A stretch of DNA of 64,000 bases from Gammaproteobacteria bacterium (lineage in GTDB: Bacteria > Pseudomonadota > Gammaproteobacteria > Arenicellales > Arenicellaceae), in contig JAKVBA010000007.1 of assembly GCA_022447525.1 (NCBI GenBank), positions 1 to 64,000 of the forward strand. Direction: 5' to 3'. Positions 1-64,000 of this stretch are shown piece by piece. Position 1 is the first letter of the stretch. Every line of letters begins with the position of its first letter. The notes beneath the pieces are model-generated. The model was given only the letters and a program-made list of their open reading frames with translations, made no database searches and had not been told where the DNA came from. Made by a program: the position numbers and the translations under genes.

Positions 1-132
1 GTATGCCGACTTTGCATGGAGCAAAAGTCGGTTAGCTTCACGGATGAAGTGTATGCCGACTTTGCATGGAGCAAAAGTCGGTTAGCTTCACGGATGAAGT
101 GTATGCCGACTTTGCATGGAGCAAAAGTCGGT
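1..132 (+). repeat. 50-bp tandem repeat of paired hairpins with ANGGA loops
   Basis: Two complete, identical 50-bp units (1-50, 51-100) and the first 32 bases of a third lie head to tail, and the array probably continues left of the window. Each unit folds into two hairpins: a roughly 10-bp stem with loop ATGGA (loop at 16-20, 66-70, 116-120) and a 5-6 bp stem with loop ACGGA (40-44, 90-94). No credible gene is encoded; short open frames here only reflect the repeat. It could be a REP-like DNA element or, if transcribed rightwards, an RNA with several CsrA/RsmA-type sites. Confidence 0.85.
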
Positions 133-202
133 CCGCCCTTCCATGGGCATATGCGCTCCTTCGCTTCCATGCGACCGCGCTATACCGCCCTTCCATGGGC
201 AT
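133..202 (-). repeat. Inverted continuation of the hairpin array
   Basis: An 18-bp sequence, ccgcccttccatgggcat, occurs at 133-150 and again at 185-202. Between them is a related short hairpin around 162-173. Read on the minus strand, all three have the loop ATGGAA (139-144, 165-170, 191-196) closed by different complementary stems (GCCC/GGGC, TCGC/GCGA, GCCC/GGGC). The loop is constant while the stem varies, as in the array to the left but in the opposite orientation. Confidence 0.7.
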
Positions 203-231
203 AAAAAAGCCAGAGCTTTTTCAGCTCTGGC
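203..231 (-). terminator. Rho-independent terminator
   Basis: An 8-bp stem GCCAGAGC/GCTCTGGC (209-216 with 224-231) and a 7-base loop are followed on the minus strand by six T (208-203). It ends transcription arriving from the small exported-protein gene at 282-593. It gives no T-run for the plus strand. Confidence 0.85.
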
Positions 232-281
232 AAAATGGCCGAGGAGGGCCAGTAGTAAATTAGGTCAAGTCCCCAAGTGGA

Positions 282-593
282 TTAGTTCGATGCAATAGTA
301 CTCGCTTCGCAGGCAGCGCCTTTCAAACAACTAAGAGCAACAGGCTCTTCACCACGAATTTCACATGCCACCATCGCACGTTCGCCCTTTGAGGTTACTC
401 GCAACTTAGCTTTGAACAGATTTCTTCGCGAGTTGATGCTAGCTACTTTGATTTTGCTAACGTCGTCAAATTGTGTGCGCACTGACTGTTTACAATCGGC
501 TAGGTTATCGGCATCAGTTTTATTTTCTGCCGAGGCGTTAAACGATAGAGAAACAGCGGCAACTACCAATACTGATTTAATTAAATTTTTCAT
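282..593 (-). CDS. Small exported protein of unknown function
   Basis: This 103-residue protein has a typical Sec signal peptide: MKNLIK, then a hydrophobic core, then a probable cleavage after ASA at about residue 22. The mature part is about 80 residues, mostly polar, with four cysteines (34, 77, 89, 95) that could form two periplasmic disulfides. I do not recognise a family. It stands alone, transcribed leftward into a strong terminator, so it is probably a single-gene transcript. The signal peptide and the terminator support it being real; its function is open. Confidence 0.75.
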   Translation of the reverse strand: MKNLIKSVLVVAAVSLSFNASAENKTDADNLADCKQSVRTQFDDVSKIKVASINSRRNLFKAKLRVTSKGERAMVACEIRGEEPVALSCLKGAACEASTIASN

Positions 594-713
594 GAAAAGA
601 TTCCTAAAAGTGAGTGAATAGAGTTTGTTGCCTTACGTTATTGGGTTCGTTCGGCTTGTCTCTATTTCACTTATTTTGGAATATAATCTCTTTCGAATAA
701 GTCAGAATACCAA

Positions 714-731
714 CCGAATTTCGAAATTCGG
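714..731. promoter_or_regulatory. Perfect 18-bp palindrome, possible operator
   Basis: CCGAATTTCGAAATTCGG is its own reverse complement. It lies in the 240-bp gap between two leftward genes, about 120 bp upstream of the small exported protein. A T-run starts 4 bases downstream on the plus strand, but no plus-strand gene precedes it, so an operator is more likely than a terminator. The binding protein is unknown. Confidence 0.4.
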
Positions 732-833
732 CTCGTTTTTAAATTATTCGAAAGCATAATTTAAAAGTTTCACAAAACCCTCACGCCACTCATCTGGCTT
801 TCAAAACGAATATCGCATCAGACTCCACAGAAT

Positions 834-1841
834 TTAACTTGTCTCGGCTCTATATTTGGTTGGGCTTAATCCAAAATGAGCCTGAAATGCAGTATTGAAT
901 GATGATATGGAGCGAAAACCAACATCTAACGCTATCGTCAAAACCGGCGTTCTGTTGTCTTCTCGAAGCTTCACACCAGCCTCTTCTATTCGATAATGAT
1001 TTACGAACTGGTTGAAATTGCGATAACCCAATTCTTGATTGATCTTTTGCCGCAGTTTGTATTCTGGCGTTCGCAGCATTTCTGCTAGCGTACCAACTCG
1101 AAGATCATGATCTGCATAGAGGCGCTGATCTTTCATTTTGGTGAGTAATTCAACGATGATCGGATCTTGCGCCTGCTCGGCGGTAACACTGGCTGCTACG
1201 GCGGGGCGCATCAATTGGCTCTCGGGGTTAAGCCTAGAGTAAAAAAAGTTAACGGCCAGCGTAAAAATAAAAATACATCCATGAGTAAAGGTGTCTATTA
1301 GAAGCGGCGGATTGAAGTCAGTTATGACTTCGACAAATATTATTATTAAGGTTTCAATTGCCAAGAATAGAACGCAGATTGTTCTTACCTTTACGCGTAA
1401 CTCAACTAAATCGTGTTCACGACCGAGCCAGACCACGCCAATCGCAATCATCGTGATAAGACCCTTTAGTAGTTGCAACCATAATGGCGAGCCAGGCAGT
1501 CCTACGCTAGCAAAATGAAAATATAGAGAACCCACTACGGAGAACACTATCAATGCTAGCATCCAATGAGGTAGCTCAGACTGCTCCTCAAAGATGAAGA
1601 AGACAAATAACAGCAGTGAGCTGGGTACGATTGCGGCAAAGAACCACAAAAAACTTAAATTGGCATAATACGGTGTATTGGCCTCAATAACCGGCATGCC
1701 AGAATACGAAATCACTCCTAGCATTAACACTGAACAAACAATTTTTAGCCGAGTGGGATTATTAGAAAATACGACGAATAGAGCAAATAGACCTATCTGC
1801 GATATGGCTAAAAGCCGAAAACCTACATTTAAATATTCCAT
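834..1841 (-). CDS. AraC-family regulator with N-terminal membrane domain
   Basis: This 335-residue protein has about seven hydrophobic segments in residues 5-205, then a linker, then an AraC-type double helix-turn-helix in roughly 235-335. The second helix-turn-helix shows the usual pattern: DVGFRSISSFNTAFQAHFG followed by SPTKYR. It is probably a membrane-anchored transcription factor that senses a signal through the membrane domain. The first ATG is at 1841. It is divergent from the MscS gene at 1982, and its target is not evident. A second protein of the same architecture lies at 58875-60035. Confidence 0.88.
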   Translation of the reverse strand: MEYLNVGFRLLAISQIGLFALFVVFSNNPTRLKIVCSVLMLGVISYSGMPVIEANTPYYANLSFLWFFAAIVPSSLLLFVFFIFEEQSELPHWMLALIVFSVVGSLYFHFASVGLPGSPLWLQLLKGLITMIAIGVVWLGREHDLVELRVKVRTICVLFLAIETLIIIFVEVITDFNPPLLIDTFTHGCIFIFTLAVNFFYSRLNPESQLMRPAVAASVTAEQAQDPIIVELLTKMKDQRLYADHDLRVGTLAEMLRTPEYKLRQKINQELGYRNFNQFVNHYRIEEAGVKLREDNRTPVLTIALDVGFRSISSFNTAFQAHFGLSPTKYRAETS

Positions 1842-1981
1842 TTACTGAGTCTCATGATCCAAAATGTGATGATTGTCAGTGTAGCTTAAACAGATTAACA
1901 AATTAAGAAGCCTACGATTAATGGCTTCGACTTTAATCTATCGATCAGGTTAAACTACTTCGTCAATTAGAAAGGCAAATT

Positions 1982-2848
1982 ATGATAGATCAATACAATC
2001 AACTCGCGAGCCAATTTTCAGCTTTTTGGCAGTCACTTTCTGTTTTGGGCCAAACCACGGGGGCTATTGTTGCGACTCTTTTCGTGTTTTACATCGCCCG
2101 CTTTGTGCTCATAAGACGACTGGAAAAAATAGCAGCTGCAACTGAGAACGATTTTGACGACAGGCTCATACATTTTATAAAGCAGTTTCTCTGGTTGGCC
2201 GCTTTATTTGTTGGCTTGATTTGGGTATTGAAAATAAACGGTATCCAAATTGGGCCCGTTTTGGCCAGTGCGGGAATCGCAGGCATCGCTATCGGTCTTG
2301 CTGCCAAAGAAACTTTAGCCGATATTTTGGCAGGGATATTCCTGATTGCCGACCGTCCGATTAGAATAGGCGACCGAATAATCATCGACAAAATCGGTAA
2401 GCATTGGGGAGGCTGGGGTGATGTTGTGGATATTGGTCTGCGACGAACAACTATTCGAAACACCGACGGGGTTATCGTCAATTACCCTAATTCGGCTCTC
2501 GCGACCTCAACCATTAAAAATTTTTCAATGGATCCTCAGCCCGTACGAGCACGGATTCGATTTCAAGCTGATTTCGACTCCTCACCCGCGCTGATTCGCG
2601 AAATCACTATAAACGCTATAGAAAAGATAGACGGAATCATTGAAGGATCTACCACGGTTGTGGTTCGGTCTATTTGGGACGATGAACAGGGTCATATACT
2701 CTCTGGTGTGTTATATGAAGCTAGGTATCGATTGGAAGAGGTGACAAAACGTACCACCTTAAGATCAACGGTCTTAGAAAATCTGATCGAAGTATTTAAA
2801 GAAAATAATGTTCAGATGGCAGCGATCCCGGTAAAACAAATTAACTAA
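1982..2848 (+). CDS. MscS-family mechanosensitive channel (short form)
   Basis: This 288-residue protein has three transmembrane segments (about 20-40, 68-88, 92-115). The pore-lining helix is Gly/Ala-rich (AGIAGIAIGLAAKETLADIL) and is followed by the conserved beta-domain start DRPIRIGDRI. The C-terminal region matches the MscS cytoplasmic domain. Such channels open on hypo-osmotic shock and release small solutes. The length is close to E. coli MscS (286). GAAAGG lies just upstream of the ATG. A second, longer MscS-type gene is at 14546. Confidence 0.92.
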   Translation: MIDQYNQLASQFSAFWQSLSVLGQTTGAIVATLFVFYIARFVLIRRLEKIAAATENDFDDRLIHFIKQFLWLAALFVGLIWVLKINGIQIGPVLASAGIAGIAIGLAAKETLADILAGIFLIADRPIRIGDRIIIDKIGKHWGGWGDVVDIGLRRTTIRNTDGVIVNYPNSALATSTIKNFSMDPQPVRARIRFQADFDSSPALIREITINAIEKIDGIIEGSTTVVVRSIWDDEQGHILSGVLYEARYRLEEVTKRTTLRSTVLENLIEVFKENNVQMAAIPVKQIN

Positions 2849-2908
2849 GTGATCAAAAAACGCTGCAGAAACTCGATGCGTTAAGTTCCAGACCCTAAGA
2901 CATTCATA

Positions 2909-3784
2909 TTGAAAAATATAAAATTTATTATTTTATTCGTCGCTGCGTTAATCACTCTAAGTGACGAGGCTGTCGCCAAGTCGCCTGTCTGGAAAGTTTC
3001 AAAAGCGGATACTCATTTGTTCATAGGCGGCACAATTCATTTGCTAGCTGACAAAGACTACCCCTTACCCGAGGCATTTGATTTAGCGTTCGATCAGGCA
3101 GACGAAATTGTTTTCGAAACCGACATATCTAAGCTAAACGACTTGGCTACCCAAATGGCAATGGTGCCGATTATTCTGAGTCAAAACGGAGAAAGTCTGG
3201 AGAGCAGATTGGATCCAAAAACTCGAGGGGAGCTGACAGCATTCATGGAAGCGCGCGGCTTACCAATGTCGATGTTTAAACCAATGACACCCGCTGGCTT
3301 TAATTTAACTCTCCTGACATTAGAGCTCCAAAAAATGGGCATATCGAGTGAAAGCGGGGTTGAGACGTTTTTCAATCAAAAAGCTATCTCGACTGGGAAA
3401 ACGATCTCCTGGCTAGAGACACTAGAAGCGCAATTAGCGGCCCTTGAAAAAATGAACGAGGTTGACGCTAATGTCATGGTAAAAAGCACATTACAAGACA
3501 TTAAAAACTTGCCAGAGAAATGGCCTGAATTACTCAAGCTATGGCGCGATGGGGATATGCGGGGATTAGAAGCATTAGCAATAGATCAAATTCTGGCTAG
3601 TTCTCCAGAACTTTATGATGCGTTGCTAATACAGCGCAACAAGAATTGGGTTCCATCGATAGAAAAGATGTTAGCTTCACAAGCAACCGAATTAATCTTA
3701 GTTGGCGCTCTTCATCTTGGCGGTGAACACAGCTTGTTGAAAATGTTGTCTACCAGGGGGGCAAAGGTAGAACAGTTAGATTAA
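2909..3784 (+). CDS. TraB/GumN family protein, exported
   Basis: This 291-residue protein begins with a signal peptide ending near VAKS (about residue 24). The mature part shows the TraB/GumN hallmarks: an N-terminal FIGGTIHLL motif with conserved His, followed by DYPLP, and a C-terminal LVGALHLGGEHSLL motif with a second conserved His. The family is Tiki-related and presumed metal-dependent and protease-like, but bacterial roles are poorly known. The start is a TTG at 2909, which places the signal peptide correctly; the ribosome site is weak. It lies 60 bp after mscS in the same direction. Confidence 0.85.
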   Translation: MKNIKFIILFVAALITLSDEAVAKSPVWKVSKADTHLFIGGTIHLLADKDYPLPEAFDLAFDQADEIVFETDISKLNDLATQMAMVPIILSQNGESLESRLDPKTRGELTAFMEARGLPMSMFKPMTPAGFNLTLLTLELQKMGISSESGVETFFNQKAISTGKTISWLETLEAQLAALEKMNEVDANVMVKSTLQDIKNLPEKWPELLKLWRDGDMRGLEALAIDQILASSPELYDALLIQRNKNWVPSIEKMLASQATELILVGALHLGGEHSLLKMLSTRGAKVEQLD

Positions 3785-3819
3785 CACTTCAACTGGAAGT
3801 CCAAAGACAGCCCCGAGAC

Positions 3820-4491
3820 TCAGGAGCCCCATGATTGTCTGCGTGATCCACTTCGTTTAGATAATAGCCAACCTAGAAACAAACCTAACACAATAGCGCC
3901 GACACCAAGCATGAACCATTGTTGCTCACTTTGGTCTTTCAAAGATTTATTTTGGATACGAATATCATCTAGCTGCAATAAGAGCTGCTGGACCTCAGTT
4001 TCTAATTTAGAATTTTTATTAGCAATGTTGACCGCATCTGAAGACACTCTTTTGATGTTGTCTAATTCCTCTGTTATGTTTTTCAGCTTCGCTGTAAGGC
4101 TGGTATTTTGAGCAATCAACGCTTGATTATCGTCTTGTGCGTTAGCCAGCAATGCTTGTAATTCGCCTGGCTTAGCTCTGAGTTGATTTAACTGAGATTG
4201 CAATCGCTTTACTTGGTTTCTAGCCGAAGGTGTCTCACTCAGATATCGAGTTAGCACATAACCGATAGCCCCAGATGAAGATTTCACCTCACTATGACCA
4301 TTCCCCACATCATTATTTATAATGGTTACCCTATCACCACTTTCTAATATCTTAATGATCTTGTTCTTGGAGCTAGGTCCCGAACGCATCATAATTTCCA
4401 CATTGTCGGTGATGTAGTTGGTTTGAGCGCTCGCGCCTGGGGAGCAAAGTGCAATGACGCCGATAATAAAAAAAACGATTAGTTGCTTCAT
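3820..4491 (-). CDS. SH3-domain protein of the YgiM type
   Basis: This 223-residue protein has a signal peptide (cleavage near ASA, residue 22), a bacterial SH3 domain (about 25-90, with the RSGPSSKNKIIKIL pattern), a long coiled coil (about 95-185) and a C-terminal transmembrane helix (about 190-210) before a basic tail. This order matches the YgiM/TIGR04211 SH3 family, anchored in the inner membrane with the SH3 domain in the periplasm. The role is unknown, perhaps cell-wall binding. It is convergent with the TraB gene and downstream of ntrC. Confidence 0.85.
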   Translation of the reverse strand: MKQLIVFFIIGVIALCSPGASAQTNYITDNVEIMMRSGPSSKNKIIKILESGDRVTIINNDVGNGHSEVKSSSGAIGYVLTRYLSETPSARNQVKRLQSQLNQLRAKPGELQALLANAQDDNQALIAQNTSLTAKLKNITEELDNIKRVSSDAVNIANKNSKLETEVQQLLLQLDDIRIQNKSLKDQSEQQWFMLGVGAIVLGLFLGWLLSKRSGSRRQSWGS

Positions 4492-4614
4492 AGACAGTGA
4501 TTCTTTATTGTTATTATTGTCAGCTCGAGTCTAGCCCCAGCAAAATTTGTTTTGGGTATTATACAGTGTGCAATCTGGAACAAAAATTGTTAGGTCTAAT
4601 TTGGCCATGGTTTG

Positions 4615-6006
4615 TTAATCCAAACCCAGTTCCTTAAGCTTCCTAGTTAGGGTATTTCGCCCCCAACCAAGTACCTTAGCAGCTTGTTGGCGATGCCCGT
4701 TTGTGTGCTCCAATGCTACCGAAAGTAAGGTACTTTCAAATTTAGCCACAAAATCGCCTAGGACGTCCTCCTTACCCATATGCAACTGTTGCTTAACAGA
4801 GGCTGCAAGCCCAACCTCCCAACTGCCGCTGACGCGATTCTCTTCCAGCGGTATTTCTTCGCTCAACTCTTTAGGTAGATCCTCTGCGCTGACTATTGTC
4901 GCCGGAGCCATTACGGTTATCCAGCGACATATATTTTCAAGCTGCCTAACATTTCCAGGCCAATCGTAAGCCATCATTTTATCAATAGCGTCATCAGCTA
5001 AAATTTTCATCTCCACTTCAAGCTCCTCAGAGCTCATGCGCAAAAATCTTCTGGCTAATAGAGGTATGTCCTCTGAGCGCTCTTTTAATGATGGAATATC
5101 GATTCGGATCACATTCAAGCGATGATATAAATCTTCTCTAAAATGACCCTTGGCAACCTGCTTCTCTAAATCTCGGTTGGTAGCAGCTAAAACTCTCACG
5201 TCGACAGACACAAGATCACGACCACCCACCCTGTAAAAGCGTTTGTCAGAGAGAACTCGCAGCAGTCTGGTTTGGAGATCCGCACTCATTTCGCCAATTT
5301 CATCAAGGAACAAGGTACCGCCGTCTGCCTGCTCAAATCGCCCCTTACGTTGAGCTTGAGCGCCTGTAAAAGCGCCCTTTTCGTGACCGAACAACTCTGA
5401 CTCCAATAGTTCGGCAGGAATGGCTGCAATATTGATTGCAACAAATGGTTTTGCCGCACGCGGACTATGATGATGCAATGCGTTCGCAACCAGTTCTTTA
5501 CCAGTGCCCGATTGACCACACACCATCACATTAATATTCGACTTAGCTAGACGACCAATGGCGCGGAAGACTTCCTGCATCGCAGGGGCCTCACCAATAA
5601 TGGTGACCTCGGATTGATCGTCTTCAAATACCTCGTTTAGATCTTGGCTCGGTTCAACCGCTCGCTGAACTAATCGGACGGCTTCATCTAAATCAAAGGG
5701 CTTTGGTAAGTATTCAAATGCACCACTTTCATACGATGCCAAAGCACTATCTAAGTCTGTATGCGCGGTCATAATGATGACGGGAATTTCTGGCTTACTT
5801 TGATGAAGATGCTTCGCCAACTCAAGACCACTGATACCGGGCATTCGAATATCAGTCATCAGCACTTCAGGCGTGTCTTCCTGCATTGCCTCTAAAGCTT
5901 GCTCTGCGTTTTCATAATCACTGACGTCAAAGCCCTCAGCCCGTAACGCACGTGCTAGTACCCACCGAATAGAGGAATCGTCATCTACAATCCAAACTTT
6001 ACACAT
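4615..6006 (-). CDS. ntrC: Nitrogen regulation response regulator NtrC
   Basis: This 463-residue sigma-54 activator has three parts. The receiver domain has its phospho-acceptor at Asp52 in TDIRMPG. The AAA+ domain has Walker A GQSGTGKE and the sigma-54-contacting GAFTGA loop. The Fis-type helix-turn-helix is C-terminal ([20 protein letters not shown]). It is phosphorylated by NtrB under nitrogen limitation and activates sigma-54 promoters. Its ATG overlaps the end of ntrB by 8 bases, so the pair is translationally coupled. Unlike enteric bacteria, glnA is not next to it. Confidence 0.97.
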
Positions 6007-7078
6007 TTACTGGCTTTCCTAAGTTGTTCTCTTTAGCTTGATATGGCAAGTACACCGAAAAACAGGTTTTACCGTCAAACTCCTCGAGTTGTACAACGCC
6101 TTTGTGACGTTGTGCGATTTCTTGCGTAATAGACAATCCTAATCCGGTTCCCTCTGGCCGACTTGTAATCAATGGGTCGAATATGACCTCTTTTAAGTCA
6201 GCGGGGACACCCGGACCCTCATCCCAAATTTGAATCTTTAGCGCTTGACGATAGATGACCTGATTGATCGTGACAAAGCGCTCGAACTTTGTCACCAACC
6301 CAATAACGGCAGTTTCTTTTCCTTCCTGTGCTTCAATAGCATTACCGACGATATTTAATATAGCCTGTATCATTTGTTCTTTATCAACTTCAATTTCTGG
6401 CAAGGCTGGGTCATAAAAACGGTTAACTCTAAGCTGAGGACCTTCGTTAACTGTGACAAGGTGAACCACGTGCTCAAGTACCTCATGAATATTAAGTCGC
6501 TTCGGCTTTAGCTGTTCTCGAGAACCCATCACACGATCAACCAATCGTGTTAGCCTGTCTGCTTCTTTGATAAGGATGTCAGTCAATTCTTTTCTTGAAG
6601 GATCCTTAATTTCTCGATCTAACAACTGAGCAGCACCTCGGATTCCACCCAACGGATTTTTAATTTCATGCGCTAACCCTCTCATCATCAGCCTGAAGGA
6701 CTGCTGCCTCTCAAGTTGATTCTTTTCCTTCATAAATCTGGAGATACGATTTATTGAATTTATTTCCATCAAGATGGCCGGTTCTATACCGCGCTGAGAT
6801 GAAACAGCTGAGATGGTTATATCTACTAAAGTGGGCTGATTTAAAATTTCTAACTCTATCTCTCTGAGAGTAAATTTGGCATTACTCTCTCGGCACTCTG
6901 CAATAGAATGAGTAACCACCGAATTATCGACCAGCTCGAATAAAGAGATGCCCACAAGCACACGACGACTCTTACAAAAAAGAGTCTCAGCTGCGATATT
7001 CACCAACTCGATCTGGTTTTCCAGACCAATCAACAATACCGCGCATTCCAAGCTTTCGAGCACTAATTCACTATTCAC
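5999..7078 (-). CDS. ntrB: Nitrogen regulation sensor kinase NtrB
   Basis: This 359-residue soluble kinase has an N-terminal PAS domain (about 5-110), a dimerisation/phosphotransfer domain with His137 in LAHEIKNPLGG, and an ATPase domain with the DEGPGVP and GTGLGLSI motifs. It phosphorylates and dephosphorylates NtrC according to the PII signal. The start is GTG at 7078 with AGGA upstream. It is the first gene of an ntrBC operon preceded by a sigma-54 promoter and NtrC boxes, which indicates autoregulation. Confidence 0.96.
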   Translation of the reverse strand: MNSELVLESLECAVLLIGLENQIELVNIAAETLFCKSRRVLVGISLFELVDNSVVTHSIAECRESNAKFTLREIELEILNQPTLVDITISAVSSQRGIEPAILMEINSINRISRFMKEKNQLERQQSFRLMMRGLAHEIKNPLGGIRGAAQLLDREIKDPSRKELTDILIKEADRLTRLVDRVMGSREQLKPKRLNIHEVLEHVVHLVTVNEGPQLRVNRFYDPALPEIEVDKEQMIQAILNIVGNAIEAQEGKETAVIGLVTKFERFVTINQVIYRQALKIQIWDEGPGVPADLKEVIFDPLITSRPEGTGLGLSITQEIAQRHKGVVQLEEFDGKTCFSVYLPYQAKENNLGKPVNV

Positions 7079-7165
7079 AGGAGTTCCTAAAGAGAGCTTC
7101 TACCAAGGCCTTGGGCATGATCCAATACAACTGTCATGTGGACTGACAAGCTGTTCGTCGTTTGA

Positions 7166-7181
7166 AGCAAACATTATGCCA
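7166..7181 (-). promoter_or_regulatory. Sigma-54 (-24/-12) promoter of ntrBC
   Basis: On the minus strand TGGCATAATGTTTGCT matches every specified position of the sigma-54 consensus TGGCAYRNNNNTTGCW. Transcription would start near 7155, about 77 bases before the ntrB GTG. NtrC-type boxes lie 60-140 bp upstream, the usual enhancer distance. Confidence 0.85.
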
Positions 7182-7240
7182 ATACGCCTTTGTTACAGAT
7201 GGGCAAATTTTGCTCAAATGATACTACCGAGGCTAACATT

Positions 7241-7307
7241 TGCACCATGAGAGTGCATATATCGCACCATTATAGTGCATAATGAATTAATGCACTATAA
7301 TGGAACT
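7241..7307. promoter_or_regulatory. Three NtrC-type enhancer boxes
   Basis: There are three boxes of the form TGCAC-N7-GTGCA: TGCACCATGAGAGTGCA at 7241-7257, CGCACCATTATAGTGCA at 7263-7279 (one mismatch), and TGCACTATAATGGAACT at 7291-7307 (good left half, degenerate right half). The known NtrC operator is TGCACyN5rGTGCA. The centres are about 94, 116 and 144 bp upstream of the predicted sigma-54 start site. They sit immediately after the end of the lrp-type gene. Confidence 0.82.
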
Positions 7308-7321
7308 TAAAATCATTCGGG

Positions 7322-7804
7322 CTACAGCTTTACCGCCAGCGTTTCTTTAACCGTCTCCATTGCCGCGATACTGGTTGAATCACTTACCCCCGGAACCGCC
7401 AACAACTCTTCCTCTAGAAAATCCCTATAAGCGCGCATATCTTTGACTCGCGCCTTAACTAAGAAGTCGAAGCTGCCGGTAACCAAATAGCATTCCTGCA
7501 CTGGCTCCAACATTTGTATAGCGTTTCTAAACTGCTCGAAGGTCTGTTTACTCGAACGATTCAAACTAATTTGAACAAAGACGACTAAACCAGCATCTAA
7601 CTTTTTTGCATTTAGCTTTGCTGAGTAACCTTGTATGTAGCCGTGTCGCTCTAATTTTCTAACTCTTTCGATACATGGAGTGGTAGTCAAGCCAACCTGT
7701 TTGCCTAAATCTGTATACGAAACACGACCATCATTTTGCAGCACTTTAAGGATCTTCCTATCGTAATTATCAAGCCCATCCTGAACCATATTACTATTTT
7801 CCAC
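7322..7804 (-). CDS. Lrp/AsnC family transcriptional regulator
   Basis: The protein has an N-terminal winged helix (DRKILKVLQNDGRVSYTDLG, then TTTPCIERVRKLE) and a C-terminal amino-acid-sensing domain (CYLVTGSFDFLVKARVKDM) typical of Lrp. The reading frame opens at a GTG at 7816. I prefer the GTG at 7804, giving 160 residues, because AGGAG lies four bases before it; an ATG at 7789 is also possible. It is divergent from ald and separated by an AT-rich region with a long inverted repeat, so it probably controls alanine dehydrogenase in response to an amino acid. Confidence 0.93.
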   Translation of the reverse strand: MENSNMVQDGLDNYDRKILKVLQNDGRVSYTDLGKQVGLTTTPCIERVRKLERHGYIQGYSAKLNAKKLDAGLVVFVQISLNRSSKQTFEQFRNAIQMLEPVQECYLVTGSFDFLVKARVKDMRAYRDFLEEELLAVPGVSDSTSIAAMETVKETLAVKL

Positions 7805-7880
7805 TTTACTCCTCACAGTATATTTTTAAGCCTAAATAACAACAAGAATTAAATTTTACTATCAAACATATAAAAATAAA

Positions 7881-7907
7881 TATTTTTTAGTATAAAACTA
7901 AAAAATA
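7881..7907. promoter_or_regulatory. AT-rich inverted repeat in the lrp-ald intergenic region
   Basis: Ten-base arms TATTTTTTAG and CTAAAAAATA are perfectly complementary around a 7-base spacer. The repeat lies in a very AT-rich 230-bp gap between the divergent Lrp-type gene and ald. Lrp proteins bind AT-rich palindromes, so this is a reasonable operator candidate. Confidence 0.5.
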
Positions 7908-8033
7908 GCAAAAATTTATTCTTATTGAAAAGAAAGCTAAAAGTTATCATTTGATGTATCAAAAGAAGGCAGTTGAGAGTTCTAAAAATATCTCACTCTC
8001 GCTACAGCAGCTACCAATAACCTGGAGGTCAAA

Positions 8034-9146
8034 GTGAAAATCGGTGTCGCAAAAGAAATCAAAAATCACGAATATAGAATCGGATTAAGTCCAGCGAGTG
8101 CTATGGAGCTTATTCGCAATGGGCATGAAGTCACTATTTCAACGGGAGCGGCAGCTGGCATCGGTTTGACTGACGATGATTACACGGCAGTTGGTGCAAA
8201 AATTGCCGCATCAAATGAGCAGATATTCGCGGAAAGCGAAATGATCATTAAAGTCAAGGAACCCCAGCCAGACGAATGCAAACAACTGTCTAAGGGGCAA
8301 CTGTTGTTTACTTATCTGCACCTTGCTCCGGACCCAGTTCAAACCGAGCTATTATTGGAATCAGGCGTTACCGCAGTCGCCTACGAGACCGTAACAGGTC
8401 CAAATAATTCACTGCCGTTATTAGCTCCTATGAGTGAAGTGGCTGGTCGCTTAGCCGCACAAGCCGGTGCACATTGTCTTGAAAAAGCACAAGGCGGCCT
8501 CGGTGTCTTAATGGGCGGCGTTCCAGGAACTGAACCAGCGAAGGTTTTGGTCATAGGTGGTGGAGTGGTTGGTCAAAATGCCGCGTACGTAGCCGCTGGT
8601 ATGGGAGCTGAGGTGACAATCCTAGATCGCTCCGTACCCAAACTACGTGAATTGGATGCTTTCTTTCAGGGTAGAGCCAAATGCCTCTATTCGACTTCTG
8701 AAGCCCTAGAACGGTTTGCAGCTGAAGCTGACTTACTGATTGGAGCGGTTTTAATTCCGGGTGCGAGCGCACCAAAATTAGTAACTCGAGATATTATTAA
8801 AACCATGAAATCTGGCGCTGTTATGGTAGACGTCGCCATCGACCAAGGAGGCTGTTTTGAAACCTCAAAGGCAACCACACATCAACAACCCACTTTTGTT
8901 GTTGATGACGTTGTTCACTATTGCGTTGCAAACATGCCTGGGGCAGTACCAAAAACATCTACCTATGCTCTTAATAATGCAACCCTCCCATTTGCTATTA
9001 GCCTTGCTAATAATGGCTGGAAACAAGCCATGCAGAATGACCCCCATCTTTTAAATGGTCTGAATGTACATGAAGGAAAATTGACTTATGAGGCAGTGGC
9101 CAGCGCTCAAGGCCTTGAGTTTACCAATCCAAGTTCACTTCTGTGA
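8034..9146 (+). CDS. ald: Alanine dehydrogenase
   Basis: This 370-residue enzyme is full length for the family. It catalyses the NAD-dependent interconversion of L-alanine and pyruvate plus ammonia in the cytoplasm. The N-terminal MKIGVAKEIKNHEYRIGLSP, the KVKEPQ segment and the NAD-binding VIGGGVVGQNAA Rossmann loop (about residue 172) are characteristic. The start is GTG at 8034 with an excellent GGAGGT site six bases upstream. It faces away from an Lrp-type regulator and a hairpin follows the stop codon. It would let the cell use alanine as carbon and nitrogen source. Confidence 0.97.
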   Translation: MKIGVAKEIKNHEYRIGLSPASAMELIRNGHEVTISTGAAAGIGLTDDDYTAVGAKIAASNEQIFAESEMIIKVKEPQPDECKQLSKGQLLFTYLHLAPDPVQTELLLESGVTAVAYETVTGPNNSLPLLAPMSEVAGRLAAQAGAHCLEKAQGGLGVLMGGVPGTEPAKVLVIGGGVVGQNAAYVAAGMGAEVTILDRSVPKLRELDAFFQGRAKCLYSTSEALERFAAEADLLIGAVLIPGASAPKLVTRDIIKTMKSGAVMVDVAIDQGGCFETSKATTHQQPTFVVDDVVHYCVANMPGAVPKTSTYALNNATLPFAISLANNGWKQAMQNDPHLLNGLNVHEGKLTYEAVASAQGLEFTNPSSLL

Positions 9147-9160
9147 TTAGCTTAATCTAT

Positions 9161-9189
9161 AGCCCTCATAGCTGGTTAAAATGAGGGCT
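9161..9189 (+). terminator. Hairpin after ald, weak terminator candidate
   Basis: AGCCCTCAT and ATGAGGGCT form a 9-bp stem 14 bases after the ald stop codon. No T-run follows, so it may act as a 3' stabilising structure or a weak terminator. Confidence 0.45.
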
Positions 9190-9551
9190 GTATCGACATG
9201 ATCTTGCGTCGCAATCGTATTCTCGCTGAGCGTCCTATTAAGCCTAGCTAGTTTTGTTAAAAGATTGATTATAAAAGTATCGAACGATCTCTAACTAGAG
9301 CTCGGGTTTCGACAAGTTTAAGCTGGCTTGATTAATCCTATGTAATTGGCTGCGGTAACAAAGGTAGTGGCAGCAAGAAAGGTAATAGCGTCTTTGCGTC
9401 GTCTCATTGGATTAGCTTAGACTAACTATTATGTACCGCAGCTGTAACCGGGTAATGCCAACGCAGGCGACGGTGGGACTCTCTATGTCTGCGAAGACGA
9501 ATAGGTCATCGCAGATACACTTCTCAAGACGAAAAACTTAAGACGGGCAAA

Positions 9552-9620
9552 TTCGAGGGGATAAGTTTGAGGGAATAAGTTTAGGGGAACAAGTTGAGTA
9601 GATAAGTTCAAGAGGATAAA
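9552..9620 (+). repeat. Five degenerate 14-bp direct repeats rich in GGGA
   Basis: The units are TTCGAGGGGATAAG, TTTGAGGGAATAAG, TTTAGGGGAACAAG, TTGAGTAGATAAG and TTCAAGAGGATAAA, at 9552, 9566, 9580, 9594 and 9607. The period is 14 bases (one unit has 13), so it is not a coding repeat. Four of the five units carry a GGGA or GGA core. The run leads directly into a terminator hairpin. Confidence 0.75.
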
Positions 9621-9659
9621 AAGACTCGCTTATTCGAATTGTTAGATACGAGTCTTTTT
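9618..9659. terminator. Bidirectional terminator-like hairpin
   Basis: AAAAAGACTCG (9618-9628) pairs perfectly with CGAGTCTTTTT (9649-9659) across a 20-base loop. The T-run follows the stem on both strands. It would end a rightward transcript covering the 14-bp repeats. No protein gene supplies that transcript. Confidence 0.65.
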
Positions 9660-9933
9660 ATTCTCTTAATTAGTGCTATTAGCTGCACTTTCCTCACTCC
9701 TAGGCGACTTGGGCTTGACCTCAGTCAGGTCGAAAGTTACAAGAATGTTAATGTTATGTCCATTGTTTTATAACTTTTTGTTAGATTTGATATTACTTCC
9801 GATCATATTAATGACAAGCTGTCTATTAAATTTCTTTGCGGTCTCCAACTAGGCTGGTTTTTTAGTCCCCGGCTCTACATAGATTAACCTTCGAATAGCT
9901 CGCAAAATCAAGCATTACGGCTATAATACCGAG

Positions 9934-10036
9934 TTGAAACTTTACAGTCAGAAGCGGCACTTCGATCAACGTTCGAAACTGCTTCCGTGTCAAAGTTCGA
10001 TCCGTAAATGCGGTCATAAAGGCCGCATTTTTTATT
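9934..10036 (+). ncRNA. Candidate small RNA or glyQS leader
   Basis: A TATAAT sequence at 9922-9927 is followed by about 100 bases that fold well. The first structure pairs GAAGC with GCTTC and, inside it, TTCGA with TCGAA (about 9950-9986). Then comes a strong terminator at 10006-10036. There is no good -35 box and no open frame. It ends 74 bases before glyQ, so it is either an independent small RNA or a leader that attenuates glyQS. It is predicted from structure only. Confidence 0.35.
10006..10036 (+). terminator. Rho-independent terminator upstream of glyQ
   Basis: An 8-bp stem AAATGCGG/CCGCATTT (10006-10013 with 10023-10030) is followed by TTTTATT on the plus strand. It lies 75-105 bases upstream of the glyQ ATG. 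Any transcript from further upstream must read through it to reach glyQS. Confidence 0.75.
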
Positions 10037-10110
10037 GGGTACTCCATCAACACGATGGCAAGTTAGTCGTCATAAAATGATGCTAATCCACTAAATCCAA
10101 AAAGATAATC

Positions 10111-11010
10111 ATGAGCGAAATACTCAGTTTTCAAGACATAATTCTGCGTCTGCAAAAATTTTGGGCAGACAACGGCTGCCTTATCATGCAACCTCTTGAC
10201 ACCGAGGTGGGCGCTGGCACCTTTCATACCCCAACTTTTCTTGGTGCGATTGGACCAGAACCGCTTAATGCGGCTTACGTGCAGCCATGCCGTCGTCCCA
10301 CCGACGGCCGCTACGGTGAAAACCCCAATAGACTACAACACTACTTTCAATACCAAGTAGTTTTAAAACCCTCTCCCGACAACATTCAGGAGCTCTACCT
10401 TGAATCACTCAAAGATCTGGGTATTGATATGCTCGCAGATGATGTTCGTTTCGTAGAAGACAACTGGGAATCGCCAACCATCGGTGCTTGGGGACTTGGT
10501 TGGGAAGTATGGTTAAATGGGATGGAAGTAACGCAATTTACGTATTTCCAACAAGTCGGCGGTTTAGACTGTCGGCCAGTCACCGGTGAAATCACATACG
10601 GTTTAGAAAGAATCGCCATGTACCTACAAGGTGTGGACAGTATTTTCGATCTGATTTGGACTGATGGATTTACCTACGGTGATATTTATCATCAAAACGA
10701 AGTTGAACAATCCGCATACAATTTCGAACACGCTAATGTTGAGGAACTTTTCCATACATTTAATGCGTGTGAAAAAGAAGCGCAGCATTGCCTAGAAAAT
10801 AACTTACCCCTGCCTGCCTATGAAAAAATGGTTAAGGCATCGCACAGTTTTAATATGCTGGACGCACGACACGCTATCAGCGTCACTGAAAGAGCGAGAT
10901 ATATCGGACGAATCCGCGCACTGGCTAAAGCCGTTGCTCAGTCATACTACGATACTCGTGAGTCTCTGGGTTTCCCAAGAGGCAAAGAGCTTGAAAAGCA
11001 ATCAGCATGA
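10111..11010 (+). CDS. glyQ: Glycyl-tRNA synthetase alpha subunit
   Basis: This 299-residue protein is the catalytic alpha subunit of the bacterial alpha2-beta2 glycyl-tRNA synthetase, which charges tRNA-Gly in the cytoplasm. The N-terminal [18 protein letters not shown] and the [19 protein letters not shown] segment are nearly invariant in GlyQ. The length equals the usual 300 residues. glyS follows after 10 bases, forming the standard glyQS operon. Confidence 0.98.
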
Positions 11011-11020
11011 GGATAACAGA

Positions 11021-13111
11021 ATGAGTCATCTCCCCTTACTGATTGAGCTGGGCACCGAAGAACTACCCCCCAAGGCCCTCAAAAGCTTAAGTGCTGCCTT
11101 TACGAAAGAGTTACTTGACGGTCTACTTGAAGCTCAATTAATTACCGTAGCCGAATCAAAGTCTTGTAAACCATTTGCATCACCTCGACGCTTGGGACTT
11201 TTGGTAGAGAACGTCAAGGCAGCCCAAATCGACCAAACAATTGAACGCAGGGGTCCTGCAGTACAAGCCGCTTTTAAAGAAGATGGTTCGCCAACGCCCG
11301 CGGCTTTAGGCTTTGCCAAATCATGCGGTACAGATGTAAATAGCCTGCAAAGACTAAAAACGGCAAAAGGTGAATGGCTTTGTTACGAGGTTATTGAACA
11401 AGGTAAATCGCTGGACGAATTGCTGCAAGCCATACTCGAGCAAGCCCTCAAAAAACTGCCAATCCCCAAACGGATGCGTTGGGGCAATAGCGATGCTGAA
11501 TTTGTTCGTCCGGTAAAATGGCTAATCGTTCTGCATGGTGACAAAGTAGTACCCGCCTCGGCGTTAGATGTTGAGTCTAGCAATATAACTCGGGGGCATC
11601 GTTTCCACTCGCAAGGCGAAATACAAATTTCCAACGCGAGCAGCTATGAATCTCAATTGTTAGAACAGGGTCATGTAATCGCTGATTTTCAGCAACGCCA
11701 GAATATGATCCTCGAACAAATAAATGACTGCGCGAAAATACTAAACGGCGTTATTGAGGATGATCAAGAACTACTGGATGAAGTAACTGGACTGGTCGAA
11801 TACCCCAGCCCAATTGTTGGCAGTTTTGACGAGAAGTTTTTAGAGGTGCCTCAGGAATGCTTGATTTCGTCAATGCGCGATCATCAGAAATACTTTCACG
11901 TTGTCGATAAAGACTCAAAATTGATGCCATTTTTCATCACGCTGAGCAACATCCAAAGCAGTAACCCTGATCAAGTTAAAGCTGGAAATGAGAAAGTATT
12001 ACGTGCGCGCTTATCTGACGCTGAGTTCTTCTGGCAAACCGACCAGAAAACCTCTTTAGAGTCTAGAATCAACCGCTTGGGTAATGTGCTATTTCACGTA
12101 AAGTTAGGTAGCTTGCTAGATCGAACTAAACGCATAGAAACTCTTGCTGGCGAATTTGCTGGATTACTAAACGCCAACAAATCAGTTTGCCAACGCGGCG
12201 CTGTGCTCGCCAAAGCTGATTTAGTCTCGGATATGGTTGGCGAATTCGATGAACTCCAAGGAATCATGGGGCATTATTACGCTGATATAGAAGGTGAACC
12301 GGCTTTAGTTGGAGAATGTATTGAACAGCATTACTGGCCAAGATTCGCGGGCGATCAACTACCAATCTCTAACGAAGCTCAAGTCGTTGCTTTGGCCGAT
12401 AAAGTTGACAGTTTTGTTGGACTGTTCGGAGCTGGTGAGATCCCAACAGGTGACAAAGACCCTTATGGTCTACGCCGAGCTGCCCTGAGTATTCTTCGTA
12501 TATTGATCGAGTGCGAACACAATCTAGCTCTGACCGATTTAGTAAGCACTGCGTCTAAGGTATACCAAGAGCGACAGAACTTTACAGTAAGTATCGAAAC
12601 TCAAACGGAAATTGTTAAATTCATTCGTGGTCGCCTTACCGCTTTCTATCAGGCGCAAAACATTGCCACTAATACAATTAATTCAGTAATGGCATGCGAA
12701 CCAGACAAACCACTCGACTTTGAACGTCGAGTCAAAGCGGTCCACGCTTTTTATGGGTCTGAAGATGCGATTAATTTAGCCGCCGCCAACAAACGAATCA
12801 GCAATATTCTAAAGAAACAGGACCACTGCGTGTCTACTAATGTAGATACCAAATTATTCCAACAAGAAGAGGAGCGTGCCTTATTCAGCGCTATAGATTC
12901 AATTGAATCAGAGTGCACGACTTTGTTTAATTCTGGAGATTACGAGCAAGGTCTGGCAAAGCTGGCTAGTCTGCGCGCTCCGGTTGATGGGTTCTTTGAT
13001 AAGGTTATGGTTATGGCTGAAGACGAAAAACTCAAGAACAATAGACTTTCGCTACTTAAAAAAATGCAAGCTTTGTTCCTGCAAGTAGCCGACATCGCCC
13101 TACTAGGCTAA
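11021..13111 (+). CDS. glyS: Glycyl-tRNA synthetase beta subunit
   Basis: This 696-residue partner of GlyQ handles tRNA recognition. The N-terminal LLIELGTEELPPKAL is the family signature, and a GDKDPYGLRRAALSILRI segment lies near residue 480. The frame stays open upstream into glyQ, but the true start is the ATG at 11021 with GAGGATAAC before it, ten bases after the glyQ stop. gmhB follows after 9 bases, so glyQ-glyS-gmhB-acyltransferase read as one unit, as in Pseudomonas. Confidence 0.97.
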   Translation: MSHLPLLIELGTEELPPKALKSLSAAFTKELLDGLLEAQLITVAESKSCKPFASPRRLGLLVENVKAAQIDQTIERRGPAVQAAFKEDGSPTPAALGFAKSCGTDVNSLQRLKTAKGEWLCYEVIEQGKSLDELLQAILEQALKKLPIPKRMRWGNSDAEFVRPVKWLIVLHGDKVVPASALDVESSNITRGHRFHSQGEIQISNASSYESQLLEQGHVIADFQQRQNMILEQINDCAKILNGVIEDDQELLDEVTGLVEYPSPIVGSFDEKFLEVPQECLISSMRDHQKYFHVVDKDSKLMPFFITLSNIQSSNPDQVKAGNEKVLRARLSDAEFFWQTDQKTSLESRINRLGNVLFHVKLGSLLDRTKRIETLAGEFAGLLNANKSVCQRGAVLAKADLVSDMVGEFDELQGIMGHYYADIEGEPALVGECIEQHYWPRFAGDQLPISNEAQVVALADKVDSFVGLFGAGEIPTGDKDPYGLRRAALSILRILIECEHNLALTDLVSTASKVYQERQNFTVSIETQTEIVKFIRGRLTAFYQAQNIATNTINSVMACEPDKPLDFERRVKAVHAFYGSEDAINLAAANKRISNILKKQDHCVSTNVDTKLFQQEEERALFSAIDSIESECTTLFNSGDYEQGLAKLASLRAPVDGFFDKVMVMAEDEKLKNNRLSLLKKMQALFLQVADIALLG

Positions 13112-13120
13112 GTCTGAAGC

Positions 13121-13684
13121 ATGGCAAAGCAGCTAGTCATATTGGATCGAGACGGTGTAATCAACCAAGATTCCGCTGAGTTCATTAAGTCTCCTGATGA
13201 GTGGATTCCAATAAAAGGCAGTTTAGAAGCTATAGCTCGCTTGACTCAGGCCGGGTATGAAGTCGTGCTTATTACGAATCAATCTGGAATTGGTCGAGGA
13301 CTTTTGTCAGCGGATCAACTTAATCAGATTCACGGCAAAATGCTCGAACAGCTCAGACAACTGGGAGGCCAAATACAAACTATTCTGTTTTGCCCTCATC
13401 TACCCGATGACGGCTGCACATGTAGAAAGCCCCTTGCGGGCATGTATGGTGAACTTGGAGCCCACATGGGCGGAAACTTCGCTGGTGTGTACTCCGTAGG
13501 CGACTCTCTTCGAGATCTTCAAGCTGCGCAAACCGCCGGGGCAACACCAGTTTTGGTAAAAACCGGCAATGGTAGAAAGACTAAAAAACTGATTGAAGAT
13601 CAGCTCGACCTTAAATTAGACTCAGTGCTGGTTTTTGACAACCTCGCCAGCTTCGTAGACGCGCTTCTCCAACATGAACTCTAG
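13121..13684 (+). CDS. gmhB: D-glycero-beta-D-manno-heptose 1,7-bisphosphate 7-phosphatase
   Basis: This 187-residue HAD-superfamily phosphatase removes the 7-phosphate in the ADP-heptose pathway for the lipopolysaccharide inner core. The catalytic motif is LDRDGVIN with Asp9 and Asp11. The zinc-binding CPH...CTC cluster (Cys91, His93, Cys99, Cys101) is typical of GmhB, and motif III is in the VGDSLRDLQAA region. The length matches the E. coli enzyme (191). It follows glyS by 9 bases. Confidence 0.95.
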   Translation: MAKQLVILDRDGVINQDSAEFIKSPDEWIPIKGSLEAIARLTQAGYEVVLITNQSGIGRGLLSADQLNQIHGKMLEQLRQLGGQIQTILFCPHLPDDGCTCRKPLAGMYGELGAHMGGNFAGVYSVGDSLRDLQAAQTAGATPVLVKTGNGRKTKKLIEDQLDLKLDSVLVFDNLASFVDALLQHEL

Positions 13685-13716
13685 AGAGTCATAGCCACCT
13701 AAGAAACAAAAATAAT

Positions 13717-14418
13717 ATGATTTATCTGCGGTCGATACTCTTTTACTTAGGGGAAGCTCTCTCTACAGTGCCGTTTTTCTTGGTGTCGGTATTCGCCTTG
13801 ATATTCAAGCCTACCACCCGATCCAAAATGATCGCAGGATGGGCGCACTTTGTTACATGGTGGCTGAAAATAACTTGTGGACTCAAACACAAAATTACAG
13901 GATTAGAGCATATTCCAGACGATCCGTGTGTTTTTGCTTGTGCCCATTCTTCAACTTGGGAGACGATTTCCACACAGACCTTTTTACCACCGCTCGCCTG
14001 GGTATTGAAGAAGGAATTACTTCGAATTCCGGTTTTCGGTCTTGGCTTAAAGGCCACTGGCCCAATAGCAATTGATCGTAGCGATTCTAAAAATGCACTC
14101 GATCAGGTGATCGATCAAGGTTTAGAAAAGTTCAAAGAAAATAGATATGTACTGATATTCCCAGAAGGAACACGATCCAGATGGAATGAGCCCGGGCATT
14201 ATAAAAAAGGCGCTGCCAAGCTAGCCATTGCGGCTAACAAGCCAATAATCCCTGTTGCTCATAATGCAGGTAAGTTTTGGTCAAAAGATAGCCTCTGGAT
14301 TAAGCCAGGCACAATTCATTGTGTATTCGGGCCGCCAATATCAGTTGAGGGAAAAACTGACACTGAACTAACACGAGAAGTCCGACAGTGGATCCTTTCA
14401 CAAGAGCTAGAAGAGTAG
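13717..14418 (+). CDS. 1-acyl-sn-glycerol-3-phosphate acyltransferase (PlsC family)
   Basis: This 233-residue membrane-associated acyltransferase has an N-terminal hydrophobic helix (about 5-30). Acyltransferase block I reads AHSSTWET, an HX4E form seen in the subfamily that lies beside gmhB. Block III reads FPEGTRSRW. It likely transfers an acyl chain to lysophosphatidic acid during phospholipid synthesis. It lies 32 bases after gmhB and probably shares its transcript. Confidence 0.9.
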   Translation: MIYLRSILFYLGEALSTVPFFLVSVFALIFKPTTRSKMIAGWAHFVTWWLKITCGLKHKITGLEHIPDDPCVFACAHSSTWETISTQTFLPPLAWVLKKELLRIPVFGLGLKATGPIAIDRSDSKNALDQVIDQGLEKFKENRYVLIFPEGTRSRWNEPGHYKKGAAKLAIAANKPIIPVAHNAGKFWSKDSLWIKPGTIHCVFGPPISVEGKTDTELTREVRQWILSQELEE

Positions 14419-14545
14419 ATAAGATAAGGTTTTAATTTTTTTTGCTTATCCTTACTTGGTTTTGACCTATCCTGTGTGTTGTGTAGTCACTTGGTAAGGC
14501 CATTTGGCTAATCCAAATTAATATTTTGCACTAAAAAGGTAAATT

Positions 14546-15718
14546 ATGAGCCAGAAGACCGAGTTAGCGAGGAGTCAATCAAACAAAGAACCTCAGGTCA
14601 TCGTCGATACCAAAACAAACCTGAATGAACAAGTGCCCACTTTTGTTGATTTATTGCCAGAGCAGTTGCAACCGTATTGGCAATTTATTCAGCAGTATCC
14701 TCTTGCAGAAGTTGTCATTGTTCTGGTGGTATTTTGGTCTTTGGCCTATGTGCTGCGTCAATATGCGATTAATCTAGTGCAAACACTGACAAGTCATACC
14801 AAGAGCCAAGTTGATGACCAAATCGTCTCAGCAATTAGGCCGATGGTATTTTCAGTCGTCATGTGGTTTGGACTAATAGTTGCTACTAAATCCGCTGGCT
14901 TTGTAAATGGGGTACTAGCATACATAGCGCCATTTGCGTCTTCTATGATCGTTTTAGCCATACTCCGTGCTTCTCTGAAGGTAAGTGGTTTAGTCATCAG
15001 CGCGCTTTCTAAAGATACTTCACGTTTTAAAGCGTTTGACGTGAGAACAGAACCGCTGATTATTATTTGCAGTAAAATTCTACTCCTGCTGGTCGGTGCC
15101 TATATTACCTTACTGATTTGGGGCATCAATCCGGTGGGGTTGCTGGCTTCAGCTGGTATTGTCGGAATTGCCGTCGGTTTCGCAGCTAAAGACACCCTAG
15201 CTAACTTGTTTTCCGGGGTGTTTATTTTAGCTGACCGCCCGTACAAGCTTGGCGACTACGTCAATCTTGACGGCGGTGAACGTGGACAAGTAACGCACAT
15301 TGGAATTCGTAGCACGCGAATTCTAACTAACGATGATATTGAAGTTACCATACCAAATGGAGTCATTGGCAACGCCAAGGTCGTAAATGAAAGTGGCGGG
15401 TCGCACCAAAAAATGCGGATACGTGTAGATATTCAGTGCGCCTATGAAGCAGATCTAGACGAGGTTGAAGAGCTACTCATTTCGATTGCTAAGAATCATA
15501 AAGAGGTTTGCGCGCACCCAGCGCCACGTGTGAGAGTGAGAAGTTTTGGCGACAGCGGAATCAATATTCAACTCATGGGATGGATCGAAGAACCCAAAGA
15601 TCGTGGTCGAATTTCTCATTTGTTGTACAAGCACATTCATCGTTCTTTTAGCGAACAAGGCTTAGAGATACCATACCCAAAGAGAGACTTATATCTCTAC
15701 AAAGATTCACAAATATAA
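14546..15718 (+). CDS. MscS-family mechanosensitive channel (long form)
   Basis: This 390-residue protein has a hydrophilic N-terminal stretch of about 50 residues and four to five membrane helices (about 55-75, 95-120, 125-150, 175-200, 205-225). The pore helix is SAGIVGIAVGFAAKDTLANL, followed by DRPYKLGDYV and an MscS-type cytoplasmic domain. It resembles the medium-length MscS homologues (YbdG/YnaI-like) more than classical MscS. It stands alone, 127 bp after the acyltransferase. Confidence 0.92.
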   Translation: MSQKTELARSQSNKEPQVIVDTKTNLNEQVPTFVDLLPEQLQPYWQFIQQYPLAEVVIVLVVFWSLAYVLRQYAINLVQTLTSHTKSQVDDQIVSAIRPMVFSVVMWFGLIVATKSAGFVNGVLAYIAPFASSMIVLAILRASLKVSGLVISALSKDTSRFKAFDVRTEPLIIICSKILLLLVGAYITLLIWGINPVGLLASAGIVGIAVGFAAKDTLANLFSGVFILADRPYKLGDYVNLDGGERGQVTHIGIRSTRILTNDDIEVTIPNGVIGNAKVVNESGGSHQKMRIRVDIQCAYEADLDEVEELLISIAKNHKEVCAHPAPRVRVRSFGDSGINIQLMGWIEEPKDRGRISHLLYKHIHRSFSEQGLEIPYPKRDLYLYKDSQI

Positions 15719-15764
15719 CGTTGCTGATAAGGTTAATTTTAGCCTTTATAAACGTCAGTCCTTG

Positions 15765-17132
15765 CTACGCACCCAATAAGCTTTGACCGCATACTCGTAT
15801 TATGTTTCCGTTGACAGCAAAAGAGGCTGGATGAGCCAACCATGCTATTACTTCGGCCACATCTCGAGGTTGGCCGCCTTGACTCAACGAGTTCAGTCGG
15901 CGACCAGCTTCCCTAACAGTCAATGGAATTGCACCGGTCATTGCTGTTTCGATAAAGCCAGGTGCCACCGCATTAATGGTCATACCCTTCTTGTCTAAGG
16001 TTTGTGAATAGGCTTCGACCATACCAATTACCGCAGCCTTTGAGTAAGCGTAGTTTGTTTGACCACGATTGCCTGCTATTCCAGAAATAGAGGACACACA
16101 CACTATTCGGGCACCTTTGCTAAAACCATTTTGCTCAAGCAAACAGTCATTAATACGTTGCTGAGCCGCAAGATTGACATCGACAACTTGTATCCAATCT
16201 TTTTCAGACATCTTTGCAATTGTCTTATCTCGAGTAATACCAGCGTTATGAATCAACACGTCCCAGCCATCTATTTTGCCGCCAATCTCTAAAAGAGTCT
16301 CGGGAGCATGGTCAGAGGACACATCCAATGCTATCGCTTCGCCACCAAGTCTCATGGCGGTACTTTCTAGTGCTTTCTGATTCTGTGGTATGTCAAGGCA
16401 GTAAAGATCACCACCCAGTTTAGTAATCAATTCGGCAATAGCTAAGCCTATTCCTTGAGAGGCCCCGGTCACTAGTACCTTTTGATCTCGTAGTGGTAAT
16501 TCCCAATTTATCGACCCGATGGTGCTATCTTTACTTTGGAGCCAAATCATCTGACCCGAAACGTAAGCTGAGTCGCCAGAAAGTAAAAATCTTAGCGTTG
16601 ATTGCAATCTCGCGGCTTTGCCATTGTTATCATAGATCAACTGAGCGGTAGTGCCCTTACGACATTCTTTTGCTAAGGAGCGAATAAAGCCTTGCAAACC
16701 AGTCTGAGCGACACGCTGATCTCTTGACTCACAGTGTTCCGGAGTTCTACCCAATAGAATGATACGCCCACAATTTTGCAGTAGCCGAATGTTTTTGTTG
16801 AAATAATCATAGAGCTGGATCGAATCTATTGGGCGCTGTAATGCCCGCGCATCAAACACCAAAGCATGGTAGACAGCTTTATCACCAGTATTCTCAACAC
16901 CTTTATTTATCGAGGGATACTCAAGACTAGACAGGCCTAAAGTATTGAGCGCCGCTTCCAGCTCTTTGAATGCATTATTTCGATAATCTACCGAGCCAAT
17001 CGCAACATTCTGCTCATTAAGCGGGATATCAGAGTCTCGTCTCCTTAACTGGTATGGTTGTGGCAAGCCCAACATAGAGGTGAGCTTTAAACCAAATTTT
17101 GTGTTTGTGAAATTTAAATATCGGTCACTCAT
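15765..17132 (-). CDS. FabG-like 3-oxoacyl-ACP reductase with N-terminal extension
   Basis: This protein of about 455 residues has two halves. The C-terminal half (about 215-455) is a complete short-chain dehydrogenase with NADP loop TGASQGIG, NNAG-type HNAG, catalytic Ser in SSISG and the YAYSKAA motif. The N-terminal half is a degenerate Rossmann-like domain. This matches the long FabG family (PRK08261 type). The frame extends to a TTG at 17177, but the family starts at MSDRYLNF, so I place the ATG at 17132. The substrate is probably a beta-ketoacyl thioester. Confidence 0.87.
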   Translation of the reverse strand: MSDRYLNFTNTKFGLKLTSMLGLPQPYQLRRRDSDIPLNEQNVAIGSVDYRNNAFKELEAALNTLGLSSLEYPSINKGVENTGDKAVYHALVFDARALQRPIDSIQLYDYFNKNIRLLQNCGRIILLGRTPEHCESRDQRVAQTGLQGFIRSLAKECRKGTTAQLIYDNNGKAARLQSTLRFLLSGDSAYVSGQMIWLQSKDSTIGSINWELPLRDQKVLVTGASQGIGLAIAELITKLGGDLYCLDIPQNQKALESTAMRLGGEAIALDVSSDHAPETLLEIGGKIDGWDVLIHNAGITRDKTIAKMSEKDWIQVVDVNLAAQQRINDCLLEQNGFSKGARIVCVSSISGIAGNRGQTNYAYSKAAVIGMVEAYSQTLDKKGMTINAVAPGFIETAMTGAIPLTVREAGRRLNSLSQGGQPRDVAEVIAWLAHPASFAVNGNIIRVCGQSLLGA

Positions 17133-17227
17133 AACAAAACCAGCCGGTGGGGTTGCAAACTCATCAGAACGAGCCAATGCCCATAGACCAAACCGTTGAT
17201 CAATAAGCTAGAGTCATTCAATTATGC

Positions 17228-18814
17228 TTAACTATGATTGTAAGCCTCAAGAAACTCAGCAAAGCTAATCGAATCAGAACTCTCGAGTTTTCCCTGATCA
17301 ATTAGAGATTTATCAGATTGAGCCGTGAACATATCGTGCAACTGTTTGTCTTGCTCGAGGCTAGCGAAGTGCCGCTTGTGGTTGGCTGCTAAATTGTGCG
17401 CAAAATTGATAAATTCTGTACCCTCCTCGACTGCCTTCATGATTTGGCCGGATGGAGTCAGATTGGAGTCTTCTACCTTAGCTTGTTGAGCATGCACCGC
17501 TGAGCTAAAATCAAAGCAGTCATGGGCTTTATCAAGTAGGTCAGCGCATTTCATAACATCGTTGAGAAGCTGATCCGCAGCGACTTTGAAAGACACCTCG
17601 CCCCCTTCCTGCTCTAACTTGAGCTCAGGATCTCTACCTCTCAATATAACCTTTGACTGGTTTCCTCTGATTTCCTGACATCGCGTATTACTGGTTTTAG
17701 GACATTGAGAAAACAAGCAATGCAACAGAAAAGCATCCATAAATCGCATCTGTTGAGCGCTGAGTCCCTCAGGAAGCATAGGATTAATGTCTAAAATTCT
17801 TACCTCGATGTATTCCACGCCTCGTTTTTTAAGAGCAGCAATGGGCTTTTCACCAGACAAAGTCACCCGTTTGGGTCGAATATCACTGTAATACTCATTC
17901 TCTATCTGCAGAACGTTGGCATTTAGTTGGATAAACTGTCCGTCCCTTTTAATCCCGATGTCTTCGTATGCTTGGTAAGGTTGCTTAATGGCTCTGCCTA
18001 GGGTATCAAGGTAATCGTCCAAGGAGTCATAAGAAATATTCAGCGCCTCTTGAGCACTGTTCTGATACCCCAAGTCGCTCATTCGCAGGGAAGTAGCGTA
18101 GGGGAGCCCGTAGGTTCCCGCACAAAATTGTCGCAGGCTATGATTTGGCATATCGTCGAGGAAACTCTTATCAACTACAGGGGACGCGCCAAAAAGGTAA
18201 TGCAATATCCAAGAATAACGGCGGAAGTTTCGAATTAATGAAAAATAGTGGACTGATTTAAAATCTTGCAGATCTTCGCCGGAAGTACTTTTTCCATACT
18301 CATTAATAAAAAGACTCCGATAGGCCTCCCAGAACGAATCTGGTAGAGAAAAATTGTAATGAATACCAGCAATTGACTGCATAACGCGCCCGTAACGAAC
18401 CCCAAGCCCCTGTCGGTAAACGTGCTTAAGCTGCCCTATATTAGAAGTTCCATATTCAGCTATTGGGATACTTAGCTCACCATCTAAGTGGCATGGCATG
18501 CTAGCCGGCCAGATAAGCTGCTCTCCCATCTTATCTAAAGCAAACTGATGTAGACCACTTAGGTAACTTACTGTCGAATCTATGCTCGTGTGTTTTGGCG
18601 TAATAAACTCCAACAACGCTTCCGAATAGTCGGTTGTAATACTTTCATGAGTCAAGGTAGACCCGAGTTGTGCAGGGTGAGCATCTTGAGCGATACCAGC
18701 GCATGGCTTAACTCGTAAACCCTCTTTTTCAACACCTCGCTCGATTTTGGTCAGCTGGGGCAGAACATCACTACTTATTAACGATAGACTGGATGAACAT
18801 TCTGAATGGGACAT
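17228..18814 (-). CDS. gshA: Glutamate-cysteine ligase
   Basis: This 528-residue protein is the proteobacterial class I enzyme that makes gamma-glutamylcysteine from glutamate, cysteine and ATP, the first step of glutathione synthesis. The N-terminal RGVEKEGLRV with its acidic metal-binding residues, the TTDYSEALLEFITP segment and the length (E. coli 518) are diagnostic. gshB is not in the window. The ATG is at 18814. It lies upstream of the FabG-like gene on the same strand. Confidence 0.97.
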   Translation of the reverse strand: MSHSECSSSLSLISSDVLPQLTKIERGVEKEGLRVKPCAGIAQDAHPAQLGSTLTHESITTDYSEALLEFITPKHTSIDSTVSYLSGLHQFALDKMGEQLIWPASMPCHLDGELSIPIAEYGTSNIGQLKHVYRQGLGVRYGRVMQSIAGIHYNFSLPDSFWEAYRSLFINEYGKSTSGEDLQDFKSVHYFSLIRNFRRYSWILHYLFGASPVVDKSFLDDMPNHSLRQFCAGTYGLPYATSLRMSDLGYQNSAQEALNISYDSLDDYLDTLGRAIKQPYQAYEDIGIKRDGQFIQLNANVLQIENEYYSDIRPKRVTLSGEKPIAALKKRGVEYIEVRILDINPMLPEGLSAQQMRFMDAFLLHCLFSQCPKTSNTRCQEIRGNQSKVILRGRDPELKLEQEGGEVSFKVAADQLLNDVMKCADLLDKAHDCFDFSSAVHAQQAKVEDSNLTPSGQIMKAVEEGTEFINFAHNLAANHKRHFASLEQDKQLHDMFTAQSDKSLIDQGKLESSDSISFAEFLEAYNHS

Positions 18815-18899
18815 ATTTTAGTCTCTGGCCACTTAGGCTTCTTTTCTGATTAGGTACTGCACGTTCATTTCGATCTGGGAACAATACACAGATTAATCT

Positions 18900-19733
18900 C
18901 TATTTCGCTTTTTTACCAATGGCATGAGCTCGTTTATGGAACTGCTTCACCATCAGCCTGTTTAACAGCCTCGGGAAAAACCGCTTGATCCAAAGTGCAT
19001 GCATTTCAATACCATCTCCGACCGGAATTTCTTGCTTTCTCTTACTCAAACCATCAATGATAATTTCGGCGCAAGCCTCTGCACTCATTCCCTCTGAAAT
19101 ATCGCGGTCAGTTCCGTCAAATATACTGCCATCACCCGCTATTGCATTGGCGGAGATGTTTGTTTTGATAAACCCAGGAACAACGGCGCTCACACTAATT
19201 CCATGATGTTCAACTTCGGATCTCAAAGCGTCAAAAAAGCCCATAACGGCGTGCTTTGCCGCGCAATATCCCGTGCGAAATGGAACGCCCATTTTACCTG
19301 CCACCGAAGCTGTAATCGCGATATGACCCTTACCCTGGTGGACCATGATAGGTAATACGGCTTTGGTAAGAGCAATTTGCCCAAAAACATCGACTTCAAA
19401 AATTTTTCGATATGTTTCCATATCGGTTTCGAGAGCCGTCGATCTTTGAGAAATTCCAGCGTTATTAATAAGTAGGTCGATCGAACCAAAACATTCTTTG
19501 ACCTTGACAACGGCTGTCTCCATCGAGGCTTGCTCGGTCACGTCAAGCGGTAGAACTAAGCAAGTTTCACTCCCGCACGCATGCGCAACTCGCTGTAATT
19601 GCTGTTCATTGCGAGCCGATAGAACAAGCTTAGCACCGTGCACAGCGAAGCCCATCGCAAGCGCTTCTCCAATCCCTGAGGATGCACCAGTGATCCAGAC
19701 GACTTTATTCTTCCATTGCTTATCTCTGGCCAC
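18900..19733 (-). CDS. Short-chain dehydrogenase/reductase
   Basis: This 277-residue classical SDR has a cofactor loop TGASSGIGEA, NNAG, a Ser in the ITASVAG strand and the catalytic YCAAKHA. The C-terminal tail (about 235-277) is basic and hydrophobic, as in the membrane-associated DHRS7-like group. The start is GTG at 19733, well supported by GAGGAGGT seven bases upstream. The substrate cannot be read from the sequence; a lipid or steroid-like ketone is possible. Confidence 0.9.
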   Translation of the reverse strand: MARDKQWKNKVVWITGASSGIGEALAMGFAVHGAKLVLSARNEQQLQRVAHACGSETCLVLPLDVTEQASMETAVVKVKECFGSIDLLINNAGISQRSTALETDMETYRKIFEVDVFGQIALTKAVLPIMVHQGKGHIAITASVAGKMGVPFRTGYCAAKHAVMGFFDALRSEVEHHGISVSAVVPGFIKTNISANAIAGDGSIFDGTDRDISEGMSAEACAEIIIDGLSKRKQEIPVGDGIEMHALWIKRFFPRLLNRLMVKQFHKRAHAIGKKAK

Positions 19734-19766
19734 TGAGAATACCTCCTCTAGTTTTATTTTTTCATT

Positions 19767-20051
19767 CTAATTAGATTTACTATCAACTGATTCCGACTGC
19801 CCGTGGCCATCATCTAACTCTGGAGCGCGTCGCAGATTCACCACATAAGCGCCAAATAGACTACCAAAAAAAGCGATCGGTAAACCAAAGTATAAAGCCA
19901 TACTTTGCAGTGCAGGTGAAATTATCCCAGCCAGTACCGCCAATACGGGAATAGCTGCAGAAATAAGTGCCCCAGCCCACCAGCGATCGCTTATAACGTA
20001 GGTGACAACTCCTATCACAAATGCAAAAAAGAATAACAGGGCGAATATCAT
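19767..20051 (-). CDS. Small membrane protein of unknown function
   Basis: This 94-residue protein has three hydrophobic stretches (about 2-20, 24-46, 50-72) and a polar, acidic C-terminal tail. I do not recognise a family. It sits between hslU and the short-chain dehydrogenase on the same strand, 26 bases after the hslU stop codon, so it may be cotranscribed with hslVU. The clean membrane topology and tight spacing support a real gene. Confidence 0.7.
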   Translation of the reverse strand: MIFALLFFFAFVIGVVTYVISDRWWAGALISAAIPVLAVLAGIISPALQSMALYFGLPIAFFGSLFGAYVVNLRRAPELDDGHGQSESVDSKSN

Positions 20052-20077
20052 TTAGGTAACCATCTTAACTACACTGA

Positions 20078-21418
20078 TTACAAAATGTAACGAGCGTAGT
20101 CTTCGTCCTCAGCCAATTCGTCAAGGTGATCATTCACATAAGCTTGATCTACAGTAACGGTACTACCGGCTTTGTCACTTGCTTCATAAGAAACGGTTTC
20201 AAGCAAACGCTCTAACATTGTATGCAGGCGTCTCGCGCCGATATTTTCTGTGCTCTCATTTACTTGCCATGCAAGCTCTGCAATTCGTCGAATACCATTT
20301 TCAGTGAACTGGAGAGCGACGTTTTCAGTGCTCAACAGAGCTTCATACTGCTCAGTGAGAGACGCATCAGGCTCTGTAAGGATTCTAGTAAAATCGGCCA
20401 CGGTTAGCGCAGCAAGCTCGACTCGAATCGGCATACGGCCTTGAAGTTCAGGTATTAAGTCCGATGGTTTCGATAACTGGAAAGCACCTGAGCCAATAAA
20501 TAGGATGTGATCGGTTTTTACCATGCCATGCTTGGTAGAAACCGTACTTCCCTCTACCAAGGGGAGTAAATCTCGCTGCACGCCCTCTCTGGACACATCC
20601 GGGCTTTTTCCACCCTCAGCGCGCCCAACAATCTTGTCTATCTCGTCGATAAATACAATACCGTTATTCTCAAGGCGAGTGATTGCATTGTGTTTAATAT
20701 CTTCCTCATTTACCAACTTTGCGGCTTCTTCTTCAGTCAGTATTTTCAACGCATCTTTTATTGGCATTTTTCGGGTGGTTTTCTTTCCAGCACCCATGTT
20801 TTTCATCATTCCTTGAAGTTGTGAAGTTAATTCTTCCATACCTTGCGGACCGAATATTTCCACTCCCATTGTATTGGCTGATATATCTATTTCGATCTCT
20901 TTTTCGTCGAGATCTCCCTCACGGAGTTTTTTACGAAACTTTTGTCTCGCGGCGCCCTCACCAACTTGCTCATTGTCTGGAGTGAAACCGACGTCCCTCG
21001 CCGGGGGTAGCAAAATATCTAGAACTCTTTCCTCGGCAGCGTCCTCGGCACGACGCTGAACTTTGCGCATCTCAGCTTCTCTTTGACCTTTGACGGCAAT
21101 ATCCGCCAAATCTCGGATAATTGAATCTACTTCTCGGCCAACATAGCCGACTTCAGTGAATTTGGTCGCTTCAACTTTTATGAATGGAGCATCTGCCAAC
21201 TTGGCAAGGCGCCGCGCAATCTCAGTTTTACCAACTCCTGTTGGCCCAATCATCAAAATGTTTTTAGGCGTAATTTCTGCACGCAACTGCTCATCACTGA
21301 CTTGCGTTCGACGCCATCGGTTACGCAGGGCGATTGCAACGGCCCTTTTAGCGCCCGCTTGGCCAATAATGTGTTTATCCAACTCTTGGACAATTTCACG
21401 AGGAGTCATTTCACTCAT
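20078..21418 (-). CDS. hslU: HslU, ATPase subunit of the HslVU protease
   Basis: This 446-residue AAA+ unfoldase forms the hexameric cap that feeds proteins to HslV. The N-terminal [16 protein letters not shown], Walker [10 protein letters not shown], Walker [11 protein letters not shown] and the C-terminal DYARYIL tail that docks into HslV are all present. The length matches E. coli HslU (443). It starts 6 bases after the hslV stop codon. Confidence 0.98.
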
Positions 21419-21424
21419 ATTACT

Positions 21425-21973
21425 TTACTCTGATGGTATTTCGAGTTCTTCGATCGTTAGATTGTGATTAGTGTAGATGCAGATATCAGCCGCAATGTTC
21501 AAAGATGCCTCTACTATTTCTCGAGCACCTAAATTGGTGTTTTGCACTAACGCTCTGGCGGCCGACTCAGCAAACGATCCACCCGATCCGATAGCCATTA
21601 CACCACCTTGAGGCTCAATGACATCTCCATTTCCAGAAATGACATAGGAAGACTCTTTGTCTGCCACACAAAGCAGCGCTTCGAGTTTACGAAGCATGCG
21701 ATCAGTGCGCCATTCTTTGGCCAACTCTACCGCTGCTTTGGTCAAAATGCCCTGATGTTTAGCTAGTTTAGAATCAAACAATTCAAACAGCGTAAAAGCA
21801 TCAGCCGTACTACCTGCGAAACCCGCGATAACTTGACCTTTGTATAAACGACGCACTTTTTTAGCGTTGCCTTTCATTACTGTGTTACCAACCGAGACTT
21901 GTCCATCACCACCGATGACAACCTTGTCGCCTCGTCGCACGGAAAGAATAGTTGTTCCTCTAATTTCTGGCAT
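21425..21973 (-). CDS. hslV: HslV, peptidase subunit of the HslVU protease
   Basis: This 182-residue threonine peptidase is related to the proteasome beta subunit. The catalytic Thr is preceded by a short propeptide (MPEIRG before [19 protein letters not shown]), a form seen in several bacteria, whereas E. coli has only Met. [19 protein letters not shown] and FAGSTADAF are family signatures. It is the first gene of hslVU, behind a heat-shock-type promoter. Confidence 0.97.
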
Positions 21974-22004
21974 GATTAAACCTATATCTTTGTATATTTT
22001 GGAT

Positions 22005-22032
22005 ATATCGAGCTGCAGTGACGCTTTTCAAG
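22005..22032 (-). promoter_or_regulatory. Sigma-32-type promoter of hslVU
   Basis: On the minus strand CTTGAAA (22032-22026) is followed after 13 bases by CTCGATAT (22012-22005). The heat-shock consensus is CTTGAAA, 11-16 bases, then CCCCATNT; the -10 matches at six of eight positions. It lies about 32 bases before the hslV ATG, and hslVU is sigma-32 dependent in E. coli. Confidence 0.65.
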
Positions 22033-22250
22033 TAGTAATTCATTGCGATAGACGCTTAATAAGCACCAAACACTCGACGACAATAGCAATAACTATCCAA
22101 CGCTGTCTTATCTCCCCACTTGTATCATAGTCTCACTGCAAATTCGGTGTAGTGCGACGTTAAACGAAATAAGAAACCACACAGGCGAAGCTGACGCATA
22201 CTACGAACGTGACATTGACTACCTTAGAAGACGGCGAGGTTCGAAGCTTA

Positions 22251-22673
22251 CTACTTAATGACCTTTAAATGGGAAGATTTGCTGTTGTTACCCTTGATCG
22301 GAGTGGGCTCAGCTTTTTTAGGGGGAGCCAGGGCATCCCTATCGGGATCAGGCTCTAAATCGTCCCCCCCTTCCTCAAAGAAGATACCTTGAGAGTTTTC
22401 ACGTGCGAAAATCGCCATGATCGAATCCATGGGCAGAAATAGATCATGCTCAACACCACTAAAGCGTGCAGAGAAGCTTAGGCATTCGTTATCCATCACA
22501 TGCAAACGAACGGCAGATGAGCTTATGTTTAAAACAATCTGACCATCCACCACATGGGCTTCAGGCACTTCCACACCGCGCACTTCAGCGTTTACGAGCA
22601 CCTGGGGAGTAAGCCCATTTTCTTCAGCCCATTCAAAAATCGCCCGTAATAAATAGGGTTTTGTTGAAGTCAT
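22251..22673 (-). CDS. sspB: SspB, ClpXP protease specificity-enhancing adaptor
   Basis: The N-terminal TSTKPYLLRAIFEWAEENGLTP opens the SspB substrate-binding domain (about 1-105), which tethers ssrA-tagged proteins to ClpXP. An acidic, proline-rich linker follows. The last residues LKVIK match the ClpX-binding tail (LRVVK in E. coli). The frame opens at 22727, but the family start is the ATG at 22673, giving 140 residues. It follows sspA by 22 bases, the usual arrangement. Confidence 0.95.
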   Translation of the reverse strand: MTSTKPYLLRAIFEWAEENGLTPQVLVNAEVRGVEVPEAHVVDGQIVLNISSSAVRLHVMDNECLSFSARFSGVEHDLFLPMDSIMAIFARENSQGIFFEEGGDDLEPDPDRDALAPPKKAEPTPIKGNNSKSSHLKVIK

Positions 22674-22695
22674 TTCACTATCTGTTTTTGTGAAA

Positions 22696-23322
22696 TTAAT
22701 AACCGCGTAAATCGCGCTCTGCGTCACTCAGACTGTCTTGAAATGATTCTCTTTCGAATAGGCGTTCTGCATACTCTTCGACCTTCTGAGCTTGTTTAGG
22801 CAACATGATGTTTAATACTGGCAATCTCCACAACATTGGCGCGAAAATAACGTCTACCAGCGAAAACTCCTCTCCCATTGCATAGTCTTGCTCAGCAAAA
22901 AGGGGTGATATGGCGATAAATCCGTCGCGGATTATCTTGGCCGCCTCTTTGTTCTTTTTATCCGCTTGCAATGCTTTGAAAGGGTCAATCCAATCTCTGC
23001 GCAACCGCATTATCATAAGACGTTGTTTAGCTCGAGAGACAGGGTCAACAGGCATTAACGGCGGATGCGGTAAGCGCTCGTCTAGATATTCATTAATGAT
23101 GAACGGGTCATACAACACCAAGTCTCGATCAACTAAGGTGGGTGTCTCGTTATAAGGATTGAACTCAGCTAGCTCTTGGCAGGTATCATCGGGGTCAGTA
23201 AAAACCAACTCACATTCAATGTCTTTTTCTTGCAGGACAATGCGGCATGCGTGGCTCAATACGCAATCAGTTCCTGAATACAGCGTCATGATTGAGCGAC
23301 GAGTTGCTAAAGTGTTCATCAT
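22696..23322 (-). CDS. sspA: Stringent starvation protein A
   Basis: This 208-residue protein has a glutathione-S-transferase fold, with an N-terminal thioredoxin-like domain (MTLYSGTDCVLSHACRIVL) and YLDERLPHPPLMPVDPVSRA, nearly identical to SspA signatures. SspA binds RNA polymerase and alters transcription in stationary phase; it lacks transferase activity. AGGA lies seven bases before the ATG at 23322. It lies between petC and sspB, as in many Gammaproteobacteria. Confidence 0.95.
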   Translation of the reverse strand: MMNTLATRRSIMTLYSGTDCVLSHACRIVLQEKDIECELVFTDPDDTCQELAEFNPYNETPTLVDRDLVLYDPFIINEYLDERLPHPPLMPVDPVSRAKQRLMIMRLRRDWIDPFKALQADKKNKEAAKIIRDGFIAISPLFAEQDYAMGEEFSLVDVIFAPMLWRLPVLNIMLPKQAQKVEEYAERLFERESFQDSLSDAERDLRGY

Positions 23323-23385
23323 ATTTGTGTCCTAAATTAATTTTTTGCCTAATTTGTATTTTTACAAAGTCTAAATAAAACGACA

Positions 23386-23417
23386 AAACGCGACACAGAC
23401 TAGGCCATGCCGCGTTT
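23386..23417 (-). terminator. Candidate terminator of the petABC operon
   Basis: AAACGCG (23386-23392) pairs with CGCGTTT (23411-23417). On the minus strand the stem is followed by a T-rich run (GTCGTTTTATTT). It lies 20 bases after the petC stop and 64 before sspA. Confidence 0.5.
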
Positions 23418-23436
23418 GTTTCTAGCCGAGGGCTGA

Positions 23437-24240
23437 TTAGTGTAAGTCGCGCCAGTACTCTTTCTTGAGCAAGTAGCATAAACCCATCAATATCAGCAAA
23501 AACGCGATGCTGTAAACACCAATGGTTTTACGCTTCATGATGGCTGGTTCAGCTAAATAAACCAAAAACCCAGTTAAATCGGCCATGGCCTTATCAAACT
23601 CAGCTGGTGTCATCTCGCCAGGGTGAGACAATTCAAAAATAGCATTGCCAACCAAGGTATGATTTTCATCCAATTCGACTTTATCTTTATCGATGATTTT
23701 TCCGCTCGCATCGATTGGCAGCCTTTCAACCAGAGATTGCACACCTTGTAGCTCATACATAGCGTGGGGCATGGCTACTTTTTCAAATAGCGAATTATCC
23801 CATCCACTCGGACTGCTGTCGTCACGATAGAAGGCTCGAAGGTAAGTGTAAACCCAATTAGGTTTACGCACTCGAGAAACCAAGGTCAAGTCTGGAGGAG
23901 TAACTCCGAACCAGTCTTTGGCGTCTTCTGCCGGCATGGTCGTTTTCATCAAGTCGCCTTCTTTGTCCGTAGTGAACATGAGGTTTTGTTTTAACTGATA
24001 CAACGGGATTTCAAGATCTTCGGCTACGCGATTGTAACGAGCGTATTCAGCATTGTGACAAGACAAGCAGTAGTTAACAAACAGCTTAGCGCCATTTTGC
24101 AAGGACGCTTTGTCTGACATATTGATATAAGGTTCGTCCAGAGTCACACCGCCGCCGCCAGCCGCAAAAGCTGTCGAACTAAGCGTAATACTGGCTAATA
24201 TAGAAACTAATAAGGTCGATAATTTCTTCATAGTATTCAA
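23437..24240 (-). CDS. petC: Cytochrome c1 of the bc1 complex
   Basis: This 267-residue protein has a signal peptide (cleavage near AFAAG, residue about 27) and one c-type haem site CLSCH. Axial-ligand regions and a C-terminal membrane anchor (about 240-258) end in a KKEYWRDLH tail typical of cytochrome c1. It passes electrons from the Rieske protein to soluble cytochrome c in the periplasm. It is the last gene of petABC, 7 bases after petB. Confidence 0.97.
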   Translation of the reverse strand: MNTMKKLSTLLVSILASITLSSTAFAAGGGGVTLDEPYINMSDKASLQNGAKLFVNYCLSCHNAEYARYNRVAEDLEIPLYQLKQNLMFTTDKEGDLMKTTMPAEDAKDWFGVTPPDLTLVSRVRKPNWVYTYLRAFYRDDSSPSGWDNSLFEKVAMPHAMYELQGVQSLVERLPIDASGKIIDKDKVELDENHTLVGNAIFELSHPGEMTPAEFDKAMADLTGFLVYLAEPAIMKRKTIGVYSIAFLLILMGLCYLLKKEYWRDLH

Positions 24241-24247
24241 TCCTCGA

Positions 24248-25645
24248 TTAGTGTTCAGCTGGCATGGTAAGACGCGTCGGTAATGGCTTGGTCTTACCTA
24301 TTGAAGTAAACCATGGCATCAAAACAAAAAACGCAAAGTAGATGCATGTACAAACTTGAGCCATCAGCGTCTTAACCGGAGTTGGCGCATTCATACCCAG
24401 GTAACCTAGGATAAAGAAAGCAACAATAAAAATCGCTAATGCCACTTTAAACGGCCAACTTCGGTATCTGATCGATCTCACCGGAGAGCGATCCAACCAC
24501 GGCAGTAGAAAAAAGCAAACAATAGCGGCAGCCATTAAGATAACTCCCCATGCTTTGCCGCTTGAATTCATGAAAACTAACGCAGCGACGATACCAGCGA
24601 CTAAAATCCCTGCCTTCACTTTGATCTCAAATTTTGTCAAAAGAGCTGCTGCTACCGCGATTATCACCGAGGAGTAAGCAAAGAATTGCAATAAGGTATC
24701 CGTGCTTGCGCGCAAGATCGAGTAAAACGGAGTGAAGTACCAAAGCGGTACGATATCAGGTGGCGTTTGCAACGGGTTCGCCGTAGCGAAGTTATCCTTC
24801 TCTAGGAAAATGCCGCCAAGATCCGGGAAGAAGAAGATAATTCCCAAATAGATGATCAAAAAGCCACAGACACCAACAAGGTCTTTCACCGTGTAATACG
24901 GGTGGAAAGGAATACCGTCTTTCGGGTGACCATTTTCGTCTAGCTCTTCATAAATATCGATCCCATCTGGATTGTTCGAACCAACATGATGCAATGCGAC
25001 AAGATGTAAGAACACCAAGGCAACCAGGATCAAAGGTAACAATATGACATGGAACGCAAAGAATCGATTTAAGGTGGCATCGGAGATAACGAAGTCTCCT
25101 CGAATCCACTCGGTCAGCATTGGCCCAAAATACGGGATTACATCAAACAGTGAAATAATTACCTGAGCGCCCCAGTAAGACATATTGCCCCAGGGCAGTA
25201 AATACCCCATAAATGCTTCAGCCATCAATGCTACGAAGATGACACAGCCGATGAGCCAGACCAGCTCACGTGGTTCCCGGTGCGAGCCGTAAATAATGCC
25301 GCGAAACATATGCATATACACAACCACAAAGAACATTGAAGCCCCTGTTGAATGCATATATCGAATTAACCAACCGTAAGGCACATCGCGCATTATATAT
25401 TCAACCGATGCAAACGCTAGAGCGGCGTCGGGCTTGTAGTGCATGGTCAGAAAAATACCAGTAACAAGCTGAATAACTAAAACCAATATGGCAAGTGAAC
25501 CAAAGTAGTACCAAAAGTTGAAGTTCTTTGGCGCCATATACTCGGCCAGATGTTCATTCCAAACCTTGGTGACCGGCATACGGTCATCCATCCATTTCAT
25601 GAATCCGTTAGCGCTTTTGTGATTATCGTGACGATGAATTGCCAT
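24248..25645 (-). CDS. petB: Cytochrome b of the bc1 complex
   Basis: This 465-residue protein carries the two b haems and the quinone sites of complex III. The N-terminal part has paired histidines on helices B and D and GYLLPWGNMSYWGAQV at the Qo site. The PPDIVPLWYFTPFYSILR segment is the canonical PEWY-region equivalent, with PLWY in place of PEWY. An extended C-terminal part adds several helices (about 340-455). It starts two bases after the petA stop. Confidence 0.97.
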   Translation of the reverse strand: MAIHRHDNHKSANGFMKWMDDRMPVTKVWNEHLAEYMAPKNFNFWYYFGSLAILVLVIQLVTGIFLTMHYKPDAALAFASVEYIMRDVPYGWLIRYMHSTGASMFFVVVYMHMFRGIIYGSHREPRELVWLIGCVIFVALMAEAFMGYLLPWGNMSYWGAQVIISLFDVIPYFGPMLTEWIRGDFVISDATLNRFFAFHVILLPLILVALVFLHLVALHHVGSNNPDGIDIYEELDENGHPKDGIPFHPYYTVKDLVGVCGFLIIYLGIIFFFPDLGGIFLEKDNFATANPLQTPPDIVPLWYFTPFYSILRASTDTLLQFFAYSSVIIAVAAALLTKFEIKVKAGILVAGIVAALVFMNSSGKAWGVILMAAAIVCFFLLPWLDRSPVRSIRYRSWPFKVALAIFIVAFFILGYLGMNAPTPVKTLMAQVCTCIYFAFFVLMPWFTSIGKTKPLPTRLTMPAEH

Positions 25646-25647
25646 AC

Positions 25648-26289
25648 TTATGCCCTCCCGACGTCATCACCGATGACGATTACATTGCCTTCGAATTTAA
25701 ACGGAGGCACTGGCATGTTAGTGGTTGCTGGAACGTTTTTGTAAACACGACCAGCCAGATCGAATTTGGACCCGTGACATGGGCAGAAAAAACCACCCTG
25801 CGAGTCATCACCCATTTGCGGGTCAGGACCAATAGCCAATTTTTCGACTGGAGAACAACCCAAGTGAGTACAAACACCTTCCATCACTAAAAGTTCTGGC
25901 TTAGCGGGGTCTGATCGGTCCTCGTTCTTAGCGTACTCAGGCTGGATACTCTGATCAGACATTACGTCCGCCAAACTGCCCTCAATCTCCTTCAAGCCTT
26001 GCATCATTTCAGGTGTACGTTTTAGCAACACAACTGGCTTACCGCGCCACTCAACCTTGACCATTTGGCCTTCTTGAATCTTGCTGTAATCGTATTGAAC
26101 TGGCGCGCCAGCGTTTTTCGCTCGCTCGCTCGGGCTCATACTCATTACAAACGGGGTAACCGCCATCGCGCCACCGACGGCACCAAAACCTGCCGTGATG
26201 CCAGTGATAAAGCGGCGACGTTTAATGTCCTCAACACTATTTTCGTCAGAGTGTTGAACACTCTCGTCACTAACGTGATTGTCAGCCAT
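25648..26289 (-). CDS. petA: Rieske iron-sulfur subunit of the bc1 complex
   Basis: This 213-residue protein has a twin-arginine signal (KRRRFITG) overlapping the membrane anchor, then the [2Fe-2S] domain with CTHLGC and CPCHGSKFD. It takes the first electron from ubiquinol. The frame continues upstream to 26391, but the ATG at 26289 has AGGAG six bases before it and gives the normal length. It is the first gene of petABC. Confidence 0.96.
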   Translation of the reverse strand: MADNHVSDESVQHSDENSVEDIKRRRFITGITAGFGAVGGAMAVTPFVMSMSPSERAKNAGAPVQYDYSKIQEGQMVKVEWRGKPVVLLKRTPEMMQGLKEIEGSLADVMSDQSIQPEYAKNEDRSDPAKPELLVMEGVCTHLGCSPVEKLAIGPDPQMGDDSQGGFFCPCHGSKFDLAGRVYKNVPATTNMPVPPFKFEGNVIVIGDDVGRA

Positions 26290-26597
26290 ATGTGCTCCTA
26301 GAATGTTAAGCCGAATCGGCTCTCTTAAGCTAAATTTTAGTTGCGCAAAACCTGATGCGAAAAGCCACGTATCAGATTCACAAAACACCAATTAAATTTG
26401 GCTCGCGATTGTACCAGATGTGTCAAGTGTTTTGCCTGTTTGACTTGGTAAAACTGCGGATTTTTCGTTGTTACCGACTCAGCTTAGTAAAGACGGCGAC
26501 ATTTTTTGCATTTGCCGGCCTAGCTGAGCCTGAAAATGATGACTCTGTAGGGCAAGACTTGCTCATTGGAGGATTGCTTAGCGCTAAAATTGGGTAG
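26290..26597. other. Upstream region of petABC
   Basis: This 308-bp gap lies between petA and rep, both leftward. It contains an extended -10-like sequence TGGTACAAT on the minus strand (26416-26408), which would give a leader of about 110 bases, and a short palindrome AGCCGAATCGGCT (26309-26321). There is no good -35 box. I see no gene. Confidence 0.4.
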
Positions 26598-28607
26598 TTA
26601 ACCTAGCAATGCTCGCATTGCCTCCAAATGTGCCTGGCCAACTTCTTCTCGTCGAGCGGGATCGTTGGCCACCTTGTCTTCCCAAACGATGTGCTGTGGA
26701 TCTAACTCATCTAGAAATCGACTGGGCTGACAGTCAATCTCTTCACCGTACTTTTTTCGTTTGTTTGCATAAGACAGCGTCAATTCTTGCTGGGCCCGGG
26801 TAATACCAACGTAAAAGAGGCGTCGCTCCTCTTCCACCATATCTTCTTCAATGCTGGTGCGGTGAGGCAAAATCTCTTCCTCAAGTCCGACAATGGTAAC
26901 GTGAGGAAATTCCAGGCCCTTAGAGGCGTGCAGAGTCATCAATGACACTACATTATCATTACTGTCGTCTTCATTTTGTTCAAGCATCCCCATCAAGGCT
27001 ATGGTGGACACAACTCCCTCCATCCGTTTGCCCTCATCCTTATCGGCGATCGAGCGAACCCACTTCAACAACTCCTGAACGTTGCGCCAACGCATTTCTG
27101 CCTGTTCTGGACTCGCACTCTGCTTAGCTATCCAATCTTGATATTCGATATCCGTTAACAAGTCATTTAACAACTCTACGGGAGGCTCTTCTTTAGCCCT
27201 CTCGACAAAGCCGGAAAGCCAATGTTCGAACTGACGAACCGCGACTTGTCTCGTCGGCGGCAAATGCTCATGCAATGCAGCAGCACTGATCGATTTAAAC
27301 AGACTTCTATCAGTCTGCCTTGCCACTTCTGCAAGTGCCTCTAAAGAACCTGCACCAATTCCCCGCCTGGGCGTATTAATAGCTCGGACAAATGCATTAT
27401 CGTCTGATGGGTTTACGATTAGTCGTAAATAGGCCATCACATCTTTGATCTCCGAACGATCAAAGAAGGATAACCCACCACTTAAGAAATAAGGTATTCG
27501 CATTTCGCGAAGTTTTTGCTCAAGCATTCTGGCCTGATGATTACCTCGATAGAGAATCGCGTAATCACTGTAGGGTCGATCATTTTGGAATCGATGATGC
27601 ATTAGTCCAGCCACCACCTTTTCAGCCTCACGCTCATCGTTTTCTGCCGCTATCACCATGATTGGTTCGCCCAAGCCCATGGCACTCCAGAGCTTTTTGT
27701 CGAAAGGTCGCGGATTATTTTGTATCACGTAATTAGCCAAAGCTAGAATTCGGCCCATCGAACGATAGTTTTGCTCTAGTTTGACCAGCTTGAGCGCCGG
27801 AAAATCTGTTTGCAACTGCACTAGATTCTCCGGCTGTGCACCACGCCATGCATAAATAGATTGGTCGTCGTCTCCTACTGCAGTTAGACCGTTACCTTCA
27901 CTTGCGCCCACTAGAGTTTTAACCAAGCAATATTGTGCAGCGTTGGTATCTTGATATTCGTCGACCAACATAAAACGAACCCGCTGTTGCCATTTGTGAC
28001 GAATGGTATCGAATTTACGCAGCAGCTCGTTAGGCAAAAACAGCATGTCATCGAGATCGACTGCGTTACACGCCTGTAGATAGCGCTCGTACTCCTCGTA
28101 AACCTTTGCTGCGGCGACCTGCGTTGGATTAGTCATCGACATTTGAGCGGCCTTTGCAGGCGATATCAAATCGTTCTTCCAATTGGATATTTGGTTGCGC
28201 ACTCGGTCAACCAAACCATTGTCGTCTAAATCTGCCTTCAAGAGCTCTCGAACGACGTATAATGAGTCAGCGGGATCAAAAATGGAGAAGCCCGGCTTTC
28301 GTCCAGAAGCTTCAACCTCTTCTTTTAAAATCATCATACCAAGGCTATGAAACGTGGACACAGTTAAGCCCTTTGTTTGCTCAGAACCGAGCAACTCATT
28401 CACTCTTTCCCTCATTTCTCGCGCAGCTTTATTTGTAAAAGTTACAGCAAAAATATTTCTAGGGCTCACCATTCGCTTTGACAACAGCCAGGCAATTTTA
28501 AAAGTAATTACTCTGGTTTTACCGCTGCCAGCGCCCGCTAAAACCAACATAGGCTTATCGCTTTCCTGTACAGCAGCTCGTTGCTGATCATTTAGTTGGT
28601 CGAACAA
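26598..28607 (-). CDS. rep: ATP-dependent DNA helicase Rep
   Basis: This 669-residue superfamily 1A helicase has Walker A in LVLAGAGSGKTRVITFKIAWLL, motif Ia VTFTNKAAREM, motif II DEYQDTN, motif III GDDDQSIYAWRGA, motif V LMTLHASKGLEF and motif VI VGITRAQ. The length and the N-terminal LNDQQRAAV fit Rep (E. coli 673) better than UvrD, which is longer. It moves 3' to 5' and clears proteins ahead of replication forks. The start is TTG at 28607 with GAGG five bases upstream. Confidence 0.93.
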   Translation of the reverse strand: MFDQLNDQQRAAVQESDKPMLVLAGAGSGKTRVITFKIAWLLSKRMVSPRNIFAVTFTNKAAREMRERVNELLGSEQTKGLTVSTFHSLGMMILKEEVEASGRKPGFSIFDPADSLYVVRELLKADLDDNGLVDRVRNQISNWKNDLISPAKAAQMSMTNPTQVAAAKVYEEYERYLQACNAVDLDDMLFLPNELLRKFDTIRHKWQQRVRFMLVDEYQDTNAAQYCLVKTLVGASEGNGLTAVGDDDQSIYAWRGAQPENLVQLQTDFPALKLVKLEQNYRSMGRILALANYVIQNNPRPFDKKLWSAMGLGEPIMVIAAENDEREAEKVVAGLMHHRFQNDRPYSDYAILYRGNHQARMLEQKLREMRIPYFLSGGLSFFDRSEIKDVMAYLRLIVNPSDDNAFVRAINTPRRGIGAGSLEALAEVARQTDRSLFKSISAAALHEHLPPTRQVAVRQFEHWLSGFVERAKEEPPVELLNDLLTDIEYQDWIAKQSASPEQAEMRWRNVQELLKWVRSIADKDEGKRMEGVVSTIALMGMLEQNEDDSNDNVVSLMTLHASKGLEFPHVTIVGLEEEILPHRTSIEEDMVEEERRLFYVGITRAQQELTLSYANKRKKYGEEIDCQPSRFLDELDPQHIVWEDKVANDPARREEVGQAHLEAMRALLG

Positions 28608-28909
28608 AACTACCTCAAGCTTTATAGATTTTTTGATTCAGAGATGGCCTTTCTATCAAAAAAAACACGTGTTATTTTAGCAAGGAAAGCTACAAACTAA
28701 GAGGCCACATTCTACTCTAACATTTAGCGAAAAAAGCATTGGTTTAGTAAAAATAAACATCCTAATTACGGCAACAAAAACTTGACATCTTGTCAGTAAG
28801 ATAGATTAAGATTATCAAACACAGAATTTATCTCATATAGGTACACTTAAACGGTAGGGGTCCACAAAGCTCAGATTGGGTATTTCTGAGCAACACACTT
28901 ATTGAAGGC
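28608..28909 (+). promoter_or_regulatory. Gap with a putative promoter and operator for the GT41 pair
   Basis: This is a 300-bp gap between divergent rep and the GT41-type gene. A perfect -35 TTGACA lies at 28782-28787, with TAAGAT-like -10 sequences 17-19 bases on. The -35 overlaps a symmetric TGACATCTTGTCA (28783-28795), a possible operator. The rest is AT-rich with no gene. Confidence 0.45.
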
Positions 28910-30703
28910 GTGGATAAACAACGACTTAAAAATTTTTTGCAGACGAGTCAATTTGAACAAGCTCTGGCAGAACTAGACTCAATACCAAATACAGATTGGA
29001 CACAAACTTACAAGCTCAGATGCCTTCGCGGCATGGGAGAAGAGGCACAGGCTGTTGAGTTTGCCCGATCTCTGTACGCTGAGATACAACAAAAATCAGG
29101 TTCCCCACCAAAGCCTGAAATAGCCGATCAACTAAGGCACATTGCGCTGATTTTTTGCGACGGTGGTGAGCCTAAACTCGGCATCGATATACTTAGCGGG
29201 CTCGCACAGGCTAGAAACGACAATGCTTCTATTATGCGAGAATACGCATACGCTTTAACTTGTGACGGCCAGCTGGCAGAAGCAATAGAGCAATGGCAGG
29301 CTGCGATTTGCCTTGACCCGAAACACGTGGGCGCACACTCGCAGCTTGCCAAACTGCATTGCAGGCTAGGTCAGAGTGAAGAGGCTTATAATGCTTATGC
29401 AAGAGCGGCAACAGCGAGTGAACAGGAAGCTATGTTCATTGAACCAATGGTGCATTGGAGTAATCATCTAGTCTCAACATCACAGCAAAGCAATTACCAA
29501 TTAGCGAGACTGTGGGCAAGAAAAGTTACTCGAGACCATGATTTACATAGCCCCAAACTCGCAAATACACCGCAGAAACACAGAAAAATTAAACTTGGCC
29601 TGATTTCAATCGGTTTTTATGCTCATGCTGCAAGCTTTTTTATAAAGCCTCTTCTTCGAAACTTAAATCGGGAACGTTTCGAAGTCAGCGCTTATCATGA
29701 ATCCGATAGAAACGACGCCGTTACAAAACAAATTCGCAATCTCTGTACAACATGGTACGAGAGTTCCAAACTCTCAATTGATGAGTTACAAAAAAGAATC
29801 GTCGAAGATCAAATAGACATTCTTATTGATTTGAGCGGTCATAACCCGGGGAGTAGACTGGCTATTTTTGCAAAAAGAATAGCGCCCATACAATTGAGTT
29901 GGCTGGGTTATCCATCCACTTCTGGCTTGTCGACGATGGACTACCGCATAACGGATCGAATCACCGATCCGGTTGGTTTAGATGACGAGTACTACAGCGA
30001 ATCACTTTTGCGCCTCAATAATGGATTCTTTTGTTATGAACCACTGCCTACCGCTCCAGAAGTAAAACCCAACACCCGCAGAGATGGTATTCGTTTTGGC
30101 TCATTCAACAACCTGGCCAAGGTATCGCCCACAACCTTAGATTGTTGGGCATCCGCGTTACGCAAAACACCTAACTCTACCTTGCTAATGAAACGCCATC
30201 AGCTCAAGCATAAGCAAGTAAGAGAATTCTTCTGGTCAGAACTCGAAAAACGCGGAATAAATAGATCAAGAGTATTCCTCGAACCAGCAACGCAAAGAAT
30301 AGAGGACCACCTGGCCAGATACAATGACGTTGATTTAGCTCTTGATACCAGTCCATACAATGGTTCAGCTACTATTCTCGAGGCGCTTTGGATGGGTGTT
30401 CCGGTTATTTCATTGAAGACTCAAAGACACGCCGGAAGAATATCCGCGACCATACTACATCGCTTGGGACTTTCTTATCTGTCGGTCGATTCTATTGATG
30501 AGTTCGGTACAGTGGCCGCTCTTCAAAGCTCCGACTTTGATAAATTAGATAAACTCAAAGCAAGCCTCAGGGAAACGATGAAGCGCTCTACTTTGCTCAA
30601 TGAAAAGCAATTTGGACATGATTTTGGGGCGGCACTCAGTCGTCAATGGCAACTATGGTGTGATCAACAATGCTCCGTTAAGGACGAGGCTGTCGCTTTT
30701 TAA
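28910..30703 (+). CDS. TPR protein with SPINDLY/GT41 O-GlcNAc-transferase-type domain
   Basis: This 597-residue protein has tetratricopeptide repeats in residues 1-200 and a GT41 glycosyltransferase domain in about 225-580. Conserved features include a His in GFYAHAASFF (about 239), His311 in DLSGHNPGSRL, APIQLSWLGYPSTSGL, the SFNNLAKVSP strand and YNGSATILEALWMGVPV with HAGRI near the nucleotide site. GT41 enzymes add a sugar to Ser/Thr of proteins, here probably in the cytoplasm. The start is GTG at 28910 with no signal peptide. A related gene follows after 18 bases. The protein target is unknown. Confidence 0.87.
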   Translation: MDKQRLKNFLQTSQFEQALAELDSIPNTDWTQTYKLRCLRGMGEEAQAVEFARSLYAEIQQKSGSPPKPEIADQLRHIALIFCDGGEPKLGIDILSGLAQARNDNASIMREYAYALTCDGQLAEAIEQWQAAICLDPKHVGAHSQLAKLHCRLGQSEEAYNAYARAATASEQEAMFIEPMVHWSNHLVSTSQQSNYQLARLWARKVTRDHDLHSPKLANTPQKHRKIKLGLISIGFYAHAASFFIKPLLRNLNRERFEVSAYHESDRNDAVTKQIRNLCTTWYESSKLSIDELQKRIVEDQIDILIDLSGHNPGSRLAIFAKRIAPIQLSWLGYPSTSGLSTMDYRITDRITDPVGLDDEYYSESLLRLNNGFFCYEPLPTAPEVKPNTRRDGIRFGSFNNLAKVSPTTLDCWASALRKTPNSTLLMKRHQLKHKQVREFFWSELEKRGINRSRVFLEPATQRIEDHLARYNDVDLALDTSPYNGSATILEALWMGVPVISLKTQRHAGRISATILHRLGLSYLSVDSIDEFGTVAALQSSDFDKLDKLKASLRETMKRSTLLNEKQFGHDFGAALSRQWQLWCDQQCSVKDEAVAF

Positions 30704-30721
30704 CCATCCGGTGGGTATCAA

Positions 30722-32335
30722 ATGTCAACGAGAGAAAGCATACAAATTAGTGAAAAGATGCGGGCGGCGGTATCAGCGTTCAAACACAAAGACTACTCAA
30801 AAACAGTTGATATAACGGCCGACATTATCAACAAAGACCCAGAGCATTCAGGAGCCCATTCCCTTCAATTCAATGCGTTATTTGAATCAGGCAGACATGA
30901 GCAGGCAAGACGAATAGGAACCAAGACCGCGAAACTAAATCCAACATCATTGGTGATCCTCAACAATCAGGCTTGTCTACAGCTCGACGCGAAACAGCCG
31001 GCGGCAGCGGCTGGTCTATTAAAGTCGCTGATAGATCAATATGGTGAACGCAGCCAATGGCTTTACAATCTAGGCTTAGCCCATAAGTTGGCCGGCAATC
31101 ATCAATACGCAGAGCAAGCATTCGCAAGAACAAACGACCTTGAGCCCGAACATGATCGAGCGTCATTTCAATTGACAGAAAGTTATATTGAGACCGGCAA
31201 TCTAGATGCGGCATTAAGGGCTTCGCAACATCTCAGGTTGCTTCGTCCCAACCACGCCAATACTCAAGCTAACCATCTCCATCTGAGAGTAACTACTAAC
31301 ACCATTAGTCTAGCCGAGTTACTATTCGAAACCAGACTATGGCGAGCGAAATTTATCCCTGATGGGAAACACTACGACACACAAGTTCTGGATAAAAAGA
31401 GGCCATTACATATTGGGGTAAATATTGGAGAGGGAGGCACCAAACTAATCAGGCCACTAATTTCCCCCTTAGCGGATTGGTTCCTGCAACAAGACGATAA
31501 AGTTACTATCTTTTGGCATACTGACTCTGACCCAACTTCCGAGTTTGACCCATCAATAACCCTGGTCGACTCAAATCGTCTGAGCGACGCAGAATTCGCC
31601 AAGAGGGCCCACGCCGATGATCTTGATATTATCATCGACACCTGCGGATTCGGACGCGGCAATAGGCAACGGGCACTGGGTCTACAACTGGCTAAAAAGC
31701 AATTCGGGTGGCTTACCCATGAAGGTCATTACGCAGCCAATGAAGTACAACTGTTAGACCCTTTACTTAACTTTTACACTGCGGATTTATCAGAAGATAC
31801 AAGTCGCAGCGTCTTATCAGAACGCACTATTTATGGGCTAGCTTGTCACAAAGGCCTGACTGAACAAGTGGTTAGACTATGGGCCGAAGTACTACGAAAG
31901 TTACCAAACTGGCGGTTACAAGTTGACCTTACCGACCCATCAATACAACGGTTACTGGTTGAGCAATTCAGTAGGGAAAAAATAGACAAGAGCAGACTAA
32001 TATTTGCTGTCGAGACCAAACTGGGGGCTGATAGCATTGCCTTGGACAACATCGTAGAAAACTGCCCTGTGTCGTCGATCAAGGCAGTAAGGGACGGCGC
32101 CACAGTCATTACTATGCGCGGGCCGCTGCACCCATCTCAGCATACTGCGAGAGTTTTAGCTCAATGCGGCAAAGGCGATTGGGTTTGCCATGATTACGAG
32201 CAATTTGTTCATGATGCGTATAAAGCTGCAAAAACGGGTCAATATCAATCTCTTAGTAGCTCCGAATCTCACCGCAGCAAGCTCAGCGACATTTCAGTCT
32301 TAGGTAGAAAAATGAGAGCCATATTTTTAAGTTGA
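30722..32335 (+). CDS. TPR protein with degenerate GT41-like domain
   Basis: This 537-residue protein has the same plan as its neighbour: TPR repeats (about 10-190) and a GT41-like region (about 225-530). The catalytic positions are altered. The segment matching GFYAHAASFF reads NIGEGGTKLI, without His. The one matching IDLSGHNPGSRL reads IDTCGFGRGNRQ, with Phe for His. The LLMK Lys and the YNGSATILEA nucleotide loop are not recognisable. It is therefore probably a non-catalytic partner or a diverged enzyme. It lies 18 bases after the intact copy, and its open frame is undamaged. Confidence 0.75.
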   Translation: MSTRESIQISEKMRAAVSAFKHKDYSKTVDITADIINKDPEHSGAHSLQFNALFESGRHEQARRIGTKTAKLNPTSLVILNNQACLQLDAKQPAAAAGLLKSLIDQYGERSQWLYNLGLAHKLAGNHQYAEQAFARTNDLEPEHDRASFQLTESYIETGNLDAALRASQHLRLLRPNHANTQANHLHLRVTTNTISLAELLFETRLWRAKFIPDGKHYDTQVLDKKRPLHIGVNIGEGGTKLIRPLISPLADWFLQQDDKVTIFWHTDSDPTSEFDPSITLVDSNRLSDAEFAKRAHADDLDIIIDTCGFGRGNRQRALGLQLAKKQFGWLTHEGHYAANEVQLLDPLLNFYTADLSEDTSRSVLSERTIYGLACHKGLTEQVVRLWAEVLRKLPNWRLQVDLTDPSIQRLLVEQFSREKIDKSRLIFAVETKLGADSIALDNIVENCPVSSIKAVRDGATVITMRGPLHPSQHTARVLAQCGKGDWVCHDYEQFVHDAYKAAKTGQYQSLSSSESHRSKLSDISVLGRKMRAIFLS

Positions 32336-32531
32336 GACCGCATAAGTATATGAAGATTTGCTTTAGTTATATCTTGTAGGGGCATTGTTTGGGTTGTAAA
32401 AAACACAAAACTGGCAAGCAAATACGCAAACATTGTTGCGTAAATACAACACCCTTAAAGTAATCAGCTTTTTTTCTTAAACGCGATTAACAAAGTGTTT
32501 AATTCCCGATTGCCACAACTACACTTATCGT

Positions 32532-32594
32532 ATGAAACTTAAATGTGTATTTATTTTCATAACTCTCTCTTCTTTTTGTTTTAAACGCCGCTAA
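32532..32594 (+). CDS. Possible 20-residue peptide
   Basis: An ATG at 32532 opens a frame for MKLKCVFIFITLSSFCFKRR, which looks like a short hydrophobic membrane peptide or bare signal sequence. Its stop codon falls inside the loop of the terminator at 32583-32615. There is no clear ribosome site. It may be chance. Confidence 0.15.
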   Translation: MKLKCVFIFITLSSFCFKRR

Positions 32595-32615
32595 ATGTAA
32601 GCGGCGTTTTTTTTG
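32583..32615 (+). terminator. Strong rho-independent terminator
   Basis: AAACGCCGC (32583-32591) pairs with GCGGCGTTT (32601-32609) across a 9-base loop and is followed by a further run of T. On the minus strand the stem is followed by a weaker TTTAAAAC, so it could also slow arsC transcripts. Confidence 0.88.
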
Positions 32616-32667
32616 GAAAAACGATTGTATTTAAACCATCTCTTGGTAGCTCCAAAGTAACACCCTA

Positions 32668-33141
32668 TCAAATACCGGAATGCGCAAGATTGGTCAGCAG
32701 TCCACGTAACTTTTCGCCTCGTAATTGAATATTCGGCTTTTCTATTAATCTATCTAAACGTTCCGAAAGAAGGTCTATTGTGTAGTGAAATTGCTTCCGC
32801 TGTTCTGATGAATTCTCCACTACCGAAGGATCAGACAGCTCCCAATGGACTACCAAACTATCATCAAACCAAACAGGGCAAAGCTCCGAAGCGGCTCGGT
32901 TACATAGGGTAATAATGGCATCGGGTTTTAATGTTTCAAAGTCGTGCCAAGACTGACTTTTGAGGGCGCTAGTACCAATACCACGCTCTTGAAGATATTT
33001 AATAGAGAGCGGATGAACCTGTTCTTGAGGTGAACTTCCCGCACTGAAGCCATCTAATCCGAAATTTTTCCGCTCGTTAGCGATCGCTTCAGCGATAATA
33101 CTTCTGCATCTATTGTGAGTGCAGATAAACAACAACTTCAT
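32668..33141 (-). CDS. arsC: Arsenate reductase, low-molecular-weight phosphatase type
   Basis: This 157-residue protein has the phosphatase-type P-loop CTHNRCRS (CX5R, Cys7 to Arg13) and a second redox region LCNRAASELCPVW with paired cysteines. This matches thioredoxin-linked ArsC, which reduces arsenate to arsenite. The P-loop differs from the common CVHNSARS by an extra Cys12. No arsB, acr3 or arsR is beside it, so arsenite export must be encoded elsewhere, or the enzyme may act as a general small phosphatase. Confidence 0.82.
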   Translation of the reverse strand: MKLLFICTHNRCRSIIAEAIANERKNFGLDGFSAGSSPQEQVHPLSIKYLQERGIGTSALKSQSWHDFETLKPDAIITLCNRAASELCPVWFDDSLVVHWELSDPSVVENSSEQRKQFHYTIDLLSERLDRLIEKPNIQLRGEKLRGLLTNLAHSGI

Positions 33142-33430
33142 TCTTTTACTATCTCTAGATTCAAGTGAATTTGCAGATCGATGACTGCAAAGTATGCAAC
33201 CACATGCTTAGAATTAGCAAGTATGACTTGTCTACTTCGTCACTAGACTGGAAAGCAGCTACAGCATGGAGTTAAATGGACATATTCGATATAGTACGAC
33301 AATTGCGTATGATAGTTCGAAACAAATACCAAGACTAGATCTAACGCCTTCAGCTGTGATGGCACACCTCGTCTTAGCTTTTGAAAAAGTGTAATGCAGA
33401 AACTAATCCATAGCATGTTTTTATTCGATA

Positions 33431-34504
33431 GTGATGACCAACATAATAACTAAGTTCACGCGTTCAAAGATCAGAGGGTCATTTTCGGCCTGTCTATTGT
33501 TTCTTCTGATTGGCTGCGATCAAGTACAAACCCAGTCAAATACAGATGGTCAAACTCAAGTTGCACAAACAGCTCTTGAAAGAAGTGCACAGGGAGAAAG
33601 ACGAAAGTTAACCCATTTACTACTTGGAACGGGTAGCGTTCGCGGTGTGTACTTTCCGATAGGTGGGGTGATTTGTAGACTGGTAAACCGCAATAAGGCC
33701 CAACACCGCATCAGATGTTCTTTAGAGAGTACCAGCGGATCCATTTATAATTTGCGCCAACTACGTGACGACAACTTCGATCTTGTCTTCGCTCAATCGG
33801 ATTGGCAGTTTCACGCCTATCACGGTAGTAAAGAATTTGAAAACGCTGGACCAGACAAAGCGTTAAGGGCTGTTTTTGCATTGGAATCTGATCCACTTTC
33901 TTTATTGGTTTTGAAACAAAGCGAAATTAACCAATTTGATGATCTTGAAGGCAAGACCGTCAGTTTTGGATACACTCGCTCGTTGCAACATAGAATTATG
34001 AGTGATTTTCTGGAGGCCAAAAAGTGGAGCAACAACAACTTCAAAGAAGTCCGGCCTATGAGCGATAAACGTCAGATCGCTCAACTTTGCGACGGAAAAT
34101 TAGATTCAATTTTATTACTCACTAGCAGTCTGGAAGATAACTCAAAACTCGTTCCGCAAGGGTGCAAGCTTAAATTTTTACCCATTCAAGACGCCTCAAT
34201 TAAGCAGCTGATAGCTGACAAACCCTATTACAGAACCGGAGTAATCAAACAAGGGCGCTACTTTGACTCGGAAAACGATATTATGTCTTTTGGGCTAGGC
34301 GCCACCTTCGTCGCTCACGAAAGCACCTCCCCAAAAGCAATCTACAACGTGGTCAAAGATGTGGTTGAAAACTTCCGAGATTTTACCTTATTGCATCCAT
34401 CGTTGGAGACTTTAGAAAAAGAGGATCTTCCTTACGCAGGGATTTCAATCCCGCTTCACCCTGGCGCCGAACGCTATTATAAAGAAGCCCGACTACTCAA
34501 ATAA
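33431..34504 (+). CDS. TAXI-type TRAP transporter solute-binding lipoprotein
   Basis: This 357-residue protein has a lipoprotein signal peptide with lipobox LIGC (Cys about 29). The mature part matches TAXI substrate-binding proteins: LGTGSVRGVYFPIGGVICR, then RCSLESTSGSIYNLRQLRDDNFDLVFAQSD and a VSFGYTRS motif. Such proteins deliver organic acids to TRAP permeases. No DctQ/DctM-type membrane subunit is in the window, so it is an orphan. The frame starts GTG-ATG at 33431-33436; either could serve. Confidence 0.88.
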   Translation: MMTNIITKFTRSKIRGSFSACLLFLLIGCDQVQTQSNTDGQTQVAQTALERSAQGERRKLTHLLLGTGSVRGVYFPIGGVICRLVNRNKAQHRIRCSLESTSGSIYNLRQLRDDNFDLVFAQSDWQFHAYHGSKEFENAGPDKALRAVFALESDPLSLLVLKQSEINQFDDLEGKTVSFGYTRSLQHRIMSDFLEAKKWSNNNFKEVRPMSDKRQIAQLCDGKLDSILLLTSSLEDNSKLVPQGCKLKFLPIQDASIKQLIADKPYYRTGVIKQGRYFDSENDIMSFGLGATFVAHESTSPKAIYNVVKDVVENFRDFTLLHPSLETLEKEDLPYAGISIPLHPGAERYYKEARLLK

Positions 34505-34639
34505 AACACATCAGAGTGTTCCCAGAAGAAATAGTGTAAGGTCCTGCTTTGAATAACAGAGAATTACGGCTAGCTTGACTCACAAATTTGGTGGCTTTAG
34601 GCGCCGAGTTTCTGAAATAACAATAATCTAGAGGTCTTA

Positions 34640-35917
34640 ATGGAAGTGATTACAGAGCAGGGGCATTTGCTTCTTATTCTAGCGTGCGTTTTTGCGTTCT
34701 TTATGGCTTGGGGAATTGGGGCTAACGACGTGGCTAATGCCATGGGAACCTCGGTTGGCTCTAAGGCGCTCACCCTCAAGCACGCCATCATCATTGCCGT
34801 CATATTCGAATTTGCTGGAGCATTCTTAGCCGGAGGTGAAGTCACCGCAACGATTCGCAAAGGAATTTTGGACCCTATGCTTGTAGCTGATCAACCAGAG
34901 CTCTTGGTCTTTGGCATGATGTCGTCACTGCTCGCGGCGGGTGTCTGGCTTTTGGTGGCCAGTATCAAAGGTTGGCCAGTATCAACGACGCACTCGATCG
35001 TTGGAGCCTTAGTCGGTTTTGCAGTCGTTGGCATATCCTTCGACGCAGTCAATTGGGGGAAAATTGGAACCATTGTATCGAGCTGGGTTGTGTCTCCTGT
35101 TTTAGCAGGCTCCATTTCCTTTGCTCTTTTCGTGAGTGTCGACAAGCTAGTCCTTAGCAGTAATCATCCATTTTACAGCGCCAAAAAATACGTACCAATA
35201 TACATGTTTATGGTCGGATTTATGATCGCTATGGTGACGTTACTCAAGGGCGTTAAGAACACCGGCCTGATTATCGATTTTGGCCTTGGTAGCAAGTTTT
35301 TAAATAGCATGCCAATCAGTGTAGTCGTAGGGCTATTAACCGCCATCGTTGGCGGAGCAGTGCTAACAAAAGTGAAGCCCAGCGCAAGCAACCAAGATGA
35401 TTCAGCTAACGTTGAGCGTGTGTTCGCTGTTTTGATGATTTTCACAGCGGCAGCGATGGCTTTTGCGCATGGTTCAAATGATGTCGCCAACGCAATCGGA
35501 CCCCTTGCCGCCATCGTAAGCGTCATAAGTTCAGGCGGGGAAATCGGTGTCAAAGCAGCTCTACCCTCATGGGTATTATTGCTTGGAGGTAGTGGTATCG
35601 TTATCGGTTTAGCTACATATGGCTATAAAGTCATGGCAACCATCGGTAGAAAAATCACTGAACTTACACCCAGCCGAGGATTCGCAGCAGAATTGGGTGC
35701 CGCCGCTACGGTGGTTTTTGCATCAGCTTGGGGTCTTCCAATCTCAACCACTCACACTCTGGTTGGCGCGGTGCTCGGGGTTGGTCTTGCTCGAGGAGCT
35801 AGGGAACTTAATTTCAATATCATCGGTAAAATTGTCACTTCTTGGATAGTCACTTTACCTGCTGGAGCGACTTTGTCAGTGGTTTTCTTTTTCATGCTCA
35901 AGGCCAGTTTCGGCTAG
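34640..35917 (+). CDS. pit: PiT-family inorganic phosphate transporter
   Basis: This 425-residue inner-membrane protein has about ten helices. The two PiT signature repeats are GANDVANAMGTSVGSKALT (about 28-46) and GSNDVANAIGPLAAI (about 276-290), and each half has a PVSTTHS/PISTTHT segment. It takes up phosphate, usually as metal-phosphate with protons or sodium. AGAGG lies just before the ATG. yedK follows after 15 bases and may be cotranscribed. Confidence 0.95.
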   Translation: MEVITEQGHLLLILACVFAFFMAWGIGANDVANAMGTSVGSKALTLKHAIIIAVIFEFAGAFLAGGEVTATIRKGILDPMLVADQPELLVFGMMSSLLAAGVWLLVASIKGWPVSTTHSIVGALVGFAVVGISFDAVNWGKIGTIVSSWVVSPVLAGSISFALFVSVDKLVLSSNHPFYSAKKYVPIYMFMVGFMIAMVTLLKGVKNTGLIIDFGLGSKFLNSMPISVVVGLLTAIVGGAVLTKVKPSASNQDDSANVERVFAVLMIFTAAAMAFAHGSNDVANAIGPLAAIVSVISSGGEIGVKAALPSWVLLLGGSGIVIGLATYGYKVMATIGRKITELTPSRGFAAELGAAATVVFASAWGLPISTTHTLVGAVLGVGLARGARELNFNIIGKIVTSWIVTLPAGATLSVVFFFMLKASFG

Positions 35918-35932
35918 ATCAATTAAACAACC

Positions 35933-36577
35933 ATGTGCGGCCGGTTCAACAATCAAATTGCCTCTTATGGAGAGTGGGCCGATCTCTTACGTGAGTTACC
36001 TGAGTATGTTGCTAGCTACAACGTTAGTCCAAGCATGACGATTCCTGTAATCACATCAGAGACTGGTCGATTGATGCGTTGGGGTTTAGTACCAAATTGG
36101 TCAAAGTCGTTTAACACAAAGTTCGCCACTTTCAATGCTAGGATCGAAACGGTAAAAGAAAAACCTACATTTAAAGGGGCTTGGCATAACAAGCAAAGAT
36201 GTATTATTCCTATGGCTGGCTACTACGAATGGTCTATGAAAAATGGGCGCAAATTGCCGTCGTATATTAGCTCGGGTAGCAATATTATCGTTGCAGCAGG
36301 TCTTTTTGAGCACTGGGGGAGTGAACCAAATTATTCGTGCACGATGCTGACTATGCCCGCCACAAAGGCGTTGCAATCGATTCATCATCGTATGCCCATT
36401 TTGTTATCACCATTGCAAGCAAAGCACTGGCTGGATGGCTTACAACGTGCCGACAAAAGCTTACTAACAAGCTCCCCGATCCTTAGGTCTCATACTGTTT
36501 CACAGCTTGTGGGTGACAGCAGGCAAGATAACGCGGAGCTGATAAAACCATATGACCGAAGGGATCTGTTTGACTAA
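35933..36577 (+). CDS. YedK/HMCES-type abasic-site processing protein
   Basis: This 214-residue SRAP-domain protein begins MCGRF, so Cys2 becomes N-terminal after Met removal and can form a thiazolidine link with abasic sites in single-stranded DNA. Other conserved parts are the RWGLVPNW strand, FNARIETV, GYYEW with the catalytic Glu, and IHHRMP with the active His. It shields abasic sites from error-prone processing. It follows the phosphate transporter by 15 bases. Confidence 0.94.
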   Translation: MCGRFNNQIASYGEWADLLRELPEYVASYNVSPSMTIPVITSETGRLMRWGLVPNWSKSFNTKFATFNARIETVKEKPTFKGAWHNKQRCIIPMAGYYEWSMKNGRKLPSYISSGSNIIVAAGLFEHWGSEPNYSCTMLTMPATKALQSIHHRMPILLSPLQAKHWLDGLQRADKSLLTSSPILRSHTVSQLVGDSRQDNAELIKPYDRRDLFD

Positions 36578-36756
36578 GACCCTGTCAAATCAAACTCGCG
36601 GATTCACAAGCCCTTTGGAGCTTAAGTTTACAATCGCGGAGCAACGAGCATATACTTGTTGGCGGAGCCTTCTTTTTCCAGTCTCAACTAAAATTGAGCT
36701 TGATAAAACGGGCTTCCAATCAAAATAATAATCATCGTATCTTTTCGGGAGGAAGA

Positions 36757-39009
36757 ATGAGAGGAAGTAAAATAGTTTCTACCACTGCCAAGTCCGTTGC
36801 CATCGCGGTGGCTGCGAGCTTTGCAAATACTGGTTCAGTGGTCCAAGCACAAGAGTCACAAGGCGCCACTTCAGTTCTGTTAGAAGAAATTGTTGTGACC
36901 GCACGAAAACGTGAAGAGTCTATAATGGACGTTCCCATCTCTGTTTCAGCTTACAGCGCTGACCAACTAGAGGTTCTAAAAGTAAGAGATATACAGAGCC
37001 TATCCGTTGGCCTACCAAACGTCGCTTTTGACGACATTGGCACCACTAGGGGTGTTGCCAACTTCTCCATTCGAGGGCTTGGAATAAACAGCTCTATCCC
37101 AAGTATCGATCCCACCGTGGGTACCTTTATCGACGGTGTTTACATGGGCACTAACGCTGGTGTGGTATTCGATGTTTTCGACTTAGAGAGCATCGAGGTT
37201 CTCAGAGGGCCGCAAGGCACTCTCTTCGGTCGTAACGTAACAGGCGGAGCTGTTTTGCTGAAAAGCAAAGCCCCGTCCGAAGAGTTTGAAGGAAAAATTA
37301 AAGCGTCGGTAGAAGGCGGCGGTGAAGATTTAAATAAATACTTTATGGGTTCTGTTGGTGGTCCTGTCTCGGAGACATTGGCCGCGAAAGTTTCTTTCTA
37401 TACAAACCAAGACGACGGCTACTTTCTAAACCGCTTTAACAACGAAGCGTTTGGTGAGCAAGACACTGTTTCGATAAGGCCTATGGTGGTGTGGACACCT
37501 AACGATAGGCTGAGCGTAACTGCGATTTATGATTACTTTGATTCTGATGGCGACGGCCCTGCTGCACAGAATCACAGAAATGGTCTTGGCATAACGAATT
37601 CCGCCACCGACTTCGATCGCGATAGCTTTGATTTCTCTGTCGACAACACTGGCTTTTTGTCGACACGCTCTGACTTTTTACGCAGCACCGTAGAATATGA
37701 ATTGGAAAATGGCACCATCACCAATGTGTTTGGTTATCGTGAGGTTGATCAGACTGGCAATATCGACGTCGATGCAACACCCCTTGACTTGTTCAATTCA
37801 CTAACAGCTTTAGACATCGAACAAGTAAGTAACGAGCTCCGTTATGCAGGTGAACTAAATGATCGCACTCAATTAACAGCGGGTTTGTACTATTTTAAAA
37901 ACGAGCTAAATTACAATGAGAATCGACGTTTATTGGGCCTATTAGCACCTCCAGGCGTCTTTGCACTTAACCAAGACGGTGGTGGCGAATATGAAGTCAC
38001 TACCTTGGGCGTGTTCGCCAGCATAGATTATAGCCTTACTGATCTAACAACTCTAAACATTGGATTACGCTATACAGACGAAGAGAAAAACGCAAACATT
38101 GCTTCTTTGATTCGTAATGTCAATGCTCCATGTAGTGTTGTAGACGGCACATGCCCATTCGACTTCAACGACGAAGAAAGTTGGAGCAATTTGTCACCAA
38201 AAATTGGTTTTACTCATACTTTAGGAGATGCGTCGCTTGTGTATGGTAGCTGGTCAAGAGGTTTCCGTTCAGGCGGCTACAACTTAAGAAACACGGCCAT
38301 CGACACAGTAAATTTTGGCCCAGGTCCATTTGACGAGGAAACGGTAGAAAATCTTGAGTTCGGTTACAAAACCACCTTTTCCAACGGGGGTCGACTAACC
38401 GCCGCGGTCTTCTACAATCAAATTGATGATATGCAGCGCGAAATAAATTTGGCCGACCCAATTTCTGGTGTTGTGCAAGTGATTAGAAACACCGCGGACG
38501 CAACTATCTCTGGAATAGAAGTAGACACTCTTTATCCACTAACTGATAACCTTCTACTAAACGCGTCTATTGGCTATATAGATCCAGAATACGATGAGGT
38601 TCGCTTTGACCTAAATGGAGACGGCACTATCAACGGGGCAGATTTAGCTTTAGATCTACCCAGAGCAGCCGAGCTGACCTACACAATTGGTTTAACGCTT
38701 GATACTGAAGTTGGTAGTTGGGGAACGGCTACAAGTCGAATCTCTTACGCTTATCGTGATGAATCTGCTTATACCGATAACAATCTGGGCTTTATCAATG
38801 AGCAAGGTATTTTAGATCTTGGCGTTGATTTCAAGTCTAACGATGGAAAATGGGAGTTCGGTTTATACGGCAAGAACTTGGGTGATGAAGTCAAACATGG
38901 CGGCGACACCCAACTGCCCTCTCTGCTGGGCCCAATACCTCTGGGTGGAACCTTCTCTCCACTGGCTAAAGGTCGTATTTACGGCGCCGAGTTCACTTAC
39001 AATTTCTAA
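36757..39009 (+). CDS. TonB-dependent outer-membrane receptor (orphan)
   Basis: This 750-residue protein has a signal peptide (cleavage after VQAQ, about residue 33), a TonB box EEIVVTARKREE, a plug domain (about 45-165, with FIDGVYMG and VLRGPQGTLFGRN) and a beta-barrel ending in FTYNF. The frame opens at a TTG at 36694, but GGGAGGA precedes the ATG at 36757. A terminator follows. No enzyme or transporter gene adjoins it, so the ligand is unknown; a siderophore, vitamin or glycan are all possible. Confidence 0.93.
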   Translation: MRGSKIVSTTAKSVAIAVAASFANTGSVVQAQESQGATSVLLEEIVVTARKREESIMDVPISVSAYSADQLEVLKVRDIQSLSVGLPNVAFDDIGTTRGVANFSIRGLGINSSIPSIDPTVGTFIDGVYMGTNAGVVFDVFDLESIEVLRGPQGTLFGRNVTGGAVLLKSKAPSEEFEGKIKASVEGGGEDLNKYFMGSVGGPVSETLAAKVSFYTNQDDGYFLNRFNNEAFGEQDTVSIRPMVVWTPNDRLSVTAIYDYFDSDGDGPAAQNHRNGLGITNSATDFDRDSFDFSVDNTGFLSTRSDFLRSTVEYELENGTITNVFGYREVDQTGNIDVDATPLDLFNSLTALDIEQVSNELRYAGELNDRTQLTAGLYYFKNELNYNENRRLLGLLAPPGVFALNQDGGGEYEVTTLGVFASIDYSLTDLTTLNIGLRYTDEEKNANIASLIRNVNAPCSVVDGTCPFDFNDEESWSNLSPKIGFTHTLGDASLVYGSWSRGFRSGGYNLRNTAIDTVNFGPGPFDEETVENLEFGYKTTFSNGGRLTAAVFYNQIDDMQREINLADPISGVVQVIRNTADATISGIEVDTLYPLTDNLLLNASIGYIDPEYDEVRFDLNGDGTINGADLALDLPRAAELTYTIGLTLDTEVGSWGTATSRISYAYRDESAYTDNNLGFINEQGILDLGVDFKSNDGKWEFGLYGKNLGDEVKHGGDTQLPSLLGPIPLGGTFSPLAKGRIYGAEFTYNF

Positions 39010-39044
39010 AAATTGATTTAGAGGTTAAAATTTTAGTTCTGATT

Positions 39045-39077
39045 AAAGCCCCTCCTCAGGAGGGGCTTTATTTTTTT
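39045..39077 (+). terminator. Rho-independent terminator of the orphan receptor
   Basis: An 11-bp stem AAAGCCCCTCC/GGAGGGGCTTT with a 3-base loop (39045-39069) is followed by a run of T (39071-39077). It lies 35 bases after the receptor stop codon. Confidence 0.93.
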
Positions 39078-39083
39078 CGATCG

Positions 39084-39719
39084 TTATTTTTTATTATACA
39101 ACTTCTTGCGAACCCACTCGGAAGTAGGTAAAGACAGATTAAACTTAATAGCTACGGCTCGAATTGAGAAAACGCAGAGAAAACCCAAAGCAAGCGACAT
39201 GCTTATAGGCAGTTTCGTCAAAAGCAAAATGTAAGCAACACTGGAGCCAAACAAGGCTGCGGTTGCATAAATATCTTCTTTAAGTAGCAAAGGTGGCCCT
39301 CCACAAACGACATCTCGGATTAATCCTCCAGCCGTCGCCGTTATGGTCCCCATCATCACCACGGTCACAAAACCATGCCCTAATGAGAAAGCTTTGAATG
39401 TGCCAACCATAGCAAACAATGCAAGACCCAAGGCATCAACCCACACCAAAAGACGTATTTGAGTCCAAGATTTGTAGACAATTGCGGCCAAGCCTCCCAA
39501 CACAGCGATGCAAATCGCCCACGGATCTGTAAGCCAAAAAACAGGCACATCCAAAAGTAAGTCTCTCAGCGTGCCGCCGCCAATAGCTGGGAAAAGGCTG
39601 AGCACTAAGATCCCAAATAAATCCATATTGTGCCGAATCGCCACCAGACCACCTGAAATAGCAAATACGAAAACGCCGAGATAGTCGGCTGTTGCGAGCA
39701 AATTGATCTCATCAATCAA
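39084..39719 (-). CDS. UPF0126 / TRIC-type membrane protein
   Basis: This 211-residue protein has about seven membrane helices in two repeated halves with the GG-rich signatures of UPF0126 (YadS/YicG): AISGGLVAIRHNMDLFG, AIGGGTLRDLLLD and TATAGGLIRDVVCG. The family resembles trimeric intracellular cation channels and was once linked to glycine transport; the substrate is unsettled. The start is TTG at 39719, supported by GAGGGG upstream. It is convergent with the orphan receptor. Confidence 0.92.
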   Translation of the reverse strand: MIDEINLLATADYLGVFVFAISGGLVAIRHNMDLFGILVLSLFPAIGGGTLRDLLLDVPVFWLTDPWAICIAVLGGLAAIVYKSWTQIRLLVWVDALGLALFAMVGTFKAFSLGHGFVTVVMMGTITATAGGLIRDVVCGGPPLLLKEDIYATAALFGSSVAYILLLTKLPISMSLALGFLCVFSIRAVAIKFNLSLPTSEWVRKKLYNKK

Positions 39720-39870
39720 GATTGACCCCTCTAATCAAATACCAAAACATCATAGTGATCTATATTTTCAAATTAAATAATATACTTATTCAATTTTACA
39801 GAATCATAAACATGCTCTATCTTATCTCTAATAGCCAATCACGAACACACATAAAACGGAGGTAAACACT

Positions 39871-40344
39871 ATGACAATCATCGATATAGGAATTAATCAC
39901 GAAGACAGACTGGCTGTCGCGGAACAACTTAAAAAACTACTTGCTGATTCATACACACTGTATCTTCAAACGCATAACTTCCATTGGAATGTAACTGGCC
40001 CTTACTTCAATCAATTACACCTGATGTTTGAAGATCAATATACAGAGTTAGCTACCGCAGTGGATGAAATTGCGGAGCGTATTCGCAGTCTAGATGTTAT
40101 TGCACCGGGCACCTACCAAGAATTCGCGGAATTGAGCTCAATTGTTGAGGTTTCAGGAGATCTCGGTGCAGAAAGAATGGTTGAATTGCTGACTACAGGT
40201 CACGAACAAATAGTAAAGACCTGCCGAACAGCCCTTAAAGCCGCGCAAGATGCCGAGGACGAGTCTTCAGCCGCGCTGGTTTCAGACCGGATGCGAATAC
40301 ACGAAAAAGTCGCTTGGATGTTAAGAGCCACAATTCAACGCTAA
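39871..40344 (+). CDS. dps: Dps family ferritin-like protein
   Basis: This 157-residue protein matches Dps, a dodecameric iron-storing and DNA-protecting protein of stress and stationary phase. The intersubunit ferroxidase site is recognisable in the helix [21 protein letters not shown] and in [23 protein letters not shown]. The length is usual. GGAGG precedes the ATG by nine bases. It is transcribed alone, and hairpins follow the stop codon. Confidence 0.95.
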
Positions 40345-40424
40345 GAGCACAGCTCTTACCACTGTTTGCAGAGGTAGATACAGCGCACCGAAATGCTCTA
40401 TGTCAGCGCTGCTACTCTGCAAAC
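40342..40424 (+). terminator. Two consecutive hairpins after dps
   Basis: TAAGAGC-ACA-GCTCTTA (40342-40358) begins at the dps stop codon itself. A long hairpin follows: GTTTGCAGA pairs with TCTGCAAAC (40364-40372 with 40416-40424), with inner CAGCGC/GCGCTG. It is followed by GTTTTATAA. Together they likely form the dps terminator or a stabilising 3' end. Confidence 0.6.
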
Positions 40425-40554
40425 GTTTTATAAGCGTATACTCGTGGGTTATATCTCTCAAGAGCGATGGTTGTTCCCCAACTTTACCCCCAGCTCCCTG
40501 TTAGAGCAGTATTCTAAATCCAGCGTTACAATCCTAACCCTTTAAGATGATGGA

Positions 40555-41346
40555 TTAGCGCGTTGTTTTCAGTTTATCAACCAGGCCGTTTAGTTGATCA
40601 AATCGACTGGAATTTTTAAGCCTATAATCTAAACCGTAGGTATAAACATGCCACAATAAATCAGCCCAAAGTACCGTAATCTGTGACGTCAGAAAAATAC
40701 GATCATCGACTTTATGTTGCCAATCAGCGTAGGCCTGTAAAAATGCTTTCGCCTGCTTACGGTTAAACCCTCGATATAGCACAATGGCAGCCAGATCAAA
40801 CCACGGGTTATGTTGAGCTGCGTACTCCCAATCTAGAAAGCAAGCCTGCTCTGCGTTGCTAACACAATTTTCATTTACTAAATCGTTGTGGCAAAAACAC
40901 CATGGGGTCGAATCGTCGAAGAACTCCTCTAGTAGCGGAACTAAGGACTGATGCTGATTCTTTAGAGTCTCATCCGCCCGCTGAAGATATTGTTCTAACA
41001 ATTTGGGCAAATCTAGGGCATAGGTATCAGCAGTTAAGTTTGAATGTAAACTCGATAATGCGATCGCTGTTTGTTCCAGTACAGGCAGTCCGCCTTCGAT
41101 GAAATCCATTAATACTATGTTTTTATAGTGCCCTAGTATTTTAGGCGCGAGAGAAAACTGAGCAGCTTGTTGTTGAGCAAACAGAGAACGCTCGAGCGAA
41201 TGTCGAAAAACCTTTATGACTGTTTTCACCCCGAGTATGTCTAATAAGCCAGTCTGATGATTCTTCCCTGCGGTAAATGTTGCTAAAAGCCGTGGCCTTG
41301 TAGTAAGACCAAGCTCTTTCCATTTATCCAACGCAGACTCAAGCAT
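40555..41346 (-). CDS. Phosphotransferase, probable thiamine kinase
   Basis: This protein of about 263 residues has the aminoglycoside/choline kinase fold: catalytic FCHNDLVNENC (Brenner motif HNDLxxxN) and FLDWEYAAQHNPWFDLA, the metal-binding part. It is the last gene of a TPP-riboswitch operon with a receptor, thiamine-binding protein and PnuC/PnuT permease, so phosphorylation of imported thiamine (ThiK-like) is the likely role. The frame is open to 41391, but the ATG at 41346 overlaps the permease stop by 8 bases (ATGCTTGA), which indicates coupling. Confidence 0.78.
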   Translation of the reverse strand: MLESALDKWKELGLTTRPRLLATFTAGKNHQTGLLDILGVKTVIKVFRHSLERSLFAQQQAAQFSLAPKILGHYKNIVLMDFIEGGLPVLEQTAIALSSLHSNLTADTYALDLPKLLEQYLQRADETLKNQHQSLVPLLEEFFDDSTPWCFCHNDLVNENCVSNAEQACFLDWEYAAQHNPWFDLAAIVLYRGFNRKQAKAFLQAYADWQHKVDDRIFLTSQITVLWADLLWHVYTYGLDYRLKNSSRFDQLNGLVDKLKTTR

Positions 41347-41950
41347 GAATACTGTGCTTACGCCACTGTTTGCGCCATTGAATATAACCATACAGAGCTA
41401 TGATCAAATAAATGACGAACAAAGCAGCATAAAGATAAAACTCCCGTTCGAGATAGAGGTAGATGGAAGCCGAATTAATTACCAACCAATAGAGCCAATT
41501 TTCTAAAATTTTTCGGGTTACCATCCAGGTAGTGATCACCGCCGACCAAGTGGTAAATGAATCTAGGTATGGCAAAACAGCTTGTGTATAGCGACTAAGC
41601 AAGTATCCACTGATAATCGTTAATATTGCCACGACCGCAATACACGCAGCATGATTTTGAAGACGCCATGAGCTAATCTTGAGCGACTGAGCAGGATTAC
41701 CATCAAGTGTACCGCCTCGCCATTGCCACCAACCGTAAATGGCCATTGCTAGATAGTAGACATTCAATGCCGCCTCCATCGGTAACAATCCCTCCCAAAA
41801 TAAGATTGCCGCAGTAGCAGTACCGATAAAGGCGCACGGCCAACACCAACTATTTTCACGTGCTGCCAACACTACGTACGCCAAACCAAATACCACCGAC
41901 ACCAACTCTAGATTGCTGGTGGCTTGCCAAGCTGCAATTAATTTATCCAA
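41339..41950 (-). CDS. pnuT: PnuC-family permease, probable thiamine transporter (PnuT)
   Basis: This 203-residue protein has about seven membrane helices and matches PnuC-family facilitators: an early LAYVVLAARENSWCWPCAFIG segment and YYLAMAIYGWWQW, with the repeated W-rich motif IALYGYIQWRK at the end. PnuC carries nicotinamide riboside, while PnuT carries thiamine. Being in a TPP-riboswitch operon between a thiamine-binding protein and a kinase, it is best read as PnuT, moving thiamine across the inner membrane for trapping by phosphorylation. Confidence 0.85.
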   Translation of the reverse strand: MDKLIAAWQATSNLELVSVVFGLAYVVLAARENSWCWPCAFIGTATAAILFWEGLLPMEAALNVYYLAMAIYGWWQWRGGTLDGNPAQSLKISSWRLQNHAACIAVVAILTIISGYLLSRYTQAVLPYLDSFTTWSAVITTWMVTRKILENWLYWLVINSASIYLYLEREFYLYAALFVIYLIIALYGYIQWRKQWRKHSIHA

Positions 41951-41961
41951 TATAACACTCG

Positions 41962-42228
41962 CTAGTCGTAGCTTTTAAGATCTCGCGCATCACCTTGCAA
42001 AAATTTAGCGACGAATACAATCTTGCCGTATTTTTCCATTGAAACTTTCATGGCGTCATTCAGCAAGGCATTTACCGCATCGAATTCTCCGAATAATCGA
42101 GTGCTCATATTGCTAGTACGAATTTCAACGCCGTTGGCTCGCTCATTGATATGAGCTAAAAATTCCTCTATTTTGGGTTTGTACCCGTCTTGCAACGGGT
42201 ACATACTGATTTCTACAGATAGATTCAT
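41962..42228 (-). CDS. MTH1187/YkoF-type thiamine-binding protein
   Basis: This 88-residue protein begins MNLSVEISMYPLQDGYKPKI and has the ferredoxin-like fold pattern of the thiamine-binding PF01910 family. It has no signal peptide, so it would bind thiamine or a precursor in the cytoplasm. The frame runs open to 42306 inside the receptor gene, but the family start is the ATG at 42228. It lies 16 bases after the receptor stop and 11 before the permease start. Confidence 0.85.
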   Translation of the reverse strand: MNLSVEISMYPLQDGYKPKIEEFLAHINERANGVEIRTSNMSTRLFGEFDAVNALLNDAMKVSMEKYGKIVFVAKFLQGDARDLKSYD

Positions 42229-42244
42229 GAGAGACGCCTCTAGA

Positions 42245-44386
42245 CTAAAAATCCATAGCTGCGCGAACTCCAACGACCCTCGGTGCACCAAATTGGTTGT
42301 ATTCACCTAGCTCATAGAATTCACGAGGATCGTTTCCGAATGTGCCAAAGCCTCGTGTTTTGACTAACTCGTCCGTCAAATTCTTACCGTAAACTGCTAC
42401 CCGCCAGTTTTCGTGCTCATAAGCAAGCTCCAAATTAATTAGCTCATAAGAATCTGAGCGTTCCTCGTGGCTATTTGAAAATAAAAAGTCGTCTTTTGCT
42501 TCAATTGAGCCGCCTAGTGATATTCGATTTGTGATGGCAAATTTTCCGCCGATAACCGCTGTATATTTTGGCGCCTGCGCCTGCTCTCGCCCATTTAAAT
42601 CAAACGGTATCGCGTTATCTCGATCAGCTTGGATATGATCAAAACTTAAAAATTCATCGAATTGCGTATCAAGAAAACCAACTTTACCAAACAGGCTTAG
42701 ACGATCACTTGGTACCCAGTCTAACTCTAGCTCTATGCCTTTGTTGTTGCCAGTCGCCGCGTTAGCAACAAAATCGGTGAAACTGCATGGACAAACACCA
42801 CCAATTTGGCCTGTGTCTACAGAACGCACAATAGATTGATCAACCTGAATATCGTTACGATCTTGATAAAAAATCGACGCTTGCAACCTTAATGAATTGT
42901 CCAAAAACGACTGTTTAATTCCCAGTTCATAATTAAGTAGTGTTTCAGTATCAAATTCACGCTCAGTCAAAGACAAACTACCGTCTAAGTTGAAACCACC
43001 GGGTTTATAACCTCGCGACACCAATCCATAATAAAATGCGCCGCTATCGGCCTGGTATTCGAGTGCTACGCGACCACCCCAAAGTGTTTCCTCAGGGCTG
43101 GCACTGTCGTTATTAATATCGCGGTAATCAACGTCTCTGCGCTCAAGCCTCAAACCAGTGGTCATCGACCAACGATCATTCAAGGCAAAATCGGCCTGCC
43201 CATAAACCGCGGCATTGGTTGTATCTAGCTCACTACGAAAGTCACCTGCAAAGGTATATATTCGCTCAAGATCAATACTTTGATCTCTATAGTAGATACC
43301 CGCTACCCATCCAAAATTATCCGCACTGTTTGAAACCAAACGAAGGTCCATCGTGGTGTTTTGGTTATCTCTGGTGTATTGATCAAAAGAAGAGTAAAAA
43401 AGATCAAAGCCCAGCAAATCACTATCGCAGGCGGTGTTTTCACAAATAAAGACGTTACTCCAATCTTCGTCGTAGGCGTACTCTAAATCAGAATCAGCAA
43501 AACTCAGCGAACCTTCAAGATCCAGGCCAGCGGCCAACTCATATTCAGCTTTTATCACTCCAGCAGTAGTTTGCTGACGGTCAAAGCCCGGCTCATCGGT
43601 GTCTGTTTGGCGCGTATTAGCAAGACTAAAGGCATCATAGCCGTTATCAATATCAGCTAAAAGGAGAGTAAAGTCGAGCGCTAAGCGATCATCCAATTGA
43701 GTACTGTATGTTGCCCGCGCAGTAGTTTCATCCAAGTTATTAGTGTCGTCACGACCAAGGAAAACGGCTTCGGTGAAACCATCGCTTTGATAATGCTTAG
43801 CCGCTATACGGAACCCGGAGGTATCAGACACTGGCCCACTGATCACACCACTAATCTCTCGGCCACCATAATCTTCAAAGCCCGCGGTGATTTGACCGGT
43901 TAACTCCGAAGTGGGACGATTTGAAACGACATTTATCAAACCAGCCAAGGCATTCGCGCCGTGCAGTGTGCCTTGTGGGCCACGTAAAACTTCAACCTGT
44001 TGTATATCTAATGTAGTGACTGCGGTGGCAATACCCGTTAGATCGATACCATCAACCAAAACACCCACAGAGTTAATTATGGGCGCTTGGAATTCACTAC
44101 GCTCACCAATTCCGCGGATTTGAATAAAGCGTCCACGCGATGCTCCAGTGGTAAAGTTCACATTGGGAGCCAAACCAAGGAGATCCTCTAGATTTTGAGC
44201 ATTGCGCTCAGTGATCAGGCTGTTATCCAAAACTGTGATGCTATTTGGTAGCGATAGCGCATCACGTTCAAGTAGTTCTGCGGTGACGACGATTTCTTCG
44301 AGCTGCGGTTGCTCTGCAAAGGAACTAGGCGTTGAGCTCAGGCTCAGAAATGCCGTTAGGAGAAATGCAGATGTTGATTTTTTCAT
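42245..44386 (-). CDS. TonB-dependent receptor, probable thiamine uptake
   Basis: This 713-residue outer-membrane receptor has a signal peptide (cleavage near SSFAEQ, residue 25), TonB box LEEIVVTAE, a plug domain (about 40-150, VLVDGIDLTGIA and VLRGPQGTLHGANA) and a beta-barrel ending VGVRAAMDF. Control by a TPP riboswitch directly upstream makes thiamine or a thiamine precursor the likely ligand. It is the first gene of a four-gene salvage operon. The ATG at 44386 is preceded by AAGAGA, which lies in a hairpin. Confidence 0.93.
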   Translation of the reverse strand: MKKSTSAFLLTAFLSLSSTPSSFAEQPQLEEIVVTAELLERDALSLPNSITVLDNSLITERNAQNLEDLLGLAPNVNFTTGASRGRFIQIRGIGERSEFQAPIINSVGVLVDGIDLTGIATAVTTLDIQQVEVLRGPQGTLHGANALAGLINVVSNRPTSELTGQITAGFEDYGGREISGVISGPVSDTSGFRIAAKHYQSDGFTEAVFLGRDDTNNLDETTARATYSTQLDDRLALDFTLLLADIDNGYDAFSLANTRQTDTDEPGFDRQQTTAGVIKAEYELAAGLDLEGSLSFADSDLEYAYDEDWSNVFICENTACDSDLLGFDLFYSSFDQYTRDNQNTTMDLRLVSNSADNFGWVAGIYYRDQSIDLERIYTFAGDFRSELDTTNAAVYGQADFALNDRWSMTTGLRLERRDVDYRDINNDSASPEETLWGGRVALEYQADSGAFYYGLVSRGYKPGGFNLDGSLSLTEREFDTETLLNYELGIKQSFLDNSLRLQASIFYQDRNDIQVDQSIVRSVDTGQIGGVCPCSFTDFVANAATGNNKGIELELDWVPSDRLSLFGKVGFLDTQFDEFLSFDHIQADRDNAIPFDLNGREQAQAPKYTAVIGGKFAITNRISLGGSIEAKDDFLFSNSHEERSDSYELINLELAYEHENWRVAVYGKNLTDELVKTRGFGTFGNDPREFYELGEYNQFGAPRVVGVRAAMDF

Positions 44387-44389
44387 ATT

Positions 44390-44425
44390 GGTCTCTTACT
44401 AATATTGATTAATATTACTGAGACC
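44390..44425 (-). promoter_or_regulatory. Hairpin that could mask the ribosome site
   Basis: On the minus strand GGTCTC pairs with GAGACC, and inside it TAATATT pairs with AATATTA. The downstream arm includes the purine-rich ribosome site and ends 3 bases before the receptor ATG. It lies just downstream of the TPP aptamer and suggests a translational switch. Confidence 0.6.
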
Positions 44426-44450
44426 CGGTAGGCGAACGAAGGTGGAGATA

Positions 44451-44540
44451 TCCCATCCCTACGCCGGTGCTAACCGGATCAGGTACTAGGGGTTTAGTGC
44501 GAACACAATCTCAGGCTGTTTAGCCTCCCCCTGGGCGTTG
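44451..44540 (-). promoter_or_regulatory. TPP (THI-box) riboswitch
   Basis: The minus strand carries the conserved aptamer elements in order: a GGGGG stretch, CCTGAGA at the pyrimidine-sensor helix, ACCC, TACCTGATC, the GGTTAGCACC stem and the terminal GCGTAGGGA. Spacing fits the E. coli thiM aptamer. It should reduce expression of the downstream receptor operon when thiamine pyrophosphate is plentiful. Confidence 0.97.
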
Positions 44541-45068
44541 TTACTACAACATTTAAATAGTAACACAAGGTCACAAACTAGTTTACCAGTTGACCAATGT
44601 TTATGAACATTATCTTAATGCTAGGTTACATGGGTATTGGAGAGTCAACGGGATTGCTGATTGGTTGCCAAAGGCGTTGATGGTTTATTGGGTAAACCCT
44701 TGCAGATAAGGACTGGCTGAAATGACAATCATTAGACCGCCTCTCAGTGTCAATAATTTCATCGTCAAGCTGTACCGGATAAGGTTGATGCTGATTAGCA
44801 AGCTTGGTTGTGTAATCACAATTGTTGTATTCGAATTGCGCACAACCATAGATTATCGCAATCACGGCCAATCTAATGATCGAGCATCTAATACGTCAAG
44901 CTCTAACTTCCACTGGACCTTGGGATTAAAGACAAAAATACATTCGGATAGAAATCTTGAGAGAATTTACGGGTGCATAAACGACAAAACCGGATGGTCT
45001 CTCAGTTAATGATGCTACTCAGTGCACCTAAATCGATAAGCGAGTCTTTATACTCATCGCAATGAAAA
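44541..45068. other. Gene-free stretch between the thiamine operon and the tRNA
   Basis: About 530 bp lack a credible gene; two short open frames here (81 and 95 residues) have no start signal or family resemblance. It must contain the promoter of the thiamine operon, but no strong -35/-10 pair is visible. Short inverted repeats are GTTACT/AGTAAC (about 44539-44563) and AATGTT-TATG-AACATT (44596-44611). Confidence 0.55.
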
Positions 45069-45145
45069 TGGTGGGCCCGGGAGGACTCGAACCTCCGACC
45101 AATGGATTATGAGTCCACTGCTCTAACCAACTGAGCTACAGGCCC
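45069..45145 (-). tRNA. tRNA with CAU anticodon, probably tRNA-Ile2
   Basis: A 77-base cloverleaf includes an encoded CCA end (45071-45069). The acceptor stem is GGGCCTG/CGGGCCC, the D-arm GTAGCTCAGTTGG, the anticodon stem GTGGA/TCCAT with loop CTCATAA, and the T-arm GGTTCGAGTCC. Anticodon CAU could mean Met or lysidine-modified Ile2. The 5' GGGCCTG and the position beside rpoD resemble the gammaproteobacterial Ile2 gene that reads AUA, so I prefer that. It is not an initiator: its first base pair is a normal G-C. Confidence 0.92.
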
Positions 45146-45240
45146 ACTTTTAAGTTGCTAATCGTGATTTAGATCAGCAATTAAGCGGATATTTTGAAAC
45201 TAATTTACTTCGATTTAAACCTGGGTAAACCTAATTTCGA

Positions 45241-45265
45241 TGCGCTGCTCATTGCAAGCAGCGCA
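45241..45265 (-). terminator. Hairpin after rpoD
   Basis: A 9-bp stem TGCGCTGCT/AGCAGCGCA with a 7-base loop lies 11 bases after the rpoD stop codon. On the minus strand only TCGAAATT follows, so it is a weak or Rho-assisted terminator at best. Confidence 0.45.
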
Positions 45266-45276
45266 ATGATACAAAA

Positions 45277-47106
45277 TTAGTTCTGTTCAAGGAAGCTTTT
45301 TAAGTGCTCTGAACGGCTTGGATGACGAAGTTTTCGTAATGCCTTAGCTTCAATCTGACGAATTCGCTCTCTGGTTACATCAAATTGCTTACCAACCTCT
45401 TCTAAAGTATGGTCGGTATTCATACCAATTCCGAAGCGCATACGCAGTACTTTGGCTTCTCTTGGAGTCAAACTTTCAAGAATTTCACCAGTAGCATTCA
45501 ACAAGCCGGACGTCGTCGCCGCCTCCATTGGAGCCTCAACGTTCTTATCCTCGATAAAATCTCCCAAGTTGGAGTCTTCATCATCACCAATGGGCGTCTC
45601 CATAGAGATCGGCTCTTTGGCAATTTTCAGTACCTTACGAACCTTGTCTTCAGGCATTTCCATTTTCTCGGCCAATTCTTCTGGTAACGCCTCACGGCCT
45701 TTCTCTTGAAGTATTTGGCGAGAAATACGATTGAGCTTGTTAATAGTTTCAATCATATGAACTGGAATACGAATAGTACGGGCTTGGTCAGCAATCGATC
45801 GAGTAATCGCCTGTCGTATCCACCAAGTCGCATAGGTAGAAAACTTATAGCCTCGACGATATTCGAACTTATCTACGGCTTTCATCAAACCAATATTACC
45901 TTCTTGAATCAAATCCAAGAATTGTAGACCGCGGTTAGTGTATTTCTTGGCGATAGAGATCACCAAACGCAGATTGGCCTCAACCATTTCTTTCTTAGCG
46001 CGACGCGCTTTCGCTTCACCTATCGACATACGACGATTGATGTCTTTAATTTCTTCAATCGGAATACCAAGCGCTTCAACGATTCGACTAAGTTTCGCTT
46101 GCGACATCATGATCATCGCTTCATTGTCTTCGATTTCTTCTTGATCTTTAGACGCCTTGTGGAGATTACTGTAAAGATCTTCATCAAGCTCATTGCCGAC
46201 AAAGGTGTCAATAAAGTCTTTACGTGACATGCCAGCATCTTTAACGGCAATGTCCATAATCGCTTTCTCGTGTCCACGGATAATTTCAACCTGAGTTCGA
46301 ATAGTTTCCCAAAGAGCCTCAACTATCTTTGGAACAAACTTGATTTCCATTAAGCCTTCAATCAATTCTTCTTGAATCTTTCGAGCTTGCTTACTGTCAT
46401 AGCCATGCTTCTCAAGTGCTTTGGCATGACGGTTGTGCAGTTTAGCCATCGCTTTAAAGCGCTCAATGGCCTCGTCCATATCGGGACCAGTATCTACGGG
46501 CTTCTCTTCTTCGTCGGCCTCGGCCTCGTCGTCTTCATTGTTCTGTGCTGCGGTACCAGATTGCACCGGATTTGGGTCTATTTCTGCGTTCGGATCGATG
46601 AAAGCCACCAATAAATCGGTCAAACGCATTTTTTCTTCTTTGACGTTATCAAAAAAATCTAAAATAGTTTGAATGGCTGAAGGGCAAGCTGCCATGGCGA
46701 CTGTTGATTGACGAATCCCATCTTCTATCCGCTGAGCAAGGTTGATCTCATCAGCTCTGGTTAGAAGATCAACAGTACCCATCTCACGCATGTACATGCG
46801 TACTGGATCAGTAGTACGACCAAATTCACTCTCTACCGCAGTAGCTAGTACCGCATCAGTGTTATCGTCATCGTCCTCAGCCTCCTTGTCGGCCTCAGCT
46901 TTTAATAGTAATGAGTCGGCGTCGGGGACACTGTCAAATACTTCAATGCCCATATCGTTGATCATGTTCACCACTGACTCGATTTGGTCAGTGTCGTTCA
47001 TGTCTTCTGGCAAGTGGTCGTTAATTTCGCGATAGGTTAAAAAGCCTTGCTCTTTACCTTTTAAAATCAGACGTTTTAATTCAGACTTTTTGCTACTTGA
47101 ATCCAT
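45277..47106 (-). CDS. rpoD: RNA polymerase primary sigma factor (sigma-70)
   Basis: This 609-residue housekeeping sigma factor has region 1.1 at the N-terminus ([16 protein letters not shown]) and region 1.2 with [11 protein letters not shown]. An acidic non-conserved region follows, then region 2 with [27 protein letters not shown] and [15 protein letters not shown], and region 4 with [23 protein letters not shown]. The frame opens at 47178, but the normal start is the ATG at 47106 with GAGG upstream. dnaG lies upstream on the same strand. Confidence 0.98.
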
Positions 47107-47302
47107 TAATAGGAACCTCACAGTGGCGCCCGCACTTGCTCGATTAAGTCGGCTCGTGTGCGTTGCATCAGTGTTCAAAAAAGGGTTTTTACAACGGGTT
47201 AACGCTTAATTTTATAACAAAACATGGATGCTTGCGTAAAAAAAATGTAAAACCTAGTGATTTCGTTGTCTAAATTAGGAGTTAACTCACAAAAATCAAG
47301 GT

Positions 47303-49165
47303 TTAAAGGCTGTAACAATCGCGAATATATTCTTTTAATGCAGTTTGACGAGATTTTTCATCGTCGCTCAGTATATCCAATTTGCTTTTTCGATTGAGTG
47401 CTTCAAGAGCACGCTCAGCCCTAATCAATTCGCCAGCATTAAATTCTTCGACAATTTTTGCATTATTGGCCCTGATTAAATCCAAAGCCTCCTCATCGGT
47501 AAGTTGCTCAATATTATTATGCTGGTGATTTGCAAGCTGATTTAAGGTGACTGCAAAAGCTTCGCCACGATACCTCTCCAATAACATAGCAGTAGAGGGG
47601 TTATTAGTTTGGCTGGCGACCTCATTAAGCTCATGAATCATACCAATACCCCTGACTTGCGAATCTTTAATCGGCTTAAGCAGCTCAAATTCAGCATGAT
47701 ACTTGGGAAACTGCAATAACAGAGAAACCGCCCGCCTTATCGGCGTAAGACTTTTAGGGCTAGGAGCGCGCTGCTTGGCCCTCTTTTTACTCCAAGTGCC
47801 TCTCCCCTTATTACGCCAATGATCGCCGCCAGTATCCGAGTAATTTGCTTGGTCTGCCTGCTTGCCTAGTAATTCAATGGGATCCACCTGTGTTAATGCA
47901 GACACTCTCTCTACTACCAAGGCTTTAAGTACACCAGCTTTCATGGTTTCAAGAAGGGGCTTTGCTAGTTTCCCCAACTTTGCTCGACCATCTAGTCGAT
48001 TTAAGTCGGCCTGTTGCTTAAGACTCTCAAGCAGAAACTCAGGCAAGGGCATTGCATTGGCAAGCAATTCTTTGAACCCCTGTTTGCCAACTTTCTTTAC
48101 CATGGTATCGGGGTCTTCGCCATCTGGTAAAAACAAGAAACTTACTTGATGTCCGTCCTCCAAGCTAGGCAGACAGATCTCCAGTGCTTTCCAAGCGGCG
48201 GCGCGACCGGCCCGGTCGCCATCAAAACTGAAGGTGATATTAGCAGTGTGTCTAAACAATCGTTGCAAGTGCATTGGCGTTGTCGCTGTGCCAAGCGTGG
48301 CGACGGCGTTATTGATGCCGGCCTGCGCCAGCGCTACGACATCCATATATCCTTCGACCACCAGTACGCAATCGGCTTCTTTAATCGCTCCACGAGCACC
48401 GAATAAGCCATAGAGCTCAGCTCCTTTGTGGAAAATCGGAGTCTCTGGGGAGTTTAGATACTTGGGATTACCCGGTTGCGACTCTTTTTGCGCAAGCACA
48501 CGCCCACCGAAACCAACGACGCGACCTCGATGGTCGTGAATGGGGAACATAATTCGATGGCGAAAACGATCGTATACACGACCCTTGTCATTTTTACTCA
48601 GCATACCAGTATCAATTAATGCCTTTTGAGTCGGCACCGTATCGCCTAATCGGTCCATTAAGTTTGACCAGCCCTCAGGAGCAAAGCCAAGACCAAAGCG
48701 CTTGGCGATATCACCACTGAGACCACGTTGCTTTAAATAAGCAATCGCCTGTTCTTTATCAGCATGCTGCATAAGTTGCGCTTGATAATAGTCCTCGACG
48801 CTCTCCATTAACTTGTATAAATCGACACCGGCGTTTTGCGTGTTTTTAGGCTTGTAGGGCGTGGCCTCCTCTGGAATCTCCATTCCTGCGCTTGACGCCA
48901 AAGTTTCAACCGCTTCCCGAAACTCCATATGGTCATACTCCATCAGGAAAGTGATGGCTGTACCATTCACCCCACAACCAAAGCAGTGATAAAACTGCTT
49001 GGTTGGTGACACGGTAAATGAAGGGGTCTTTTCGCCGTGAAAAGGGCAACAAGCTTTGTAGTTCGCCCCGGCTTTTTTCAAGGGCACATAACTATCAATC
49101 AAATCGACGATATCGGTTCGATTTAATAGCTCATCTATAAAATGTTGAGGTATACGCCCAGCCAT
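47303..49165 (-). CDS. dnaG: DNA primase
   Basis: This 620-residue primase makes RNA primers for replication. The CHC2 zinc-binding domain reads CCPFHGEKTPSF...FYHCFGCG. The TOPRIM domain has VLVVEGYMDVVALAQAGI and FSFDGDRAGRAAAWKALE. A C-terminal DnaB-binding domain ends the protein. In most Gammaproteobacteria rpsU precedes dnaG; here a polysaccharide-utilisation operon ends only 79 bp upstream. Confidence 0.98.
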   Translation of the reverse strand: MAGRIPQHFIDELLNRTDIVDLIDSYVPLKKAGANYKACCPFHGEKTPSFTVSPTKQFYHCFGCGVNGTAITFLMEYDHMEFREAVETLASSAGMEIPEEATPYKPKNTQNAGVDLYKLMESVEDYYQAQLMQHADKEQAIAYLKQRGLSGDIAKRFGLGFAPEGWSNLMDRLGDTVPTQKALIDTGMLSKNDKGRVYDRFRHRIMFPIHDHRGRVVGFGGRVLAQKESQPGNPKYLNSPETPIFHKGAELYGLFGARGAIKEADCVLVVEGYMDVVALAQAGINNAVATLGTATTPMHLQRLFRHTANITFSFDGDRAGRAAAWKALEICLPSLEDGHQVSFLFLPDGEDPDTMVKKVGKQGFKELLANAMPLPEFLLESLKQQADLNRLDGRAKLGKLAKPLLETMKAGVLKALVVERVSALTQVDPIELLGKQADQANYSDTGGDHWRNKGRGTWSKKRAKQRAPSPKSLTPIRRAVSLLLQFPKYHAEFELLKPIKDSQVRGIGMIHELNEVASQTNNPSTAMLLERYRGEAFAVTLNQLANHQHNNIEQLTDEEALDLIRANNAKIVEEFNAGELIRAERALEALNRKSKLDILSDDEKSRQTALKEYIRDCYSL

Positions 49166-49244
49166 GGCGTTATTGTAACCTCTGAGTAACCCCTGATTAA
49201 ATTAATTTTTCTCTGCTCATGTTTGGTGTCCAATGAGTGAAACT

Positions 49245-50585
49245 TCACTTTACAGCCAATTCTCCTTTAGGCTTATATAGACGCACATAATCAATCAACA
49301 TTTGCACTGGAAAAATAGAATCATCAATTGGGCCACCAGCCTTTCCCCAATCTCCGCCAATCGCCAAATTCAAAATGACGTGGTAGGGGTGATCGAAAGG
49401 CCAAGCTTGCCAGCCCTCATTTTGATTCAAATAAGTAAAGTACACGGTGTCATCCATTAACACATCGATTCGTTCTGGAGTCCATTCAAGCGAGTAAACA
49501 TGAAAATCATTTGCTACATCAACCCCACTGATACTCGCTTTTCGTTGCTGACCATTCACCCAATAGTAGGCTTTAGTATGCACCGTGCCGTGGACTCGAT
49601 TCATGTCATATCCAACGTGCTCCATGATATCGATCTCGCCTGAATTTGGCCATGCATTACAGGTGTTACTGCCATGGATATCTTCATTAGGTTTACAGGT
49701 GGATGCGTATTTATAAGGATCGCTCGGCAACATCCAAATCGCCGACCATGTGCCCTGCCCTGCGGGAAGTTTTGCCCTCACGTCTACACGCCCGTACATC
49801 AAGTCGGCCTTGTTCATAGTGTGGATACGCCCACTAGAATAACCATCAATTTCCTTATGGGCTTCTATGATTAGTGTTCCATCCTTTACTCTTAGATTTC
49901 TACTATCGGCGGTATAAGCCTGATCTTCGCGATTTACTTTGCCCTTCGGCCAAACATCGATGTTCCACTTGGAGCCGTCCACGTCGCCGGCCTGATCAAA
50001 TTCGTCAAACCAAACCATTTCCCATTGATCGTTTTTACCCGGTGATTTTCGAACCTGTAATGCAGAGACAATAGGAAGACCATTCTGCTTTGAAAAATCA
50101 ATCTGCAATGTCCCTTTATCTACAATCACTCCCATGACAGTATGACTTAGACCTGCGTGAATATTTCCATCACGCAACTTGCGGACATCTAAGGATGTCA
50201 TCACGGGCTCGCCCTGAGCTATGATATCAAAAGTACGTTTACCAACTTCTACTGAATCAGGTTCAGCAAAATGAAAGGTTAAATCATAAGTCCCGTTATT
50301 CAACAGTAGATGCTCACTGAACTCGCCCAAACGATACGTTTGAAAAAGCTCGGATTCTTGTATGCCATTGACGCTGTCTATACGACCTGTTTTAAAGTCT
50401 GAAATAGCCGGATCAGCATTGTAAACAACCCCCGTTTTGGATATAAATTTATCGCCTCCGTAGTTAACTGCCCAACTGTCACGCGCCCCTTGTGCAAGGC
50501 TCGTCGACAATGGAATTAATAGCAAAATAACGACATAAAATATTCTCGTTAAGACTGTCGGGGTATTCATAGTCATTGTTGGCAT
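49245..50585 (-). CDS. Secreted GH16 beta-glucanase with malectin-like domain
   Basis: This 446-residue protein has a signal peptide (cleavage near LAQG, residue 33) and a malectin-like carbohydrate-binding domain (about 38-180, with LNNGTYDLTFHFAE). The catalytic GH16 domain (about 187-440) has the active site GEIDIMEH with nucleophile Glu317, Asp319 and acid/base Glu322. The type resembles laminarinases that cut beta-1,3-glucan. It is the last gene of a six-gene locus with a TonB receptor and halogenases, 120 bases after the preceding halogenase. Confidence 0.93.
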   Translation of the reverse strand: MPTMTMNTPTVLTRIFYVVILLLIPLSTSLAQGARDSWAVNYGGDKFISKTGVVYNADPAISDFKTGRIDSVNGIQESELFQTYRLGEFSEHLLLNNGTYDLTFHFAEPDSVEVGKRTFDIIAQGEPVMTSLDVRKLRDGNIHAGLSHTVMGVIVDKGTLQIDFSKQNGLPIVSALQVRKSPGKNDQWEMVWFDEFDQAGDVDGSKWNIDVWPKGKVNREDQAYTADSRNLRVKDGTLIIEAHKEIDGYSSGRIHTMNKADLMYGRVDVRAKLPAGQGTWSAIWMLPSDPYKYASTCKPNEDIHGSNTCNAWPNSGEIDIMEHVGYDMNRVHGTVHTKAYYWVNGQQRKASISGVDVANDFHVYSLEWTPERIDVLMDDTVYFTYLNQNEGWQAWPFDHPYHVILNLAIGGDWGKAGGPIDDSIFPVQMLIDYVRLYKPKGELAVK

Positions 50586-50705
50586 GTCTTTAATTCTTCA
50601 AAAATAATTTTAAAGATCAAGTGATGACAAAGCGACCGAAACAAGGACAGTTCGTCTGCGCTCAAATCCTTTTCAGCGCATTTCATGAAGCAACAAGTTA
50701 AAATC

Positions 50706-52205
50706 TCAGAAATTTACTGCTGCACTGGATCTACAGTAGTGATTTATGAACTCTTGATGACTCGGTAACTGGCCAACTAAGTTAGTGACGCCTTGGGCTA
50801 TGGTGGCAAGAAACTGTTTAAGTTCGTCGTCTGTCATCATATTTACAATAGGGTGGTATTGCTCTGGTAGCAAACCCTGACCAAGCATGACCTGTGTCCA
50901 TGAGTTTTCCCCAAACAACTCGGTAGGCACTTTAAAAACTCTGCCTGTTTGTTTGAATAACTCAATACGATGAGCCAATGAATCAGGAATATCCATATTT
51001 TTGCAGAACCGCCAAAATGGCGTATCCTCTCGTTCGGTCACATTGTAGTGCAAGACAATAAAGTCGCGAATATTCTCAATCTCAAACATCATTTGAGAGT
51101 TGAATTCATCTACATCTGGCTGACGAACTCCATCGTAAGGAAACATCTGCATTAGGCGCGTTATTGAACGTTGGATAAGGTGAATGCTTGTTGACTCGAG
51201 AGGCTCGATAAATCCACTGGAAAGCCCCATGGCTATGCAGTTTTTATTCCAGTGCTTGCGCCGTGTTCCAGTTTGAAATTTGAGCACTCTCGGATCATTT
51301 AATGTCTTGCCTTGAACATTTTCTGTCAGCGTAGAAATCGCGGCATCATCCGACAAATATCGACTACAAAAGACCAGCCCATTGCCTGTTCTGGTTTGCA
51401 ATGGAATTCGCCATTGCCAACCGGCGTCTCTAGCTATAGATCTGGTGTAGGGTATTGGTTCTTGTACAGATTCAGTTTGCACCGCTACCGCACTGTCGCA
51501 TGGCAACCAATGAGTCCAGTCTTCGTAACCTGTGTGTAGTGCTTGTTCAATCAACAACCCCCTAAAACCACTGCAATCAATAAACAAGTCACCCTCAACG
51601 GTTTGACCTGACTTGAGACTGACGCTTTGAATAAAGCCGGTTTCAGGGTGCAGATTAACGTCTACTATCTGTCCTTCTTGTCTTACTGCGCCGTTTTCCT
51701 CGGCGATTTTCCGCAGGAATCCAGCATATAGGCCAGCATCTATATGATAAGCGTAGTTCAAACCTTGCTTGGGAGTGACGGCAAACTTATTGTGCTCAGC
51801 GGCCACTAACTCGCCACAGTATTGACCAAACTCTTTGGCGATACCCATTTTATGGCCCTTCAACCAAAAGTGCTGAAAGCCCGCCGCCCAACAATCTCGA
51901 CCAGTAAAACCAAACGAATGTATATAGTCTTTACCTACATCCCTCCAATTTTCAAAGGAGATGCCCAATTTGAAAGTTCCATTAACCGCCGCGACAAACT
52001 CTTGCTCGTTGATTCCAAGTAAATCATGCAAACTTATGAGTGTAGGAATAGTGGCTTCTCCAACCCCAACGGTCGGAATTAGATCCGACTCTATCAAGGT
52101 GATATCGAGGGTTTTTCCAAGTAACTTTGCCAATGATGCGGCGGCCATCCAACCGGCAGTGCCTCCTCCAGCTACGACGACTTTTTTAATTTTAGTGTGT
52201 TGCAT
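50706..52205 (-). CDS. Flavin-dependent tryptophan-halogenase family protein (B)
   Basis: This 499-residue protein has FAD loop AGGGTAGW (about 12-19), catalytic Lys79 in NGTFKLG (the same number as PrnA), the halogenase motif WQWRIP (263-268) and GFIEPLEST (331-339) with the catalytic-type Glu-Ser pair. All key residues of a tryptophan halogenase are present. It has no signal peptide. It lies in a TonB-receptor operon, where such proteins are common but no substrate is known. GGGGGAGG precedes the ATG. Confidence 0.92.
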   Translation of the reverse strand: MQHTKIKKVVVAGGGTAGWMAAASLAKLLGKTLDITLIESDLIPTVGVGEATIPTLISLHDLLGINEQEFVAAVNGTFKLGISFENWRDVGKDYIHSFGFTGRDCWAAGFQHFWLKGHKMGIAKEFGQYCGELVAAEHNKFAVTPKQGLNYAYHIDAGLYAGFLRKIAEENGAVRQEGQIVDVNLHPETGFIQSVSLKSGQTVEGDLFIDCSGFRGLLIEQALHTGYEDWTHWLPCDSAVAVQTESVQEPIPYTRSIARDAGWQWRIPLQTRTGNGLVFCSRYLSDDAAISTLTENVQGKTLNDPRVLKFQTGTRRKHWNKNCIAMGLSSGFIEPLESTSIHLIQRSITRLMQMFPYDGVRQPDVDEFNSQMMFEIENIRDFIVLHYNVTEREDTPFWRFCKNMDIPDSLAHRIELFKQTGRVFKVPTELFGENSWTQVMLGQGLLPEQYHPIVNMMTDDELKQFLATIAQGVTNLVGQLPSHQEFINHYCRSSAAVNF

Positions 52206-52227
52206 AATAATCCTCCCCCAACAGTAA

Positions 52228-53241
52228 CTACGCTTTCAAAAAATGTATCAATTGTTTTTTAATTTGAGTGACGTCATCCTTAGACAGCTCGCCTAAAACA
52301 CCTTTCGCAGCTGAGTCTATGTATTCGAAAGATCGCTTATTGGCATCAAAAAGATAGTAGTTGAAAAGCTGCTTCCAACTTTCTTTCTGCGATTCAGGCA
52401 ACCCACTAAATACCATTAAGCTATGCTTCAAAGCTAGCAACGGCGAACCCAAGTAAGGCGGCGTAACTCTCCACCAGTAGTTCACTAGAGCACTGTGTGA
52501 ATCGAATGACTCAACTTGATGCCACCACATACTGGGTATATAAATCGCATCACCGGGTTTCAGCTCGGCATGCTGAGCTTGGTTTTGTGCGATTGTGAAA
52601 TTTGGAAATTCATCGAGATCTGGCTCTCGAGTATCGACCATGCTAATTGGTTGGCCACTGGGGGTAAAATCAATCGACCCAGGGTACAAATTAGCAATTT
52701 GATCTGGCGCAAATAAGGTGAATTTTCGAGTACCGGAAACCACACACGCTAAGTTCTCCGGAAAGTCAAAATGTGGCGCCACCAGAGTTTGATTTCCAAG
52801 CCAGAGACTCACCAGAGTATCCATGCCATTGAACTCGATATCGTTGCAATCCCTGATCCCAGGAAACCAGTGATCTAACATTGTCGAGCCCATATACAAA
52901 GTATCGGGTTCAGACACATTAGCTAACTCATCCAACCTGTTGAAAAATTCTCCAAACGGTAGTTGCATTCTTTCAAAATTGAAACCAGTTTGGGACTCGT
53001 TGTAAAAAATTCGCCCCTTAGCTGATGCAGGTGCTTGGTAAACCGTTACAGGTCTGTCGACTGCATAGCGACCCAAATATTCTCTAAACACATTACTGCC
53101 GTCGAGCGCCGAAACTACTAATGGCCAATCAGACACCAAGCCTCGCACCACCTGCGGCGACTGGTACTCACCGTTTAAAAATTCGACGATATCGAATTCT
53201 TCAACGCTAATTTCATTTACCCAATTTTGCATCGACGGCAC
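52228..53241 (-). CDS. Cupin/JmjC-like (cupin_8) protein
   Basis: This 337-residue protein resembles the cupin_8/FIH-type 2-oxoglutarate dioxygenases. An iron-binding HFDFPEN region (about 180, HxD) and a later RKFTLFAPDQ strand with GDAIYIPSMWWHQV (second His) are visible. It may hydroxylate a protein or small molecule. It starts at GTG 53241 directly after the sapC stop (or at ATG 53232), so translation is coupled. Members often sit beside SapC and tryptophan halogenases in TonB-receptor loci. Confidence 0.87.
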   Translation of the reverse strand: MPSMQNWVNEISVEEFDIVEFLNGEYQSPQVVRGLVSDWPLVVSALDGSNVFREYLGRYAVDRPVTVYQAPASAKGRIFYNESQTGFNFERMQLPFGEFFNRLDELANVSEPDTLYMGSTMLDHWFPGIRDCNDIEFNGMDTLVSLWLGNQTLVAPHFDFPENLACVVSGTRKFTLFAPDQIANLYPGSIDFTPSGQPISMVDTREPDLDEFPNFTIAQNQAQHAELKPGDAIYIPSMWWHQVESFDSHSALVNYWWRVTPPYLGSPLLALKHSLMVFSGLPESQKESWKQLFNYYLFDANKRSFEYIDSAAKGVLGELSKDDVTQIKKQLIHFLKA

Positions 53242-53970
53242 TTAACTCTGCTTGCTTAGTTTTTCGCCCTTCAATCGAGCTAAATCTCCGATACACGAAT
53301 GCGATGCCAAGATCATGAATAATGGTTGTAAATAGCCTTTTTCATTCAAAGCAGCGAATTGATCACCGGTTAATTGTTTTAACGCATCTTCATTAATGGT
53401 GTAGAAGCCTAGCAACTGATTGGCACTACCATTTTCAAGAGTCACGTCTAAGGTAAACGCTTCCACTAGACCAAGATCTACAATATGTTTGGCAAACTCA
53501 GTTCCGTGCAAATGCCCCTGATGAATGTATTCAAGTCGCGCAATTGCCGCCTTAAGATATTCACTTTGACCACCATGCTCCAGAAACAGTCGCTCGCCTT
53601 GATCAGATGATACTTTTGGATTATCCATATCGATGGTAACTACTGGCTTTTTTTCATCGCTTTCTGGATTGGCCTGAAACCCTATCAAAAAAGGCTGACG
53701 CTGGATCATAAGTGGGATGTAGCTACTGGCCCAGCCTTGTTCATTAAGGAATAAGTTTTCTCCTTCCTCAAAGCCAAGCAACGCAACACATTGAAACTCT
53801 CCAGTGTCAGGAGTTTTTTGCAAAAAAATCGGAAAATGTCCTTGCACACTTCTAAACTCAAAAGGGAAGGTCTGCACAACTCTGACCGCGTCACCTAGAT
53901 CTGCTCCATGCTCGACGATAACTCGCAGATTTTTATGCTCCTCGGGATTTAGCAGTTGAAAATTACTCAT
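53242..53970 (-). CDS. SapC family protein
   Basis: This 242-residue protein matches the SapC family (PF07277): FRSVQGHFPIFLQK, the ENLFLNEQGWASSYIPLMIQRQPF core and FTLDVTLENGSANQLLGFYTINE. SapC was named from the Campylobacter S-layer locus, but its biochemical role is unknown. In this setting it accompanies TonB receptors and halogenases. It has no signal peptide. It lies 9 bases after halogenase A and abuts the cupin gene. Confidence 0.9.
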   Translation of the reverse strand: MSNFQLLNPEEHKNLRVIVEHGADLGDAVRVVQTFPFEFRSVQGHFPIFLQKTPDTGEFQCVALLGFEEGENLFLNEQGWASSYIPLMIQRQPFLIGFQANPESDEKKPVVTIDMDNPKVSSDQGERLFLEHGGQSEYLKAAIARLEYIHQGHLHGTEFAKHIVDLGLVEAFTLDVTLENGSANQLLGFYTINEDALKQLTGDQFAALNEKGYLQPLFMILASHSCIGDLARLKGEKLSKQS

Positions 53971-53979
53971 ACTTTTTCT

Positions 53980-55530
53980 CTAAATGGACTGAAAACCATA
54001 TTGGCGAACCTTTTTCAAAAGGTCTCTATTTGTTGGTAGCGCAGTTGATAAACCACGGGCCTTTTCTATGTTTTGTTGAAACAAGATATCTGCTTGCTTT
54101 TTTTGCTCGGGGACTAACCATTCCGGTTCGAGCCTAGTATCGTGGTGCATCCCATATAGCACATACTGATAACTAGCAGCGGGAAACAGTGCATCAATAT
54201 GCGGAGTATCAAGCAACCATGGAGTAGCTATTTTCCAAAGTTCCAGATTTTCTCGTAACGAGTCGGGGATCCCCGAGGGCTGTAAATGCGCTTGCCAATA
54301 TTCTTCAGTACGTTTAGTGAGCACATAATGGAGCTTCAGAAAGTCGACAATTTCACGCCAATGGCGGTTCATCATGGCGTTATATCTTCTCGCTATTGGA
54401 GATAATGCGCCTTTATTCGACGGTAGATGTTCTCGTACAAATTTTGCCGCTGTTTCTACCATGACCAAGGCCGAGGCTTCAAGCGGCTCAACAAAGCCCG
54501 CCGATAGGCCGATTGCCACACAGTTATTTACCCAGAAAGTCTTTCGTTTGTTAGGCGAAAAGCTGATCTTTCTAGGGGAGAATTCATGCCTTTGCACTGC
54601 GCACCCAGACTTTACTAAGTATTGGTAGAGTTCTTCTGAAGCTGCGTCTTCACTGATAAAGTCGGAGCTGTGCACATACCCGACACCTCGCCTTGTTGGC
54701 AGAGCGATATCCCAAATCCATCCAGAGCTCTGGGCCGTACCTAGTGTGCACGATTCAATTGCTGATGACTCCTCAGGATGAGGTACTTGCACAGCTAAAG
54801 CCGAGTCATTAAAAAGAACATCTGACAACTGTATTTTTTCGATACCAAAATGGCCTTCGATTAGTTTGGCGTGGAAACCCGTACAATCTATAAAAAAGTC
54901 GCCAATAATTACTTCCCCGGTATCGCAATCTAATTGGGTTATATAGCCATCTTCATCATTAGAAACTTTCCCCACGTTAGCCAATACGTGTTCAACACCC
55001 AATTTGTCGATGCAGTGCGCTGAAAGGAATGACGCAAACTTGCCAGCGTCGAGATGATAGCCATAATTAAGATTGAAGGCGTATTCAGGGGTAGTGATTT
55101 GTTTGGGGGCCAACCCCCTCTCACACATTAAGCTTTGCACCCCAACGGCGTTTGCAAAAGAGACTTTATCTTTGTGTATTTGCCAGTGATCGGCCAAGTT
55201 AACTTCCGAGTATCCCTCGGGCAGAGAAAACGGATGGTAATAGTAATCATCACCACCACTTTCCCAACCCACAAACTTAGAGCCTTGTTTGAAACTGGCA
55301 TCACATTGATTAAAAAAGTCTGATTCAGAAACACCGATTGTTTGCAACGTGGTTCGCATTGAGGGCCAAGTTCCCTCACCAACCCCAATGATCGGCACAT
55401 CGGGTGATTCCACCAACGTGACACTTACTTCTTGTTCAGATCGATCAAAACGCGAGGCCAATAACCCTGCGGTTAACCAACCGGCGGTACCACCACCAAC
55501 GACGACTATTTTTCTAATATTTTTACGCAT
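53980..55530 (-). CDS. Flavin-dependent tryptophan-halogenase family protein (A)
   Basis: This 516-residue protein has FAD loop VGGGTAGW, Lys81 in DASFKQG and GVGEGTWP, so the fold and the key lysine are kept. Two halogenase positions differ from the classic enzymes. The WxWxIP motif reads WIWDIA (271-276), and the GFVEPLEAS segment has Ala where PrnA has Ser next to the catalytic Glu. It may be a halogenase with altered chemistry or another flavin monooxygenase. It lies upstream of sapC, behind a terminator that follows the receptor gene. Confidence 0.9.
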   Translation of the reverse strand: MRKNIRKIVVVGGGTAGWLTAGLLASRFDRSEQEVSVTLVESPDVPIIGVGEGTWPSMRTTLQTIGVSESDFFNQCDASFKQGSKFVGWESGGDDYYYHPFSLPEGYSEVNLADHWQIHKDKVSFANAVGVQSLMCERGLAPKQITTPEYAFNLNYGYHLDAGKFASFLSAHCIDKLGVEHVLANVGKVSNDEDGYITQLDCDTGEVIIGDFFIDCTGFHAKLIEGHFGIEKIQLSDVLFNDSALAVQVPHPEESSAIESCTLGTAQSSGWIWDIALPTRRGVGYVHSSDFISEDAASEELYQYLVKSGCAVQRHEFSPRKISFSPNKRKTFWVNNCVAIGLSAGFVEPLEASALVMVETAAKFVREHLPSNKGALSPIARRYNAMMNRHWREIVDFLKLHYVLTKRTEEYWQAHLQPSGIPDSLRENLELWKIATPWLLDTPHIDALFPAASYQYVLYGMHHDTRLEPEWLVPEQKKQADILFQQNIEKARGLSTALPTNRDLLKKVRQYGFQSI

Positions 55531-55589
55531 GCGCTAGAGCATAACTCATTCTTTGTCAGCCTGGGCTGAATAACCCTTCTTCAGTATAG

Positions 55590-55630
55590 AAAAAAACAAA
55601 AAGGTCACTGCTTGCTTACAAGCAGTGACC
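55590..55630 (-). terminator. Terminator between the receptor and halogenase genes
   Basis: A perfect 12-bp stem GGTCACTGCTTG/CAAGCAGTGACC with a 4-base loop (55603-55630) is followed on the minus strand by TTTTTGTTTTTTT (55602-55590). It lies 41 bases after the TonB receptor stop and 60 before halogenase A, inside an otherwise colinear operon. It would let the receptor be made in excess of the downstream genes. Confidence 0.9.
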
Positions 55631-55670
55631 AAATTGCCTAGTAACATCTGAGCAACTTGTATAAAGAAGC

Positions 55671-58568
55671 CTAGAAGTTATAACGAGCTCCTATATTGAA
55701 ACGCGCGCCCCCTTGGAATGCTTGGATTACTTGACGAATATCACGACCATAAGTTCTTCGAGTTTCATCGGTGATATTAATGCCTTCGACGAAGACGGTG
55801 AGCCTGTCGTTGACATTGTAGCTCGCGCTCAAATCAAACTGACCATAGTCTTCGACATTAACCGGTCCAGGAGTTCCAGATGAAGCGCCGGCGATCCCAG
55901 CAAAGAAATCGCCTCGCCAGTTATAGGCCAAACGCACTTGGATATTTTCCTTGTCATAAAAACCAATTAGGTTATATGTATCACTCAAACCAGGAAGAGC
56001 AAACTGGGTATCAAGGCTAGCATTGTCATAGCCGACGTCACCGTCAACAAGCGTCATATTTGCAATCACACCAAACCCTGAATCACCAAAGGTTTTTTGT
56101 ATGGCAAATTCGAACCCATCTAGGGTGGCGTCTTCTTGGTTTTCTGGCACGGTCACATCAAAGGTCACGGGTGCACCAGTCGCTGGATGAATTAGATCTG
56201 GAAATAGGACTTCGTCCTGCAATGTGGTTATGCCGATGAAGTTTTCCACGTCTTTTCGGTAGTACCCAACCGATGCGTAATCCGACTCTCCGAAATAGTA
56301 CTCAAAAGACACATCGATATTGTCTGATTCAAAAGGTAGTAACTCAGGGTTACCACGTGCTCCATTACCGCCACTAACACGAATTAAGGTATCTATAGTT
56401 TGGCCACCCTGAATATCAATGTAATTAGGCCTAGTAATGGATTGACTCAAGGACAATCGCGCGACCAAGCTATCCGTAAGTTCGAACTTCAAATCCAAAT
56501 TCGGCAACAAATAATCGTAGTCGCCGCGTAACTCGGTAAAAACAGATTGGCCTGTGGGTATCGCATCAAATTCATTGCCCCCGGTTTGCACCACAGCTCC
56601 GTACTCAGGCACCAACGCTTTGGAGACCACGTCAGTATCTTCATACCTAAGTCCTGCTTTGATATTGACTGGAATATCTCCAAGCTGTCGATCTAAGTTA
56701 AATTGAATATAAGCAGACGTTGATTCCTCCGTCGTTCGTCGATCCGTGGTGAAATCTGTGCTGGCACACAGTCCAGTTCCGCAATCACCACCCGTGGATT
56801 GTGTCGCGCCAAGTTGTTCTGTGCGTCTTGCAACTGCATCAATATCAAAAGTGAAAAACTGCGTTTGTCGTCGTGCATCATTACCATTTGAGAACTGATC
56901 AAAGGCTGACGAAGCGTCAGCAGGCGTTAACAAATCGGCTATATCGCCAGGCTGTGTGGTGCCACCCCAGGTGTTTCTTTGTACATTTGAAAACTGCGAT
57001 GTGTTTTCTACGTCTGTCAATTGCACCCCAAAGTTCACGGAGCTAGTATCTGTAAAATCGAAAGTGCCGTGAGTACTCACCTGCTGGATTTCCATTTTTG
57101 TTTTCTTATTATCGAAAACGCTTCCCGTGACAATCGCATCGTTCGGATCCAGCGGTCGTGAAAGGCTTAGCTCTAGAATCGGAACATCACCATCAAAATA
57201 ACCAGTTGTAATATCACGCGTAAAACTCGCTATAGCTAATTGAGAAGCGGTGCCGTTTGGACCATTTGCACCGCTCTTTGCTTGTGAATCATGTGCATCA
57301 AACTCGAAGCTCAAACGATCATTCACCTGCCATTCAAGATTAATACCTATCGAGTCATTTTGAGTTTTTACACCGTCGCGACCAGCCGCCATGGCAAAAT
57401 CAGGGGCAGCACCAACTTCTGTGTACACCAGAGGTGACGCTACCGGACCGTCAGTAAACTCAGTTTGCTGACCCGCAAAGTTAAACCAACCAGAGTAGTT
57501 GTTGAACGTGCGTTCGAAATCAACCTCAGAATAGGTGTAGTCAACCGTAGCTCGGACAGCATCATTCGGTTGCCATTGCATGGTCAACTGACCATTTAAA
57601 CGCTCGCGCGAGAATTCAGCTATTTCATAGCCAATGCTTTGTGGTACTGCGTAAATATCTTCGTTACCGGGTCTATTGATTTGATCGGCATTTCTGGGAA
57701 TACCACCCCATTGCTGAATCGTATTGGGGTTACCCCAATCGTTATCTATGATTCCGTTGAAGTTGTTATAGTCGCCAACAGTTGCTGTATTCAGACCACT
57801 GTCTCTTTCTTGATAACTACCTGTAATGGCTATACCAAACGTATCATCGGCGAATGTATCGCTAAAAATACCTGACAGCTCTGGTGTTAGAGAGCTTCCC
57901 TTATCAGTTGAGGTATCGTGTACGGTTTTTAATTGAACAACTGACTTTCTACCTGGTGAATCAAGCGGCTTAGTGGTCTTAATATTAATTGTCGATCCAA
58001 TACCACCGGTTGGCATGCTAGCATCTGATGTTTTATAAATTTCTACCCCGGCTATCCCTTCAGAGGCTAAATCAGCAAAGTCAAAAGATCGGTTGTCACC
58101 ATCGTGAGTTGGCATTTGTCGACCGTTCAGAGTCACCAGATTGAATTCTGGCCCAAAGCCACGAACCGTTACTTTGCTGCCTTCACCTCGAGATCGATCG
58201 ATTGATACACCGCTGATACGTTGTAATGATTCAGCCAAGTTTGTATCTGGAAAAACACCAATGTCTTCGGCAGAAATGGCATCGACAACACCACTGGCGT
58301 TTTGCTTGATGTCTCTTGCTCGCTGCAAACTAGCTCGGATACCAGTTACCACAATTTCTTCCATCTCACTATCGGCTACCGTTGTCTGCGACATTGCCGA
58401 TGATGGAACCATGATGGCTCCCCCCATAATCAAACTGATAACTGCTGAGCGAGAAAGGTTCTTTGAGGATGTTGCCAAGGACACGGCGTTAGCCAACTTG
58501 GTTTTACGATTCAAGATTGGGTTAGCCGACTCCTCAATATGCAGCCCCAGCTCTCTACTAAATGACAT
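55671..58568 (-). CDS. TonB-dependent receptor of the large PUL type
   Basis: This 965-residue outer-membrane receptor has a long N-terminal region, with signal sequence around residues 38-60, and TonB box MEEIVVTGIRASLQRARDIK. The plug carries FPDTNLAESLQRISGVSIDR and TVRGFGPEFNLVTLNGRQMP, and the barrel ends in FNIGARYNF. This matches the TIGR01782 group linked to glycan uptake. With GH16 and GH3 genes nearby, beta-glucan oligosaccharides are the likely ligand. AGGAG lies seven bases before the ATG. It is divergent from the AraC regulator. Confidence 0.95.
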   Translation of the reverse strand: MSFSRELGLHIEESANPILNRKTKLANAVSLATSSKNLSRSAVISLIMGGAIMVPSSAMSQTTVADSEMEEIVVTGIRASLQRARDIKQNASGVVDAISAEDIGVFPDTNLAESLQRISGVSIDRSRGEGSKVTVRGFGPEFNLVTLNGRQMPTHDGDNRSFDFADLASEGIAGVEIYKTSDASMPTGGIGSTINIKTTKPLDSPGRKSVVQLKTVHDTSTDKGSSLTPELSGIFSDTFADDTFGIAITGSYQERDSGLNTATVGDYNNFNGIIDNDWGNPNTIQQWGGIPRNADQINRPGNEDIYAVPQSIGYEIAEFSRERLNGQLTMQWQPNDAVRATVDYTYSEVDFERTFNNYSGWFNFAGQQTEFTDGPVASPLVYTEVGAAPDFAMAAGRDGVKTQNDSIGINLEWQVNDRLSFEFDAHDSQAKSGANGPNGTASQLAIASFTRDITTGYFDGDVPILELSLSRPLDPNDAIVTGSVFDNKKTKMEIQQVSTHGTFDFTDTSSVNFGVQLTDVENTSQFSNVQRNTWGGTTQPGDIADLLTPADASSAFDQFSNGNDARRQTQFFTFDIDAVARRTEQLGATQSTGGDCGTGLCASTDFTTDRRTTEESTSAYIQFNLDRQLGDIPVNIKAGLRYEDTDVVSKALVPEYGAVVQTGGNEFDAIPTGQSVFTELRGDYDYLLPNLDLKFELTDSLVARLSLSQSITRPNYIDIQGGQTIDTLIRVSGGNGARGNPELLPFESDNIDVSFEYYFGESDYASVGYYRKDVENFIGITTLQDEVLFPDLIHPATGAPVTFDVTVPENQEDATLDGFEFAIQKTFGDSGFGVIANMTLVDGDVGYDNASLDTQFALPGLSDTYNLIGFYDKENIQVRLAYNWRGDFFAGIAGASSGTPGPVNVEDYGQFDLSASYNVNDRLTVFVEGINITDETRRTYGRDIRQVIQAFQGGARFNIGARYNF

Positions 58569-58874
58569 AGTTTCACTCCTACGGTGTTAACATTGTTCTC
58601 ATGAATGATTATGACGGCGGTCAAGTAGCCAGTTTTGCAATGTCTAGCTGGCGCGTTTTCGTCCACTCAATTCATCAATTTTTTGTATAATTTTTTTCGC
58701 AGAATCAGCTATAAATAACCGTTTCCGCATTCCAACACTAACCAATATTGTCGGCCGAATAGAAGCAAATTTAGACGTTAAGGTCGTCTTTTCGACGAAA
58801 AGGATTCGAGCAAAGATAAAGCGGACTCAAAGTGATTTAACATAGAGAGAATCAAATGCTCACTCGGATAAAAA
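58569..58874. promoter_or_regulatory. Divergent control region of the glucan locus
   Basis: These 306 bp separate the TonB receptor from the AraC regulator and must hold both promoters. A plus-strand TATAAT lies near 58687-58692, without a good -35. A palindrome CTTTTCGACGAAAAG (58788-58802) is a candidate operator. A short frame ATG...TGA (58856-58882, 8 codons) with GAGAGA upstream overlaps the AraC start and may be a leader peptide. Confidence 0.45.
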
Positions 58875-60035
58875 ATGTCTGAAGCTATCCTAAATTTTCA
58901 TGATGCCGTGATACTTTCGGTTACATTTCAGAGCCTTTGTTTTGCGCTGTTAATTCTTCTCGCAAAACGAGAAAGACATATAAGCGATTGGTTTCTTTGT
59001 GGGTTCTTCCTAGCTCAAGCCGCTATTCCTATTCATTTAATTGTGAACTTTAGCGAAATGGTTAAAGAACCCGCCATGACCCTATCTCCGAATCTGTTCC
59101 ATCTTTTTGAAACAGCATATTGGATTGAAGGACCCTTACTACTTTTGTACACACGCGCTCTGCTCTATCGAGAGTTCCATGTCCAAAAAACTGATGCTAT
59201 TTATTTTGTACCGGTCGTGTTCTTCATAGCTTATTTATCGGCTACTTTTTACAGCCTCAGTAATACGGAGAAAATCCTCTATATTGAAGAGTTTTACGAA
59301 CCTGTTGCTCCATCAGTGAGACACTTACTACAAATAACCCGCGAAACAGTATTTGTGGTGTTTGGATTTGCGTGTATTAATGAAATTTCAAAAGCACAAA
59401 AGCAAGCTCATGAACGTTACGCCAACGTAAAACGAGTCGATTTTTTTTGGTTAAGTATCTTGGTTTCTGGATTTATGGTTACTCGCACTTGGAACCTTTT
59501 AGTAACGAGTATTTCGTTTTTCAAGCCAACTCTGGGGCCTGAAATCTACAACGCGCTTGGTTTACTCAGTAATTACCTAACGTTTGCCGTGATTAATGTG
59601 TTGATGTTCTTTAGTTTGACTCGCTCTGATAAAATGGCGGGGAAAATTGTTCAAAACTTTGGCAGTAGCCTCAGCAACTCTAAGGTTTTCTCGCGGGAGT
59701 TTAAGGAAACAATTGATCGGCATATGAGATCGAATCGCCCTTATAAATCTCACTTTTTCAGTATTGAAGTGATGGCAAACCAACTTGACGTAGATCCAAG
59801 CAATTTGTCTGAAGCTATCAAGGGGCATTTTGATAAAAATTTTAGTGAATACGTCAACGGCTTCCGGATCGAAGAAGCCAAGCAGTTACTTTCAGATCCT
59901 GAGAACGCAAGCAGCCCTATGTTGGATGTTTTAAGTAGAGTCGGTTTTGATAGTACAGCTACGTTTAAAGCGACATTTAGACGCAATGTTGGCATGAGCC
60001 CTCAGCAGTTTAGAAAAAACTGCGCTGAGGATTAA
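58875..60035 (+). CDS. AraC-family regulator with N-terminal membrane domain
   Basis: This 386-residue protein has about seven membrane helices (about 10-245) and a cytoplasmic AraC double helix-turn-helix (about 285-380), including VMANQLDVDPSNLSEAIKG and DVLSRVGFDSTATFKATFR. It shares its architecture with the protein at 834-1841. It lies first in an operon with a LytS-type kinase and a LytTR regulator and is divergent from the glucan receptor. It is therefore the best candidate to switch on the locus in response to a periplasmic signal. Confidence 0.9.
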   Translation: MSEAILNFHDAVILSVTFQSLCFALLILLAKRERHISDWFLCGFFLAQAAIPIHLIVNFSEMVKEPAMTLSPNLFHLFETAYWIEGPLLLLYTRALLYREFHVQKTDAIYFVPVVFFIAYLSATFYSLSNTEKILYIEEFYEPVAPSVRHLLQITRETVFVVFGFACINEISKAQKQAHERYANVKRVDFFWLSILVSGFMVTRTWNLLVTSISFFKPTLGPEIYNALGLLSNYLTFAVINVLMFFSLTRSDKMAGKIVQNFGSSLSNSKVFSREFKETIDRHMRSNRPYKSHFFSIEVMANQLDVDPSNLSEAIKGHFDKNFSEYVNGFRIEEAKQLLSDPENASSPMLDVLSRVGFDSTATFKATFRRNVGMSPQQFRKNCAED

Positions 60036-60042
60036 TACTCAA

Positions 60043-61155
60043 GTGGCGTATTCCAACATGACCAACGACCACTTCCCTTATTTCTGGCGACTTCAATTCG
60101 TCTATTGGGGTTCGTTCTCGGTGATTACCACTACCTCTCTATTCTTTTGGGGGGAGCATATTACGATCGAGCACTTGTTGTTGATATTCCTTCATTCTCT
60201 CCTAGCCTTCGGTTTATCTTTTCCACTGCATATTATCTATAGCCTTATTTGGAAAATGGCAACCATCCTTAGGGTTATCATAAGCGTTAATTGTGTGCTT
60301 TTGGGTGCGGGCTTTTGGGTCATATTGCGAGGCATTCTGGTAAAACTAACCATCACCGAGGAACAAGACTGGTTTAGCATTGGTGCTTGGTATTTCGGAA
60401 TGTTGTATGCGCTTTTGGGTTGGGCCGCGTTCTACCATGGCATAAAGTATTTTTTCTTGATGCAAGAAGAGCACACCCGGGCACTTTCTGCCGAAACAGC
60501 AGTATCAAATGAACAAGTTAAGAGACTCCAGGCTGAGTCAAAAGCCAAGGATGCAAAATTGAAGATGCTGCGATATCAGCTCAACCCTCATTTTCTGTTT
60601 AATACCCTCAATGCAATCACATCACTTGTTCGCATACAAGCGAATAACAGAGCACAAGAAATAACAATAAAGCTAAGCCAGTTCTTGCGCTACACCCTTG
60701 ACAATAATCCCAATACCAAAATCCCACTAAAACAAGAGATAAATATTCTTGGGATGTATTTAGATATTGAAAAAACAAGATTTCAAGAACGCTTAATTCT
60801 TGAAATCAACATCGATAAGAACGCTGAGGAGGCACTGATTCCGAGCTTGTTGCTGCAGCCGTTGATCGAAAATTCGATGAAATACGCTATTGCTAAAAAT
60901 GAGAATGGCGGCAAGATCAGTATTAAAGCGTCGACAATTGGAACAACACTGCAAATCACGCTATCTGATACCGGCTCACCTGAAGTCGTTCGTCCAAACA
61001 AAATTGCTTCCAGAAAGGGCCGAGGCATAGGTTTAAAAAACACAACCGATCGTCTCCGCGCATTTTATAACGATTTGTATGAATTCGATTTACAGGGCAA
61101 CCACGAAGGCGGTCTGACCACAGTCATCACTATTCCATTCGAGATCCGAGAGTAA
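60043..61155 (+). CDS. LytS/AlgZ-type sensor histidine kinase
   Basis: This 370-residue kinase has four membrane helices (about 22-140), a short coiled linker (about 145-172) and the His_kinase domain with phosphorylated His183 in YQLNPHFLFNTLNAI. An ATPase domain has GRGIGLKNTTDRLRAFY. The frame opens at GTG 60043; ATG 60058 is an alternative start. It lies 7 bases after the AraC gene and 4 before the LytTR regulator, so the three form one regulatory operon. Confidence 0.92.
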   Translation: MAYSNMTNDHFPYFWRLQFVYWGSFSVITTTSLFFWGEHITIEHLLLIFLHSLLAFGLSFPLHIIYSLIWKMATILRVIISVNCVLLGAGFWVILRGILVKLTITEEQDWFSIGAWYFGMLYALLGWAAFYHGIKYFFLMQEEHTRALSAETAVSNEQVKRLQAESKAKDAKLKMLRYQLNPHFLFNTLNAITSLVRIQANNRAQEITIKLSQFLRYTLDNNPNTKIPLKQEINILGMYLDIEKTRFQERLILEINIDKNAEEALIPSLLLQPLIENSMKYAIAKNENGGKISIKASTIGTTLQITLSDTGSPEVVRPNKIASRKGRGIGLKNTTDRLRAFYNDLYEFDLQGNHEGGLTTVITIPFEIRE

Positions 61156-61159
61156 TTTC

Positions 61160-61972
61160 ATGAACACTTTGAAAACCATCATTGTTGACGATGAGTCTCT
61201 AGCGCTCGATTTATTAAATCACTATTTACAGTCATACCCGGAAATAGAAGTTGTCGCACAATGCAAAAATGGCAGAGAGGCAATCGAAAGTTGCGTTAAC
61301 TTACAAGCAGATCTACTTTTTTTGGATATCCAAATGCCCGGTTTGAATGGTTTTGATGTCGTCACAAAACTACAAAGCGATGAATTACCAATGATTGTAT
61401 TTGTTACTGCTTACGATCAATACGCTCTCGCGGCCTTCGACGTGCACGCTGTTGACTATCTATTAAAACCAATCGATGAAGCTAAGTTAGCGAGAGCTGT
61501 TTCTCGCTGTGTCAACCGGTTTCGAAGCTCGGGTCGAGACTCGCTCTTTAAAAACAAAATGCTCGAAGCGGTGTCGTCGATCCAAAAGCCATCACTTTCA
61601 GATGCCACAAAAACTTTAGACGATAAAGATTCTTCATTCCCCAAAATCGTGGTTAAAGACCGAGGCACTATCACATTGATTGATCAAGCAGACATAGATT
61701 GGATAGATGCCGCTGGAGACTATGTCTGTATCCATGTAGATGGCATCACGCACATAATGCGAAACACAATGAAAGGCATAGTTAGACAACTCGACCCCAG
61801 TCTTTTTCAGCGAATTCATCGCTCCAGCATTGTTAATTTGAGTCGTATCAGAAAGGTAATCCCACATACCAAAGGAGAGTGCTATTTAGATGTAGGAAAT
61901 AATGAACGAATTAAAGTTAGCCGGAATTACCGAACCATCATTCAAGACTATCTTCAGAAAATAAGTGAATAG
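61160..61972 (+). CDS. LytTR-family response regulator
   Basis: This 270-residue regulator has a receiver domain with Asp56 in LLFLDIQMPGLNG and VDYLLKPID. The C-terminal LytTR DNA-binding domain (about 165-265) has VVKDRGTITLIDQADIDWIDAAGDY and FQRIHRSSIVNL. It pairs with the kinase just upstream, like AlgR/LytR systems. The likely targets are the divergent receptor operon or the GH3 genes, but this is inferred from position. It is convergent with the GH3 gene, 6 bases apart. Confidence 0.93.
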   Translation: MNTLKTIIVDDESLALDLLNHYLQSYPEIEVVAQCKNGREAIESCVNLQADLLFLDIQMPGLNGFDVVTKLQSDELPMIVFVTAYDQYALAAFDVHAVDYLLKPIDEAKLARAVSRCVNRFRSSGRDSLFKNKMLEAVSSIQKPSLSDATKTLDDKDSSFPKIVVKDRGTITLIDQADIDWIDAAGDYVCIHVDGITHIMRNTMKGIVRQLDPSLFQRIHRSSIVNLSRIRKVIPHTKGECYLDVGNNERIKVSRNYRTIIQDYLQKISE

Positions 61973-61978
61973 CTTTAA

Positions 61979-63820
61979 TCAACGATAATTCAGGCCGTAT
62001 CCGATCGGAAACCGAGCATTCAAACCACGCTCTGAATTTTCAGCACTATCCCTAGGCCAATCGAATGGTAGCTTCCCCACAAAGTCTAGCTTACCCAACA
62101 AAACTTCAGCTACACCCTGCCCCTCACTGCCCGGTAGCCAAGCTGCGACAAATGCATCAGTCAAATCTAACTCTAGGTCTATCTGCAGAGGTCGACCAGA
62201 AATTAGCACTGCAACAATGGGGATATTTTTATCAGACAAAGATCTCAGCAATCTCAGATCTTCGGGGTGCAACTCAGATAATTTTGTTGACGTTCCATAA
62301 GGCTCCAAGACTTTCATTAATCCCCGAATTTGCGAGCCAGCCTCTACAATATCATTTTCATTAGTTCTTATATCACCTAAGCCTTCAGCATAAGGCGTTT
62401 CACCGATCACCGCTACTGCGACATCGAAATCATTGGGCTCGATCTGCTCTACTCTATCTTGCTCAACATAAGTCACTTGTTCATGAAAACCAACTAAGCC
62501 ATTTAGAATACTGGTACCACCCGCTATATCTTCGTTACCACTAACACCCTGCCATGCAATCGTAAATCCTCCACATTGATGACCTATGTTGTCCGCATTT
62601 TTACCACAAACCAATACTCGATTTTGTTTTTTAATGGGTAATATACTGTTGTCGTTTTTCAAGAGTACGAGTGATTGAGCCACCGCATTTTTCGCCAGCT
62701 GACGATGCTTTTCACCACCAAAACTAGAGTGATTTGACCAAGCTCGTGCCGAGGGTTTTACTTGATCTAGTAACCCAGATGCGGCTTTTACACGAAGAAT
62801 GCGTCGAACTGCGTCGTCGATTCGCGACATCGACACTGAACCAATTTCAACGTGTTGAGTAAGATACTCAATAAAACGTTGCCACTCCTCCGGCACCATA
62901 AACATATCTATGCCGGCATTAACCCCCAATGCAACCGCTTCGTAGTAGTCTTGCGAGAGATAATCAATTCCATCGAAGTCTGATACCACGAATCCTGAGA
63001 ATGCCAGTCGTCCTTTAAGCTCTTGCTGTAATAGAAAACGATGACCGTGACATTTATCACCGTTCCAGCTATTGAATGAGACCATAACGGTCATGGCGCC
63101 AGCCTCTAATGCGGGGTAGTACGGCAGCATGTGTACGCGCTCAAGATCTTGGTAGGAGAGTGTGGTCTCGCCCTGATCTATGCCTTTGGTTGTACCGCCA
63201 TCACCAACCCAATGTTTTACACACGAAATCACACCATCATCGTCATACGAACTTTGCAAACCATCGACAAAAGGTGCCGCGTAGTTAGCTACCAGTACTG
63301 GATCTTGTGAATATGACTCATACATTCGGCCCCATCGATTACTTTGAGCAACCGCAAGGGTTGGTGCGAAGGTCCAGTCAACGCCAGCGGCTAAAACTTC
63401 TCTGGCCGTTGCAGAGGCTAATTTTTGCATTAACTCTGGATTACGCGCTGCACCCAAGCCAATGTTGTGAGGAAATACAGTCGCACCCAAAACATTATTA
63501 TTGCCGTGAATTGCATCGACACCATAAATGATGGGAATACCTAAGTGCCTTTCATCTTTAGATGTGGAAGCATGCCAATATTCATCAGCCATCTGAACCC
63601 AGTCAGCCAATTGATTATCTCCCGGGCAAGAACCACCCCCACTAAGAATAGAGCCGATGTGAAACTTCCTTGCTTGTTCGGGAGAGCAAAACAATCGCTC
63701 TGCTTGTGTCATTTGACCTATTTTTTGCGCAAGGCTCATGTTTTCAAGCAGCTGTTCTATTCTTTTTTCGACAACTTGATTGCTGAAATTTATGTGTTTG
63801 CTCTCTACTGCCTTATTCAT
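61979..63820 (-). CDS. GH3 beta-glucosidase
   Basis: This 613-residue GH3 enzyme has a TIM-barrel domain (about 20-355) with GIPIIYGVDAIHGNN, KHWVGDGGT and the nucleophile Asp281 in VVSDFDGID. The alpha/beta sandwich domain (about 380-610) follows. There is no signal peptide, so it likely cuts imported oligosaccharides in the cytoplasm or, if exported by another route, in the periplasm. It lacks the C-terminal fibronectin-like domain present in its upstream neighbour. The ATG overlaps the stop of that neighbour by 8 bases. Confidence 0.93.
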   Translation of the reverse strand: MNKAVESKHINFSNQVVEKRIEQLLENMSLAQKIGQMTQAERLFCSPEQARKFHIGSILSGGGSCPGDNQLADWVQMADEYWHASTSKDERHLGIPIIYGVDAIHGNNNVLGATVFPHNIGLGAARNPELMQKLASATAREVLAAGVDWTFAPTLAVAQSNRWGRMYESYSQDPVLVANYAAPFVDGLQSSYDDDGVISCVKHWVGDGGTTKGIDQGETTLSYQDLERVHMLPYYPALEAGAMTVMVSFNSWNGDKCHGHRFLLQQELKGRLAFSGFVVSDFDGIDYLSQDYYEAVALGVNAGIDMFMVPEEWQRFIEYLTQHVEIGSVSMSRIDDAVRRILRVKAASGLLDQVKPSARAWSNHSSFGGEKHRQLAKNAVAQSLVLLKNDNSILPIKKQNRVLVCGKNADNIGHQCGGFTIAWQGVSGNEDIAGGTSILNGLVGFHEQVTYVEQDRVEQIEPNDFDVAVAVIGETPYAEGLGDIRTNENDIVEAGSQIRGLMKVLEPYGTSTKLSELHPEDLRLLRSLSDKNIPIVAVLISGRPLQIDLELDLTDAFVAAWLPGSEGQGVAEVLLGKLDFVGKLPFDWPRDSAENSERGLNARFPIGYGLNYR

Positions 63821-64000
63821 TTACTCTAAACTCCATCCAAAGTGAAGCGTCTGAGCTGCCGCCGATCCAAGCGTGATAGAGGCCGGGCTCAGACACCAAT
63901 TTAGATTGATGATCGTAGAACGCCAAATCGTCAGTACTCAAGATGAAGCTAACCCTTTCTCGACACTTTGGTTTTAGCTTGATTCGCTTGAATCCCTTTA
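63813..64000 (-). CDS. GH3-type glycosidase, C-terminal fragment (cut by window edge)
   Basis: The minus strand from 63998 to 63813 reads 61 residues and a stop. They begin KGFKRIKLKPKCRERVSFIL, continue with DDLAFYDH and end near PGLYHAWIGGSS. This is the fibronectin-III-like C-terminal domain of larger GH3 beta-glucosidases (BglX type). The stop overlaps the start of the next GH3 gene (ATGAATAA), so the two are translated together. The catalytic part lies beyond the window. Confidence 0.88.
   Translation of the reverse strand, partial: KGFKRIKLKPKCRERVSFILSTDDLAFYDHQSKLVSEPGLYHAWIGGSSDASLWMEFRVNE

Follow-up and report, generated by a model that had tools for sequence, protein, structure and literature searches.

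A halogenase–SapC–cupin cassette linked to TIGR01782-type TonB-dependent receptors and its possible role in receptor modification

What do two flavin-dependent halogenase homologues, a SapC protein and a cupin do beside a TonB-dependent receptor? The question is posed by six intact, colinear minus-strand genes at positions 49245–58568 of the window (the whole stretch of 64,000 nucleotides analysed), whose identities were assigned by Pfam and NCBIfam profile searches. In the literature searched, we found neither a function for such a cassette, in agreement with the initial annotation, nor a paper that joins SapC with a halogenase.

Architecture of the locus and its enzymes

The receptor gene (55671..58568) encodes 965 amino acids with a hydrophobic signal-like segment at residues 42–56, and its product scored 663 bits (cut-off 310) with the TIGR01782 profile, which it matched over the full length (positions 1–868). 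It is followed on the same strand by genes for HalA (53980..55530, 516 aa; PF04820, Trp_halogenase, 382 bits), SapC (53242..53970, 242 aa), a Cupin_8 or FIH-like 2-oxoglutarate Fe(II) oxygenase (52228..53241, 337 aa; PF13621, 228 bits), HalB (50706..52205, 499 aa; PF04820, 642 bits) and a malectin–GH16 glycosidase (49245..50585, 446 aa; Pfam) with an N-terminal hydrophobic segment. The latter is a glucan-locus gene and lies outside the conserved cassette. The intergenic gaps of 140, 9, 0, 22 and 120 bp in transcript order agree with the spacing of 0–140 bp claimed initially. Divergently from the receptor gene, Pfam searches identified an AraC-type regulator (HTH_18; 58875..60035, plus strand), followed by a LytS-type histidine kinase (60043..61155, plus) and a LytTR response regulator (61160..61972, plus). 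A divergent AraC gene likewise adjoins the receptor in congeners. The glucan context is completed by a GH3 β-glucosidase-like enzyme (Pfam; 61979..63820, minus), for which the best NCBIfam match was an exo-β-1,3/1,6-glucosidase, below cut-off. Beyond the window the locus continues with more GH3, GH16 and transporter genes, and a 459-aa MFS/GPH-like protein just outside it was called from sequence only.

The gap between receptor and HalA contains an intrinsic-terminator-like hairpin (55630–55603, minus strand) with a perfect, G+C-rich 12-bp stem, a 4-nt loop and a T tract. Similar hairpins were present in 17 of 42 receptor-to-enzyme gaps, compared with 3% of mononucleotide shuffles. The locus had been described as a glucan-uptake operon; the gene set bears this out, but because of the hairpin, which had gone unnoticed, the six genes probably do not form one evenly transcribed operon. 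A terminator behind the receptor gene would hold the enzymes scarce relative to an abundant receptor substrate.

The halogenases were sorted by a motif table and a tree, and catalytic Lys and Glu were retained in 86 of the 89 sequences tabulated. HalB is a canonical PF04820 member (WQWRIP, EST, catalytic Lys and Glu) and aligned with Xcc4156 (6Y1W) over 490 residues with 650 bits. HalA, for which 2PYX is the nearest solved chain, keeps the catalytic Lys and Glu and has variant motifs (WIWDIA, EAS), thus lacking the canonical WxWxIP and halide-site EST despite its PF04820 score. SapC belongs to PF07277 (218 bits against a cut-off of 28.9); its AF2 model is confident (pLDDT 94.6), and a Foldseek search of PDB and BFVD returned nothing at E ≤ 0.001, which marks SapC out as an unsolved fold. 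The Cupin_8 protein, a member of its family as well, carries the metal site H157-x-D159...H241, a triad invariant in 11/11 sequences, and matched FIH with 63 bits. The cassette enzymes have no signal-like segments, and their co-substrates are reduced flavin or 2-oxoglutarate and O2; they should therefore work in the cytosol.

LodB, GoxB and QhpG are relatives of halogenases that act on protein Trp, a precedent in favour of a receptor target. HalA and HalB might also be monooxygenases in vivo that hydroxylate a receptor Trp in the manner of the LodB/QhpG maturases, without halogenation, and both the weak similarity to QhpG/LodB/GoxB and the altered WxWxIP and EAS motifs of HalA would fit. We regard this as highly doubtful, since the halogenase-typical catalytic Lys is present in both enzymes, HalB has all motifs and is close to Xcc4156, and scores against the curated families (about 19–32 bits) were far from the cut-offs of 240–400.

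A different product is conceivable as well. The cassette might make or tailor a small halogenated or hydroxylated aromatic (an indole, phenol or peptide) that serves as a signal, an antimicrobial or a public good during sugar import. Xcc4156 and BrvH, the nearest characterised relatives, halogenate free indoles in vitro, and the variant-A fold is usual among small-molecule halogenases. Nevertheless, inspection of the cassette revealed no product-synthesis genes, as had been remarked before, and no export genes, and a search of the receptor–HalA gap for a conserved small ORF of the RiPP type revealed none. Together with the facts that each receptor locus has its own cassette copy and enzyme subset, and that receptors from different sugar loci repeatedly have variant sets of halogenases and Cupin_8 next to them, this makes a small-molecule product unlikely, albeit worth keeping in mind.

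Linkage to one receptor class across sugar contexts

The exact order receptor–HalA–SapC–Cupin_8–HalB recurred in 14 loci from genome_contigs and in seven additional congeneric species, in one of which the receptor was cut by the contig end. In a set of nine genomes, 44 of the 49 genes for halogenases had a TIGR01782 receptor no more than 8 kb away, where about two were expected, a roughly twenty-fold excess over chance that substantiates the earlier remark that halogenase–SapC–cupin groups recur beside TonB receptors. Seen from the receptors of these genomes, 30 of 74 TIGR01782 members had a halogenase nearby as opposed to 1 of 75 other TonB-type receptors. Among 150 Pseudomonadota genomes, TIGR01782 was present in 13 of the 15 with halogenases, compared with 20/150 overall (p = 4e-12). 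In the control genomes, those of archaea and E. coli among them, PF04820 matches disappeared at E ≤ 1e-40, with the exception of Caulobacter. The unlinked receptors L058 and L187 lie near contig ends, where no truncated cassette genes could be recognised.

Since the order recurs in 14 loci and seven congeners and linkage exceeds expectation twenty-fold, chance is excluded, and a functional link between cassette and receptor is strongly supported. Several copies sit on megaplasmids, which would suit genes that merely travelled with carbohydrate loci by chance and lack a functional link. Linkage far above chance, an order preserved across classes and conserved catalytic residues render such co-transfer very unlikely, to the point of being negligible.

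The link is not one to glucan as such. Elsewhere in the genome that contains the window, the same modules stand beside receptors near GH13, NagA/NagB and GH36 genes, and a Sphingomonas copy adjoins no sugar genes, so that the specific glucan tie proposed at first is not supported. The receptors accompanied by the cassette thus span several sugar types (β-glucan, α-glucan, GlcNAc and galactosides), indicating that its chemistry is not glucan-specific. The same locus is also carried by a Sphingobium from an algal phycosphere. Such marine and phycosphere hosts, and the β-glucosidases of the locus, would be consistent with enzymes acting on aromatics imported with the glycan, such as phenolic aglycones or algal phenolics, either for detoxification or in preparation for catabolism. 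This is improbable in our judgement: maltodextrin, GlcNAc and α-galactoside receptors, which need not bring in aromatics, have the cassette too, and no ring-cleavage or efflux genes were seen beside it.

The composition of the cassette is modular. HalA is always accompanied by SapC, while HalB often occurs alone and at times with DUF6445, a predicted 2-oxoglutarate dioxygenase that hereby gains a probable enzyme fold. Free occurrence of subsets fits enzymes that act independently on one target rather than in a pathway. The idea that the families depend on TonB receptors held for HalA and HalB, whose lineages are almost never distant from a TIGR01782 receptor, but not for SapC, which lacked halogenases in 71 of the 110 loci examined, nor for Cupin_8, which is also found outside receptor cassettes. 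The target might be looked for in another protein, for instance a regulator, a protein of the TonB system or a glycanase that is secreted or located at the surface, given that SapC is a wider family that occurs without halogenases near secretion-type genes, that its name derives from the Campylobacter fetus S-layer locus, and that glycanases are usual neighbours. The receptor is the sole constant partner, however, and the accompanying glycanases, regulators and transporters differ between loci; a different protein substrate is hence a rather improbable reading.

A receptor tryptophan loop as candidate target

We favour, at just under even chances, the reading that HalA–SapC–Cupin_8–HalB is a receptor-dedicated modification cassette that acts on its cognate TIGR01782 receptor before export. 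The notion of receptor modification, voiced in the initial annotation, gains sequence-based support from a Trp(-Gly) loop conserved in HalB-adjacent receptors. In the receptor studied here, the candidate residue is Trp534 (codon TGG, 56967..56969, minus strand) of the loop FSNVQRNTWGGTTQPG. The Trp loops, which are assumed to be extracellular, were picked after inspection of the data.

Among HalB-linked receptors of the β-glucan type, W-G was present in 23 of 24 and W-A in the remaining one. All 18 HalB-adjacent receptors of the α-glucan-type clade have P-x-x-W, and three HalB-less sisters, whose clade was placed beside a HalB-linked receptor with a support of 0.87, are devoid of the loop insertion. 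The insertion is present in GH30/GH3-linked L271 and absent from GH97-linked L190, so the motif tracks HalB better than glycan class. L282 and L285 kept P-x-x-W-G with no adjacent HalB; in the case of L285, HalB is present elsewhere on the plasmid. Cassette-less receptors of the β-glucan clade still have Trp at the loop position, in the form W-S, and the W-G motif does not discriminate in a third clade. With kinship ignored, co-variation of loop and HalB is strong in the α-glucan clade and weak in the others. Whether a receptor counts as linked tracks its phylogeny (11 changes compared with 34 after shuffling), and the loop counts are therefore not independent. The loop could also be a glycan-binding element, its correlation with HalB having another cause.

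Other candidate features did not hold. A scan for a single modified residue common to all linked receptors failed, R150 and D424 following phylogeny; N883-W884 is conserved in unlinked clades too; the Trp content of linked receptors is slightly lower, not higher; and the N-terminal extension of the receptor, considered as a leader peptide, is not conserved. The motif C-x-[FY]-C-G-Y is common to HalA-only receptors of one clade, but as a general HalA site it fails in L019, L265, L268, L239 and L290.

Under the receptor-modification reading, HalB would halogenate the loop Trp (W-G motif; W534), with bromination being most likely and hydroxylation possible. The FIH-like oxygenase would hydroxylate a receptor side chain, and HalA, in dependence on SapC, would modify a second site, with SapC as a putative scaffold or chaperone that presents the receptor in its unfolded state. 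Once modified, the aromatic loop might tune glycan binding or conceal the receptor from phages and bacteriocins. The more specific proposal, in which HalB is a dedicated protein halogenase placing Br or Cl on one conserved loop Trp of its cognate glycan receptor (W534), and the FIH-like oxygenase, HalA–SapC and DUF6445 add further marks, is tentative and less probable than not.

If it is true, a widespread receptor halogenation system operates in bacterial sugar uptake. Should the receptor be the substrate, bacteria would have a hitherto undescribed type of surface modification, which would bear on the uptake of algal glycans and on how phages and bacteriocins recognise receptors. Enzymologists have used BrvH-like and Xcc4156-like enzymes without known natural substrates; the clade is now tied to one receptor class, and this tie, together with a named residue, reduces the open substrate question to a single mass-spectrometry experiment.

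Comparison with known systems

Halide-dependent halogenation of aromatic substrates by BrvH and Xcc4156 is established (PMC5945002, PMC8269204, PMC7336383); they accept indoles but not free Trp, and neither has an assigned native substrate (PMC7336383). "TonB" was not found in these three papers. HalB falls into the same lineage as BrvH (6FRL) and Xcc4156 (6Y1W), with identical catalytic motifs, and a second halogenase gene adjoins that of BrvH, too (PMC5945002). Whereas their reported activity is confined to indoles, the cassette context points to a protein substrate. A precedent for peptide-bound Trp is the halogenase relative MibH, which acts on a lanthipeptide (PMC8269204).

With its receptor, its GH16 and GH3 enzymes, a transporter and regulators, the present locus resembles the CUT loci (PMC1790865) and qualifies as a polysaccharide utilisation locus; the full texts of PMC1790865 and PMC2996990 do not mention halogenase, SapC or cupin. 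SapC of Campylobacter fetus is encoded in the S-layer locus sapCDEF (PMC4943207) and shares the PF07277 family name, but cassette SapC is an obligate companion of HalA beside a receptor. The Cupin_8 protein is related to protein hydroxylases of the FIH, JMJD5 and JmjC type, with the H-x-D...H site kept; the part alignable with FIH covers about 180 residues at low identity. LodB, GoxB and QhpG, to which HalA and HalB do not belong by score, would work alike if our hypothesis holds: in both cases, a flavin enzyme gene would stand beside the gene of the Trp-modified protein.

Organization and recurrence of the cassette

All six genes that the initial annotation had placed at 49245-58568 were borne out on the minus strand, their families scoring well above the Pfam and NCBIfam cut-offs. 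In transcription order, they encode a TIGR01782 TonB receptor (58568-55671), the halogenase homologue HalA (55530-53980), SapC (53970-53242), a Cupin_8 protein (53241-52228), the second halogenase homologue HalB (52205-50706) and a malectin-GH16 protein (50585-49245). Genes for an AraC protein, a LytS-type kinase and a LytTR regulator are divergent from the cassette strand, and GH3 genes lie beyond them, both within the window and outside. The locus ends immediately after the GH16 gene, where housekeeping genes resembling RpoD and DnaG follow on the same strand (45277-49165). The gap between the receptor gene and HalA contains a perfectly paired 12-bp hairpin plus a T tract (55630-55603), and similar hairpins occurred in 17 of 42 receptor-to-enzyme gaps compared to 3% of simple mononucleotide shuffles. 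Given this terminator-like element, the receptor is probably produced in excess of the cassette enzymes.

A SapC scan of GTDB genomes yielded 31 loci, 14 of which exhibited the exact order receptor-HalA-SapC-Cupin_8-HalB (cupin ORF split in one, L034); others contained the short core receptor-HalA-SapC. Seven congeners of the window's host, not represented among those loci, likewise carry the full order, the receptor of one being cut by a contig end. A HalA-less version was found in Alphaproteobacteria; in Sphingobium sp. RAC03, for instance, it comprises receptor, SapC, cupin, halogenase, GH16, LacI, MFS and GH3.

Association with TIGR01782 receptors

The nine genomes examined contain 49 full-length PF04820 genes, of which 44 lie ≤8 kb from a TIGR01782 receptor (about 2 expected), and a halogenase was near 30/74 TIGR01782 receptors, but only 1/75 other TonB-type receptors. 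Since these genomes had been picked for SapC cassettes, we added a neutral test on 150 Pseudomonadota genomes, where TIGR01782 occurred in 13 of 15 halogenase genomes versus 20 of 150 overall (p 4e-12). The recurrence beside TonB receptors described in the initial annotation held for the halogenases, but most SapC genes stood alone (no nearby halogenase in 71 of 110 SapC loci examined). Within the nine genomes, SapC adjoined HalA in 9/9 cases and HalB in 10/33. Standalone loci (L102-L180) comprised the majority of phylum-sample SapC genes; some neighbours were HlyD-, M50- or PPIase-like, and SapC of L178 and L179 carried a long C-terminal extension including a hydrophobic segment.

The supposed tie to glucan uptake did not hold, as the modules recur beside varied sugar genes with the receptor as their constant partner. 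In the window's own genome, modules and receptor lie beside SSF and GH1 genes (contig C157), GH13 (C24) and NagA/NagB-like genes, judged from sequence (C171); on the short contig C222, the modules adjoin GH36 and the receptor is absent. Other genomes showed them near agarase and beta-galactosidase, alpha- and beta-galactosidase, or alpha-amylases, and one further locus had no sugar genes alongside. The modularity of the cassette also counts against a role in a small-molecule pathway.

Cassette enzymes and SapC

According to the motif table and tree, HalA and HalB represent two separate lineages: HalB (motifs WQWRIP and EST) is close to Xcc4156, HalA (WxWDI[GA] and EA[ST]) to 2PYX. The catalytic Lys and Glu were kept in 86/89 halogenase sequences, the exceptions being divergent extra copies at L203, L206 and L210. 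Such alphaproteobacterial third copies lacking both residues (L203:3481, L206:3994, L210:3041; also L269) lie beside active copies and are possibly pseudoenzymes. In the window's own genome, a HalB homologue beside an alpha-glucan receptor is split into two ORFs (L018:8741-10239), a frameshift or assembly error; this receptor retains its P-x-x-W-G loop. SapC and a HalB-like gene occur about 1 kb apart in a faecal record labelled Bacteriophage sp. (MT835646.1:12000-15221), probably a mislabelled bacterial contig rather than a phage. A 6,886 bp Acinetobacter lwoffii plasmid (NZ_CP019147.1) encodes a Trp-halogenase family protein with 33% identity to HalB; the 6.9-kb plasmid is present in three records.

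The Cupin_8 oxygenase resembles FIH, and its H-x-D...H site is invariant. DUF6445 (PF20043; L027:13280-13990, L035:13319-14032, L145:12321-13034, L292:9172-9888) is often found as an additional cassette gene and directly follows HalB in several loci. Based on its invariant H-x-D...H...R and a predicted structure that matches 2OG dioxygenases, OGFOD1 and KanJ among them (Foldseek, E about 5e-5, TM 0.4-0.5), we propose DUF6445 as a putative 2OG-Fe(II) dioxygenase; a search of the window's genome gave no match to it. The AlphaFold model of SapC was confident (pLDDT 94.6) and had no structural match in PDB and BFVD. SapC-DUF6445 pairs without HalA were seen among loci L042, L044, L159 and L187, the receptor beside the L042 pair (L042:12546) exhibiting an HCSFCGY loop. 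In genome G124, a receptor-less HalA-SapC-DUF6445 set (L159) and an HCTFCGY receptor (L187) reside on separate contigs, which suggests action in trans.

Receptor loops and proposed modification

A scan for a single residue common to all linked receptors found none, and the cassette-linked label tracks receptor phylogeny. Sorting the receptors by their adjacent enzyme type was more informative. HalB-adjacent beta-glucan-type receptors carry a loop Trp in [QR]-[DN]-[TND]-W-G-G or L-G-[DN]-W-G-[VIA] (W-G in 23/24, W-A in one), and the W-G loop recurred outside the discovery set in Sphingobium, Sphingomonas, congeners, Pseudoalteromonas and Catenovulum. Alpha-glucan-type HalB-adjacent receptors showed P-x-x-W-[GS] in 18/18, located in another loop. 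For the HalB-less sisters L183, L190 and L279, the flanks align and exactly the P-x-x-W insertion is missing; they adjoin HalB-linked L271 in the tree (support 0.87), a placement that suggests joint loss of insertion and HalB. L279's genome (G090) has no halogenase at all. As L271 (with GH3/GH30) has the loop and L190 (with GH97) lacks it, HalB predicts the loop better than glycan class does. L282 and L285 keep the motif without adjacent HalB, the L285 plasmid bearing HalB elsewhere; cassette-less L221 and L223 of the beta-glucan clade keep the Trp as W-S, and in a third receptor clade the motif fails to discriminate. Fisher values on the loop counts are descriptive, ignoring phylogeny and using hand-tabulated counts that predate the plasmid test. 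Among HalA-linked receptors, C-x-[FY]-C-G-Y is common to one clade and missing in others; we thus propose no HalA site.

By simple hydropathy, all four cassette proteins lack a signal-like hydrophobic N-terminus, and receptor and GH16 both have one. Our tentative reading, which we rate at just short of an even chance, is that the receptor is modified at distinct sites in the cytosol before export. The target of HalB would be the loop Trp (codon 56969-56967; W534 in the window). The FIH-like oxygenase would act on a different side chain, and HalA together with SapC on a second site, with SapC holding the unfolded receptor. Speculatively, the benefit might come from the aromatic ring tuning glycan affinity, or from evasion of recognition by phages and bacteriocins.

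In the non-subscription literature searched, we found no paper joining SapC with a halogenase or treating the halogenase-receptor link as its subject. The enzyme families being known and the system undescribed in that literature, we rate the receptor-linked cassette, with its putative chemistry, as an apparently new system built of known enzyme families. Related enzymes, LodB, GoxB and QhpG, act on peptide- or protein-bound Trp. BrvH and Xcc4156 of the HalB clade are characterised halogenating enzymes with unknown native substrates (PMC5945002, PMC7336383), and the related MibH provides a precedent for action on peptide-bound Trp (PMC8269204).
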